In this document: one piece after another, positions 1-64,000 of the stretch
Position numbering within the stretch: the stretch's first letter is position 1
Layout of the letters: every line of letters begins with the position of its first letter
NCBI GenBank assembly: GCA_037893245.1
Contig: JBAIAA010000318.1
Span: forward strand, 186,001 to 250,000
Length of the DNA stretch: 64,000 nt
Direction of reading: 5' to 3'
Origin: Crossaster papposus
Lineage: Eukaryota; Echinodermata; Asteroidea; Velatida; Solasteridae
Notes under the pieces: generated by a model
What the model saw: only the letters and a program-made list of their open reading frames with translations
What the model was told of the DNA's origin: nothing
Databases searched by the model: none
Program-made: the position numbers and the translations under genes

Positions 1-299
1 TATAAAAGTAACTCACGACCGTGGTTAAAGTGTTTAGTAGGTTATCTTAGCATTTGTACTATATATCTGTATACGTAATACATGTAGTATTGTGTAATGT
101 GTAATAACTAGTTACTTATAATAGGTGTGGTTCCCATTCCCACTTCATTCATTGATGTAAATTGCCGCAATACGCGTAACAGAAAACTGTACTTCAACAG
201 GAGCGTTTGTTTTTGGATAAAACTTGCTGTTATATTAACAAAACAACAACGGGTTAATCACTGTTGCAAAACAGGGGAATCACTGTAGGTGTACAGTAC

Positions 300-475
300 C
301 CAATACAGTAGAATCTCTGTTAATAAACAGAGATAAAACAACAGTAGAATGTACTGTTAAAAAACAGTAACTTCTGTAATGCCAATTGACAATAGAATGT
401 ACCGTTAATTAACAGATATTTTTTTAACAGTGTAGGGTGGTGAAAGAGGGGGGAACAAAAAAAAAAAGTGTAAGT
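300..475. repeat. AT-rich degenerate short repeat
   Basis: Variants of AGTAGAATGTACTGTTAA recur with the reverse-complementary word AACAGAG, so the stretch can fold on itself. No gene is seen in the first 570 bases. Confidence 0.4.
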
Positions 476-577
476 AACAGCTGCTGTCCACTCGAGTCTA
501 GGCCCAGATGTATAGAAGTACACATAATGTTTTACTTGTACCTACCGTACCGGCTTCACCTCACCGTTCATCCTTGC

Positions 578-658
578 CTCAACCGGACTTAACACTGACA
601 GTATCTAATCTTGCGCCCTCACGCGCCGCAGTGCAAATAGTACTCTATTTGCACTGCT
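578..658. repeat. Dispersed ~62-bp segment followed by a hairpin
   Basis: The segment from ACTTAACACTGACAGTATC to CAGTGCAAATAG is almost identical to one at 9,369-9,427. Here it runs into a hairpin with arms GCAGTGCAAATAG and CTATTTGCACTGC. Neither copy has an obvious reading frame of its own. Confidence 0.6.
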
Positions 659-739
659 GCTTTGTTCGGGCCCCAGAATCTATACTTGAGTTTTAGATAT
701 GGGGAGATTCTTCGCTCCGAACCGGGACCACGAAGCCTC

Positions 740-965
740 ACCCATTCCCACAATATCTCGCCCCAAATACCACCCATACCTCACCCATACCTTACCCATA
801 CCTCACCCGTACCTCACCCGTACCGCGTCGCCCATACCGCGTCGCCGGTACCGCGTCGCCCGTACCGCGTCGCAACGCGTCACACGCACGACGCCGCCTA
901 CATGACGCCGTCCGCACAACACCACTCGCACGACGCCACCCGCACGACGCCACACGCACAACGCG
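740..965. repeat. Two adjoining minisatellites
   Basis: Repeats of CCCATACCTCA and CCGTACCGCGTCG pass into repeats of CGCACGACGCCAC. The open frames here are by-products of the repeat (Pro/His/Thr-rich) and are not called as genes. Confidence 0.65.
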
Positions 966-969
966 ACGC

Positions 970-2380
970 CGCCATCCAACCGGTAAAGCCGGGAACTATA
1001 CGCCTATCTGATGGCGTAAATGCTATAGCGTATTATTCGACAGACGCGGTGGAAATGCGTGCAATGAAAACCAACTTGTATTTGAAAGTCGCCCCTTGTA
1101 GACGGGGGCGCGCGTAGCCATTCAGACTATCGATGCTAACCAGATCGGCGGAGGCAGGTTCTGAAGGACCAGCACCAGAGTTAGAATATCCTACATTCAG
1201 TTTGCGAGTAGCGCGTTGCAGTTTGACACTGTAGGTGGGCAGAGGGCGGATAGCCCTACATACCGGGGCATCAAAAGCCGAGAGTTATTAGGGCGCGGAA
1301 TACTACCTAATGAGCGACAGTTCGAACCATCCGGCGCAATTGCGACCTTCAAGATATCTTAAACGTACATGTACATTTTCCATGCTCCGCGGTGCCAAGG
1401 AGCGTCAATGACGGGTATATTATTATGGGGTCTCGTGTCGTCACTCCTCGCTTAGAACTCCGCCCTCGCTTTCGGGAACATCCCGATAGACTTGCAGACG
1501 CCAAACGAGCACGGGAAGAAAAATAGCGCGGAACTGGGAAATGCGTCCTGAATGAACCTACAAGACCGCCCCCTACCTTTAACGCTGTTCATTTAGTTAA
1601 TAAATTAATTTTGCAGATGAGCTTCACAAGTCCGCAAATATGCGCAGGACAACAACAAACAGAAGTGCTGCGTGTGGGACTTTTCTCGGCGCCGAATTGC
1701 ATGCATAAAGCGCCCCGTTTCCTCAAATTTCCCCTTGTGGGTCAAAGCCTATCGCAACTGTGAACAGTTAATATCTATTTTATTGTAATTATTGCCATTA
1801 CCACTTTACTCAGGCACTTTTTCACACACAAACAGATAACAATACAAAGAAAAGGTTGTTTCATTCTGAGGACTGAAGACCATGAGACGTTAATTTACTA
1901 CAGGGATACAGGGCTACTGGCCCCTGAATGTCCAAGCATGTTCGATTGGATTCATCTATGCGTTGGAAACGGGCAGTGTTGCAGAACGGCTGCACCGATG
2001 GACCGTTGCAGACCAGTCGACACGCAATTTTCGCCAAGTTCAGCGGCGACCGTGGAAACAACAACATAGCTTTTCACCATCGAAATGGTTCTTAGGGTCT
2101 GTGAAAAAAAAAATATGACTTCGATCAATCATTAAACGTCATTTAGGAAACGGAAAGGAAAAACAAAAGAACATTTCGATTAAAAACAATTTAGGCCAAT
2201 CTGGTTATTATGGCAACTACTTCACGTGCCGCTATTCCTTTTTTATAATTCTTTTGAGGTCTTTAGGCAAAAGTTCCGATCCCAAAATAAGACTTTTAAG
2301 AAGTGGAGTAAAGATGACCACAAAATAAAAAATAGACAAGGATTGGCCGAAACTTGTTTATGTCACTCATGCAGAGGCCC
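970..2380. other. No gene recognised
   Basis: Unique-looking sequence with short chance frames only. I see no splice-consistent exons, RNA gene or paired repeat ends. Confidence 0.4.
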
Positions 2381-2389
2381 GTCCTCTGA

Positions 2390-5300
2390 GCTTAATTAGT
2401 TACATTCAAATGTAACCCGCAGGGCCTATCCACTGCGGAACTTCTATTGCCTCTCACGCAGAGGCCCATCCTCTGATCTTAATCGGTTAAATTTAAAATT
2501 TAACACGCGGGGCCCGTCCACAGCGGAACTGCCCATACTGTGATCTTAATCAGATACATTCAAATTTAACACGCAGGGCCTATCCACTGCGGAACTTCTA
2601 TTTGCCTCAAATGCAGAGGCCAGTCCTCCGATCTTAACGCTAACCCAACCTAATGCTGCTTTTGACTAGCAGTAAAAGGTAGTATGCAGAACTCTCACCT
2701 ACCTGTGTACAATGCCTATAGTAATTTTTAGTATTTGGTACATGTACACCCCTAATTGCACTCGTAGTACTAAGCATTGGGTCCCTAGCCCTCTGCTTGC
2801 TGAGTGTTCATGGCCCATGTATACTGCGTGGAGTGTTCTAACCTCTACAGCAAAGATTGTCACATGGGACACGACAATGGGCCAAGGCTGAACTACTGCA
2901 TTTTTTGCCAGGTAAGAATTACTGACCTGTATTACCACTATTAGTATTTTGTGGTTGGCAGTATCTGTAATTTGACAGTACGCACCCAATCATCAGTCAC
3001 GGAGAGACTGTAGAGAAAGGAACCGAGCTACAAAATTTTAAGTAATATTCTGTAGTACTCAGTTCTTTAGCCGGCCCAGAGTAAAGCCTGCCCTAGGGGG
3101 TTAGGGTTAATCAGTTAAACTCAAATTTAACACGCAGGGCCTATCCACTGCGGAACTTCCATTTGTCTCAAATACAGAGGCCCGTCCTCTGATCATATCA
3201 GTTAAATTCAAAATTTAACACGCAGTGCCTATCCACTGAGGTACTTCTATTTGTCTCAAATGCAGAGGCCCGTCCTCTGATCTTAATCAGTTAAATTCAA
3301 AATTTAACACGCAAGGCATATCCACTGCGAGACAAATTTTGTCTCTCATGTCCCTACATGAGAATAATTTCAGAATAATTAATTAGTTACATTCAAATTT
3401 AACACGCGTGGCCTATCTATTGCGGAACTTCTTTTGTCTCTCATGTAGAGGCCCGTCCTCTGATCTTAATCCGATACACGGTCGAATGACACACAAGGCC
3501 TATCCACTGCGGAACACTTTTGTCTCTCATGCAGAGGCCCGTCCTCTGATCTTAATCAGTTAAATTCAAAATTTAACACGCAGGGCATATCCACTGCGAG
3601 ACTTATTTTGTCTCTCATGTCCCTACATGAGAATAATTTCAGAATAATTAATTAGTTACATTCAAATTTAACACGCGTGGCCTAACTATTGCGGAACATC
3701 TTTTGTCTCTCATGTATAGGCCCGTCCTCTGATCTTAATCCGATACACGGTCGAATTTAACACACAAGGCCTAACCACTGCGGAACTACTTTTGTCTCTC
3801 ATGCAGAGGCCCGTCCTCTGATCTTAATCCGATACATACGAATTTAGCACGCAGGGCCTATTCACTGCAGAACTACTTTTGTCTCTCATGTATAGGCCCG
3901 TCCTCTGATCTTAATCCGATACACGGTCGAATTTAACACACAAGGCCTATCCACTGCGGAACTACTTTTGTTTCTCATGCAGAGGCCCGTCCTCTGATCT
4001 TAATCCGATACATACGAATTTAACACGCAGGGCCTATTCACTGCAGAACTACTTTTGTCTCTCATGCAGAGGCCCGTCCTCTGAATTAATCAGCTACATT
4101 AAAATGTAAATGTAGGATACACCATTTGCAGATATGGAGAGAGAAAAACACAACATTTACTACCGAATTGTTAAGAAATATCTTACTCATCTGAAAGTAA
4201 ATAAAGATCTAGGCGTCCAGCAAATTGATCGCGAAAAAACACAACTAACATAAGAATAACAGCTCGACGCCGGTTGAAAACAAACGCTGTTTTTCGTGCT
4301 TTTCTCGGCATTAATGACTGTAAACTTCGGACAGGCCAGTTTAAAGATATTTACTATAAAATACAACCTTCCAAATTCGCCCGTTCATGATAATTCAAGC
4401 ATTTACCAATAGTGTATACCACCTTTAAGACGCAGGGCCTAATCCACTGCGGAACTTTTTTGTTTGGTCTCAAATGCAGAGGCCCGTCCTCTGATCTTAA
4501 TCAGATAAATTCAAATTGAAAACGCAGGGCCCTTCCACGGCGGAACTCCTTATGACTCAAATGCAGAAGCCCGTCCTCTGATCTTAATCAGATACATTCA
4601 AATTTAACACGCAGGGCCCGTCCACGCGGAATTTCTATTGCCTCTCACGCGGAGGCCCCACCTCTGATCTAAAAATAAACATGTTATATTAAAAATTCAG
4701 CACACAGGGCCTGTCCACTGCGTCACTTTTATGTACTCTTATCCTCTGATGATATCCATGTAAGATAAACATTCATCACGCAGGGCCCGTCCCCTGCGTA
4801 ACTGTTGTTCTCTCATATCCTCTGATCTTAACAATGTTAGTTTTAAATTCAAGATGCAGGGCCTACCCACTGCGGAATTTATATTCTCTCTTATGATCTT
4901 AACATTGTTATATTTAAATTCAACCCATCGGGCCCGTGCACTGCGGAACTTATATTCTATCTTAACCTATGATCTTAACATTGTTAGATTTAAATTTAAC
5001 ACACAGGGCCCATCCACTGCGCAACATTTGTTACCTCTTATTCTGTTAGTAATCTTAACAATGTTAGAATTACGTTCCGACACGCATGGCCCATTCACTG
5101 CGTTACTTCTATTCTCTCGTATGCTTAGATCTTAACCATTGCTAGATTTAAGTTCAACACACAGAACCTGACCACTGCATAACTTATATTCTCTCTTATC
5201 GTCTGATCGTCTGATCTTAACAATATGTAAGATTTAAATTCAGCACACAGGGCGCGTCTGCTGCGTAACTTATAACTATCTCTCATCCTTTGATCTTAAC

Positions 5301-5450
5301 TACACTAGATTAAAATCCAAAACGCAGGGCCCGTCCGCTGCAAAACCTATTATCTTAACCATGTTAGATTACAATTGAACACACAGGGCCCATCCATGCA
5401 CTGTTTCTCTCTTATGCGGAGGCCCGTCCTCCGACGGATCTTAACCACGC
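2390..5450. repeat. ~86-bp tandem array with three small hairpins per unit
   Basis: At least 25 diverged units. A typical unit holds three inverted repeats: CAGAGG-CCCGT-CCTCTG; TTAAAT-TCAAA-ATTTAA; and CGCAG-GGCCTATCCA-CTGCG. These are joined by GATCTTAATC and by AACTTCTATTTGTCTC. Near 3,450-4,070 the spacing is 85-89 bp. The array is broken by unrelated sequence at 2,660-3,090 and 4,110-4,410 and decays after 4,700, where the first hairpin weakens while the CGCAG/CTGCG one persists. No open frame persists across units, so it looks like non-coding satellite DNA. Confidence 0.85.
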
Positions 5451-5469
5451 TAGTCTAGCGTAAAATTGT

Positions 5470-6020
5470 GCATTTTAGTATAACTCGACCGACAGTCGGT
5501 CGCGCCTTCTTGCATTATACTTGCCACCAAACATGGCTGTTCAGTATGCCTAAAACCGGAAATATATTGTCCAATTTAAAACACAAGAGGGCGCTGTCCA
5601 ATCACGGATTGTTTTGGTTTTGTGCATTATAAGAATATTCATGAGATCATTGTCCCCCTACAAAAACAGACGCAACGAGCCGTCCAGCATGAGGGCTGTC
5701 TTTGGGGCTGTTCTATTGTGATAAAAAGGGTACTAGCTGTACCATTTCATCATAGCTGTACCATTTCATCATACCTGATGCTAAACAACGATGCGCGTCA
5801 TTTCCACGCGTAAGGCGTTCAAAAGGACTGCACTCATAAGCCAGCGAGCACTAAGAAACGTGCCGCGAGGCTGCCGACCGCCTAAGTTCACACGCTGCTC
5901 AAGGCGCTACAATTCATTTGAGGGTCCACTCTCCGTTTTGTTTGAATAACAAGGCCCCTTGTGTTTGTTTAGGCCCGTCCTAAAACACGAATGCTGCCAA
6001 CAAGAATGCATTATAGTTCT
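5470..6020. other. No gene recognised
   Basis: Flank of the satellite array. It includes a short direct repeat (GTACCATTTCATCAT, twice near 5,740-5,770). No coding signal is seen. Confidence 0.35.
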
Positions 6021-6024
6021 GAAC

Positions 6025-6240
6025 CGTCTTGGGTCCGGCCCTGTTCGTCGTCTACCTTAATGATCTGCCTAAGCAAGTTCATTCTACCGTGATGTTCAAT
6101 CTACGTGACTGTATCATGTACAGGATGATCAGCATACCTGCAGATAACAGCATACCTGCAGATAACAACATCCTGCAGGAAGACATCTTGTCTATAAAGC
6201 AGCAATACATGTCTACAAAGCAGCTAACCATCTAGCAGCC
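6025..6240 (+). pseudogene. LINE reverse-transcriptase fragment
   Basis: The translation starts GPALFVVYLNDLP, matching the conserved fingers/palm stretch of non-LTR reverse transcriptases (LGPLLF-hydrophobic-YINDLP). It then decays, with IPADN duplicated where the catalytic ADD motif would be expected. No upstream PQG block or downstream thumb is present, so this is a short dead remnant. The family (Jockey, CR1 or RTE) cannot be told from so little. Confidence 0.5.
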
Positions 6241-6913
6241 GTTGACATCCACAAATTTACAATCGACAAGGAAGCTAGTCAACGTTCCACAATCAGACAA
6301 ACATCGGCCACTTCATTGAAATCTGGACTCCAAGTTTTCAAATGAAAAAAGTTGTTAAACTCCGGCCCAATTAAAAACTTGACCACAGATGGCCTTTGAC
6401 CTCAGAAGTTGAACTTGAAAAACCACTCTCGTATAGTGAGATTTCATCTCCGACCGAAACAAGATTGGAAATGAAAAGCAAGGCAATGACAGCCATACAT
6501 TATCGGGGTTGTATTATATATAAAAGGGGTTGTATTATATATAAAAGCGGTGACCAAACGACAGTGGCCAAAATCTCGATCGATCAAATAATCAAAACAG
6601 CCTTGGTCCTCAAAGAAGTTAATTGCCCACAATAATAATACATGTAGTTGACTTCAATAGAGAACTTCTTTGTAATTGGAACGTATAAGGTTTGCCCAGA
6701 GCGGGCCTGATCCCCTATACTTATGCAAAATACGGGATCTTAGCACTGTCCTGGGACGAACCATGGCGATTACGCATGCCGGCTTTTCTGTGTCTTAGGT
6801 CACAATAATATTGTGCGGAATGACCTGAAACAAACGTGCCCCTTGGTTGTTTCTCCCGGGTTAAACCCCTATGAGCAGGGCTTGAATAAGTTTCTGCTTA
6901 AATAGCGCTTACA

Positions 6914-7091
6914 TTGGCTTTCTCCCAACAAATTGAAAACAGTTGCATGGCATTATTATATACAATCATATTGTACACGTGGGTTTGATTTTACATTTAT
7001 AATTGGCTTTCTCCCAAAATATTGCAAACGGTTGCATCGCATTATTATATACAAACACATTTTACACATGGGTTTAATTTTACATTTATAA
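6914..7091. repeat. 89-bp tandem duplication
   Basis: Two copies begin TTGGCTTTCTCCCAA at 6,914 and 7,003 and end in GATTTTACATTTATAAT or a close variant, with scattered differences. Confidence 0.7.
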
Positions 7092-7094
7092 TGA

Positions 7095-9365
7095 AATGCA
7101 TCTGCCACCGTCGAAGGAGGCACTTATAGCAAGTAAAGACATGCTGACATAACCGGCAGTGTTCTTGGACTCTAATATTAATAATACCAAAAGCTTCAAT
7201 TTCAATACGGTTGTTTGTTGGTTTTTTTGGTTTATTTATTTTTTATTTATTTTTTTTTATTTTTTTTTGTTTTTTTTAACGAGGATTGTTTGCAACAAAA
7301 GGGCTACAAAATACTAATATCGTCTTATTGTTTAGAGAGACTTTTCAAGTTTTCATCAACAATTGTTTTATTTTTTTAAAACAGGGACAGAACTACGACT
7401 TGTCTGATTTTATGGTCGGTAAGAAATACCCTTTTTTCTTACTAAACAAAGTTGTGCTGAATACTGTGCCGGTTTGGTGACAAGATATGTGAATTAGTTA
7501 CCTATCTTCAAAATGTGAGGTTCTTTTTTTGTTAGTTACCTTAAAATAATTAGGAACACTCGAAATGTCGTCTATTCCGGAAGCAGGCTAACAAAAATAA
7601 GTCCGCGCAAAAAACACATAAATGCCTCATTAAAAGTGTACTGACCTAAAAGGTTAAAACGGTCTAACACCCCGACCAAACCTGCGTTGCTATACTAAAC
7701 TCAAAGGCAAATCACATGTCAGAACCCCTGCCCCATACCAGAGCAAAGCAAAGGCGCCCAACCAGAACATGTGGCACTCTGACTATCGAAAACAAACATC
7801 ACATGCAAAACGTGAGCATAAAGTAATATAAAAACAGGTACAAGTATGCGTTATAATTCACTTGAATTTTGTCATTGTAAAATAGACACTTTATGAATCT
7901 ATTTTTTTTTTTTTTTTTAATATCCCGAAACAGTCGGAGTCACCATGTTGGCCCAACACCACTGCCAAAATGAATATTACTATACTGCGGGTCACTCCTT
8001 CGTGCACACAAAACCTCGCATTTTGCGGCTGTGAGCCGTCAACCCGCTTAAGACTTCGCTGCGTACCTCATTATAAAGACAACGCTGAATTCTGACTGGC
8101 CATATACGATGCAAGAGCACCCACCAGGCTCTACGATATTTCATTCCCATGGTGTGAATTAGCACCGAAGTCCCAACATTTAGATTATACGGGCTTTCCT
8201 ACAGATATGCAGCGGAAATATATTATTTCAACACAGACTTCCAACTCAACCTAAAATTAGCCGAGTAAAGGTTTATAAAGGTCTCAATTAAACCAGCAAA
8301 TCAGATCTGTAGAAAAAACACCCCCGAAATAGAGCAATCAACGAAGACCACTGATTACACTAAGAGTACTATACGACATTTGAATGCGGAGAAACAGACC
8401 CGTTCAACCGAAAACCAGAAACTAAATAAGCGAAATGATCGGAAACACTCATTTTGGGAACAAAAGACAACTAAAGACGGCTGCCCAAACATGTACGTGT
8501 GCGTGCTATAGGGCTGCCCCTACACCATTGTGCATGTTATGTAACTAACTGCGATATACTATACACCTTATTCAATCGCACGGCAAATTCTACGTAAATA
8601 TGCATTATATGAATTCAATACAAAAGTGAATTTTTAAATGCGATAAGAGATATACCTCTACCGGTGATCAATGTCTTCATCTTTTTTGTTGTTGAAAATT
8701 CATTGCTGAAAACGTATATGCAAACATTAAGTAGCCTGAATAACATAACTTCATTTGGACACGATATTAAAACCTGCATTCCTGGCCCTAATTGTTAAAC
8801 AAATAGGCCAGTCCTTTGTATAGACCATTGTGGCGCTCTCACATTCCATTGCCACGCATCAGTGGAGCCACTCCCAACCGTGCAAAATGTTGTCTTCAGT
8901 ACGAAGACTCTATACCGCTAAGCATAGCAAGCATTCAAACCTATATGCTGGCGCACCCTGGAGACGTTTTCTAAACCGTCTGCCGAAGCAAACGCAAACG
9001 TGAGGTAAAACAAGAATACCTGCACTTCTATAAGAATACAATTGTCTCAGAGCACGGCTCCATAAACCAAATCGACACGCCCTATTTCAAGGGGGGCTCC
9101 TTCAGTTTTGAGCTGCACCAACAAAATAAATTAAAAAGTGGTTTGATCCTACCTCATTTCTCCATACAATTCAAGAAAGGGTCTTCACACTAGCACAAAT
9201 GTCCAAACTCACAAACACAAGCGCGATTGACTTTTACTGGGATGGCAAAACCTTCCCAGAAATGACCCCTCTTAAATCCTAGGTTGCTGCCATGCCGCGG
9301 TGTAAAACACGGCCCGAGGCTGGCTATCGGTCCGGCCGGGAATACGTGAACGTCCGGCCATGACG
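7095..9365. other. No gene recognised
   Basis: AT-rich sequence with T-runs near 7,210-7,280 and 7,900. Stops are frequent in all frames and no exon chain could be built. Confidence 0.35.
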
Positions 9366-9368
9366 AAA

Positions 9369-9427
9369 CCAGACTTAACACTGACAGTATCTAATCTTGC
9401 GCCCTCACGCGCCGCAGTGCAAATAGT
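9369..9427. repeat. Second copy of the dispersed ~62-bp segment
   Basis: Same orientation and nearly the same sequence as the copy at 578, but without the following hairpin. Confidence 0.6.
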
Positions 9428-9519
9428 GACAAAAATCGTCACCGTTTTCGCAAAGAGACACGTCAAAAAAATTTTTTATTTTTTTATTTCGATTTGTTTC
9501 ACTATTTTGCTTTCAAACA

Positions 9520-9762
9520 CTATAGATGATGTGCCTCTGTTTACATCTGTATTCAAATGTGCCCGTCAATATGCGCACGAATCATGTTTTACATAAATTT
9601 GGTTAAGAGATGACATCAGAGGTCACATAATTCAAAGGCGATCTGACCTGCGACGTCAGTCTTTAAGCAAATTTTATGTATAACACGATGGGTGCGCATC
9701 ACTGCCGGGCACATTTGAATACAGATGTAAACACGTGACGTCAGAGGGCACATCGTCTATAG
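9520..9762. mobile_element. MITE, ~240 bp
   Basis: Ends are inverted: CTATAGATGATGTGCC at the left, GGGCACATCGTCTATAG at the right. The match continues inward (TTTACATCTGTATTCAAATG). There is no coding capacity. A TA duplication is possible because TATA sits at both edges, but the exact boundary is ambiguous. Confidence 0.75.
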
Positions 9763-10264
9763 TACGCGCTATGTGCCCCGAAAATGTGTCCAGAATTGTT
9801 ATGTTTTTAAAACCATGCGTGCCTATCCAAAAAGTATCCTGTATTGCAAGTTGAAATACACTAATTTTAGAAATGAACTTGTTTACGCCCGTATCACTGG
9901 AGGAATAATGAGCTGAAGCGTTGAAAAGTACGCCGCGTGCTCGTTAAAGACTGACTGTTCAAAGATCCCGCGCCCCGGTAAGTCTGCAGAATGAGTTTGT
10001 ATGGTTTGCGGTAGAGTGCACGTACGTGCACAATTCACTCATAACACTCCTCGATCAATTGATTAAAGAGCATATAATCATTTCTTCTGAACTGCATAAA
10101 ACAACATTGGTTTGGCGTTATTTATAGGGACCACGCATTCTGTTGCCGTGCCATGCTTCGCCGTTTTCAATGGTATTTTCGGCTGCCTTTTTTGTTTTTT
10201 TGTGCTAATGCGAAAATCCATTATTCATAAGCGTCTTTGTGTTCTGAGTTATCTGTTGAGTGCT

Positions 10265-10400
10265 TAGTCTTTCGGCAAGACGTTGCTATTATACGCGATG
10301 AGCCGCCGTCTCGATAACCCACCGCCGCAAGAGGGCGCTATCGCGACAACCATTATCACCACAGACATGTGTTTATGTCTGTGATTATCACCCGCGAACC
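10265..10400. repeat. Diverged copy of the GAGGGCGCT repeat family
   Basis: AAGACGTTGCT, then AGAGGGCGCTATCGCGACAA, then ACAGACAT in the same order as the copies at 50.2-51.1 kb, with many substitutions. It ends in a small hairpin (CACAGACAT / ATGTCTGTG). Confidence 0.6.
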
Positions 10401-11452
10401 GATCAGAAACAACGTCTTTGGAACTTCTTAGCGCTAGTATGTGTTATGCGCACGCACCTGCTTAGGAGGGAGGGGGTGGGGTTTTGGGTTTTTGTTTAAC
10501 CGCTACGTCTACTCAGTGTTTTCCCAAGAGATTATTTAAGAAAAAATTCAGTCGGTAAATCAGCATGATTACCAAATGATTTAATGGCAGCAAATCTACC
10601 AATATCAGCCGACGTATTAACATCATATAAATTAAAGAAAGCACTTACTCCAATGGTGAAAGAGCATTATTGTAATACCTGCCTGGGAAATGGCTAATCG
10701 GATTTCCGCAAAAGATAGCCACGCCCTATTTAGTACACCGACGATTGCATGCAGGGCCTGTATCCGGTGTGAAAGGTAATTCTGTCCCCCCTGGTAAATG
10801 TGTCCCCCCGGACAGACTTACCAGGCCGTGACCCGGTAAATCTGTCCGGGGGGACACATTTACCTAGGTATTTCTGTCCCCCTCCAGGTAATTCTGTCCC
10901 CCTGCAAAATGTTAAACGTGTCCCCCTGGTAAATTTGTTCCGTGCGACGTCACAAGTCTAGCACCCACGTTCTTTTAGTGTATTTCCTGTTGTGTTTGCG
11001 CAGTGTCAACACGGACGCCTTGCGTAAAAAACGTGAAGCACAACGTTATTAACGATTGCATGCACATTGCTCGAGAGCTAGAGGAGGGATAACCTTGACG
11101 TCATAGTTAACAAATCTGGGGCGCACGTGAAACAAAGGAAGGGAACTAAATACGTACATGTCATGCACATCAGCTGATGAGTAAGAGTACGTGTATATAT
11201 ACAGTACATGTGTTTTGGTTTTTTTTTCGCGCGCGCTATGTGCTGCAGCTGCCCTGCATTGCAATATATTGTATAATTATTGCTCGACTATCATGCTTGG
11301 TCATACACACCCATTAGCCTTGATCGCTACTGCTAGACTTGGCTGCTGCTAGTGAAACTAAAATAGTAGTGGTTAGTTTGAAAAATTCTTCCTCCCTCCA
11401 CAACAACCATAGAGAAATAAGACTTATTTCTCCATGCTATAACTATCCCCGT

Positions 11453-11497
<45 letters not shown>
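11453..11497. repeat. Poly(dG) tract of 45
   Basis: An uninterrupted run of 45 G inside the left non-coding part of the Ginger1-like element. Run lengths of this kind are unstable in cloning and sequencing, so the true length is uncertain. Confidence 0.9.
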
Positions 11498-11498
<1 letters not shown>

Positions 11499-11611
11499 GG
11501 CAGGACTAGAAATATATTGGGCATGTACAATTTCCCACACATTTCGGAGTCCTACTACATGCCCCCAAAATGGTTATTTGTTTTGATTTGTGTTCATCTC
11601 TGCCAGTGAGG

Positions 11612-11682
11612 AATTGCTCAGTGATGCAGTGATTCCACCCACAACACATATGTTGGTGGAATTACTGCATCACTGAGCAATT
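11612..11682. repeat. Hairpin, ~28-bp arms
   Basis: AATTGCTCAGTGATGCAGTG is mirrored by CACTGAGCAATT and its inner continuation, with one mismatch and a 15-base loop. No duplication is visible, so it may be a tiny MITE or a structural element. Confidence 0.6.
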
Positions 11683-12611
11683 ATGATGTTTATTTATTTA
11701 TAGCGTAGGGGGAGGGTAAAACGGGGAATTTAAACAAATCCTGAACCCCCCCCAAACCCCAATAATAAATCATAAAAGGAATATTGCCACACTCTTATTC
11801 TTTGTAGTAATTGTACCAATACAAATATTTTATTCAATTCACTTTGTTCAAAGGTAACAAGGAGATGATTGGCGACAGGTAATGTGCGTCAGGTTGGGTT
11901 GACCCGGCCTAAACAGCTTCGGGTCAGATTTGCAAAACAGGGCTGCTATATCATATGCTAAAACAAACTGGCAAATTTGTAAGGGAATCAGACGAATTAA
12001 TTTAAAGCAGGTGATAACGCTTGGGTCTGCCTTAGCAAACACAAGTATATTTAAAAAAAACACTTTCTCACACTTGTGTACCGTTTAGAAATAATATTTA
12101 AACAAGAACAAAGTTTGTGTTTATTGAAAAGATAAAATACAAAAACAGTGCCACCGTGACTACATCGTGTCATTTCATATTTTGCATGATAGCTCAGTAC
12201 ATTGTTCAACCAAGTGCCCTGATAATTAAACTTTCCTTGTCATAAGAATGTACTTTCAGTGATGTAATTATTATGTCACCCTTTTTTCAAATGTAAAATC
12301 TTACTAAATTTATGATTAAACAAAGAATTATGTTTGCAAGATCAAAATCATACAAATTCCTAAAAAATGACATGATGGAGTAATTATGACCACGGACATA
12401 CCTCAATTTTGATCTGTATGCAATTAGTTTTATATGTAATACATAGGCTGTTTACGTACACACGTTTCTGAAAAGTATTACTTCAAACAAGAATGGCAAA
12501 GTAGCCATGGCGACATAGTTGTCAAATTGTAGTATGTACAAGTAAAGAAAACAAAAATGAAGTTTTTGACTGCTGACTAATATCGTTGGAGTGCACCATC
12601 AGTATATACCC

Positions 12612-12738
12612 AGCACGATATGTGGCAGAGGGGTACCCCCCTTTTATCCCTATACTTTATACGCACTCAACACTATTGTAACCTAACCCACCCCCCCCCT
12701 TGAAACCTAAAAGGAATTCCTGACATTCCGGGATATTT
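12612..12738. mobile_element. Truncated copy of the AGCACGATATG MITE
   Basis: One end (TATACCCAGCACGATATG) and the body through CTAAAAGGAATTCCTGA match the complete copies at 52.5 and 58.7 kb. The poly-G part and second end are missing. A run of C sits at 12,690. Confidence 0.75.
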
Positions 12739-13200
12739 GTCCCAGTTCTACCCCTCATATTTTGGGGAGACACAAATTACATTTTTATTCTTACAATTAC
12801 AACTCTCATTCCTTTCCCCCACCCCCACCCCCACCCCACCCCCGAATTTCATGGCAAGCTTTATAACCGAAATGTAAACTGTTAAGAAAGTCACATAAAT
12901 TCCTAAAATCAAATACCCATTTTTTTGTGTACACACAAATGAACTGAACATTGTTGAAATAGAAGTGAAAGTCATACATATGGTGAAGGTCTGAAGGGGC
13001 TATACTGAAAAGTTAGTACCGGAGCACTGGCAACTTAAAATCGCTATACCTAACGATTGCTGTCACAATCATTTTCTGTTGGTCCTGTGATGTTTGTTAT
13101 ATAGTGGCGTTTGACTGTAGCTAGAGACAAAAGCGTTTAAACAAATGCAGACAGCTGGACGGACGAACGAACGGACGGACAGACGTATGATATATTGACT

Positions 13201-16200
13201 TCAGAAGATGGAGTTCTGAACTTTGTTTTGCGCCATCTCAAGGCTGCAATTTGATGACAAGTGCTCCAGGTATGCTATCCCTTCCGGAACCAACACATCA
13301 GTCAGGTATTTGGTCCTTCAAATAATCATAGGAGGAAACACAAGTTTTAGATTACATTGTCAGGGAATAGATAAAGTTCTCAGCAGTTAGGCCGTGCAAG
13401 AAATAATTGAATGGACGAATAAGGTTAAACAGGTTTTCTTAAGGCTTTGAGAGTATCTCAAGTTAACATGTCTTATCTCATCTCGGGTATGTCATGTCAA
13501 GAGGCGATTACCTTGCTTAAAAACTATTCTAATGCTAACCATGACTAGGAAACAACCACTAAAGTTGATTTTGGGGCATTAAAAATGCATTTGATTGCTG
13601 GATTTAATGTCCTTTTTTTGAAATATATTTTCCCGGGTAAGCATGCCCTGGGGATCCCAAGCCATTGCTATTTGAACCCCCTTGTAATGACCCTTGGTAC
13701 GCCCCTGATACACCAACAAAACTGGGAGGGGGCATGCATTGTCCACTTCACATTGTTTTCAAGACTCACTCTACATCAAGGTATCCCAGCCGCTTTAGTG
13801 CATCTCTTAGAGCTTCCGGAAATTGAAATGCTCTCTCTTGAACAGCAAAGACATTCCTGTAAAAATAAATCTCTATTTTGTTAATACAGATTTGAAACCC
13901 CTATCTGCCAACAGCAAATATTGAATAACGTACTTGACATCATCTGTTAATAATATACAGTAGAACACTGAGAAGAAGAGGTACTTGGGACTTACTTGGG
14001 GAAGACCAATCAAAAGCCAGCAGCTCGCTCAGGTATTTATTAATACAAAATAATGGCCTCCACGTGACCAATCAGAAGCCATCAACTCTCCTAGGTATTT
14101 TTAACTTGTTGTAACAGATATCTTGTATTAACAGTATTGAAAACAAAAAAAACCAAAGACTTGGGACCTAAACGTTTCCTTGTTTTGAGCAGGATGTTGT
14201 AGTCAAAATGTTCTTATCAGTGTTCAACTGTATTTGGAAGAATTTGCCCACTAGCCACTTATCCCTCACCACAGTACAATACTCTGGCTTTATCAAGGTG
14301 TAAATAAAGATGGGGTTGAAGTTTGTACCGGTACCATGAAGGTATGTTTCCACAAACACAAATGTACATGTACATGGTAATGGCATACCTTGTGCAGCCT
14401 TGCTTGTCGGGGGCATTGTAGTGTGAAATCAACCTCTCAGTTAGACCTTGCTTATTCTGAATGCAATTAAAGATTATTGAAAGATACAGGAGATGAAGGA
14501 AAATATGACTGATGTGACAGTGATGGACATTGAGCTTATCTCAAATAATGTATTTAACCTTGCCCTTATTTTGAAATGCACCAGTACATACATTCCAAAT
14601 CTTTTAAACTTCTAAAAGAAAATGAAGCTTTTGACAATTGTTTGTTATGGAGATATTGCTTTCAGATTTTTTTTCTCGCATAAATTTCAGCAATACAAAC
14701 TATAACAACCCCAAAGTTTGGCTTTTTTATCGAGAGTTCAGATAGGGAAAGTTATGCTTATCAACTACCCTCGACAACAAACCTATGGAAAGCCTGCTAA
14801 TGCTCCCATGAAATGTACCTTTGGTGAAATGACAGTCATGCCAAATTTAGCAACTTTGCGACCTTGCCTTGCTTGTCCATTAAGGAAATGTTGGCCCAAC
14901 TGTGACCTATTAGTACAAAAAATGCAACAATAGCTATAACTGTGGAAATGAGTAAATGCACAATTCATTTGACTTTATCTAATGCTCAATTATTTTTCTA
15001 CCTTGAATTCAAAACCTTTGGGTAAAAGACCAATGCAGAGATAATCGAAAAATATAAAAGAAATCATACCTTATCTGACCATTCATAATGGAGTTCAAGT
15101 AGGAAATTGCAGAATCAAACTGAAATAAAGCATACAACATGAACGAGAAGATTTAACTTTTAAGCCTTACAAATGACACACTTTATAGGAAGTAATTCAC
15201 AGAATGTTATAGGCTTGGGCGATAATTCGGTAATACCATGTAGTTTGGTAGTTCGGAAATCCAATACCAAGGCAGTTGTAAAATATCTACATTGATGTGA
15301 TGATGCACAACATAAATAATATATACTGTAAATTCGGGAGTCATCTCTCATTCTCGGCACATGTTTTTTACAGCAGCAATCAGTTTCTATTTTGGAGGCA
15401 TTATGGAAACTTCATTTGCTTAGTTCCGATCGGTACACATTATAATGCATGTTGCAATCGCCTAGTATTTTTTTCCAAAGAAGTACATGCTGTTTCTGTT
15501 AATAAAGACAAACCAAGTAAAAGCACATCACCCAGAATAGCAGCGACAATATAATTATGAATTATGTAAATGTTGTTATTGTTTTCACATCTTCCACCAA
15601 CATTGTTTGCACAGTATGATTAGGGCAATACCTCTTATCATTTTGATAAAAGAATTTCAAAAATAATTTACATGTCTTTTGATGAACTCTTCTGTCACTG
15701 TGAATTCCATGTCCTCTTGCCAGAGGGTAGTGTCTAGCTGATGCTGCAGCTGTGGTTGCCAGTTGCCATTGCAAAGTTGCAATGTTCTTCCTGGTGTTAA
15801 GACCAAAATAAAAATAAATATCATGACGGCGTGGCAAAACTCTCTCCTCTCCTCTCCTCTCCTCTCCCTTAACGTGCACACTCACTGCTTTTTTTTCAAT
15901 GGCTGTCAGTGCAGTTGTCGCAGCCTGATTAAAGTCTTGTGATACCCCCTGCATTACATACCTCTTTGGTAGTCTCCCCCCCCCCTAATTTTCAACAGCT
16001 TGTTTAGGAAAAACCTTTTATTTTACTCCCGACATAGAGCTCTGGTGATGGTCAGTCAGTAGACATTCATAACCAATCTTACACTGGATCACTGTGAGTG
16101 AACACTACATTAAAGTTTGATCTGCTAACTCACTGGATGTTTTGTGTCATCTGTTTCATAATGAATAATCCGTGGTGATCTTGTTGAATGTTAGCTGGGG

Positions 16201-17907
16201 TGCAACAACGTAATAGTGGCGTTTTTGTTGTGTTTTTGTCATGTGCCACACCTCACAAAGTAAACTCCACAAATATTACCTAGCTTTAAGTGCAACAAGT
16301 CCTAATTCTTACCTTTACGATAGAAACATCCACAGATCTCCTTGTCCCAGGATTTGCCAAGGTTGTTGGTGACACTGCCCTCATCAAACAGCAACCACTT
16401 GTCCCCGTCTGTCTGTACCACAGCCACATAGTGTCCACTTGCCAGAAATTCACCCTTGTGACACTATTTGTTTAGAAGGAAAATATGTAGTGCACACAAG
16501 GAAGTACTATCTAAAGACAGCCACAACTTTAACAAATTGGGACTCTTGCTGACCCCTAATATCAACTGTAAAAAGACCAGCCTTTTTTATGTGGCACTGG
16601 GATAAATTTTACAGATGTGAAGTGATTTGTAATCAAGGGTCACACTTCCGATTCAAACAATAAAATGGCACCGATGCGACACTTCACATTAAGACTACAT
16701 TATCTTACCAATACGGCAACAAGTCTGTACTGCAGTCGCAGATGATCTCCAATGTCTAGAAAGATTTCTGGTGAAGCAGATATAGGTACATGGCTCTTGC
16801 GGAGACCAGACACACTAAGGTCATCCGCCCAGTTCACAGAAGCAACTTGAGATACATCCCACCTCTTTAGATTGAGACACAGGACAGTTGGCGTTTCATG
16901 CTCATTATGTACCACAGGAGCCATCATTACCTCTTGAAGATCATACCCACTAATATGGTGCAAAAAAAACACATTGAAATTTCATCAAGTACACAGACAG
17001 ATGATTTTGAAATAAGCTTAGATACTGTTTTGGCTTTTGCATCTAAATGTACACAACTAAATGTACTTGGGAATTGAAACTATACTCAGTCATAAATGTT
17101 GGTGCATGAGATTCAAGTGCAACTTCTCAATTATTAATTCAGTCATACAATGTGAAGCCAATGTCAGGCCAGCTTCTTGTCAACAAGAACAATGGAAAAA
17201 CTTCCCAGGGGTATTTAATATTAGTGCAAGTCAAATAAACATCCTCTTTTAAAGAAAAAAAAATGGCCACAGTAATTAGGCAACAAAAACATCCCTTGCT
17301 CAGACACAGTAAAATTGTAATTACCACCTGTCGCAAACTCCATTAAAGGGTACCGGGTTCCAGTTCCAGAATTCAGTAAGAAGTTCTGAAACATCGGATG
17401 CCTCATCTGACTGTGCTTCTAGAGGAATGCTTAGCAAATTGCTTTCTCCACTTCTCCATTTATTATCGCACTTTGTGCACGACAGTTCATTCCTCAGCCC
17501 AATGGTGAAAAAGCTGTGGAGAAAAGAAAGTCCAAAATCATTCCCACTTCTAAGTGAGGGGGGATTAATAAACTTGCTGTGAGGTTATAAGGCCATCATT
17601 TGTTTTACCTCTTGAGAAAACTGCAGTCTCCAACACAGTGAGTGCAAGCTGCATTTTTGAATGACTCAATAAAATCGAAGGCATCCTGCTGCAGCTTGTT
17701 GTCGAACTTCGGGAAAAGCTTTTTCAGGGTGACAACGACTCCCTCCACTGCACCATCAGTGATTTCATGTCCAACAATGTCTTTCAGGACCTCCAAAGCT
17801 GGGATGTGATGGCCATCACTCAAGAAGTATTCCCCAATAACTCCTGTATTTGCGATAATTCTTGCGACAGAAGTCATGTAGCAAGTGTTCCTATTTTGTG
17901 GAGCGGG
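13201..17907 (-). CDS. USP deubiquitinase part of the Ginger1-like gene
   Basis: Exons (minus strand): 17907-17609, 17513-17328, 16949-16709, 16463-16313, ~15999-15886, 15790-15672, 15119-15070, 14906-14819, 14456-14389, 13856-13770 and 13315-13201 (TGA stop). Most junctions keep codon phase. The first exon carries the USP Cys box (NTCYMTS, Cys nucleophile) and a QQDAFDF block. The second has a zinc-finger-like CTKC and GLRNELSC. The third has PTVLCLNLKRW, the fourth GHYVAVV with the catalytic His and FDEGSV. So nucleophile and His box are both present, as in an active ubiquitin hydrolase. The last ~190 residues after the USP core match nothing I know. The exon at ~15999 begins in a G10 run and ends after an A8 run, so its frame is uncertain. 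The gene lies inside the transposon and is probably read from the integrase exons upstream. A separate host-derived USP gene is the alternative. Confidence 0.75.
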
Positions 17908-18241
17908 CTGTGTAGCAACGACATATTAGAAATGTGTACAAAGTGAATAGGCCAATGTAAACAAACAATTGGGTTTTTTTTCAATTCAAAAAGCAATATT
18001 TGGCTGGGTAATATTTAGAAAAAGTTCTTTTATGAAGTGCTGAAAGGAATGTTACTTGCCAATAAAATTTAAAAAAACAGAGAACTAAAGTTGCCAAAAT
18101 CAGGTTTTGGGGTTACTTGCCATAAGTAGAATATACATATAAAGTGACCTTCCAAGTGATCTTTATGTGTTCATATGTTTACTGATTATGTGCATGCAAG
18201 TAATTAACTTTTTTAAAAACCAGTTAAATTTCATAGAGGAA

Positions 18242-18508
18242 CAGAGAGAACGCAATAGGGATAAAACTTCAAGAGAACGCAATAGAGATAAAACTTCAAG
18301 AGAACGCAATAGGGATAAAACTTCAAGAGAACGCAATAGGGATAAAACTTCAAGAGAACGCAATAGGGATAAAACTTCAAGAGAACGCAATAGGGATAAA
18401 ACTTCAAGAGAACGCAATAGGGATAAAACTTCAAGAGAACGCAATAGGGATAAAACTTCAAGAGAACGCAATGGGGATAAAACTTCAAGAGAACATTCAA
18501 CACAATGG
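18242..18508. repeat. 27-bp minisatellite, ~10 copies
   Basis: The unit GAACGCAATAGGGATAAAAC plus TTCAAGA repeats about ten times nearly without change. Since 27 is a multiple of three, it creates open frames on both strands. It lies in the intron between integrase and USP parts and is not called coding. Confidence 0.9.
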
Positions 18509-18955
18509 GGATAAAACTGTGATGACCTGGTCTTTACCAGTCAAAAAATAGCTTTTATCCCCTTATTACAAACATTCTAGATCTGAAAAGTTGAACCTTA
18601 ACAATAACAAAAACTCATCAAAAGTGATGAACTATCAATGCAATGTTATAATTGATAATGTAGTAACTACCGAACAGAAAACGCTTCACCTACCGATAAT
18701 GTAATAACAATTAGCATATAAAATATGGTTTAGTCAGTTTTAGGATGGACAAACAGTCACAAGTATGGTAATTCCTGTGTACTCACTGAGTCCTTTGACT
18801 TCTGCTGGGACCTGACATCTGGTACAAAGGCAATAATGCATAGTTGTTTGATTTAAATCACTTGATTTAAATCAAGTGATAGAAACACATTTTTTGTACA
18901 CCAGTGATTTGCGATGATGTGACTAGTTTGATATACAATATGTCCCTGACCAATT

Positions 18956-21900
18956 TCAAATTGGCACGGAAACCAAGGACATGAGTGCTATCATTTGAAG
19001 CAAGGTTAAAACAAGGGTCTTAAATGTCATACATGGGCTTAGCACCCGCAATTCCAATTTGAAAGTCATCTGAGTCCACCTGACCTTGACCGAAGTCTGC
19101 CTGACCTTGACATGGGCCCACTTGACCTGGGCCATGAGGGTTGTAGCCTTGGACTGGGCCTTGAGGGTCAATATCAAAGCCTCAGCCTTGCGAGTTAAAC
19201 CTATGGCCCAGGCCTTGGGAGGTAGAGCATTTCCGCCAACACTAGTGAAAAACAGTCATACAGTATGAACATGTCATATGAACATGTAGCAGGTTGCACT
19301 GAAACATCAATAAAAAATAACCAGGACAATGAACAGCATGAAAAGGATTCAGATTTACCTCCCTTACTAGCGAAATATTGCTTTAAGTGGCAGCCATTGA
19401 CACTACTGGACCGTGGCTCCTTTGTCTTAGCATTGGTCAGGTTGTACAATCCTTTTTCGTGCACCGCCATAACAATGTAGGGGCCAGTCCAATTTGGCTG
19501 CAGTTTGCCCCCTTTTCGAGTAGCCTTTCGTGCATTCTTTAGAAGCACAGAGGTCCCAACTGAAAATTGCTGCAGAAAAATGCAAGAACAAGATTAAGTC
19601 TTGTTAAAGTTTAACTTTTTACTTTGTACAAATTAATAATCAAAGGTTGTTGCTAGATTGAGAAGTGGTGGATAGCAGTGTCATTTATGGATTGCTGGGC
19701 TTCATGAATTTGGGGTTGGTTGGGGGGGGGTTTGTGCACGCTTCCCCCCCCCCCCCCCCCCCCCCCACACTTTCTACGGGGAGGGGGGGGGGGGGGGGGG
19801 GGGGTGGCGGGGGGCAGCAGAAGTCCAGGTGAACTGAGCAAAATGATATAAACTATATAAAATATATATATTCAGTGCTCCCTTTTAAAAATGTGTGCAT
19901 CCCCCGGGTGCCTTCCTGGAAGATCGACCCTAGTTACGCCACTGGACAGTGGTCATAAAACTGATTGTTTAGAGATACCTTTTTGGACTGGTGACGCTTA
20001 TCATAGTTGTACTTCTGTCTGGCCTGTGCCTTCAGGATGTTCTTCTTCGCCTGGGGTGCCACTGCCTGTCTCACTGCCATCATGGACCTTACAATAGGTT
20101 CGGCTTGGTCAACCCTGTCACCACTGCCATCGGGTTGAACACTACAGCCACCACGTTGATCGCTACGGCTACCAGGTTGATCGCTAGGGTCACCGGGTTG
20201 ATTGCAACGGCCACCAGGTTGATCACTACGCACATCAGGTCGATCACGCAGGTCAATGGGCAGAACAGGATCCCTGTACACAAAAAAATTGAACAATATG
20301 GTAATGCATATTTGTAGAAGACTGCGGTTGTGTGTCGAAACACAAACTAAATATTAAGACATGTGGAGCCCAGATCTTTTTTCTTTTTTTTAATTATTGT
20401 GTTTACATGTATATATATTTTTTTTAACAGCTGAAAACATATGTCATGTAAAACACAAACTTAATCAACGGTTCATTTGAAATAACTATAACTAGACAGA
20501 AATTACAGCTAATTTACAGCAAATATGACATAAAAGGGAAACAATGAGGTCTAAGATGTCATCAAATCTGCTAACACAAAGTTAGCACTGTTCCCTTACT
20601 GTAAGTAAAACTAGTTCAATCCAAAAGGTGCGACAAGAAATAGGAAACAGCAGAAATCATTTGTTACACCAACAACATACAGTACTGGTCAAGGGCATTA
20701 TATTTGCTGTTAGATTGATATGGGGCTATAGAGATTGGGATTTAAAGCTTTACATGGTGGAGACAAGACTGAGAAAATTTGCGGTAACACCATAAATTGG
20801 ATCTCTTAAGAAGAGGTAGGGTGGTTCTGATAAGAACCGGTTGGTTTGACACGACGTTTCGACCAGTGTCCTCAGTTTGTCCTCAGGACGACCTGAGGAC
20901 GTGAGGACCTTTTTCACCTCAGGACGACCAAAGCACACTGGTCGAGTGAGTGAGTGAGTTTTTAGGGTTTAACGCCGTACCAGCATCAATGGCCATATTC
21001 ACGGCGGGAACAAATTTCATTCAACAATTTTTTATTTCATTCAACAATTAATGTGAAGAAGTTACAGTTTTAGAGGTGGGAGGAAAACCCCAGAAGAATA
21101 TCCTGGGGAAAAACCCACGGAGTCAGGCAGGGACTGAAAACCCAATCCACATATTGGCCCAGGCCGGATTCGAACCCGGGTCATAGTGGTGGAAGGCGAG
21201 GAAAGAACCGCTACACCAACCCGACTCCCCCACACTGGTCGAAACGCCGTGTTAAACCAACCGGTTTTTATCAGAACCACCCTACCTCTTCTTAAGAGAT
21301 CCAATCCATGGTATTACCGCAAATCTTCTCAGTATTATATTATTATGTACACAAATTTAAAAGACAGTAACGTGCTAATACAAAGAAAACCAACAGTGTG
21401 TTAAGTCCTTTACCTTCCATACATAATAAAAAATGGTGAATACCCGGTGGAAGCATGAACTGATGTTCTATATCCAAATAGGACAGCATCTAGGTTCTCA
21501 TCCCAGTTGTCCTCCTTGTCATTGACAACTTTGGCCAGACACCGTTGCAATGTCTGATTGAACCTTTCGTCCAGCCCATTCGTCTGTGGGTGGTAAGCCG
21601 ACGTCATTCTGTGCTCTGTACCAGTTAGACGAAAGAGCTCCTGATTCACTTTGTTGACAAATTCCCTTCCCTGGTCTGTAATAATAGTCTTGATACACCC
21701 AAGCCTGAAAACGAAGGAGAATGAACTTTTTACAACAGGTAGTACCGTACGCAGGAAAAAATATATACACACAAAATAGGCCCAAAAAATGGAAGCTTGT
21801 TGAGGTTTTGCTTTCCCTTGAACAATATACATTTGTCAGGCTAGAGAGTAATATCACAATATGCTTACACTATAAAACGGGAATGTCTCTAATGCTTTTA

Positions 21901-24043
21901 GGGGTCTACAAAGTTTCGTCATTTGCCCGTATTTTCTCGTTTCAGACATTTTTATCCCAAACAACAGCATTTTAGACATTCATGGTTCATAGTGTTATAA
22001 AATGTTTGTGTTTCCTGAAGGTTAATGTCACAGGGCACAAGGTCTATAGCAACTCTGTTCATGAGTAAAGTGTCACCTTACTCTTTCATACTGAAAGTTG
22101 TTTCATACTGCTAAGAAGCTGATACTGACTTTCGTCTCAAAGATAGCTTTTATGAACAACACTTTTGGGCCTTACTGTTCAAAACCAGCCTATGTGGAAG
22201 AATAGGACATAAACGCACACCTACGTTGTAAAGGTCTTATAAAGAAACAGTGCCACTGTCAGACTTGATTTGTTGGGAACAGCCTCAGATACTGGCCACT
22301 TGGAGAAAAAAATCACAGAGTGTGATTAAGTATCTGTTCCCTCTCGGGGTTTCTTTGAGAGGGCCAATCATGTCCAATCCAGCCTGTGCAAAATGAAATA
22401 ACAAAAAATACTTCATGCGCAAGTTTAAAAAACACATTATTAGTAGTACATGTAGTTGGTTGTACATATTTTGTTGTTTGGAGGCTATGAATGACTACAC
22501 ATCTGTTACCGGTAACAACTTGCCTGATCCCATACTCTAGACACTGGTATCGGATGGAGGGCTGGTGTTGATTTGGCGAGTGTGCTATTCCCGCGCTGGC
22601 ATACATCACAACGTTTAAGAAATTCCTTGACATCTGATTGGATGCCGGGCCAAAAATACCTCTTGGCGACATTGTGGTAAGTTTTGTCCCGTCCGAGATG
22701 GGCACCTAGGTGGTTGGTGCAGGTAAAAATAAAGGAATACATGATGTAGTATATAAAACTGTGGCCAGCAGGCAGGGTTGAGAGATTTGCCGGACACACG
22801 GTATCACAGAATTGGCAAGAATACCAAACCATCACTGTGCAATATATGTAGTGATATGGGCCACACACTCTGCAATAAAGTGCTTTGCTTGGTCAAGTTG
22901 TCTTCATGTCAAAGTCAACTTGTCTTGTCTCATTAGACTATTTGACAGACAGTCCCACTTTTTTTTTACAATACAAATGTTTAACCAAGTGCAAAAGAGC
23001 ACAGTTCTTACACCCACAGCCCATGTCAAAATTGATAGGAGAGGCAAAAATGATCAGGGGCTAATCGGTCAAATAATTGTAGGTCAACTCGCCCCTTACC
23101 TACTCGTCCCTTACCAACTCACCCTCTAACTGACTCGCCCCTTACAAACTCGCCCCCTGGCCAACTCGCCCCTGGCCTACTCGCCCCCGACCGACCCGCC
23201 CCCTGGCCGACTCACCCCCTTAGTAGGCAGTCCACTCGTTTGAACCATGGACCTTAAAGTTGTAACCATAAAACGTGTCATTTTGAGGAATAAAAATGAA
23301 CTCTGAACCTAGACATTAACTCATTTTTTTCCCCAATATTAATTATGTATCATTGAAAAGAGATTCACATATACCACACGCAATTTATCGATAAATCGCA
23401 TTTATCAGAATTTGGAAATTTCAGGTCCTGAAATAGGCCGCCTATATTACGTTGTATAACTTTTTCAAAACCTATAAATATAAAATAGCATTCCTCCATG
23501 GGCCTATCCACAGAAAATAATAGTTGTTTGGAATCAGATTGTATCGCTTGTAACAAAAACTATTATTGATTTTATATTATTTACAATTTATCTGTGGGCT
23601 GAGAGTACGGGCAAAATACAGTACATTATGTCTAGGTTGACAGCTCATTTTTATTCTGCAAAATGACACATTTTATGGTTACGGATACATCGGTCATCGT
23701 ACAAGGTCCATGATTTGTACACAACGTTGTACGTTACACAAGTCAACGGAGGAGTCCAGTCTGGGCGAGTCTAGGACTAACTAGACATGCTATTGCTAGT
23801 GCTACTTGCTAGGCCGTAGCCGTAGGTACCTGAGACAGCGTGGATGGCGTGTAATTTGTGTTGTTGTTCCTCAGCATACGCAACAACCAGCCGTCCACTG
23901 TAGAACAGATTCCCCCCTTCCAAAGTGAATGACTTTGCTTTTCTTCTCAGAGCCCTCTTTTGGTTTTTATCCAGGTCTGGAGGGTGTTGTCCTGAAGACA
24001 GGAACTCTATAAGTCGCTGCACCTCCTCCATAAAGTCGGCCAT
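18956..24043 (-). CDS. Gypsy-type integrase (transposase) part of the Ginger1-like gene
   Basis: ATG at 24043 in good context (GTCATGG). Exons: 24043-23830, 22705-22524, 22383-22225, 21704-21414, 20273-19979, 19569-19359, then a linker exon from 19180. All these junctions agree in phase. Residues 1-71 are an N-terminal lead. Exon 2 holds the zinc-binding H2C2 module (AHLGRDKTYH...CDVCQ, with RYFWPG). Exon 3 supplies the first catalytic Asp (GLDMIGPL). Exon 4 supplies the second Asp (IITDQGREF) and the Glu (LDERFNQTL). Exon 5 is a Gln/Pro/Asp-rich stretch ending YDKRHQSKK. Exon 6 is the GPY/F module (PNWTGPYIV). The protein should cut and join transposon ends. Exon 3 has an extra T in a T7 run that breaks the frame. 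The intron after exon 2 uses a GC donor. The Gly/Gln-rich linker exon meets a TAA at about 19,020. Confidence 0.85.
19744..19804. repeat. Poly(C) run facing a poly(G) run
   Basis: About 24 C, then a short spacer (ACACTTTCTACG) and about 21 G, inside an intron. The two runs can pair with each other as a foldback. Confidence 0.85.
20768..21333. mobile_element. Foldback element interrupted by a SINE
   Basis: Inverted arms of about 130 bp. The left starts ACTGAGAAAATTTGCGGTAA and the right, reversed, starts ACTGAGAAGATTTGCGGTAA. Both run through GAAGAGGTAGGGTGGTTCTG to TTTCGACCAGTGT. The loop is occupied by a tRNA-derived SINE. It sits in the intron after integrase exon 4. Confidence 0.8.
20943..21227 (-). 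mobile_element. tRNA-derived SINE
   Basis: On the minus strand a tRNA-like head shows an A box (GGTGTAGCGGTT) and a B box (GGGTTCGAATCC) at normal spacing. The body follows, with GGGTTTTTCCCCAGGA, and an end rich in (ACTC)n. The pol III promoter boxes are well kept. It is nested in the foldback element. Confidence 0.75.
23083..23225. repeat. ~14-bp minisatellite
   Basis: Variants of CTCGCCCCTTACCAA are repeated about ten times in the first intron of the integrase gene. Confidence 0.8.
23246..23712. mobile_element. Foldback element, ~470 bp
   Basis: The left arm ATGGACCTT...GTAACCATAAAA...TGTCATTTTG...AACCTAGACAT is mirrored at the right edge, with gaps. No coding capacity. It is intronic in the integrase gene. 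Confidence 0.65.
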
Positions 24044-24670
24044 GACGACAACATGCGCTATGCGTACGTACCCATATCAAAGACCCTAGAGCGCCGTTGC
24101 CCTATGTACATGTACCGCGCGTACACGGTTGAGAATAGAATTTGTACGCTTGCAAAAAGTCTGAAATGATACTGATTACTGCCAATTTCCGTTTCTCGCA
24201 GAAACGTAGATCGGCCGATTTAATTAATAAAGCTATTTAAATGTTGATAATTCGATAAAGGGAAGAGAAGTCCAAATAATAAATACCCTGTGGGCTTAAA
24301 TTCATTGAAATAACATCAAAATAACCACTTATGTGTTGAACAATTGGGGGGACAAAATTACCTAGAGAGGGGACAGAATAAACTGAAGGGGGACAGAATT
24401 AACGGCTCCAGGGGGACACTTTTACCTAGGTAATTCTGTCCCCCCGGACAAGATTACCGGGGGACAGAATTACCTGCCACACCGGCATAGGGAACAATGC
24501 AAATGTTGTATTCGCTCTACAGGGTAAGTATTCGCTCGTAGACCCCATCCACACTACTGTGGGGGGGATTTTGATTTCATCATTTAAAGCTTGTTTAGCT
24601 TTAAATGATAAAATCAAAATTGTCATTGTTGCCTCAAAGTGTCTCATTTACTCGTGCTTGGTCACATATA

Positions 24671-25071
24671 TCAGTTGGTCAGGGAACCCTGGATTTCTGA
24701 TTGGATTCCACAATCCAGTGTGTATTCAGAGACCAATTTCGTTCCCATTCCACAAAGACTGTCCCCTCGACCGTTGCATATCAAACAGTTCATGATGGCA
24801 ATGCATGCAATATATTGTGTACACAACATTACCATCATGTACTGTTTGATATGGGACTTAACGGGACAATCTTTGTCATTCTGAGCCATGCAGCGCGCTT
24901 CTACAAGCTTTCTGCTAATAGCTCTCAAAGGACGATAATTCAAGAAGAGCCCGTTACACTCTGCGTGGCTCGGGATGCTCTTTGTGGAATTCATAAGAAA
25001 TTTGTCTGAAAATACACTTTATTGTTCAATCAGAATTCAATCAGAAATACAGGGTCTCCCTGACCAACTGA
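24671..25071. mobile_element. Foldback MITE, ~400 bp
   Basis: The ends TCAGTTGGTCAGGGA and TCCCTGACCAACTGA are inverted, and the match extends about 70 bp inward with mismatches. A second palindrome (CATATCAAACAGT / ACTGTTTGATATG) lies near 24,778-24,853. It lies just outside the Ginger1-like element. Confidence 0.75.
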
Positions 25072-25229
25072 ATTATTACTTTTTGGCTTTACAGGATCAA
25101 CATATAAAACAAAGGCCTTTTTTACACAGTTCTGGAAGTATTAGGTTTATGTCTTCTGACTAGTACCCCCTGAACAAAGATAATGATAAATTTGAGGGAA
25201 CTGCCAACACAGAGCTTGATTTACATGTA

Positions 25230-25300
25230 TGTAGCCGAGTCAGTAGAGCACCAGAACAGTAATTCATAGGTCCCAGGTTCAAGTCCCACTCCAGTCAATT
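25230..25300 (+). mobile_element. tRNA-derived SINE head
   Basis: The A-box-like GTAGCCGAGTCAGTAGAGC and the B box GGTTCAAGTCC are 40 bases apart, as in a tRNA. The acceptor stem does not pair, so this is a SINE head and not a working tRNA gene. The 3' limit is unclear. Confidence 0.6.
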
Positions 25301-25694
25301 GTTTTGTTCAATTCTGAAGAAAAAAAATTATAACGCACTACTAGTAAGTTTCCATTATAGCTTAATTGAAAAGACTTTGTTGTCCTTTGACATAATTGGC
25401 TCATTATCTCTAATAGGTGCTGTCTTGAGCCAATTTACCGTGTATCTGTATCATAACAACCTAGGTTTTATTCATGTGTAATTTTGAAGCGACAGTGACG
25501 CTGGACATGTAAATGCTTTACCCGTGAAACAAAGAAATAAACTTGTCTTTATTGTTACCAGGGATTACTTTCCCCCTTCTCTTTTTTTAAATGATTTTAT
25601 GTTTAACATTTTGTCTGCACTGCACTTTTTGTGATGATTGGTTACGATTGCCTTTTTTTCTGTGTAAATAAGTCTCGCATATTGTTTAAGGACA

Positions 25695-25834
25695 CGTTTG
25701 GGAATACGCGGTTCTAGATTTCGAACCAGTGTGGGCAAATATCAGGCTGAATACTGTTTACAATTTTTAATTTGCCCCGTATTCCGAGATTTGCCAACTT
25801 GGATTCGAAATCTAGAACCGCGTATTCCCAAACG
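25695..25834. mobile_element. 140-bp hairpin MITE
   Basis: Perfect ends of about 31 bp: CGTTTGGGAATACGCGGTTC with its continuation, and the reverse complement at the right. The arms are nearly unmutated, which suggests recent movement or conversion. No clear target duplication is visible. Confidence 0.75.
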
Positions 25835-26520
25835 ATATGCGTATTCCCATTTGGACGGGTATCATGCTAAACCGCAATGTCGCGTTGCGGAAAACTCCGT
25901 TCAAGATGGAAAAAACTAAATATTCAAACCTAGTTTTGTTTATCACTTGCTGGGTTTGCTCTTTCGAAAACACATGATTCAAAGAGATCACAGTCTCCTT
26001 TTTTATACAAACCATTTTTTTGAGTTTGGAAAAACTCATCTTCACTGTTAAATTTGTCCTGAAAACCATCCTTTCCTTAATGACTAACGAAACGGAGCGT
26101 CTGTATTTAAGTTTAAATGTTGAGCTTGTCATTCCAATTTTGTTTGGTTTCGGGGGTTTATTAAATCACGGATATTCTTATGAATGAACTCATCAAAATA
26201 AAAAAGCCCCTAATGTCAGTATTTATCGGTAATTTCCGTTTTTTGATCGTCCCTCTGTCGCGGGTCACCGCTCATGAATAATGCATTTTATTTAATCTAG
26301 TGTTGAAAATGGCACATGCGCACAACTGTATGTCGCTATACACAATGGCAGAAACAGCGGTGGTGTACGGTGATCAGACATTACGATATTAAACTCTACA
26401 CGCTCTTACTAGTCGGCAGTCCTCGGAGTTTGGCTTTTAGTTTTATCATTTGTTAACCTCGCATTTTACTATGAGAAGGATGATGATGAACGTTTGCCCA
26501 GTGATCCCCAAGACCTAAAC

Positions 26521-26700
26521 ATGGAAATATTGTCGTGGACAAGGTGCCAAACCAAACGCACCGACGCTGACGCTCCGAAACTAGGCCTACCGTCAAGGAA
26601 CGCAATTTGTCGGCGTCGGCTCCCTATGATCGCGCTGGTCACATCGCTCTTTCTGTACGCGGTTTTAAACACGATGTTGATGTCACGTGAAGTCGTAAAG
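26521..26700 (+). CDS. Signal-anchor exon, possible first exon of the NXPE-like gene
   Basis: A 60-codon open exon from ATG to a donor (AAAG then GTAGAA), ending in phase 0. It encodes about 36 mostly polar, basic residues (RCQTKR, CRRR), then one hydrophobic span (LPMIALVTSLFLYAVLNTML), then a short lumenal piece. That is the layout of a type II membrane protein start. The NXPE-like exon at 54,901 lacks such a start, begins in phase 0 and is on the same strand. Joining them is therefore possible, but it needs a 28-kb intron and is inference. A 15-codon upstream frame starts at 26,471 and ends two bases before this ATG, which could dampen translation. Confidence 0.45.
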
Positions 26701-26759
26701 GTAGAATAACATGTCCTTTGTTCTTCTTTTCTTTTTCGACTTGAAGTTTGTATGGGCAC

Positions 26760-27700
26760 TACCTGATACAATATTAGTTTTGGGGGTTATGCATTTACAT
26801 TATGTTTCCGCTTATTTGCAATTCTTATTGTATATTGTTGAAATTGAATAGAAATGAAATGAAAACATTCAGACTTGCGTGGGTGGTCACGTTGTGCTTG
26901 ACTGCTTATCGAAAAAACACATCTAGCATCGTTCACAATAATGCTACTCTTCACCTGCAGTTTTTAATATCAACACCTTTTTTAACTATAGCTCTTATTT
27001 ACAGAAAGATTTATTTACCCAAAAGTGGGTTGTATGAATAAATTAAATTGTCTTGTAATATACATGTACAAGTTTTCACGTATATGCCGTAGCATCTGTA
27101 GGCCTATATGAATAAAAAATAAAAGCAAATGGTTTAAGTATATACTATATACTTAAACTATAAGCAATACTCTTTACTCTCTAGCATTTGATAGAATATT
27201 ATTATTTGTTCCGTTCGGTATGAATAAAATAAGAAAGAGTCGAGCTATCTTGAAAAAATAAAAGCATACTAGTATGCAAAGGAGCTTTTATATAATATGT
27301 GGTTTGGCAGGAAAGGTATACGTGGAAGAGGGAATGTTTAGGATAAAAATACAAGCAGGTGTACTGGGTTTGAAGAACGAAATGAGACGTGGATGACAGA
27401 TCATTTCTTGCAACATTATGGGGTTGGAAAGACAGTATGGATTTCTGAACAATAGAAAACACACTTTCCTACTTAAATCACCTGGAAACTGTTTTTTTTC
27501 ATGGCGATTACACATCGTGTCATCGGTGAAATCGCCATAAAAATAATTCCAATCGGGGCCCGATTAAGCCACCTACAAAAACGCCTCTAAATTCACTGTA
27601 GTTGAATTATCCGATTTTAAGCGGAAATGTATATCATGGGCCTCAGAAAATAGTGATTTCAGGGCCATATACTTTTAGTTCTATGCAATTGATAGGGTTA
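26760..27700. other. No gene recognised
   Basis: AT-rich sequence with a short palindrome (TTTAAGTATATACTATATACTTAAA-like at 27,132-27,158). No exon chain. Confidence 0.35.
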
Positions 27701-27719
27701 AATGATTCTTGTCAATTAC

Positions 27720-27949
27720 CACTGCCCCACAAAAGTCCTTGCCACAATGGGCTCCCCAGCCTTGACACGGGGGCTGATGATGTTTTTAAAGAAGCCCACG
27801 GGTTTTGGGTCTGAAATGGCACCTCCGGATAAAGTCATGCGGACCTCAAAGTTACCGCCATTTAGTGCGAGTGCCTGGTTCGTTATAGCCTTGGTCAAGG
27901 CGCGTTCGTTGTTATCCGTCCAGAAATACACGCCACGCGCGCCCCGCAT
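27720..27949 (-). CDS. Unrecognised first exon, divergent from the RecQ-like exon
   Basis: A 230-base open exon with ATG at 27,949 and a plausible donor at its end (CAGTG then GTAATT). It encodes about 76 residues, beginning MRGARGVYFWTDNNERALTK. Codon choice and composition look coding, with CpG-rich sequence around the start. I recognise no family. Its start is 248 bases from the RecQ-like start on the other strand, so the two may share one promoter region. Downstream exons were not found. Confidence 0.4.
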
Positions 27950-28197
27950 ATGCTGCTAGCTCGTGCTCCCCGTGCAAAGATACAGCGCGAACACCGACCT
28001 CATACGGCCACCATTTTATGCAAATCAAATGAAGCTACTTTTTCGCCTTGGATCAACGGTTTTTGAAATCTTATGTTTTTCCTATATTTTGCGCCACATT
28101 TCTAGCGCATGACCTCGTATGCGAATACAGATAAGTACGGGCTAAGATGTGGAGTGTCCAATCACAACGCGGTTGAGCCCCGACGTCATCAAATTTG

Positions 28198-28439
28198 ATG
28201 CAGTTACTTATTCAGCGATATTTTGATATTCAGCGTCGTCTGTCGTCCGAAGATCTGTCGTGTTGTTTGAATTCTGCAGCGAAAATATTACCCCTCGAAG
28301 ATTTTAGACCCGAGCAGCAAAAGGCCTTAGAATCCTTTCTTCGTGGTCACGATGTTTTTGTGAATTTGCCGACAGGTTATGGGAAATCCGTCATTTTTCA
28401 GGCAGCTCAATTTTGCTCAGAGCTCGCACGTACGGCCAG
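28198..28439 (+). CDS. RecQ-like helicase, N-terminal exon (partial)
   Basis: ATG at 28,198 opens about 80 codons. They contain FRPEQQKALESFLRGHDVFV, the RecQ motif 0 that binds adenine, and LPTGYGKS, the Walker A box for ATP. Both are in the order and spacing of superfamily 2 RecQ helicases (ATP-driven 3'-5' DNA unwinding in the nucleus). The exon ends at a donor-like CCAG|GTACTC. No exon with DEAH or the later helicase motifs is seen in the following 2.5 kb. Either the intron is long or this is a truncated copy. RecQ-like genes often multiply in genomes rich in DNA transposons, so it need not be a core host helicase. Confidence 0.6.
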
Positions 28440-28619
28440 GTACTCAGCGTTTTTCAGCGTGTTTGGTCAGTTTCTTATCGCCACATAATCGGCATTATAC
28501 CAGGCATGCTGGTCTGTGCGTTATCGCCACATTGTATGGTCCAAGCATGGTCCAACGCTGTGGGGAGGGGGCACGTTTACGGCTGCAGAACGTAATGTTC
28601 GCAATATCGTAATTTAAAC

Positions 28620-29990
28620 AAGGACAAGTGTCTTATATCCTCAATAACTCCTATAATTATTTTCTTGGCAACATTCAGCCCGCAAGGCATTTAATTATCA
28701 GAGTTCCGCGTTTTACCGAGGCAAGTTTTTTAGCTGAATTAGATGCGTGTAATATAATGTAGGGCTGAGTTCGACACGTTTCAATAGAGTCGCGGCCTTC
28801 TCCAGTCGCCGCGGTTGAAAACTCAAAACTAAGCCGCTAAACACAACTAGTTTTGACCATAACATTTTCAACATTCAAGCAAATACCAAGCAAAACGAGC
28901 GAAAATAACTGCGACCCTCACCAATCAAATCTTCATGTGTAATTCCTACAAGCCTTCGTAAAAATCACTCAACTTTCTCCGATAAAATATTATGTCAACG
29001 ATGGCGGTGTTCGTAAACACTTGCGAGTTGCCAGCAAGCTATGACCTTTCACCGCTAGCTCAAATTATGCAGTTTTTACACAACGATCGACCAATAAGAA
29101 AACGACTATAAAGGTCAGCTTAATCTATTAGCATAATAAGCACCGCACCCAAAACCTCAATTTAACCATTGATCCATGCGTTGCGTAATGTATTGTCTCT
29201 ATTTTGAAATGGGCCAAAAATACGCAACAAAAGCAATTAAGCCCACGCGCAGGTTAATAATGGGCAAAAACGGCCCGTCTTTGTTTGGTCGGATAAAGAT
29301 ATTTGACAATTAAGAACATGTCCTTTCGCATAGCTTGTTTCAACAATGGCGCCTTTTCCAATCATTTTGTCTATCTCTTCACGGACAAGACAAGTTGCAT
29401 GTAGTGAAAATGTGATTTCACCAGGTTGGTTACGCTGCGAGAGCCATTTGGCGTGGGGTCCGGGTCTCGCTTAATTTTTGGATTCTAGATGCTCTGTGGT
29501 GCACTCCGAGGCATTTTCTGGCCACTTTCCCCCGAATTTTTGAGCTGAAAATGCGTGCACGGGACGTTTCTGACCGGACACTGCGGGGTACTTACAGACA
29601 AACAGTTGTCTCCTCGTCCAAGGCCCCGCCTAGCAGTATGATATCGACTTGGTCAGACATTAAAGTCTCTTTAACTTTAACTTAAAAAAACCAGACGAGT
29701 GAAAACGAAACGTGGCAAAAGAGATGGTGTTCGGTGTAACGGCGTTCCACTACATGTTTTTTTTATACTTGTATTTCATATCATATAATCTAATTTCCGC
29801 TCTAAATTTTCTGTACGCCCATTTACACCTTTGCGGTCTAGCTCATTAACTTTGTGGTAGAGTTGATCCGTTAATGTGTACACAAAAGTTGTGGTCCAGT
29901 CCTCTCCTAAACGCTCGCCGTTATATATGCTAGGTTCTGCTAGGTTCCCACTGTCGTGCGATCCGTTACGAACGCCACGATTGGCCATTT
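28620..29990. other. No gene recognised
   Basis: Mixed-composition sequence with stops in all frames. I could not find the missing helicase exons here. Confidence 0.35.
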
Positions 29991-30039
29991 GTAGCTGATC
30001 GTGGAATTTTCGTTTTCTTTTCTGAAATTTCACGTTTTG

Positions 30040-30310
30040 ATACGAGTTGATGCGAGTCGATACGTTCTGGTACGATTTGGTACGCTTGGATGCGATATAG
30101 TCACGATTGGTCAATTTCAGGTGACACGATCTGCAGGATCTGGTCTCCCATTCAGATACGATCAGATACGTTCCGATAGGATTGTCCCGATTGAGTCCCC
30201 GATTGGGTCCCGATCTGACACGATCAGCACGATCGGGGTCCCCGATTTGGGACAATCTGGTACGTTCCGATACGTTCCGATACGTTCCGATACGTTCCGA
30301 TACGATCATC
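30040..30310. repeat. Degenerate ~10-bp repeat (GATACGTTCC)
   Basis: Units such as GATACGATCAG and CGATACGTTC recur throughout and become exact at 30,260-30,305 (four copies of GATACGTTCC). The frames on both strands are repeat by-products. Confidence 0.75.
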
Positions 30311-31000
30311 ACGGACTGATGCGCTCTGTTGCGATCACATATGATTGTGGTCGTGATGTCTTTGACTCATCCATTCCGTTACATGGGGAGTTCTTCTCAA
30401 TACTTTAGGAACATGTTTCTAGATCTGGTGATGTTTAACGACCAACACACTCAGCTAGGTCAATTGCGTGTTGCAATAAAATATATCATTGTGATACACT
30501 TGATTTATTTGAGTTATGTATGCTCTATTATTACCTTTGTAATGTTACACAATACAAATTACGAACCCTTGAAGTAATGAGAATGAGCTACGTAAACAAG
30601 AATAGTAGCTAAACACCTCTTTTAACCGCACGTGTTGTACGAGGTCTGTGAAGGTGGTTTAAAAACACTGCCGGCGTACACACGTTCGTGCTATTAGCGC
30701 ACGACCGAGAAACCGAATTTAATATCGGAGGAAACGAAGTTAATATCACAAAAACAATACAGTTTGATGAGGAAGATTAAGTTAAACATAACTATAACAA
30801 GAATTACATGTTTACGCCAAGTTTGAATGCTAAACAGACCTATTTTGGGGAAAAGATACAAGACATTCGTGTAAGAAGATGCAATGCAGTGCAAAGTCCA
30901 TGGGATATGTCGGACAAGTATTTTCAAGATTTTTACTTTTTTATTTATTTTTTTATTTATTTATTTTTTTATTTTTTTTTTGGGGGGGGGAGGATAATTC

Positions 31001-31497
31001 TACGAAAGCCCAATCGTGCCACTGAAGTATATATTATTAGCGGAACTAATCCGTAATAACGGATTAGTAATTCGTTATAACGAATTACTAATCCGTTATT
31101 ACGAATTACTAATCCGTTATTACGAATTACTAATCCGTTATAACGAGTTAATAATCCGTTTGAACGAATTACTGATTCGTAATAACGAATTAGTATTTCG
31201 TTAAAACGAATTAGTAATCCGTTATGATGTGGAATTATACGAAAGCCCAATCGTGCCACTGAAGTATATATTATTAGAGGGAACTAATCCGTAATAACGG
31301 ATTAATAATTCGTTATAACGAATTACTAATCCGTTATTACGAATTACTAATCCGTTATTACGAATTACTAATCCGTTATAACGAGTTAATAATCCGTTTG
31401 AACGAATTACTGATTCGTAATAACGAATTAGTATTTCGTTAAAACGAATTAGTAATCCGTTTAAACGAATTAATAATTTGTTATTACGAATAATAAA
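31001..31497. repeat. Left end: duplicated terminal repeat with AATTCG arrays
   Basis: Two copies of a ~227-bp end unit, starting TACGAAAGCCC at 31,001 and 31,238. Each carries short palindromes of the form CGTTATAACG and CGTAATAACG alternating with AATTAGTAAT or AATTACTAAT. They are separated by GTTATGATGTGGAATTA, which is the reverse complement of the sequence just outside the right end. The arrays are likely transposase binding sites by analogy with other elements. Confidence 0.8.
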
Positions 31498-32061
31498 GCT
31501 GTGCGCGGCCGATGTCACGATCAACCCGAGTATAGGGTTGTCTATAACCAGTGTAGTGTGCATAGTAGTAGTCATGGAACCAGGACTATGTGATCTGTTT
31601 ATTCGACATTACTTTCATCTTGGCTGGAATTATGATGAAATACTGGGATCTCTGTTGCTTAACCACAACATTTTGATAAGTAAACGGACTTTGAAAAGAA
31701 AATTACGAAATCTTGGTTTATTTTGCCGAAAACACCATGCTGCTGTTTTTGACGTAGCTCGATTTCTTGAGACTGAGCTACAGCAATCAGGTAACTTACA
31801 TGGCTATCGATGGATGCATCTTGAATGCATTCAAAATGGGCTCAGCATTGACAGAGAAACGGTATGCTTGCTTCTAGGAATTTTAGATCAACAAGGCGTA
31901 GAACTGAGAAGACGTAAAAGATTACAAAGGCGACTGTATAGAGTTAGGGGACCAAATTTTATTTGGCATATTGATTCCTATGATAAATTAACTCTATATG
32001 GAATATGCATCAACGGATGTATTGATGGGTTTTCTAGGCGTATAATGTGGGTAGAAGCATA

Positions 32062-35000
32062 TAGTCCGGGAGCCCAGCCAGGTTTAATCATAATTTTGAG
32101 TGCAAAAGGTTTGAAGCGTGGGATATGTAGAGGTGACTGGGACAACTGCAAAATGGGTTTTCTTAAGTTTGGCGAGTGGTGCGTTGGGAGGGGGGAACCC
32201 CTGACAGACCCCCAAAAAATCGATTTAATCATAATCTTGAGTGCAAACATAATTTCTTCATAAGTCGAAAGTTTGTCGTGTACTGAATAGGATTTGTATA
32301 CTTAAGAAAATTATAATTGGTGCTAAGTACATTTAAGAAGGTCTCTAATTAGTGCTAATTATACGTTTGATCATAATTTTGAGTGCAAGGATAAAACAAG
32401 TGCCAATGTGTAGCTGACACCTGTCTGGAGTAAAATTCGCCACTTAAGAAAGTTTCAAGTGGTGCCATCCCTAATTAAGAAAGGGCCAAAGGTCATCATA
32501 AGTCATTAAACACTAATAATTATAACATTGAGTGCAACTTGCATTTATGTGTATATCAACAGATTATCGTAGACCGATCACTGATCACAAGCTTAAGAAC
32601 ATGATATATAATGCAAAGTCTAATTAAGAAGGTCTGTAATTAGTGCTAATTACACGTTTAATGTGTAGCTGACACCTTGCTGGAGCAAAATCCGCCACTT
32701 AAAAAAGTTTCAAGTGGTGCAATCCCTAATTAAGAAAGGGTCAAAGGTCATTAAAACTAAAAGTTAATAAACACCGATAATTATAATGTTGAGTGCAACT
32801 TGCATTTCTATGTGGATCAACCGTTTATTATGGACCAATCACTGATTACACGGCGCAATGTCCGATCAAATTGTCCAAATAATAAATGATTATAATAATA
32901 ATTGAAATCATAAAACGAGCGTCAAAGTGTACATGTACTTTACCAAACGCAGGAATAAAACCCACCACATAAGAAATATTACAAACAGTCATGAAGTTGA
33001 TTGCAATTGCCTGTACCCTCTCAAACACGAATGGGTGTAAATATGAAATACGTTAAAATAAGGGAATATGAGATCACCGGAGCTTATAATTTTAGGAACT
33101 TAACTTCTTAGTAGTTTTTAAGCTCAAACAAGGTTTGCATTAAAGTAGACAACAGTCAATACTGAGAACTTTATTGTAATGATATCATTAGCATTGGGTG
33201 ATGAGCTGCTTTGGAGTACGACGTTACGTTACGTTGTTCCTTAGTACAGTAGCTCGAAAGCGAAATTCCTAAACTTATGCAGCAGCGCGATCGTGTAAAC
33301 AAAATTGCAAAGCGCACAGGCTCACAAATCCATTGGGATTAATACAAAGACCTGTGGCACAATGTTAACTAATGCAATCCGCAGTAAAAAGAGTGAACAC
33401 TCGCACATCCGCCTTAGAAGAAATCAAAAGCAATTCTCCTATGATGTGGAAAACTCTGCAGGAGGTACTCTAATGAGCAGACAACTGAACTGTAACAAAT
33501 TCGATTACTTCCCCCAAAATTGATATTGACGATTCCGCCGACATTGCTGACACATTAAATAAACACGTTTTAACAATCGGCAAGCGTACTGCTGGTAATT
33601 ACCCTTTGCGTGAACTTGAAATAGATGACAATACTACCTTCAAGTCAACATTGGATATTTTCTGCCTTGTACCAATAAGCATACATTTAGTTTTGGTGGC
33701 GTTTAATGCTATAGATTGTTTCTTACGTACCAGTTGTGAAAACTATAACAGCTGTGTTTAAGCTGCTTTCTATTATATTAATGTTTGAGGAGCCACACGT
33801 TAATGTGGAGTCATCAGCTTACATAAATAAGTTGCAGTTTGGGGATATACAAAATGGAAGATCACTAGTATAAACAATGAATAAAAGTGGACCTAGTGTC
33901 GACCCCTGCGGAAAACCAGTGTTTACGGACAGGAAATTTGATATTTACAGACTGACTACGATCACTTAGGTATGACTTTAATAAACCATGATTACATCAG
34001 AAGATGCCATGATTAACACAATCAAATACTTTACTGAGATATATAAACACACTGCCTGTGCCTGTAATTTCTCTATTCTCCATGGCCTCAAAACACTTGT
34101 TTCTTAAGTCGTGTATAGGGTGCTTTCAGTTGAGTGCAGGGGTCTAAATCCTGACTGGCAACTAGGAATCAGATTGTTTTCATCAAGGTATCTATATACC
34201 GGTGTGCACCTATCTTTCAAAAATCTTAGAGATGATTGGCAGTAAAGAAATAGGCCGATAGTTACCTGTACTACACTTACATCCTCCCTTGTTAATTGGT
34301 GTTACATGTACTAATGCATGTTTCCAATTTTTAGGGTATCGCTCACATCTTATAGACATGTTAAAAATACAAGTTAAATATTTATTGATATAAGGTGAAG
34401 CAATTTTAACACTTCATCCAGACCTGTTGCTTTCCCAACCGACATGCCGATAGATGATATTTGCTTTTGAACAAACTCTTCTATAACATTAGGTACGGTA
34501 CTATGCATTCTTTATCAAGAGAATAATTGATAGATGTATTGTCATCTATTTCAAGTTCACACAAAGGGTAATTACTAGCAGTACGCTTGCCGATTGTTAA
34601 AAAGTGTTTATTTAATGTAGGCCCTATCACTTTATCAGCAATGTCGGCGGAATCGTCAATATTTCACCCTTTGGGGAAGTAATCAAATTTAGTACAGTTC
34701 AGTTGTCTGCTCATTAGGGAGTGAGTACCTCCTTCAGAGCTTTCCACATCATAAGTGAATTGCTTTTGATTTCTTCTAAGACGGATATGCGAGTGTTCAC
34801 TCTTTTTACTGCGGATTGCATTAGTTAACATTGTGCCGCAGGTCTTTGTATGAATCCCAATGGATTTGTGAGCCTGTGCGCTTTGCAATTTTGTTTACAC
34901 GATCGCGCTGTTGCATAAATTTAGGAATTTCGCTATCGAGCCACTGTACTAAGGCACAACGTAACGTAACTTCGTACTCCAAAGCAGCTCATCACCCAAT

Positions 35001-36137
35001 GCTAATGATATCATTACAATAAAGTTCTCAGTATTGACTGTTGTCTACTTTAATGCAAACCTTGTTTGAGCTTAAAAACTACTAAGAAGTTAAGTTCCTA
35101 AAATTATAAGCTCCGGTGATCTCATATTCCCTTATTTTAACGTATTTCATATTTACACCCATTCGTGTTTGAGAGGGTAAAGGCAATTGCAATCAACTTC
35201 AAGACTGTTTGTAATATTTCTTATGTTGTGGGTTTTATTCCTGCGTTTGGTAAAGTACATGTACACTTTGACGCTCGTTTTATGATTTCAATTATTATTA
35301 TAATCATTTATTATTCGGACATTTTGATCGGACATTGCGCCGTGTATCAGTGATTGGTCCATAATAAACGGTTGATCCACATAGAAATGCAAGTTGCACT
35401 CAACATTATAATTATCGGTGTTTATTAACTTTTCGTTTTAATGGCCTTTGACCCTTTCTTAATTAGGGATTGCACCACTTGAAACTTTTTTAAGTGGCGG
35501 ATTTTGCTCCAGCAAGGTGTCAGCTACACATTAAACGTGTAATTAGCACTAATTACAGACCTTCTTAATTAGACTTTGCATTATATATCATGTTCTTAAG
35601 CTTGTGATCGGTGATCGGTGATCGGTCTACGATAATCTGTTGATATACACATAAATGCAAGTTGCACTCAACGTTATAATTATTAGTGTTTAATGACTTA
35701 TGATGACCTTTGGCCCTTTCTTAATTAGGGATGGCACCACTTGAAACTTTCTTAAGTGGCGAATTTTACTCCAGCAAGGTGTCAGCTACACATTGACACT
35801 TATTTTATCCTTGCACTCAAAATTATGATCAAACGTGTAATTAGCACTAATTAAAGACATTCTTAAATGTACTTAGCACCAATTATATTTTTCTTAAGTA
35901 TACAAATCATATTCAGTACACGACAAACTTTCGACTTATGAAGAAATTATGTTTGCACTCAAGATTATGATTAAATCGAATTTTTGGGGGTCTGTCAGGG
36001 GCTCCCCCCTCCCAACGCACCACTCGCCAAACTTAAGAAAACCCATTTTACAGTTGTCCCAGTCACCCCTACATATCTCACGCTTCAAACCTTTTGCACT
36101 CAAAATTATGATTAAAACTGGCTGGGCTCCCGGACTA
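32062..36137. mobile_element. 4.1-kb foldback element inserted in the transposase gene
   Basis: Arms of about 1.58 kb are inverted. Outer ends are TAGTCCGGGAGCCCAGCC and its complement. ATA flanks both sides as a 3-bp target duplication, and the interrupted gene reads through when it is removed. Within each arm a segment with TGTAGCTGACACC and TTGAGTGCAACTTGCAT is repeated twice. The inner parts of the arms and the 0.9-kb centre are LINE sequence. Arms are a few percent diverged, so the palindrome is not brand new. Confidence 0.8.
33240..34930 (-). pseudogene. LINE fragment with an inverted partial duplicate
   Basis: On the minus strand, from 34,930 down to about 33,660, an endonuclease-RT linker region (MQQRDRVNKIAKRTG) is followed by the reverse-transcriptase palm. 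GFPQGSTLGPLLFIVYTSDL appears near 33,910, and ADDSTLT about 75 bases on. Several stops and frameshifts are present. The linker region is repeated in reverse at 33,270-33,530 on the plus strand as part of the other arm. It is a dead non-LTR element captured in the foldback. The family was not determined. Confidence 0.7.
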
Positions 36138-37229
36138 ATACACAACGAACAGTGATCCAGCAGTCATTGCCGGATATTATATGAAAGCAGTTTCTGACGA
36201 AAGAGGATGCCCGAGAGTTATTAGGGTTGACAAAGGGACGGAAAATTCCCATATTCGCGAGATGCAGCAATTTCTACGAAGAAACCACCAGGATTCGTTT
36301 GCACAAAGTAAGAGTTTCATGCAGTGGAGCAGTAAAAGTAACCAGAGAATTGAATGTTGGTGGAGCATCCTTCGTAAGCACTGCGCCCAGTTCTGGATGG
36401 ATTTCTTCACAAATCTGAAAGAAGAAGGATTGTTCAACGGTGATTACCTGGACAAATCACTTGTGCAGTTTGCTTTCCTAAAACTAATTCAGGTAGGTTA
36501 CTATGGCCTGCAATTTGTAAGCCCATCCACTACTGGGTGTGAATATTGAACACCCCGAGACGAAAACAAAGTATAAACACAAGAAGTTAGACGGATGAGG
36601 TCCGCCTTGTCATCAGTACAAGTAAATCACAGATTTTGTTATGGCCTTGTTATAAGTTAAATAAGTACAATCCCAACCTGTCCACCACCCCACCAACCTA
36701 AGCTTATCCACCGAAGGTTCACCCTCGAGTAACCAGTATTAAAACACCCTTCATGTTTGTACATTCCAACCCACCATCTTGGCAATTTTATGGTATTTTG
36801 CTTAACTAGTAGAAAAGTTGTTTATTTTTGTTTGCACTCCTGTATTACTGCATAGTACCTCCATGAGTAATTAAGGTACTGATAATAATTTTTTTACTCT
36901 CAAATTCACAGGAAGAATTGGACTCTATTGTACAAGAGTGGAATAACCACACCATCTCCCCATCCAGAAATCGACTTGGACCGTGATGTACACAATGCCG
37001 CAGCTTTACGCAGTTGATGACTATTTGAAACCAGTGCCGGAGGACGAAATAGATGTGTGCAAAAGTGAATGTGTCTTTAAAGACGAGTACCCATGTGATA
37101 AAGATATGTTTGACTTGTGCACCATCATGATGACAGAAATGCAGATGCCTGTGCCGAAGAGTTGTGAAGAAAGCCTTCAGCTTTACACGGCCCTAAGAAC
37201 AATGATCATGGACGCAATAGACTAAACTG

Positions 37230-40200
37230 TGCCTGCTATAAAGGACACTAACTTTACATTCTGGGCAGTTGTTTGTCAGCCATAACTATTTCTCAATTAA
37301 AAATACGCTTTTGTTCTCATTATTTATCAACGCAAACGGCGTGCCACAACATGCACATGCTATAATGCAGAATCCTACATCCTATCTCACAACTTTTTAA
37401 AGGCAGTGTATACTTTTTGTAGTTGTAAAAGACCAGTATCCTCGATCATTTGGTGTATCCCAACACATAAAATAACAAACCTGTGAACATTGGGCTCAAC
37501 TTCATCGAAGTTGTAAGGAAGTAATGGGGGGGGGGGGGGGGGGGGGGGGGCACCGAAAAGCAAGCGAACAAACAAACAAACAAACAAATAAGTAAACAAA
37601 CAAACAAAACCACCCTTGTTGCATAGAATTGTGTGCTTTCAGATGTCCGAGAAAGGGTTATCACTGAAGCCTTTCTCAGATTCAAATTTTGGTGAGAAAA
37701 ATTACGCTACTAAACTACATTTATTCTAAGAGGTCGTTTCTATAACAATGTCTTATAATATCAACATCTCAAGTGGTCTTTACCAAGTAATTTAATGCTC
37801 ATTAATTTTTTTGAGTAATCACCAAAGGTATACCCTTCCTTTTGAACCCCCCTTAAACTTTGTTTTTGTTAACCTCGTAATTTTAGTATATATGCTTTGG
37901 CCCAGAAGGTAGGCCTACCCTTGGGCATTGTTTTCAAGTAAACTAAACAGTTGAGCAGGCATCCTTCAAGTCTTCAGTACAGTTTGCCCATCATGCTGGG
38001 TAAAAGTAGGGTGCTTAAACATGATAAAAAAGGAAAATGTGATCTATCAACCTACTCTTAAAGGGTCATTGGGGGTGAAGATTGAATACTCAGTCTAAGT
38101 TTTCACGGGCGGACATGATTTGTATAAACTGAGAGGCTTTGTGAGGTTGTATTCACTCACTCACAGAGAGACCAGTGTCAAAAACGTGGGGGAACATTTG
38201 ATATTGTGTCCCCCCGTCCTTGACAAGTTTGGGGGACATGACACACGACCCATGACCCCCCCCCCCCCCCCCCACCCCGATTGACGCCCATGAGTTGAAG
38301 TGTAGAACACTACATCGTACTTGTACACTAAAATCACAAAAGCACACTGAATGTGTTTGGTAAAAAAAAAAGAGAGAGTAAAGTCCATAGCTTTTGCTAA
38401 GTTCATTTAAGGAGTCCATAACAGAAAATAAAAAAATAACAACATGGGAATAGAAGTTGCTAATGTTGATCAACTGATGTTTTTCTTTTGTTTTTGAGAA
38501 CATATAACAAAACCTGCATGAGAAATTGCAGTGAAACTCTACAATACAAAAACATATTCTTATTAGCATCAGCTTTATAATTCCCTTATCAAAATGTCCA
38601 ATTCAATTTTCCAGTTGAAACTAATTCGAATTTTTCTATTGTTGTGTTTTGGCACAAAGCCAATTGCACCCGATTTGACGCCGTTGGATTCAGTTTGAAT
38701 TTGTTTCCAACTAGACCCGTTTGGGAAATAAAATTTCCAGTTGGAAATATATTATTAGGATGTGAAATTTCCAGTTGATAGAAACAAATTACAACTAATT
38801 TCAATCAAATCAAATAAACAGTCAACAATTAACATTCCAATTGGAATGAGTTGGTCTGAAATTCATTCCAATTGGAAGTTCAGTAATTGCAATATAAGCC
38901 AACTCACACCAACTCGATACCAACTCATTCCAATTCTTTCCAACTGAAATTAATTTGAAATTTTGAATAGTTTCTGTTTCTATATCTATTAAAAATACTT
39001 AAACAGAGTACAAATTTAAGGCAAAATCACATAATGGACAAAAAACAAACTACAAAGATTTCTTTTCATATTAGATTTCCCATCTAATAGAAACTTACCA
39101 TTAGTGCAATTGCTATTCTTTTCTTTTTTTATTTACTGCATTACTTTCCTGAGCTTCCTATAAAACCAAATGCACAGCAAACAGTAACAAGATGATATCG
39201 AGTATAAACAGAACTTTATAAAGAAGAAATCAACACACGTGAAAAGATATTGTTGGCTGAGCTGACTGGTCATGTTGATTACTATCTGCCTGATTTTAAG
39301 GTTGACAAATAGACTTTCTTCCCGCATATTATTGTTCGGAAACTGATCAAATATAATATTGGAATTTCATAACTCAGGGCTTCCAATCAGCAAAATACTT
39401 CTAGAGACTGACCACAGCGATTATTTTACTACTCATGGAAATGATCCTATCTACATGTACTATCAAAAGATTCAGGTTCTCTTGTGATAAAAAAAAATTA
39501 TCTGCACTTCTGAGGTAATAAGTTTGACTACAAACATTTTAAAATACAAAGATATTACAAAAAAGCAACGACTTTGAAGGGCTTGTGTTGTTACTTTTTG
39601 TTACTTTTTGTTTTCCAAACTAGACTAGGCCTATAATTTGAACACCCACACTGTCATCCAATTTTTCCAAGATTTTCAGTATTACATTTGAAGTGACGAA
39701 TGCACTCATGAATTACCCTAATTTCAAAAATATCCTGGTGAAAATATTTGTTTGTTGCATTAAAATTTAGAAAACATGCACCATGGCAAATCCTGAAGAC
39801 ACACATGGTGACCATATGTTATGACATACTGCTCACAGGAAACTTGTTCATCATGATAATTACCATTTAATTACAAAACTGTGTTACCCATCAAAACGTG
39901 GTTATAGTACAGTTATACAAAAACGTTAAACTAAACAATATTGAAAACTGGAATATCCAACAAAGTACAAAACTGTCGTAATATCAAAAAGTACAAAACT
40001 GTTGGAATATAAAAAAGTACATAACTGTGACGAGTTTACTTTAACAGTATAAAAGCAGTCAACAGTTTGCCAAGCAAATCAGATGTGTTCCATGATCACG
40101 ATGTCAATTACCCTAGAATATACAATGAAGTACATACAGTATATGTATCAAGTTTGAAGTGCATTCTCATAAATTTAAATTATTTATGGACTACTTAGGC

Positions 40201-40970
40201 TTTGTTAGGTGATGGCAACTGGCAAGAGTTATACCAAATTAAGTTATACACTATGTCGGCAAGTTGACCTTAAACTTGTCATGATTAGGCCTAATAAAAA
40301 ATACTATGTTTTGTACACTACGGCACAAGTTGGTATGTGCTACAAATCTAAAAACGGACTGCACAAAAGTTATAGAAAATAGTGAAAATAAGTTTTAAGT
40401 TCTAGTTAAAAGCATATTTTCAGAAAGTGCTCTGTAATACAGCATGCAGGTAATACAATTGTCAAATGGGGTAAATGTCACAATCTTGCATTTAAGTTAT
40501 CAGTCAGATGCCACTGTTTTTAAATGGGGCAACAAGTTAATGCTTTTTTTTCAGTGTACACTTTTTGTCATCTCCAAGGACTCCTTAGAGACAATAAATG
40601 ACATTACCAACGCATCAGTTTGGCGTTATTGATACTGTTTTAAAAGGCTTTGACAAGGACAAATAGAACAAAAAATAAAACCAATAAAAAACATTAAAAA
40701 TAACAACTACAACATGATTCTTGACTCCTGCAGACTAGAAGACATTCTGTTCTCCAAGTAAAAGGTTTTCAACCAAATCACCTTCTTCTATATGAGGTGT
40801 TTGTACACTTGTACATGTAAAACCCACAATGTGTAAATAAAATCAATATTTGTTTTAAGGCCTTATTAAAAAATTCCATAATAGATGCAGCTACACTGTG
40901 GTAAAACATTTTCAACATTAGGTTTGTAAGGCGGCAACTCTTTCAGGACTGACACAGTTGCCAAACATTT
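37230..40970. other. Non-coding stretch between the two transposon genes
   Basis: It holds a G24 run (37,527), a (CAAA)n tract (37,565-37,606), a C run (38,258) and a cluster of TTCCAGTTGGAA/CCAATTGGAA words at 38,600-38,950 that looks like a decayed MITE. No exon chain is seen. Confidence 0.4.
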
Positions 40971-40976
40971 GCAAAT

Positions 40977-42419
40977 TTAGATAACATCCAATATCCACAC
41001 ACAACTTTCCAAGACTGCATTAAACTCTTGTCTCAAGTCGACAAAACCTTCATAGGTTGCTGGAACCTCAAGTACACAGCCACATGTGTGTGCGACTGGT
41101 CTTCTTTGAAAGCCGTCCAATCTGGTAAATATTATACTGATTGCCTTATCAGAATGTACATCTGATGCAGTGCAAAATCGCAAAAACCTTTTTAGCATGC
41201 ACTCATTCAAAGACCTTACATACCTCTTAAGGTATGTGGTTATTGTTGCCTCATTTGCATTACAGTGTGGAGGAAACTGCAGTCTAGAAATTACCTGATT
41301 ACGGATGATAGGCACTTTCTGAGTGTCACCTACTGTAAACTTTGCAAAGAATTCCTCCCAAAATTGTGTTAGGGCATCTTGATACACACCACTACCTTGC
41401 CCAGCTTCCATGTCTCCATTTGGCAAAACCATGTGCATAGAAATGTTAGCATCCATGATTTCTGGATTGGAAAATGAATTGATCATGTCTTCCACAATCG
41501 CCACTCTTCTTATGACGAGCACCTCAAATACTTGTGAGGGGCTAGTTTCACCGCAAGAGCCTTGGTTGAAGGATGTGGAGGGCATGGTGTCATCTAGCTG
41601 GCTCTGATGATTTGGCAAGTCTCTGTGCCTGAATGAGACAGTTGGTGTATCTGGTTCTTGTATGTTAACATTTAGTGATGAGCATGCAGCAGTTGGTGTG
41701 TCTGATTGCTCGATGTCAGCAGATTGCTGAACTTCTGGAGATGGAGAAGGTTCTGGAGATGTACTGTCATGTACTTCAACTTCATTTCCTGGAACTTCAA
41801 AAGGATCTAAAAAGATTGAATCTTCGAAGTCCTGCTCTTCTGAGGAGTCTGACTCTATTACCTTGCGTTTCTTTTTACTGTCCTTCTTGCATTTGATTTT
41901 CGTTCTCAGGTAAAATCTCAAAGTCGGCATTTTTGTCTCATCGTACAATTGGCCAACAGTTACTGCCTCTCCTAGTGGCCGATGTCTAAAATCACAGAGG
42001 TCAAGCTCAAACTCACTCTCTTGCCCTTTGGAAGAAACATCCTCCCTGAAAAACAAACCTCTGGCAAGCTCAAGAAGATCAGCATGACCCATTGTTTTTG
42101 AAACACTTAGTTGTCTTGTACCACCCCCTGTTTGTTTTCGTACTTGCTTAAAGCTTTTGCTAGCAAAGTCAAAATCAATCCACCCAATGTCAATTTTTCT
42201 GTTATCCTTCGCAGCATTTCGATTCCCTTTTAGTCTTTCAGATTTGTTGGTACATGTAGCACTTGATTCCTCTTGTGCATGTTTAACTCCTAGCTTAACT
42301 CGGAGTTTCTGGAGGAGTGTGTCTTTTCTTGAAGAACTTCCATTGCCACTTTCAGGGTTTTGCGTTTTGGAGCAAAAGTTCCTCAAGGCTATCCCGTCTC
42401 CCAAGATTGGCACAAATTC
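40977..42419 (-). CDS. HECT-like ubiquitin-ligase domain protein carried by the transposon
   Basis: A single open exon of about 478 codons ending in TAA. There is no ATG near the start: the frame opens after a TGA at 42,420, and the first Met is near residue 108, so an upstream exon is likely. Residues 75-172 form a compact region (GWIDFDFASKSFKQVR, GGGTRQLSV, LRFYLRTK) that could be a beta-grasp-like fold. It is followed by a Lys-rich stretch and an acidic Ser/Pro-rich linker. Residues 298-475 resemble a HECT domain: IRRVAIVEDM and GVYQDALTQFWEEFF from the N lobe, FLRFCTASD, and RRPVAHTCGCVLEVP with the position of the catalytic Cys (~444) kept. At about 180 residues it is half the usual 350, so part of the N lobe, including E2-binding surface, appears missing. 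It faces the transposase gene within the same inverted ends. Confidence 0.7.
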   Translation of the reverse strand, partial: EFVPILGDGIALRNFCSKTQNPESGNGSSSRKDTLLQKLRVKLGVKHAQEESSATCTNKSERLKGNRNAAKDNRKIDIGWIDFDFASKSFKQVRKQTGGGTRQLSVSKTMGHADLLELARGLFFREDVSSKGQESEFELDLCDFRHRPLGEAVTVGQLYDETKMPTLRFYLRTKIKCKKDSKKKRKVIESDSSEEQDFEDSIFLDPFEVPGNEVEVHDSTSPEPSPSPEVQQSADIEQSDTPTAACSSLNVNIQEPDTPTVSFRHRDLPNHQSQLDDTMPSTSFNQGSCGETSPSQVFEVLVIRRVAIVEDMINSFSNPEIMDANISMHMVLPNGDMEAGQGSGVYQDALTQFWEEFFAKFTVGDTQKVPIIRNQVISRLQFPPHCNANEATITTYLKRYVRSLNECMLKRFLRFCTASDVHSDKAISIIFTRLDGFQRRPVAHTCGCVLEVPATYEGFVDLRQEFNAVLESCVWILDVI

Positions 42420-42429
42420 TCACGATTTG

Positions 42430-44330
42430 TGGTTAAAGCAAAATGGTGAATTTTAAGACAAATAGCCCCATCGTTCTTCAAGCATGCTGAAGCCGTGTGC
42501 CAATATTTCATTAATAATACTGACTGGTATTGGTAATGTTTTAAAGTTGTGTGGCGGGACTCTCCCGAGGTCAATTGAAACCAGAGGTCAGGGGAGTTAA
42601 TCACCGACTATGGTGAAAGTTCCCCTCACCCAAAACTTTGGTTGTCTACCTCGGACCTGAGGGAGTTTTTGAGCAGCCTCTAGGCTCGGGGATGCGAGCT
42701 CGTTTTGGTGGAAATCTACCGCCCAGTTGGATACTGATGACTACGGGCCCTCTTACTCTAGTACAAAACAGATCGACCAGACAAATAGACTGCAGAAATA
42801 CAAACACAGCGACACAATTCTTTTGTGGAAAAGGAGTTATTGTTTTATTGACTCATGGCAATTCTGACTTTATTTGGGAACCCTGTTATTTATTCTTTAT
42901 TTATAGTTGAAGTACTCCTAATAAATTAGTCTGAGACCCCCCCCCCCCCCCCCTCCCAATCCAGTATTTCCAAACAACCCGCGTGACGGTGCCAGTTAAT
43001 TAACCCGACTGTGTACAGTTGTTGACTATAATTATACATGTGACTATTTCTTCAGGCCTCTGTGTCAACCTCTAGGTCAACCCTCTTTGTTATCGCGAGT
43101 CTCTGAACCCACGACAACAATCCTAATGCCTGTACTTAGTCACTCTACTATGCAAGTCAAACTCTCAACTGCAACAATCAAATATGCACCAAATTACACA
43201 CTGAACTAATTCGGTCCTACGCACGTACGCACCACTGGCACCACCACGAACTAGGTCACCCCAGCCGCGGGACTCTATGCCCCGTATTCTGTTGCTCAAC
43301 CACGGCACAAGAAGTCAGGTCGGAACAGCGTAACACCGGTACACTGCACCACGCACGGCACTCACCGAAGCACCTGCTAACTACTCCTCTCGTTCCGCTA
43401 GAACTTAGCGCTTGTCTCGGCAACAGCAATTTCACGAGTCCGTAGCACTCTAAAACTCCGAAGCACTTCACGACCCTGAAGCAACTCCACGACTGCCCGC
43501 CCTAGGCTCGACCGCGCGCATATCACTAAATTCGTACCACGGCCGGCCGGCCCGAGCTAGGCAGCGGGGCCACGCCCAACCACGCCGTGATTGGCCGCCA
43601 CCCCCACCTCTGCCCAGTAACCCCAAGCACGCATACAGTTCCACGCGGTCACGGCCTACCTCGCTCCACCCAAGCGACAGCGAGCGCGCTCTGATTGGCG
43701 GCCATTCCCGCCAATCCACCAGGCATTGTCCGCCGATACGACCTGACCCCGTAACCAGGAAATTGCAAGTAAACATGACCAAATAAGGGAATTAGACTGG
43801 TGTCGGCCCACCCCACCACGCCACAGTTGTAATGCGTCACAGAAAAAAATATAAAAGTCATACTGTGTGTACTTTATCCTCCACTGACTGTCTTAAAAAA
43901 ACGTGTTTCGTGACTAGACTGTTGAGTAGTAATTATAAGTTTATGGTACAGTCACTGAATGGAAGAGTGTGTATAGGGCATCTCTTTACCCACTGAAAGA
44001 ACTAGTCATTTCGGGGTCATGTCACGCCATGGAGGTATTATAGGTTAGGATAGCTCCATGGTCACACTCTAACTACGTACGAGTCGACGCACGGTTTGGA
44101 CATGATGATAAGGCCAGGGCCTAAACAAACTGCATTCTGTTATTGTGCACAGAGTGCGATTTAGAAAAACAACATAAAATACTAAAATTGGGGATATCCA
44201 TCTTTGAATACACTTTAATAATAAACATACACTTGACCTACCTCCATCTGTTCGACCATGTGGTTCGACAATCCTTGGCCTTCTACACTAAACAATCCTT
44301 CTGGCGCCACGTACGTACCACGAGACGTTA
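42430..44330. other. No gene recognised; GC-rich part
   Basis: Sequence from 43,200 to 43,750 is clearly GC- and CpG-richer than its surroundings and may be a promoter-like region for the HECT-like gene. A C run lies at 42,940. No RNA gene or exon was identified. Confidence 0.35.
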
Positions 44331-44364
44331 AGTTCACCAATCGGGCACATGCGCAGTTTCGAGT

Positions 44365-44560
44365 ACTAATTCGTTCAAACGAATTATTATTTCGTAATAA
44401 CGGATTAGTAATTCGTTATTACGAACTAGTAATTCGTTATAACGGATTATTAATTCGTAATAACGGATTAGTAATTCGTAATAACGGATTAGTAATTCGT
44501 TATTACGAACTAGTAATTCGTTATAACGGATTATTACTTCGTTATAACGGATTATTAAGT
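44365..44560. repeat. Internal AATTCG palindrome array
   Basis: The same CGTAATAACGGATTAGTAAT words as in the element ends, but without the TACGAAAGCCC outer part. It lies 1.6 kb inside the right end and may be a subterminal binding array or an older end. Confidence 0.8.
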
Positions 44561-44577
44561 TAAGGAGAAATGACGAA

Positions 44578-44657
44578 AGAGTGGACATTCTTTGATTCGA
44601 ATGGGCGAGGACGCGCAGCGTCCGAGCCCAATTTGAATCAAAGAATGTCCACCTTTT
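44578..44657. repeat. Hairpin next to the AATTCG array
   Basis: GTGGACATTCTTTGATTCGA is mirrored by TTGAATCAAAGAATGTCCAC, closing through GGACGC-GCA-GCGTCC. The total is about 80 bp with two small mismatches. Confidence 0.75.
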
Positions 44658-45479
44658 GAGTCGTTTCTCCGACTTAAACTACGTCCCTTTTACACCCATT
44701 GTCAATATTTAAAAGGAACAACAAGTGTCAATTCTTACTAATGCTTTAAAGTATGAGACGATTTAATTCCATTGTTCAGTGGTGCAAGCTACTAAGGTAT
44801 GTGAAAGCTTTGTCCTGTCTAGTCTCCGTGTTGCGTAACCAAACAAGTGAATAAAGGTTGGGTAAAATGAGGGTGTTTAAAATGCCCAGTACATTCGACT
44901 TCGAAGTCATTTGATGCCATACATTGTTGTGCGTCGGGTGTGTCTCTGCTAACTCCGCTAATATGTCTTCCAGTGAGGATCCGTACATATTTTTGAGTAG
45001 GAATACGTTGGGAGATATGTTGTGTCACTTCAAGAACTGACTCGCCAATTTATTTTGATGGTGATTTACACCAGTATTTTGGGACATATTCGATGAGGAT
45101 TTATACTCCAATGAGGATTTATACTAAAGCGGCAAATTCAGAGGTGAAGAAACTTCCTACTACTCGTGGCTGATTTGGACCCCTAACGGATCAGGTAACG
45201 ATGGAAAATAAGCAAGAAAAGGAAACAAGAACTTGTTATTCCCAACATTTGGCTTAGCTCTCATCAGCAGCTCATTTTGGCTTAATATTTTTACCAATTT
45301 TAGCCCTTTTATGGTGTAACAATATCGTCAGTAGTCATTATTCCGTGTCGAAAGTATAGCCTTTTGTTAAACCCGGAACGGTTTCATTATCACACGTCAA
45401 ACCAGACTCGGAACAAAACTAATTTCTGTTGGTTTTTCTGCCGTTTTTGCTACACAGGTATACGACAGGACAGGACAAC

Positions 45480-45970
45480 ATGGGCGAGTTAGCGAATGTA
45501 AAGTACATGTACGTGTTATACGTATCAGCCCTTTTAAAGTTGTGCATTAGTAGTACTTTTTAGGACCTTCGAACGTATGACATAACTATGACCTATCTCC
45601 GTCGAAAATTATTCCCATTTACAAGAAATGTACATATTTTAAATTGCAAACCATCGCTTCGACCTTGCTAATAAAAAGGTTTATCCTCCATTTGTTTTCT
45701 TAGTGGTAATAAGTTCTTGGGCCATTTTCATTTTCGAATGTTTTAGACAAACCTTGATGCAATTTGTTACATGCGGTTTGGCGCATCCATCTTATTTTAT
45801 TTTTGTTATTGTTGATATCCCAGGTTGTGGCAAATCTGTGCAACAAGGCTTTTGGACGAACCACTCCATACGATCGAGCATGGCAGCATCTCGTCTCTAC
45901 AACAAGGGCTTCGGTGGCCAGAACCAGTGAGGATCATAGGAGAGCAGTCAGCCGGGCTGAAACCGCATAA
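45480..45970 (+). CDS. Possible small two-exon protein
   Basis: ATG at 45,480. Exon 1 ends at 45,497 (AAT then GTAAAG) and exon 2 runs 45,824-45,970 after a TATCCCAG acceptor, in phase. The ~54-residue product is likely helical and basic (CNKAFGRTTPYDRAWQHLV). An AATAAA follows at about 46,059. I recognise no family. It could be a tail end of a longer gene or chance. Confidence 0.3.
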
Positions 45971-46117
45971 GCGCGTCGACACGGCAAAGAGACCTCCAAG
46001 ACAATTAACTGTTGAAAGCTCTAAAGAAACTGTCAACATAGCTCTTACTAAGTTGTAATAAATATAACAATAGCAATTTCTGTGTCCATTGAGTCGTTCT
46101 TTTTCTGTTAATTCTTA

Positions 46118-46147
46118 AAAGAATGTACAGTTAACTGTACATTCTTT
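46118..46147. repeat. Perfect 30-bp palindrome
   Basis: AAAGAATGTACAGTT joined directly to its own reverse complement, about 50 bases inside the right AATTCG array. Confidence 0.85.
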
Positions 46148-46194
46148 AAAATAATCGACACTTTTCTGAATAGAGTGACGTCACAAGAGTAGTT

Positions 46195-46324
46195 TAATTC
46201 GTAATAACGGTTTAGTAATTCGTAATAACGGATTAGTAATTCGTTATAACGAATTATTAATCCGTTATTACGGATTAGTTCCCTCTAATAATATATACTT
46301 CAGTGGCACGATTGGGCTTTCGTA
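46195..46324. repeat. Right inverted end of the 15.3-kb transposon
   Basis: The AATTCG palindromes lead into TTCCCTCTAATAATATATAC and CGATTGGGCTTTCGTA, the reverse complement of the left end. It is followed by TAATTC. Confidence 0.85.
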
Positions 46325-46339
46325 TAATTCCACATCATA

Positions 46340-47070
46340 ACTTTATGCACAAACCATAGGAAAAGGCAAAACGACATTTTTCGAAATTGTTGATTTAATT
46401 TTACATTCAGACAATAAAAAAGTGCCAGTTTTATGATAAAATTAAACCGAGAAAATGTCAGTGTGCTTCATGAAAATTCAATTGGCACATTACATGTAAT
46501 TGGTTTGTTCGTGGGGTACTGCCACTGTGTCACTTTCGACGGTCTACGGTACGGTATACGGTACGCATGCACGATACGAAGGCAACACTTCACGGCTCGC
46601 TATCCTATCAATGTACGCTCGCCCTATCCAGTTTGTAGAGATCAGTGGTACCGGGTACCATTACAATACCCGAAGCAGCGTAAAATACATGCTCTATAAA
46701 GCTGCTCATACATTTTTATTCCCTCTGGAATCTGAACCAATCAGAGTGCTCGCATAGAATTCGCTAGCGATTGTCATAGGTTGTGTACAAAACTGGAAAC
46801 GAATTGTCCAAGTCGGTAATTTAACTTCGAACTCTGCACATTGGGAACGAGGCAACCGCAACCGCAACCTCCCCCGTGTACATACCGAGTGGACCGCTAT
46901 TACCGACTTGGCACCAAGTCTACCTTGAGCCAGGTAAAAGCGCACGACGCTTTGAAAGTTGAAGTACGACGTTTTGAAAGTTGAACCAGCTAGCTCCATC
47001 CTCTCTGGTCTAAGGTCAAAGAAGAACTGAAGAAGAGCTAGAAATAGGAGCCTATATATATACTTTCTCA
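46340..47070. other. No gene recognised
   Basis: Includes short repeated pieces (GGTACGGTATACGGTACG near 46,548 and GACGCTTTGAAAGTTGAAGTACGACG near 46,950). No coding signal. Confidence 0.35.
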
Positions 47071-47480
47071 AAACGCTGGCATGCACTGGGATATACGCTG
47101 GCCATACGCCAATAATACGCTAGTTGTACGCTAAATACGTTATTCAATCGTCAGGCATACGCCAATATGTCTATATACGTTGCAGATACGTCAGACATAC
47201 GTTAGAAGTACGTTACTCGTACGCTATCAATGCGCTATCAATACGCTAGCTGTATGGTAAGCCTTCATGCCAACCTATGGCAACTTATGTCCAGCGTACT
47301 CGACCTATGCGTAACCTACTCCTGGCGTACCTCTGGCGTATTCAGCGTATGTATAGCGTATGCCTAGCATATGCTTAGCGTATGAACCATACGCAGGCAT
47401 ACGCACACAATTTTTGAGCATGCTTCGGACTCGGCGTATCCCAGCGTATATCAGCGAATGCCACCGTGCTTGTAACGCAT
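47070..47480. repeat. Degenerate ~9-11 bp ATACGC repeat
   Basis: Words such as CATACGCCAAT, TATACGTTGC, GTACGCTA and AGCGTATG recur at about one per 10 bases, in one orientation first and then in the reverse one after 47,290. The region is therefore weakly palindromic overall. Confidence 0.7.
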
Positions 47481-47499
47481 ACAACCTACCCCTGACGCA

Positions 47500-50215
47500 G
47501 TCAGTCCGCAGCGCCCGCGTTAATGAGGTCATATCCCGAACTTTATTTGCAGGGCCGGCGTCGCAAATCGGCCACGAGATTTACGCGAGTAATTGCGAGA
47601 GTTCGACCGCTTTGTTTTCACGAGCTACACGTTGCAAACGAAGCAGTGATTCTCCAAGATGGCGTGGTAAGTGGAAAGCGAACGATTTTCTGAATCGAAT
47701 GATATAAAATATGACGAGATTCAGTATGTTTTTGGCAGAATTTTGTTCACTCGAAGTTATGGTATGATTTTAAGGAAATTTGTTGTCGTGTGTTTAGTTT
47801 CTGCGCCCTGACTGGACTAACAAATATTGCCAAAAATGATTACTACACATCGATAAAGGAAGCAATGATCTTTCGTTTGATATACAATTTAGCCTGTGGC
47901 GAAATGTTTTTCATGTATTTTGCGACGATTTTCGTGCGCGCGATTTCAACTTTTTCGGCCATGTCTTTCGGCTTGTACATACGCAGAGCGTGTGTTATGC
48001 AGTACAGGGGTGCATGTACATGTACATGTACAAAATGTAGGCCTACATGTGCTGGATATGCACTAGATGGTGATTGCACACTAGATGGTGATTGCCAACA
48101 GAAACAAAATTAATTGTTTTGTTTTAATTGTGTGGCTTATTTATATGATAAAGTTAGGTTTCTGCCTTCATGTCATGCATACAAAATTGATTTTTCTTTC
48201 ATGTATAAAAACGACTTAGGCCTATGTTTTTGTTCAAAATTATAACAAATTGTTTAATAATAATAGTTACTGCTATTAAGTATTATTGTGCTAAACTTCA
48301 TAGTTCATATTTCTGTCTTCCAATATGTTTCTTAACTAGGTAGTGATCATGCCGTCCACCACCATGGCCATGCCCACCGCAGCCATCGCAGCCATTGCCA
48401 GCATGTCGGGAACCTCTACAGAAGGCCAAAGGCAAAGCTCTTGTCCTTGGATATTCTCTCACAAAGTATCTCAAAGAGAACATCACTACTAAAGTTGGTT
48501 GATTTGCAGGTAGTGACTCGTCGCGGTACTACAATTTCTGGCCTTAGAAAGTATCTGCTTCATCAGCATGACATCAACCTCACAACTGTGCCTGACATAT
48601 TGTATTTGTAATGATTCATGTTGGGACAAATAATCTAGAGTTGGGTTTTCAAAGAAGTGTTGAAAATAGTTGAAGATTTAAATGTACTGGTGGATATATG
48701 CAGCACGTGCTTTGTACATGCAGATTTAAATGTTTTTGTATTTTAGTGTTTTAAATAATTTACATGACTTTGTGTCAGCTAGTGTTGTGCAAACACAGTG
48801 CAACTGAAACAGATCGAAACCGAGTCTGGTCGAGTCGGGTCAGTTTGTCAAATCATCTAGGACTATGCCAACAAAGTTTTGAGCTACAATGTAAATTTGA
48901 CACAAACAGCATATTACTTTATGAATGCAGATTGTATTATTTCTATTCAGGGATATAATTCATGTGCATTAACATCTATATTACTAAATTTATGTCTTAT
49001 TTAAAATCATTTGTTTTTGCAATGTTAGAAGCGGGTATACATTGTAATTTAATATTTACAATAATTTAATGACAAAGAAACTATGCCAAAAACATCAAGC
49101 AAACATACAAAAAACTTTATTTACTTTTATAATAAATCTTAATGGTTTGCACATTGAACATTATGCCAAAGATGATGGTAATTATCATTTTCACTATGTT
49201 GTCATTATTTTAATTTGAATGTTGGCCATATTTTTGTTAATGTTTTGCCTAATTGCTAAACATTTATTATCTCATTATCAACCCTAATGTTGGTCATTTC
49301 TTCAATCTGTATTTGTGTACATGTACATGATGATGTAATTAAAATAAGTTTTTACAATTTCAGGGTTTAATTTAACAATTGTATTCAAGTCGTATAACAT
49401 CAACAGGGTATATTAATGTAAGCAATAACATGCACGTTTTAAATAAAAAGTGCAGTTTCTTTTATAAACCAACCTCACAATACAGATATAAATTTTAAAC
49501 GACGACTTCATTTGTTGCTTTTTTTGTGTATATTTGGCTGTATACATTGTATTACGCAGGCAATATTATTATTTTTTAATCAGTCCACTGTTAAAAAGAT
49601 TAAACAAAATACTGATTGGCAGAATCCTTTTCGCTTGAGCTTACAATTAAAAAAATACACAAAAAACTGCGTATTGAAATGTGCATGAACTACACGTTAC
49701 CACGAAGCCTTTTTCAATGACGTCATTTTCGACCAATGAGGGCGCAGGAAGACTATGGACTGTCATGGCGGGATGTTCCGTTTGTTAATTTATTGAGAAC
49801 GTTATAATTTTCTGCGCCCTGACTGGACTAAGTTAAAATCAACCCCAAATCTACAGTTTTGTGATAGAATATGAAATTATCTTTAACATCAGTGTGAAAT
49901 TGGGTTGTGGCCGCTGCCAGAAGGTGGACAAAATTCGTCTTTTTTTAAAGGTCAATTTGTTGGTTCGGGAGCTTTTTTTACGTTATAAATTTCACCCTCT
50001 AAATGTCATATAATTTCCAATCTGATTTGATAATATAACAAAATGTTTCCTTATCCAAAAGAAAATATACATAATATTGACAGCCAGTGAATAAAACGGA
50101 TGTTTCGGACCAAATTCCAGGCGTTGTCGCCAGCTCATTAAGTATTCAAAAACGAGGTCACGCACAAAGTGCCATGCATAAATCGCACATAAAAGGAACG
50201 GCTTTTCAGTGCGCT
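47500..50215. other. No gene recognised
   Basis: A 22-bp word (TTTCTGCGCCCTGACTGGAC plus TA) occurs near 47,799 and again near 49,811 in the same direction. TACATG runs lie at 48,005-48,030. Frames are short and unsupported. Confidence 0.35.
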
Positions 50216-50234
50216 GCGGACTGACTGCCTGACG

Positions 50235-51085
50235 TACCCTAGTCTTTGGGCAAGACGTTGCTAAATTCGCAGCCACGAGAGGGCGCTTTCGCGACAAACC
50301 ATCATCACTCGCCATCACAGACATATAAACACATAGACCGCCAGGTCCTATTCAAAACTACAGGATGATTTCGTGATTTCGCGGCGCCCGACTAAAATAC
50401 CAACTATGGGCAAATTTAGCCCTCGGTATAGGGAATTTGTACACACCCGAACTGTTCCAGTCAAATAATTATATGAAGCCATTTATCGATTTAAAAGAAA
50501 ATTACATAGGGCTATACTATATACCATGTAGATTAGGCATAACCAGTGTCAATCTTGATACCCTAAAATAAAGAAGTTTTAGGCCCATTTTTGTGTCAAG
50601 CGCGTTGCCCGGTATGCGCACAGAACTTAAAAAAGCGCGGTGCGTTGCCCGTCGAACGAAATATATAGTGTACACAATTATATGAACGCGCGTGCAAAGT
50701 GCGTTGCATGATAGACGCGTAATGTACGCGCTTGACTTTTTATAGCTACACGCGCATGCCGTGCAGCCTACGCGTCGTTTTGCCCATACTTTGCAAATCA
50801 CGGTTTTGTGCACACGACTGGCGGTCTATAGGTTTATATGTCTGTGCTCGCCATCCCAAGACGTTGCTAAATTCGCAGCCACGAGAGGGCGCTTTCGCGA
50901 CAAACCATCATCACTCGCCATCCTGTCCGTAACGGACAGGATGGCGAGTGATGATGGTTTGTCGCGAAAGCGCCCTCTCGTGGCTGCGAATTTAGCAACG
51001 TCTTGGGATGGCGAGTGATGATGGTTTGTCGCGAAAGCGCCCTCTCGTGGCTGCGAATTTAGCAACGTCTTGCCCAAAGACTAGA
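50235..51085. repeat. GAGGGCGCT family: three copies here plus a perfect palindrome
   Basis: The ~75-bp unit (AAGACGTTGCTAAATTCGCA...GAGGGCGCTTTCGCGACAAA...CATCACTCGCCATC) occurs at 50,248. It recurs as an exact inverted pair, 50,847-50,930 and 50,932-51,015, centred on one A. A further direct copy ends at 51,082. The perfect arms imply recent duplication or conversion. Confidence 0.85.
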
Positions 51086-51500
51086 CGTACCCCTACTGTA
51101 TGTCAGCGTAGGCCTGCGTATGAGTGATATTTTAATACGCAACTCATACGCTGGTGCCATACGCAACAGTGTGACAGCGCCTTTAACGGAACGCGGTATG
51201 CCGCGCGATATTGTCCATTTACACAAGGGGCGCAAAACCGTCTGGTATTTGTGTTTTAGAGATCGAAGCGTCATACACAACGAGACCGCTGATTGGCCAG
51301 AACGCGGAGTCTCCGCGCGGCATTTCAAAAAAATCGCTAAGGTTTCTAAACGCAGCGGTTTATCGCCCTACCGCGCGGCTTGTCCGCACAAACGCTCCCA
51401 TAGAAAACCATGTGTTCTATTTTTTTTACTGCGCGGAATTGCGTTACCGCTCGTCTGAATAAATGGGCCTTTACTTGGGCCTTTTATGCAGGTAGGATGC

Positions 51501-51812
51501 ACTGACCTCTATACATGGACAGATCATCATTGTTTCATTTTGAAGTCGGCATGCGGAGAAGTGCAACATGGCGGACCCACGACGTCACTCTGTGAGCCAA
51601 TGAAATGTCCAGGTGTTGGTACGATACGTATTACGTAATGTTTATAAATACAAAATGTACAGAGTAAATCCACTGACCTCTACACCTGGACATTTCATTG
51701 GCTCACAGCAGTGACGTCTCGGGTCCGCCATGTTGCACTTCCAGTTCGCGCCGACTTCAAGTGTTAGCACAGCAGAATATGGACAATGATCCGTCCAGGT
51801 GTAGAGGTCAGT
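51501..51812. mobile_element. Foldback MITE (ACTGACCTCTA family), copy 1
   Basis: Ends ACTGACCTCTATACATGGAC and GTCCAGGTGTAGAGGTCAGT are inverted. Inside are inverted copies of GAAGTCGGC, GTGCAACATGGCG and GAGCCAATGAAATGTCCAG. A second copy lies at 58,972. Confidence 0.8.
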
Positions 51813-51903
51813 GGTAGGATGGTACATAGTGTACATTTATTAGCCAATCAGAACACAGATGGTGTTGACGTCATCGATGATGTTCGAGTTGTCTGGGATC
51901 TGA

Positions 51904-51962
51904 CTAGGGTTAGGGGTTAGGGTTTGGGTTTGGGGTTTGGGGTTAGGGTTAGGGTTAGGGTT
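51904..51962. repeat. Interstitial telomere-like repeat
   Basis: About nine units of TTAGGG with TTTGGG, TTGGGG and TTAGGGG variants; the last four are exact. Confidence 0.9.
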
Positions 51963-52489
51963 GTCAGACAACGGGTGAAACGTTGGGACCGATGGCTACT
52001 TGGGCAACAAGTACGATTGCTACATTATTATTTATTTATTTATTCGACCCAACAATAAGGAATATACAAGATAGAAAAAAGACAAACATACTCAAAATAA
52101 AAACAAAACAACTTAACCCAAAATAAACATGCAAATCAAAATAAAAATGGAAGACAGAATGAGAGTCAAAAATTAACAAAAATATACTGTATAAATGTGA
52201 CAGTTTGTTGAATATTTGCCTAATAAATCATACGCAAGGGGGGGGGGGGGGAGGATTTACGTAGTGGAGGAAATATGAATGGGAGATACTTCTTGACGTA
52301 GTTCGAAACAAGTGAATATCATTATGAGTGAAGGCAGTGGCATAACTTTGGTTCAGGGTGCCCTGGGGCAAGAATGGGTTGGGTGCCCCCTGGCCAAATG
52401 CGGGGGCCTACATTTTCCTTTGTTAGAAGTCGGCTCGAATTGAACACCTGTATACCAGGTAGAAGTTAGAATGCATTATAACCATATGA

Positions 52490-52683
52490 AGCACGATATG
52501 TGGCAGAGAACCCCCCCCCCCCCCCCCCCCCCCCCCCACCCTGTTTTGTATTGACCATTGTGTTTTCGGAATCTCAGGAATTCCTTTTAGGTTTCAAGGG
52601 GGATGGGTGAGGTTACAATAGTGTTGAGTGCGTATAAAGTATAGGGATAAGAGGGGGGGTACCCCTCTGCCACATATCGTGCT
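52490..52683. mobile_element. AGCACGATATG MITE, complete copy (inverted)
   Basis: Inverted ends AGCACGATATGTGGCAGAG. The body has CTCAGGAATTCCTTTTAGG and a C27 run just inside one end. Orientation is opposite to the copies at 12.6 and 58.7 kb. Confidence 0.85.
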
Positions 52684-53327
52684 GGGTATAATGCTGCACG
52701 TATCGCGGTCGCTATCGTTACGGCAGTTTACGATCCGATTCCCGACTTTTCCGACCTCACATTGACAATACTCTGGACCTTTCAATCTTTGAACCAGACT
52801 GTTTAGTCGGGTGACAAGAGTGAAAGGTCCAGCGTATTGTCAATGTTAGGCTGGGTAAGCCGGGGACTCAGATCGTCAACTGCCGTATTGATAGCCACTT
52901 CGTTCTCCGCAAGTGACCGAAATTTGAACGATGGAAATTGTAACGCCCCTACCCTACAGCTTCATAAAATCGAAATATTTGATCCCAGTTCCTGATGGTA
53001 ATCCTCATGCATTGACACTATATTTCGGAAAATATTTCATTTTTTTTCACCGAGTTTTAAAACTATGAATCGGTTATTGAAATCTCTAGCTTGGCAAGCC
53101 CCGCGAATGCTGTCTCAGGCAATTCAAATTAAAGAGGCCCAAGTTGAATAAACCTCAAAGGTCACAAAACAAAGGTGAACAATAGGTGATTAAAAACAAC
53201 TCAAGTTATATGTATACAATTAATAACACAATAGTAAAGGGTAGTAATTAAAACCCAATATCTGGGTAAGAAAATGACACAACACATATAGGTAAAATCA
53301 GGGTTGGGTAAAGTTTACACAAATAAT

Positions 53328-53496
53328 GAGTAAAAAGGGAACATGGTCGTCACATTGGTAAACTTCTAACACAATTTGTTGTGCAAATTTTGTACACAAT
53401 TATGGGTAAAACGTTACGTCGAAATTAGTACTTCTGTACACTCTAGCTGTTGTGTAAACCGTTTACCGAGTGGACGACCATGTTTCCTTTTTACTC
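53328..53496. mobile_element. Small MITE, 170 bp
   Basis: GAGTAAAAAGGGAACATGGT and ACCATGTTTCCTTTTTACTC form inverted ends of about 27 bp with one mismatch. TTGTACACAATT words lie inside. Confidence 0.65.
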
Positions 53497-54462
53497 TCAA
53501 AAAGGTAATTGTACTCAATATTGAGCAGTATTTGTTTAGTGGGGAGGTGACTTAAATAGTTATAGAGTAGCCATTCGCGGCTATATGTTCGGGTTGAAGT
53601 ACAGTGTCAATTATAAATTTATATTGAAAATATTGAAAGCAATACTTGAAAAAGAAAAAAAATTGAAAAAGAAACAAAATTGCTTTTTGTATTCAAAACT
53701 AAACATTTTCGAAGGACCAAATAGCATCACATTAGACGAGTTTTCGTAAAACACAAAAATCGTGTTAAAACGAGTAGGCAAAAAGTTGTCAAAAAATCTT
53801 TGATTCGATCCTGTTGTCTATGTCACGCTAATCATCCTCTATACGAAGCGGAAACCGCTAATGGAAGGACGAAACCCTGGACGATGCGAAGCGCTATAGC
53901 GGTTAGGGGTAACAACATTCCCCGGACGATTCGAAGCGCCATATAACGGTATACAAAAGTAAAATAAAAAGTTGCCAGCGCGGTGAGACATAACATAGAC
54001 AGGCTTCAACTATACTTTCCCTATACTTTACGGGCGCCCACGTCCGCTACCCCACACCAAACCGCGCCGGGCAAACAGGACACCACACCAAAAATGGCGC
54101 GGCCCAGGTCCTTGCAAAATAGACGGGCTACCTCCCACCCTCAGCGCGCAAACGGGGACACGACACACGGGGCACCGTCTACAAGATGGCGCCAACCATG
54201 TCCTATCTTCAGGATTAATAGTATAGGTGTCGAACGATAAGACATTTAACTAGAATACAGGAGGTTCGAGTCTTACCCAAGTGATGCTTTCTAAATAATC
54301 TCTCTTTTTATATAAATACATTGGTAAAGGGCAAAACCTAGTAAACCCAGTATTGAGTTTAGCATTACATGTATATTATTATAGTTTAGCAATTGCTGAA
54401 CAGTAAAACTTAATTTTATTCATACGAATTGAAGCATTTTGCTTTTCTTTGGTTTTTTTTTC

Positions 54463-54696
54463 TCGAAACCTTGGCTTCGTCTTCGGCTTTGGCTTCACCT
54501 CCACATTCAAAATCACTGAGAAACAAATATAGGTCAAAATGGAAGCACCGTGAAAATAGTCAAACTTTTGGGCTCACATCAATCGAGTGAATGTTTCTAA
54601 AGCACAACAGGCATCAGAATGTGGCGGAAGATCTCGCAGTTGGTAATCTAAAATCGTCTTAAGCCAAAGACGAAGACGAAGCTAGGGATTCGAAAA
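54463..54696. mobile_element. Decayed MITE with CTTCGTCTTCG ends
   Basis: TCGAAACCTTGGCTTCGTC is mirrored by GACGAAGCTAGGGATTCGA. A related pair (GTCTCTGGCTTT / AAAGCCAAAGACGGAG) lies at 56,338-56,393 in the next intron. Confidence 0.55.
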
Positions 54697-54900
54697 GGCC
54701 CTTTAATGCTTTACTCCGAATTGAATGCTTTTGCTTTTCGCTTGTACTTCCTAGCTTGTGCTAGTTTTTATTTATACGGCCCTGTGTTTAGAATGTACAC
54801 ACACCGCCTGTCTTGGGTTGGACTTGTATTTATATATCATTCTTGAGAATCGCTCAATTTGAATCCCAACATAAAGACTCCTTTTCCCCCATGTTTCCAG

Positions 54901-57900
54901 GTGCGACCACTTCTTTCAACCAGGTTGTCACACCCTCCCCCATTAGAGGTGAAGCCACACCCTACGATGGTCCCACCCAAATTAACAAACCCAACCGTCA
55001 CCGGCAACTCGTTTTTCTACATCAAGGATCCCAAGCCTTCTTACAACACATGCGACGTACTCAACCTCTACATTGAAGTCCGCGATGGGCAGAACCTGAC
55101 GAAAAAGATGGGCGGTGATCTACTGTGGCCCATTATTCAGACGGATGGACTTCACGCGAGCGCACCGTACGACGAGCTGACCGACCACGGTAACGGGAGC
55201 TACAGCGCCCGGTTGACGCTCATGTGGGCCGGCGAGGTCGTGCCCCGTGTCCCGTTCATTCACAGCGCGGAATACGTAGCAGCCATACGGGGAGTCAATC
55301 AGCGCCAGCCCGTACGTTTCGTTTATGTTTCTCGGTTTATTGCCAACGGCACCTCGGAATACACACCGTGTCACATGGTCAAAGAGATACCGTTTATCGC
55401 CTCAAAACCCGATGTGGCATTTTCTTACCTCTCGACAACTGACGTCTGTGACTACTCCGACGCCAAAGCCGGAACGTATTGGTACTGCCTGAAGCCCAAG
55501 ACACTGCCATGTTCGGCGATTTCTCTACATAGGGGTGACCAGCGGGCGTCCTATGAATTCTTCGACCAAATCATGACTGAAGAGGAAAAGATAGCATGGA
55601 AAGTGTATGTTGATAATGTTTCTCTGAATCTAAAGCAGGCTATATAGACTCCAAGTTGCGAGTAGTGTTATGGACGGTTTGGCTTCTCTAGCCATCCCGC
55701 CCAAGGGATCAAGACTAAACAATTAAACACAACTTAAACGTTCTTCTTCTTGAAAACGTAGACACACAACAGGGTGTTTTATTTAAACACAACTCAAATG
55801 AAACACTAGAAATATACTTGATAAATAATACACGTATAATGCACCGTCGACTCGGTGGCGCACCTGAAGGAGACAGACCACGAGTCGACGTTGGTTGTGC
55901 CTTATATACTTAATTATTACATAACTATTACATAACTATTACACAACACCCACCATGGGTGGAATGGTAACCTCCATGGAACAGCCAGGTGTACATAATC
56001 ACCGTGACCAGTGAGCGTGAACTAAACATAAATGTGGGCCGGGGTGAACGTCATCACAGTAGCATCATAGCATCAACTCTCCAAGATATCGAATTATTGA
56101 TACGGTCCTAATAAATGAGTTGTTTTTTTAATCTAATCTATAACTCCTTCCCCCCAAAAGAAGAGAAGTTATGAAAGTAGAAGGTTTGCCACAACAGGAA
56201 TACTTTAGAATTGTAAACTTTTGTAATTGGGGGTTAAACGCCACTGCCGTAAACGTACGGCAAGTTTGTTTCAGGCATGGAATTAGTCAACGCATCCGTC
56301 GGCAGCCGTTTCCCAAACGCCCAGCTTATAGGCTCCGTCTCTGGCTTTCTATCACCATTCCCAAACTGCATGAACAAAGCCAAAGACGGAGACGAAGTTT
56401 GGAAAACGGCCTAGGTTTCCAATCCTGAAGGGAAGTTTGTAAACAAAATGACGAGGTCATTAACATAATTATACAAAATTGTTTTTGTTCTTTCTCAGAG
56501 GCACAAAAGACTTTGCTTATCTGTCAAATGCTGGACCTGTGAAAACGGTATCGGTGGTTCAAGGTATGTTTGCTTGTGTCTTTTTTATGTCTCAATTGGT
56601 AGGTGAGAATCCCAGAGGTAGTCAGGTTTCTTATGTATTTTCGTTCACTTTTTGTGTAGATTTGCTAAATTACATTTTTTTGGAAACGTGAGAATATACT
56701 TAACATGAAAACCAATGTTTACATTTGCTTTATGGCGGCCATCGACCAAATAAACATATTACAAAAAGAATTTTAAATTTATTATGTTCTGTTGATGAGA
56801 TATGGCTTAAAGGTCCAAAAATAAAACAAAATCATAACAAATCACACGATGACGTCATCATGATGTCAATTCAATGTATCTCTATAACACATCCCGTCAT
56901 ACTTGCACACCAAGTTTGAATCTAATCGGACTTATACTTCCAGATATATAGGGCATTGAAGAAAAAAATGGACCTTTAATGTGACACCCAATGACTTTTC
57001 ATGTGTCAAGTCACATTAAAGGTCTATTTTGTTTTCTTGAAAAGAACCTAAAAAGAAAAATGTTTAGTTTAGCAAATATACACAAAAGTGAGCGAAACTT
57101 TCAATATGTACATTACGAACCTGACTAAGGGGTGTGGTTTTGTTTGTTTGTTTATTCCAGAACATTTCTTTAATATTAAGTTCTACAGTTTTAAATTAAA
57201 AAAATCTAATTTTTCTGATCATGGCTCTGAGAAAAGTCCATGCATGCATGAAACAAGTCCGTTAATGGTTGACCAAATGACAGACACGCTTGGTTGCAAA
57301 AGACAAGTAAATATCGGGGAGAGGTCGAATATTACTATCGACTACATTTGTTTTATTTCTATTTTCTATTCAGCTCCAGAAAAGACCACTACCCCGTGTC
57401 GAGTGAGTTTACCGGAATGCAAACCAGGACTTCCACCGAAACATCCTTCGCAAGCTGCTGGGTATTACTACAAAGATTTGTGGAAGTCCAACGTATGTCG
57501 CAATAAGTCCTTCCGGATAAAAGATATTCTGGAGTGTCTGCGAAACAAGAGGCTTTATTTTTACGGAGACTCCACGCTAAGGCAATGGCTAATGTTTCTG
57601 GCTCGCAATCTGGGACCGACCATGAAGCTACAAAAGGCGGGGACGTCAGCGAATAGGATCGGCCCGATGTACGCCGTTGACACGGTGCATAACATCACGT
57701 TCACGTTCCGTCACCACGACTTTCCCATCCGCAACAACTGGCTCAACTTTCACGACGTAAAGTTCACGGTGAACGAGCTAGACGCGCTACCGGGCGGACC
57801 CGACACGGTCGTCCTGTTCACGTTCTGGGCGCACTTCACAACAAGTAGCTTAGGGTACTTTGCCAACAGGATGGGGCACATCCAAGCGGCTATTAAGAGG

Positions 57901-58224
57901 CTACAACAGCGAGGCCCCAGCTCTAGTCCCGTCTTCTTCAAGTCAGCTAATACCGCAGCTGACGGGTCAAAAAAGCTTGCCTTGGCCGATTTCTTTATTC
58001 ATGAAATAGATCAGATTATGCGAACAATATTTAGTGATATGCCAAATGTGACTATCATAGACGCCTGGGGAATGACATTGAGTCATAGGACAGGATACAG
58101 AATGCACCCTGTAGATTTAGTTCTAAGAGAAGAAATTCAGATGTTCCTCAACTTTTTATGCCAACCACACAGTCAGCCAGCCAGTCAACGGACGGCCACC
58201 GAAGAAGAAATTAAACCAGCTTAA
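54901..58224 (+). CDS. NXPE-family protein (neurexophilin-like plus PC-esterase domains)
   Basis: Exons 54901-55604, 56499-56563 and 57374-58224 (TAA). Splice sites are CAG|G, GT|GTATGT, TCAG|A, CAAG|GTATG and TCAG|CT, and every junction keeps phase. The first exon (~234 residues) has the Ig-like neurexophilin part: FFYIKDPKPSYNTCDVLNLY, GNGSYSARLTLMWAGEV, then a Cys-rich end (CDYSDAKAGTYWYCLKPKTL). The small exon gives GTKDFAYLSNAGPVKTVSVV. The last exon has the esterase motif YFYGDSTLRQW with its Ser, and the Asp...HP box near IDAWGMTLSHRTGYRMHPVD. So the GDSL-like catalytic set is kept. NXPE proteins are secreted or lumenal glycoproteins, some linked to O-acetyl transfer; the substrate is unknown here. 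The N-terminal anchor is absent from this locus and may be the exon at 26,521. No lesion is seen, so it is the best candidate for an intact host gene. Confidence 0.85.
56811..56975. mobile_element. 165-bp MITE with TTAA duplication
   Basis: AGGTCCAAAAAT at the left and its reverse partner ATGGACCT at the right, with TTAA directly outside on both sides (56,807 and 56,976). It lies in the last NXPE intron. A following hairpin (TTTAATGTGACA / GTCACATTAAA) may belong to a second, nested copy. Confidence 0.65.
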
Positions 58225-58500
58225 ACAAGCCAGCCACACAGCAAGTCACATACAAGGCCAACAAAACAGCAATAAAACCAGCCAACAAACCAGCAAGTCA
58301 CATACAAGGCCGGCCATCCTGCTTACAAACCACCCAACTATAGTCAGTCGGCCGACTGAGAAACCCGCCAGCCAGCAACCCAGCCGCAACCACCCAGACG
58401 GCCAACAAAACAGCAATCAAACCAGCCAACAAACCAGCCAGCCACCCAGCAAGTCACATAAAAGACCGGCGAATCAAAGCAGCAATCAACTATAGTCAGT
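58225..58500. repeat. CAGCC-rich degenerate repeat in the NXPE 3' region
   Basis: Words such as CCAGCCAACAA, CAGCAAGTCACATA and AAGACCGGC recur in loose ~40-60 bp units. The repeat seems to begin inside the coding end (QPHSQPASQ), so the protein tail may derive from it. Confidence 0.6.
58271..58276 (+). terminator. Candidate poly(A) signal of the NXPE-like gene
   Basis: AATAAA 47 bases after the stop codon, inside a CAGCCAACAA-rich degenerate repeat that follows the gene. Confidence 0.45.
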
Positions 58501-58662
58501 CGGTCATTTCGTTAATTGTTTACCTTACAACCATTTTACTCCCGGAAACACTCGAACATCGTGAACATTAACGTATTTGGAAAACTTCGGACATTTTTTT
58601 TAAATAGGCAGAATTTCCTCCCCTTTTTGTCGCGTGATAGCGGCCGGAGGCTACTTATACCC

Positions 58663-58797
58663 AGCACGATATGTGGCAGAGGGGTACCCCTCTTTTACCC
58701 CTATACTTTATACGCACTCAACACTATTGTAACCTAACCCATCCCCCTTGAAACCTAAAAGGAATTCCTGAGATTCCGGGAACACAATGGTCAACAC

Positions 58798-58845
<48 letters not shown>

Positions 58846-58865
58846 TCTCTGCCACATATCGTGCT
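58663..58865. mobile_element. AGCACGATATG MITE, complete copy with G40
   Basis: The same inverted ends and body as the 52.5-kb copy. The G run (58,804-58,843) is at the same internal place. Confidence 0.85.
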
Positions 58866-58971
58866 TCATACAGTATGTGGCTGCTAATTCATCAGAAATA
58901 GTTAGAATAATTTGGTCTGGGAACCAGAGTAGGGCCATAGCAGAAGACCGCCCAGCTTTAGAGGAAAAACC

Positions 58972-59233
58972 ACTGACCTCAACACCTGGACGGATCATTG
59001 TCCATATTCTGCTGTGCTAACACTTGAAGTCGGCGCGAACTGGAAGTGCAACATGGCGTCACTGCTGTGAGCCAATTAAATGTCCAGTTGTAGAGGTCAG
59101 TGGATTTACCAACCAACTGAACTCTACACCTGGACATTTCATTGGCTCACAGCAGTGACGCCATGTTGCACTTCTCTGCATGCCGACTTCAAAATGAAAC
59201 AATGGATGATCTGTCCATGTATAGAGGGTCAGT
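58972..59233. mobile_element. Foldback MITE (ACTGACCTCTA family), copy 2
   Basis: ACTGACCTCAACACCTGGAC and its mirrored right end, with the same internal inverted blocks (GAAGTCGGC, GTGCAACATGGCG, GAGCCAAT) as copy 1. It is slightly shorter in the centre. Confidence 0.8.
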
Positions 59234-59239
59234 GGGAAA

Positions 59240-59875
59240 AAACGGGTTAGGGTTATAGAATGGGTAAGAGGAACAGCTGAGAGGCCCATAATCAAAATTA
59301 GAGGTCAATTTGTTTTGGAGAAGCGCGAAAAATTAGTATTTAGTCAACATTTAGTCAACAATATTCCACAAAGTGTCTCCGCAAACCTTCACGAGTAGTT
59401 ACTAATAATGTAGGCCCTATGTGGATAATTTGAAATTAAATATTTAAATCTATTTGACTGATGCATTGAATTAAAGATAGGATGCACCATTGGTTATTCC
59501 TTGAATTATCAGGAATAGGTAGATTTGGGGGGTTGTATTTTATAGTAAATATATCATACTTACCTGTCCGAAGTTTTACAATCATGGATGCTGAAAAAAG
59601 CAGGAAAAACGGCGTTCGTTTTTAATAGGCGACAGGCAGTTCTTATGCAACTGTTCTTGATTTTTCGCGATCGCCGTCTGGCTATCGCGTATTGTAACTT
59701 TTCGTAACAATTATAGGATATCTAGCGCAATAATTTTGCTGGATGCCTTCAATCATTTTTTATTTCCAAATAATGTAAGACATTTCTTAATAATTCGGTA
59801 GTAAACATTTTAGATATCTGCAAATGGTGTATCTACCTTTAAAGCCGAAGTTACTTTGCAGGAACTATGAATGAA
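59240..59875. other. No gene recognised
   Basis: Unique AT-rich sequence before the large tandem array. Confidence 0.35.
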
Positions 59876-59877
59876 AT

Positions 59878-62800
59878 AACATTTCGGTTTAAAACCGACT
59901 ACTTTAATATAAATTTTCAAAAAATAATCCAGTAATATCCTATTATTATTGTGTTTGTTTGGAGTTGGTTAATACACGAGGCTATACAACGTCCACGAAC
60001 GGAACGCTCCCGAGTGTAGAATTCTTCGTAATTTTGTCTTTATTTTTTTCTTTAAAGTTTACATTGCTTATGCTGTGGAGTTTCAGGGGGCATTTCCAGT
60101 ATCCACTTTTATTGTACCGGTGTTTTTTTGTAAGTAGGCCTACATGTACTTTCATAATTGCCTGCCATAGCGTGACGTGTATAGACATCATTGTCAACAA
60201 TCCCAGAGTAAACTTCGCTATATATTCAGAAATAACGTTGTCACAGGCGGCTGAATTTGATTTTTCAAAAGGGCTAAACGATTTTGTTTAGAACGAATAG
60301 ACACGATATAAGTGCAATATCACTGGAAACCCCCCATGAAATCCCACAGTAGTATAAAATTGTTCATAGCAGTTTTTGCAGTACAGTAGCAGTACGTGCA
60401 CTTATTTCATTACAAGGGTGTAGTCTTCCTTTGGCCAAATTTTGTTTCGGGTAAAAGTTCTCATTCCTTCAACATTACTGTGCCTAAAATGAAAATTATG
60501 GCAATTTTAGTTTAAATATATATTTTGGAACCGCTGAAATAAAATTTCAGAATTGCAAATAAAAAGTGAATAAAAACTAAACACGGGCTATTTTTTATAT
60601 CGCAAAAGATAAAATGCTTCTATAGAAACAAACAACAACAACTCGCCTATTCAATTGTATGATACCAATGACACCACCCCACCCCCCCCCTGCAGTTCAA
60701 CCACCATGCCCAATTTAGCCTTTGTAAGATTTACTAATTATTTTGTTTTAACAAAATGCGCTAAAATCTGTATATAATTGCACTTTTGGGACTTCAATGA
60801 AGAATGTATAGTCTCGTTTTTGAAAGATAAAATGGGCTTTTCAATATTCATGTAGAGCGTGTTATATGATCCCAATAATTCTTTTCTACTTTAAAGTTAT
60901 AGTAAATCAATTTTGTCAGTTTTGATTGTTATCGTGAATGTTTAATATTCATAGAAAATAAGATTTCGGTTTGAAACCGACTACTTTAATAGAAATTTTC
61001 AAAAAATAATTCAGTAATATCCTACCATTATTGTGTGTGTTTGGAGTAATAATACACGAGGCTATACAACGTCCACGAACGGAACGTTCCCGAGTGTCGA
61101 ATTCTTCGTAATATTTTCTTTATTTTTTTCTTTAAAGTTTACATTACTTATGCTGTGGGGTTTCAGGGTGAATTTCCAGTATATCCACTTTTATTGTACC
61201 GGTGTTTTTTTGTAAGTACATGTACTTTCATAAGTGCCTGCCATAGCGTGACGTGTAGACATCATTGTCAACAATCCTTAAGTAAACTTCGCTATAATTA
61301 TATTCATCAATAATGTTGTCACAGGCGGCAGAATTTGATTTTTCAAAAGGACTAAACGATTTTGTTTAGGACAAACAGACACAATATAAGTGCAGTATCA
61401 CTGGAAACCCCCCCTACCCCCTGAAATCCCACAGTAGTATAAAATTGTTCATAGCAGTTTTTGCAGTACAGTAGCAGTACGTGTACTTACTTCATTACAA
61501 GGGTGTAGTCTTCCTTTGGCAAAGTTTTGTTTCGGGTAAAAGTTCACATTTCTAGTACAAACATGACTGTACCTACAATGTATATTATGGCAGTTTTAGT
61601 TTAAATATATATTTTGGAACCGCTGAAATAAACTTGAAATGGTATTCAGAAATGCAAATAAAAAGTAAATAAAAACTCATCACGGGTTATTTTGTATATT
61701 GCAAAAGATAAAATGCTTCTAGAAACAAACGAAAACAACTCGCCTATTCAATTGTATGATACCAATGACCCCGCCCCCCCCCCCCCCTTCCCCCCCCCCC
61801 CCCCCCCCCGCAGTTCAACCACCATGCCCAATTTAGCCTTAAGTTTGTGAGATTTACTAAAAACTTTGTTTTAACAAAATGCGCTAAACTCTGTAATTGT
61901 TTCGTTTCGGGTAAAAGGTCACATTCCTACAACATGACTGTACCTAAAATGAAAATTATGGCAATTTTAGTTTAAATATATATTTTAGAACCGCTAAATA
62001 AACTTGAAATGGTATTCAGAAATGCAAATAAAATGTGAATATAAACTAAACGCGTGTTAATTTTTTATATCGCAAAAGAAAAAATGCTTCTAGAAACAAA
62101 CAACAACAACTCGCCTATTCAATTGTATGATACCAATGACACCCCCCCCCCCCCCCCCCCCCCCACCCCGCAGTTCAACCACCATGCCCAATTTAGCCTT
62201 TGTAAGATTTACTAAAAACTTGGTTTTAACAAAATGCGCTAAAATCTGTAATTGCACAATTGGGACTTCAATGAAGAATGTATAGTCCCGTTTTTGAAAG
62301 ATAAAATGGGCTTTTCAATATTTATGTAGATGATCCAAATAATTCCTTTTCTACTTTAAAGTTATAGTAAATCAATTTTGTCAGTTGTGATTGTTATCGT
62401 GAATGTTGAATATTCATAGAAAATAACATTTCGGTTTAAAACCGACTACTTTAATAGAAATTTTCAAAAAATAATCCAGTAATGCTACTCTTATTGTGTG
62501 TGTTTGGAGTAGGTTAATACACGAGGCTACAACGTCCACGAACGAAACGCTCCCGAGTGTAGAATTCTTCGTAATTTTGTCTTTATTTTTTTCTTTAAAG
62601 TTTACATTACTTATGCTGTGGGGTTTCAGGGGGAATTTCCAGTATTCAATGTTATTGTACCGGTGTTTTTTTGTTAGTACATGTAGTAGTACATGTACTT
62701 TTCATAAGTGCATGCCATAGCGTGACGTGTAGACACCATTGTCAACAATCCTTAAAGGGATCGTATACGTTGATAATTACTCCAAAAATTTATGGCAATA

Positions 62801-64000
62801 CAAACTTACTTGGTAAGAAGTACAGCAGCTTTGGATAGTATGATGCATTTTTAGAAACTTTTCACTTTATAGTACTGAGGTTATAGAAAAAGATATCACT
62901 TTTTATCCCCAAAAATTTGAATCTGAGAAGCGTTACTGCAGTGACGTTTCTAAGAGTGTGTATTCTAATGCAGAATATTCTTCCTGCGTGGACAAAACCG
63001 CTTCAGAATTTCGGCAATATCTCAAAATCGCTACCACCTTTTGAAATGAAAATTGTACAGGTTAGTTTTATGGTATATATCTATTACTATATAGGATTGA
63101 AACAAACAGTGGGTTCCAATTACCAAACGTATACGATCCCTTTAAGTAAACTTCGCTATATATTCAGAAATAATGTTGTCACAGGCGGCTGAATTTGATT
63201 TTTTAAAAGGACTAAACAATTTTGTTTAGGACGAACAGACTCAATATGAGTGCAATATCACTGGAAACCCCCCTGAAATCCCACAGTAGTATAACATTGT
63301 TCATAGCAGTACGTGCACTTATTTCATTACAAGGGTGCAGTCTTCTTTGGCAAAGTTTTGTTTCGGGTAAAAGTTCACATTTCTACAACATTACTGTGCC
63401 TAAAATGTATATTATGGCAGTTTTAATTTAAATATATATTTTGGAACCGCTGAAATAAACTTGAAATGATATTTAGAAATGCAAATAAAAAGTGAATAAC
63501 AACTAAACACGGGTTATTTTTTATATCGCAAAAGATAAAATGCTTCTAGAAACCAACAACAACAACTCGCCTATTCAATTGTATGATACCAATGACACCC
63601 CCCCCCCCCCCCCCCCCCCAGTTCAACCACCATGTCTAATTTAGCCTTTGTGAGATTTTAATTATTTTGTTTTAACAAAATGCGCTATAATCTGTAATTG
63701 CACCATTGGGACTTCAATGAAGAATGTATAGTCCCGTTTTTGAAAGGTAAAATGGGCTTTTTTAATATTCATGTAGAGCGTGTTATATGATCCCAACAAT
63801 TCTATTCTACTTTAAAGTTATAGTAAATCAATTTTGTCAGTTTTGATTGTTATCGTGAATGTTGAATATTCATAGGAAATAAGATTTCGGTTTAAAACCG
63901 ACTACTTTAATAGAAATTTTCAAAAAATAATCCAGTAATGCTACTCTTATTGTGTGTGTTTGGAGTAGGTTAATACACGAGGCTATACAACGTCCACGAA
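59878..64000. repeat. Tandem array of a ~1.08-kb unit, running off the window
   Basis: The block TTTGGAGT...AATACACGAGGCTATACAAC starts at about 59,957, 61,039, 62,501 and 63,959. The first spacing is ~1.08 kb. The second is ~1.46 kb because a ~370-bp part (TTTCGGGTAAAAG to TCTGTAATTG) is doubled. The third is ~1.46 kb because a 386-bp MITE is inserted. Each unit has a C run of differing length at the same place. No long open frame is shared by all copies. Confidence 0.9.
62756..63141. mobile_element. 386-bp MITE with TTAA duplication and visible empty site
   Basis: Inverted ends AGGGATCGTATACGTT and AACGTATACGATCCCT with TTAA on both sides. The neighbouring tandem unit has the unfilled site (CAATCCTTAAGTAAACTTCG near 61,272), which proves insertion at TTAA. 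That target is used by piggyBac-type and Kolobok-type elements. Confidence 0.9.

Follow-up and report, generated by a model that had tools for sequence, protein, structure and literature searches.

A mobile element of 13.7 kb, with its gene on the minus strand, occupies positions 10768-24481 of a 64,000-nt stretch of the Crossaster papposus genome (GCA_037893245.1, contig JBAIAA010000318.1, positions 186,001-250,000, forward strand; the whole stretch is called the window). The element probably represents a low-copy, recently active, intron-rich Ginger1-like family, in which the integrase most likely continues into a USP domain and a new tail. Its features are listed in the table.

Ends, target site and unit of insertion

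Ginger1 transposons are described by Bao, Kapitonov and Jurka 2010 (PMC2836005), in the available text, as having TGTNR ends, a CCGG target duplication and inverted repeats of 40-270 bp. They encode an integrase with H2C2, DDE and GPY/F parts, with an OTU or Ulp1 domain fused to it at the C-terminus. The element in the window begins with TGTG at both termini (24481 and 10768), and its 5′ ends, TGTGG and TGTGA, fit the TGTNR rule. Of the 4-bp duplications known for Ginger1 (CCGG or CCGT/ACGG), CCGG is present on both sides. The terminal 27-nt arms are 93% complementary and are followed by one-sided unmatched sequence and then by about 110 aligned bp. The inverted repeats total about 134 and 174 bp, inside the Ginger1 range (about 40-270 bp). 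Local alignment of the two 201-bp end stretches gave a score of 58; none of 500 base shuffles scored above 20.5. The motif GGTAATTCTGTCCCCC, allowing up to 3 mismatches, occurs 11 times in the window, and all 11 occurrences lie inside 10775-10902 and 24347-24474 (0.32 expected from 100 shuffles, with a maximum of 3).

The unoccupied target was found on a paralogous contig, C507. It matches window positions 10599-10767 at 100%, carries one CCGG and then continues into the upstream flank of a sister copy, C318b (99.6% identical over 233 bases). The unit was inserted at CCGG as a whole, with both domains inside it. The matched TGTG ends and CCGG duplication proposed in the initial annotation are borne out by the motif clustering, the end alignment and this unoccupied site. 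A host gene, made of a domesticated integrase and a USP and flanked by two short elements whose ends are alike, would agree with the intron-rich, host-like structure and with the Ginger1-derived host genes described in the available text of PMC12863088. It is nevertheless very improbable: the site lacking the whole unit refutes it unless that site is a precise deletion, a second insertion block holds this gene with ends of this type around it, and the end motifs are found nowhere else in the window.

Table. Features of the element (window coordinates; exon numbers 1-16 leave the bridging exon uncounted)
Feature	Position	Strand	Remarks
Target-site duplication, downstream side	10764-10767		CCGG
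Downstream terminal inverted repeat	10768-10941		subterminal GGTAATTCTGTCCCCC motifs
Exon 16	13201-13315	-	last coding exon; stop 13203-13201
Exons 11-15	15790-15672, 15119-15070, 14906-14819, 14456-14389, 13856-13770	-	C-terminal tail
Exon 10	16313-16463	-	USP His box SGHYVAV and Asp (WLLFDE)
Exon 9	16709-16949	-	USP, contains NLKRW
Exon 8	17328-17513	-	USP, one CxxC
Exon 7	17609-17907	-	USP Cys box NTCYM; 5′ start 17890 (in-frame model) or 17907 (initial annotation)
Candidate bridging exon	19033-19180	-	Gly/Pro/Gln-rich linker, keeps the integrase-USP frame; other choices possible
Exon 6	19359-19569	-	GPY/F motif NWTGPYIV, by eye
Exon 5	19979-20273	-	linker, DDE to GPY/F
Probable nested insert, intron 4	20765-21336		572 bp; inverted arms 105 nt, 92%
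Exon 4	21414-21704	-	DDE core, second half (second D, E)
Exon 3	22225-22383	-	DDE core, first half; frame broken in window copy
Exon 2	22524-22705	-	H2C2 zinc-binding domain; donor GC
Probable nested insert, intron 1	23262-23682		421 bp; inverted arms 55 nt, 89%
Exon 1	23830-24043	-	start codon, YPYY-like region, first part of H2C2
Upstream terminal inverted repeat	24348-24481
Target-site duplication, upstream side	24482-24485		CCGG

Integrase, USP domain and their junction

The integrase with H2C2, DDE and GPY/F parts that had been annotated was recovered. Pfam matched Integrase_H2C2 (E 6.5e-17), rve (E 4.2e-7; 30.6 bits against a cut-off of 32.6, for the half domain left after the exon 3 break) and rve_3 (E 5.4e-7, above cut-off), and the D, D and E residues were located by eye. 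The GPY/F motif was recognized by eye, the nearest Pfam model, SH3_Tf2-1, being weak (0.077, below cut-off). The YPYY motif that precedes H2C2 is approached in exon 1 by HPP...LFY, which agrees by eye at three of four positions. With TGTNR ends and CCGG, the H2C2, DDE and GPY/F parts uphold the assignment as Ginger1-like. Exon 4 is 49-51% identical to two loci of the genome taken as Ginger1-like (L061 and L063) and 46% to a Gypsy frame (L062), values too close to decide alone. The 46% integrase matches were considered as Ginger1 and rejected; the one that was read, C31, resembles Gypsy, with reverse transcriptase and RNase H identified by eye.

The USP domain with Cys and His boxes was likewise confirmed by Pfam UCH (PF00443; E 1.1e-21, 78.1 bits against a curated cut-off of 23.9) and by alignments. 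The catalytic Asp is also present, so that all three catalytic residues were found by alignment and by eye. The closest solved relatives include USP12, USP46, USP15 and USP14 (E 1e-6 to 5e-5; PDB). The His and Asp boxes align to USP12; among solved structures the Cys box alone aligns weakly to USP15 (E 0.24), below a designed protein (0.12). The usual USP Cys box is NxGNTCY; that of the element reads NRNTCY, without the glycine, and the residues preceding it are linker-derived in the in-frame model. Many USPs carry two CxxC pairs, whereas the element has a single CxxC. The domain is predicted to cleave ubiquitin; a SUMO-specific USP is known, according to the available part of PMC8983731. Beyond the USP, six further exons lead to the stop codon, and the ten consecutive exons on the USP side are all in phase. 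No Pfam family matched the 175-aa C-terminal tail, and neither OTU nor C48 (Ulp1) was matched by Pfam in the element's protein.

The full model has 16 introns, 15 GT-AG and one GC-AG. The initial annotation had named 19,359-17,907 as the junction to be checked with RNA reads. Joined directly in this way, exons 6 and 7 are not in frame with each other and stops appear, so a bridging exon is needed. In-frame bridging solutions number 45 in the real intron, against a mean of 9.1 in base-shuffled introns. At least one such bridge was found in 99 of 100 shuffled introns. One exon model gave a single open frame of 960-961 residues, from integrase to tail, in all nine copies fetched from the second insertion block. 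Exon 3 is open in 10 of 10 other copies examined; the window copy is broken at that exon, and C318b has its break in the tail.

Alternatively, the transposon would hold two genes inside its ends, one for the integrase and one for a separate accessory USP. This would account for the out-of-frame direct join and for the 1.45 kb that separates the two coding stretches, and it agrees with the ease with which in-frame bridges arise by chance. Such an arrangement is rather unlikely. The open stretch with the Cys box has no ATG ahead of the active-site Cys and so must be preceded by another exon, although that exon might belong to the USP gene itself. A single model, with a bridge chosen to fit, gives a continuous frame in the nine copies. 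The Ginger1 proteases in the available text of PMC2836005 are fused to the integrase. Most likely the integrase and USP form one protein.

Copies and relatives in the genome

When the genome was searched with the element's USP protein, 51 matches at E<=1e-3 were obtained, all inside 13 loci. The full 100-aa exon 7 matched at 12 of these loci, all within copies of the element: ten between inverted end pairs, the window copy, and C318b with one end kept. The 13th, C693, has exons 8-10. Exon 4 was found at 99-100% identity at 13 loci, 12 of them with the USP; at the exception, C816, the contig runs out 1.7 kb further on. Other copies with both domains, sought as a check on the initial annotation, are thus present, flanked by ends of this type.

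The window copy differs from C1567 by 19 substitutions in about 13.2 kb and from C318b by 13 in about 13.6 kb. Between copies at the two insertion places, substitutions amount to about 0.15% (gap-inclusive identity 98.3-99.6%, against C1567 and C318b). The copies are too similar to reveal selection on the USP. Ten or more independent transpositions were considered and rejected, as paired copies share flanks and form one segmentally duplicated block. This second block has CCGG at one end and ACGG at the other. The mismatch is best explained by two insertions, one at CCGG and one at ACGG, that now form a composite after the loss of about 780 bp of intervening sequence. Because their upstream flanks differ, the window copy and C318b were also considered as independent insertions. 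The unoccupied site on C507 speaks against this: both copies are best explained as duplicates of a single insertion, with one outer side lost from each.

Transposons capture gene pieces, and USP matches are numerous in the genome (125 to PF00443 in a non-exhaustive scan whose list lacks the element's own exons). A passively caught host gene fragment with no role in transposition would fit both facts. Against it, the catalytic residues are retained, ten successive exons run in phase to a stop codon, all nine block copies fetched have an open frame, and a non-exhaustive genome search at E<=1e-3 gave no match to the element's USP beyond the element itself. Such passive capture is quite improbable.

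USP-less relatives combined with a free-standing orthologous USP gene had been named as grounds for refuting the integrase-USP pairing. The first part was found, the second was not: short relatives without the USP exist (15 with 95% identical ends, of which one was read), and no close free-standing USP was matched in the genome by two non-exhaustive scans. The relative that was read, 681 bp long, has the same ends, CCGG and its own unoccupied site, and its end is 96% identical to window positions 10763-10968. It is too short for the integrase, so that it resembles a non-autonomous derivative more than an ancestor from before the USP was gained.

A second Ginger1-like locus, L063 (C117:2768500-2776000), has integrase exons that are 48% identical to the element over 87 aa (DDE and the next exon). 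It differs in its protease: two downstream stretches, joined by eye, match Peptidase_C48 (E 6.6e-6, above cut-off), and tblastn gave no USP match there. Its integrase and Ulp1 parts may form one gene. L061 was considered as a second Ginger1 with Ulp1 and set aside, Pfam giving sub-threshold integrase matches and no protease.

Long intron-free frames of 1435-2088 aa with a USP domain are also present in the genome. In the one read further, on C96, the USP is joined to a Ulp1 domain. An adjoining KDZ transposase was considered and rejected, both KDZ matches lying elsewhere. No Helitron_like_N was found beside C96:1499163 among 150 scored of 273 candidates, and one scan, of viral contigs, found no viral source of the USP.

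Comparison with known systems and implications

The element shares with Ginger1 the ends, CCGG, inverted repeats, integrase parts and a C-terminal ubiquitin-system cysteine protease, and its single GC-AG intron has a counterpart in Ginger1-5_HM (PMC2836005). It differs in having a USP (UCH) in place of OTU or Ulp1, a tail of no known family, and a size of 13.7 kb with 16 modelled introns, against 2.6-7 kb and 0-4 introns in the available text of that paper. For one of the 16 families in its Table 1, neither OTU nor Ulp1 was found; since not every published Ginger1 has these proteases, the UCH replacement is read as a variant. According to the initial annotation, a USP would be a new Ginger1 pairing, and the C-terminal domains listed in the available text of Bao et al. 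2010 (PMC2836005) include no USP. No USP-bearing transposase, whether of Ginger1 or of another cut-and-paste kind, was found in the accessible parts of the open literature (including PMC6431247 and PMC12062965).

Helitrons resemble the element in encoding deubiquitinases, tegument-like (VTD) and OTU, proposed in the available text of PMC9741609 to protect transposition proteins. They differ in being rolling-circle elements, in the classes of the enzymes they carry, and in lacking an integrase. Cellular USPs have the same His and Asp boxes; they are only distant relatives and are not joined to an integrase.

In the proposed mechanism, the Gypsy-type integrase would excise the element and insert it at CCGG, duplicating 4 bp, while the tethered USP would remove ubiquitin from the transposase or from proteins at the cut or target sites. 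It is tentatively suggested that this deubiquitination lets the complex survive long enough to integrate. A more general proposal, that a built-in USP shields the integration complex from ubiquitination and degradation and that several kinds of mobile element have taken up USPs, as the intron-free USP frames suggest, is conceivable and somewhat doubtful.

Two unrelated ubiquitin/SUMO-system proteases are already on record for Ginger1 transposases, and the USP would be a third class at the same place. If this holds, selection would act on the removal of ubiquitin-like tags and not on one enzyme, and a direct question is posed: is the catalytic Cys needed for transposition? Retroviral and LTR-element integrases are ubiquitinated and degraded in cells. 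A transposon with its own ubiquitin eraser would therefore make the host control of integrases testable.

Ends and coding content of the element

The ends of the element and the features of its gene were analysed from the sequence (see table). The initial annotation had proposed matched ends and a CCGG duplication, and both were borne out. The outer ends, read inwards, are TGTGGCAGGTAATTCTGTCCCCC and TGTGAAAGGTAATTCTGTCCCCC; the outermost arms (27 nt) are 93% complementary, and a local alignment of the end stretches further in scores 58, where 500 base shuffles gave at most 20.5. Eleven occurrences of the motif GGTAATTCTGTCCCCC (at most 3 mismatches) are found in the 64 kb, all of them within 135 bases of either end. 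CCGG flanks the single element on both sides, and an unoccupied site carries a single CCGG. Probable nested inserts and a tandem repeat within introns help to explain the unusual length. Most longer matches of the upstream flank start at CCGGCATAGGG (40 of 642 candidates scored), and the CCGG of this start is that of the duplication.

Pfam matches were obtained for Integrase_H2C2 (E 6.5e-17), rve_3 (E 5.4e-7), rve (E 4.2e-7, matched on the half domain after the exon 3 break; 30.6 bits, cut-off 32.6) and UCH, the USP domain (E 1.1e-21; 78.1 bits against 23.9). The GPY/F motif, NWTGPYIV, was recognized by eye, the nearest Pfam model matching weakly. All the USP catalytic boxes, Cys (NTCYM), His (SGHYVAV) and Asp (WLLFDE), are there. 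In the match to USP12, whose E of 1e-6 applies to the query as a whole, the His and Asp boxes are aligned; the Cys box by itself aligns weakly to USP15 (E 0.24, behind a designed protein at 0.12). The 175-residue C-terminal tail has no Pfam match.

Features of the window and intron-free USP frames elsewhere in the genome
Feature	Location	Remark
Ginger1-like element	10768-24481 (-)	
Gene, ATG to stop	24,043 to 13,203-13,201 (-)	16 exons, by sequence and phase
Candidate bridging exon	19,180-19,033 (-)	
Exon 7 start, bridged model	17,890 (-)	
Stretches with inverted arms	introns 1 and 4	probably nested inserts
27-bp tandem repeat	long intron of element	
Upstream flank	24486-24720	high-copy repeat; inverted partial matches nearby
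Integrase core fragment, another type	31424-32260 (+)	rva_4, 8.7e-11
Integrase core fragment, another type	36139-36546 (+)	rva_4, 8.4e-10
480-aa open frame	40980-42419 (-)	weak HECT ubiquitin-ligase match (3.4e-4, under Pfam cut-off); possibly another mobile element or host gene fragment
NXPE-like host gene	54847-58221 (+)	Neurexophilin 8.6e-8; NXPE4_C 1.2e-65
Intron-free USP frame	C96:1499163-1500887	L067 from 1500012
Intron-free USP frame	C364:156691	
Intron-free USP frame	C360:754866	
Intron-free USP frame	C7:2712267	
Intron-free USP frame	C241:298580	
Intron-free USP frame	C643:861310	

Proposed junction of the integrase and USP exons

The direct splice proposed initially, 19,359-17,907, is out of frame, since exon 6 leaves one base over and exon 7 from 17,907 begins in phase 0. 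The frame is restored by a bridging exon together with a start of exon 7 at 17,890, further along the minus strand. The bridged model has 17 exons and 16 introns, of which 15 are GT-AG and one is GC-AG. Its 777 codons from exon 4 onward include a single stop, at the end. The exact linker and the exon 6-7 join remain candidates, because the sites were picked to fit the frame and in-frame bridges are common in shuffles (45 in the real intron against a mean of 9.1 in base-shuffled introns, with none in 1 of 100). Firmer than the join itself is the requirement of the USP for an upstream exon, as its open stretch has no ATG ahead of the active Cys. The USP is likely part of the same protein as the integrase.

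Copies and insertion sites

The genome (1.02 Gb, 1841 contigs) was scanned for further copies. The 185-bp upstream end has at least 54 matches (40 of 1017 candidates scored). Among them are ten inverted pairs with 13.7-14.0 kb between the two members. With the USP protein, 51 exon matches were obtained at 13 loci; the full first USP exon is at 12, namely the ten pairs, the window copy and its sister copy C318b, which retains one end only, and C693 has exons 8-10 alone. Exon 4 was found at 99-100% at the same 12 loci and on C816, where the contig stops 1.7 kb beyond it. Other copies do carry the ends, integrase and USP together. Fifteen further ends among the matches listed, about 95% identical, had no USP match (one of them was read).

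Besides the window copy, C318b and nine of the ten pairs (all except C1273) were fetched. Identity to the window copy is 98.3-99.6% with gaps counted; C1567 differs from it by 19 substitutions in about 13.2 kb, C318b by 13 in about 13.6 kb. The reading frame is interrupted in exon 3 of the window copy and in the tail of C318b. With one and the same exon model, each of the nine pair copies reads as a single open frame, 960 residues long in C1067 and 961 in the others. The copies are too alike for a selection test. As judged from sequence, the nine are one duplicated block, because their end-and-flank strings are identical and the six left flanks compared are 99.3-100% alike over 1035 to 1500 bp.

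At C507, a pre-insertion site, 169 bases identical to window 10599-10767 are followed by the upstream flank of C318b (99.6% over 233 bases), the two parts overlapping by exactly CCGG. As this site joins the flanks of both, the window copy and C318b most probably descend from one insertion by duplication, with one outer side lost from each. The block copies have no clean duplication, with CCGG on one side and ACGG on the other. On C115, their counterpart lacking the element has about 780 bp between these two sites, so the likeliest reading of the block copy is a fusion of two insertions in which that interval was lost. Such a fusion would also explain why the block copies have, at their downstream end, 657 bp of the upstream end in inverted orientation. 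This inverted end (L041 200-862) breaks off precisely at the donor of exon 1 (window 23830), possibly by chance. C115 also holds the unoccupied site, with one CCGG (99% over 206 aligned columns), of a 681-bp relative on C1186 that has both kinds of end and CCGG. The block's right flank recurs at 100% identity in at least 36 places (40 of 306 candidates scored), on C455, C156, C750, C905, C390 and others, at intervals of about 100-300 kb in several contigs; it belongs to a repeated unit of very large size, with the element in some units and absent from others.

Relatives and the USP as a probable Ginger1 partner

After these loci, the best exon 4 matches have 46-51% identity (scores were obtained for 150 of 3154 candidates, down to 40%), and three of the places were read. 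C31 was rejected as Ginger1-like, since by eye it resembles a Gypsy element, reverse transcriptase and RNase H included. L061 is Ginger1-like and has introns; a Gypsy-like frame follows downstream, and no protease there was matched by Pfam. At L063, also Ginger1-like, Peptidase_C48 lies downstream (E 6.6e-6, stretches joined by eye), so that this genome has, side by side, the Ulp1 pairing known for Ginger1 and the new one with a USP.

No close host USP was matched, the element's USP protein giving no hit outside the element at E<=1e-3 (46 of 46 candidates scored), in exon-by-exon scans that miss some USPs, as the PF00443 profile scan (125 matches elsewhere) omitted the element's own exons. Six contigs hold intron-free frames (1435-2088 aa) that include a USP domain. 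The C96 frame, the only one read further, runs from the USP into an Ulp1 domain (Peptidase_C48 1.2e-5), and it shares a length of 1807 aa with the C364 frame, as expected for mobile-element copies.

The C-terminal domains given for Ginger1 by Bao et al. (PMC2836005) are OTU, Ulp1 and PHD, whereas the element here has a USP; no Ginger1 with a USP was found in the open literature searched. The integrase-USP pairing would thus be new for Ginger1. The integrase would act like that of other Ginger1 elements, the CCGG target and 4-bp duplication being evident from the insertion sites. Its conserved residues suggest that the USP may be an active deubiquitinase. If it parallels the OTU and Ulp1 domains of Ginger1, and the Helitron deubiquitinases described in PMC9741609, the USP could protect the transposase or edit the ubiquitin marks of break-site proteins.
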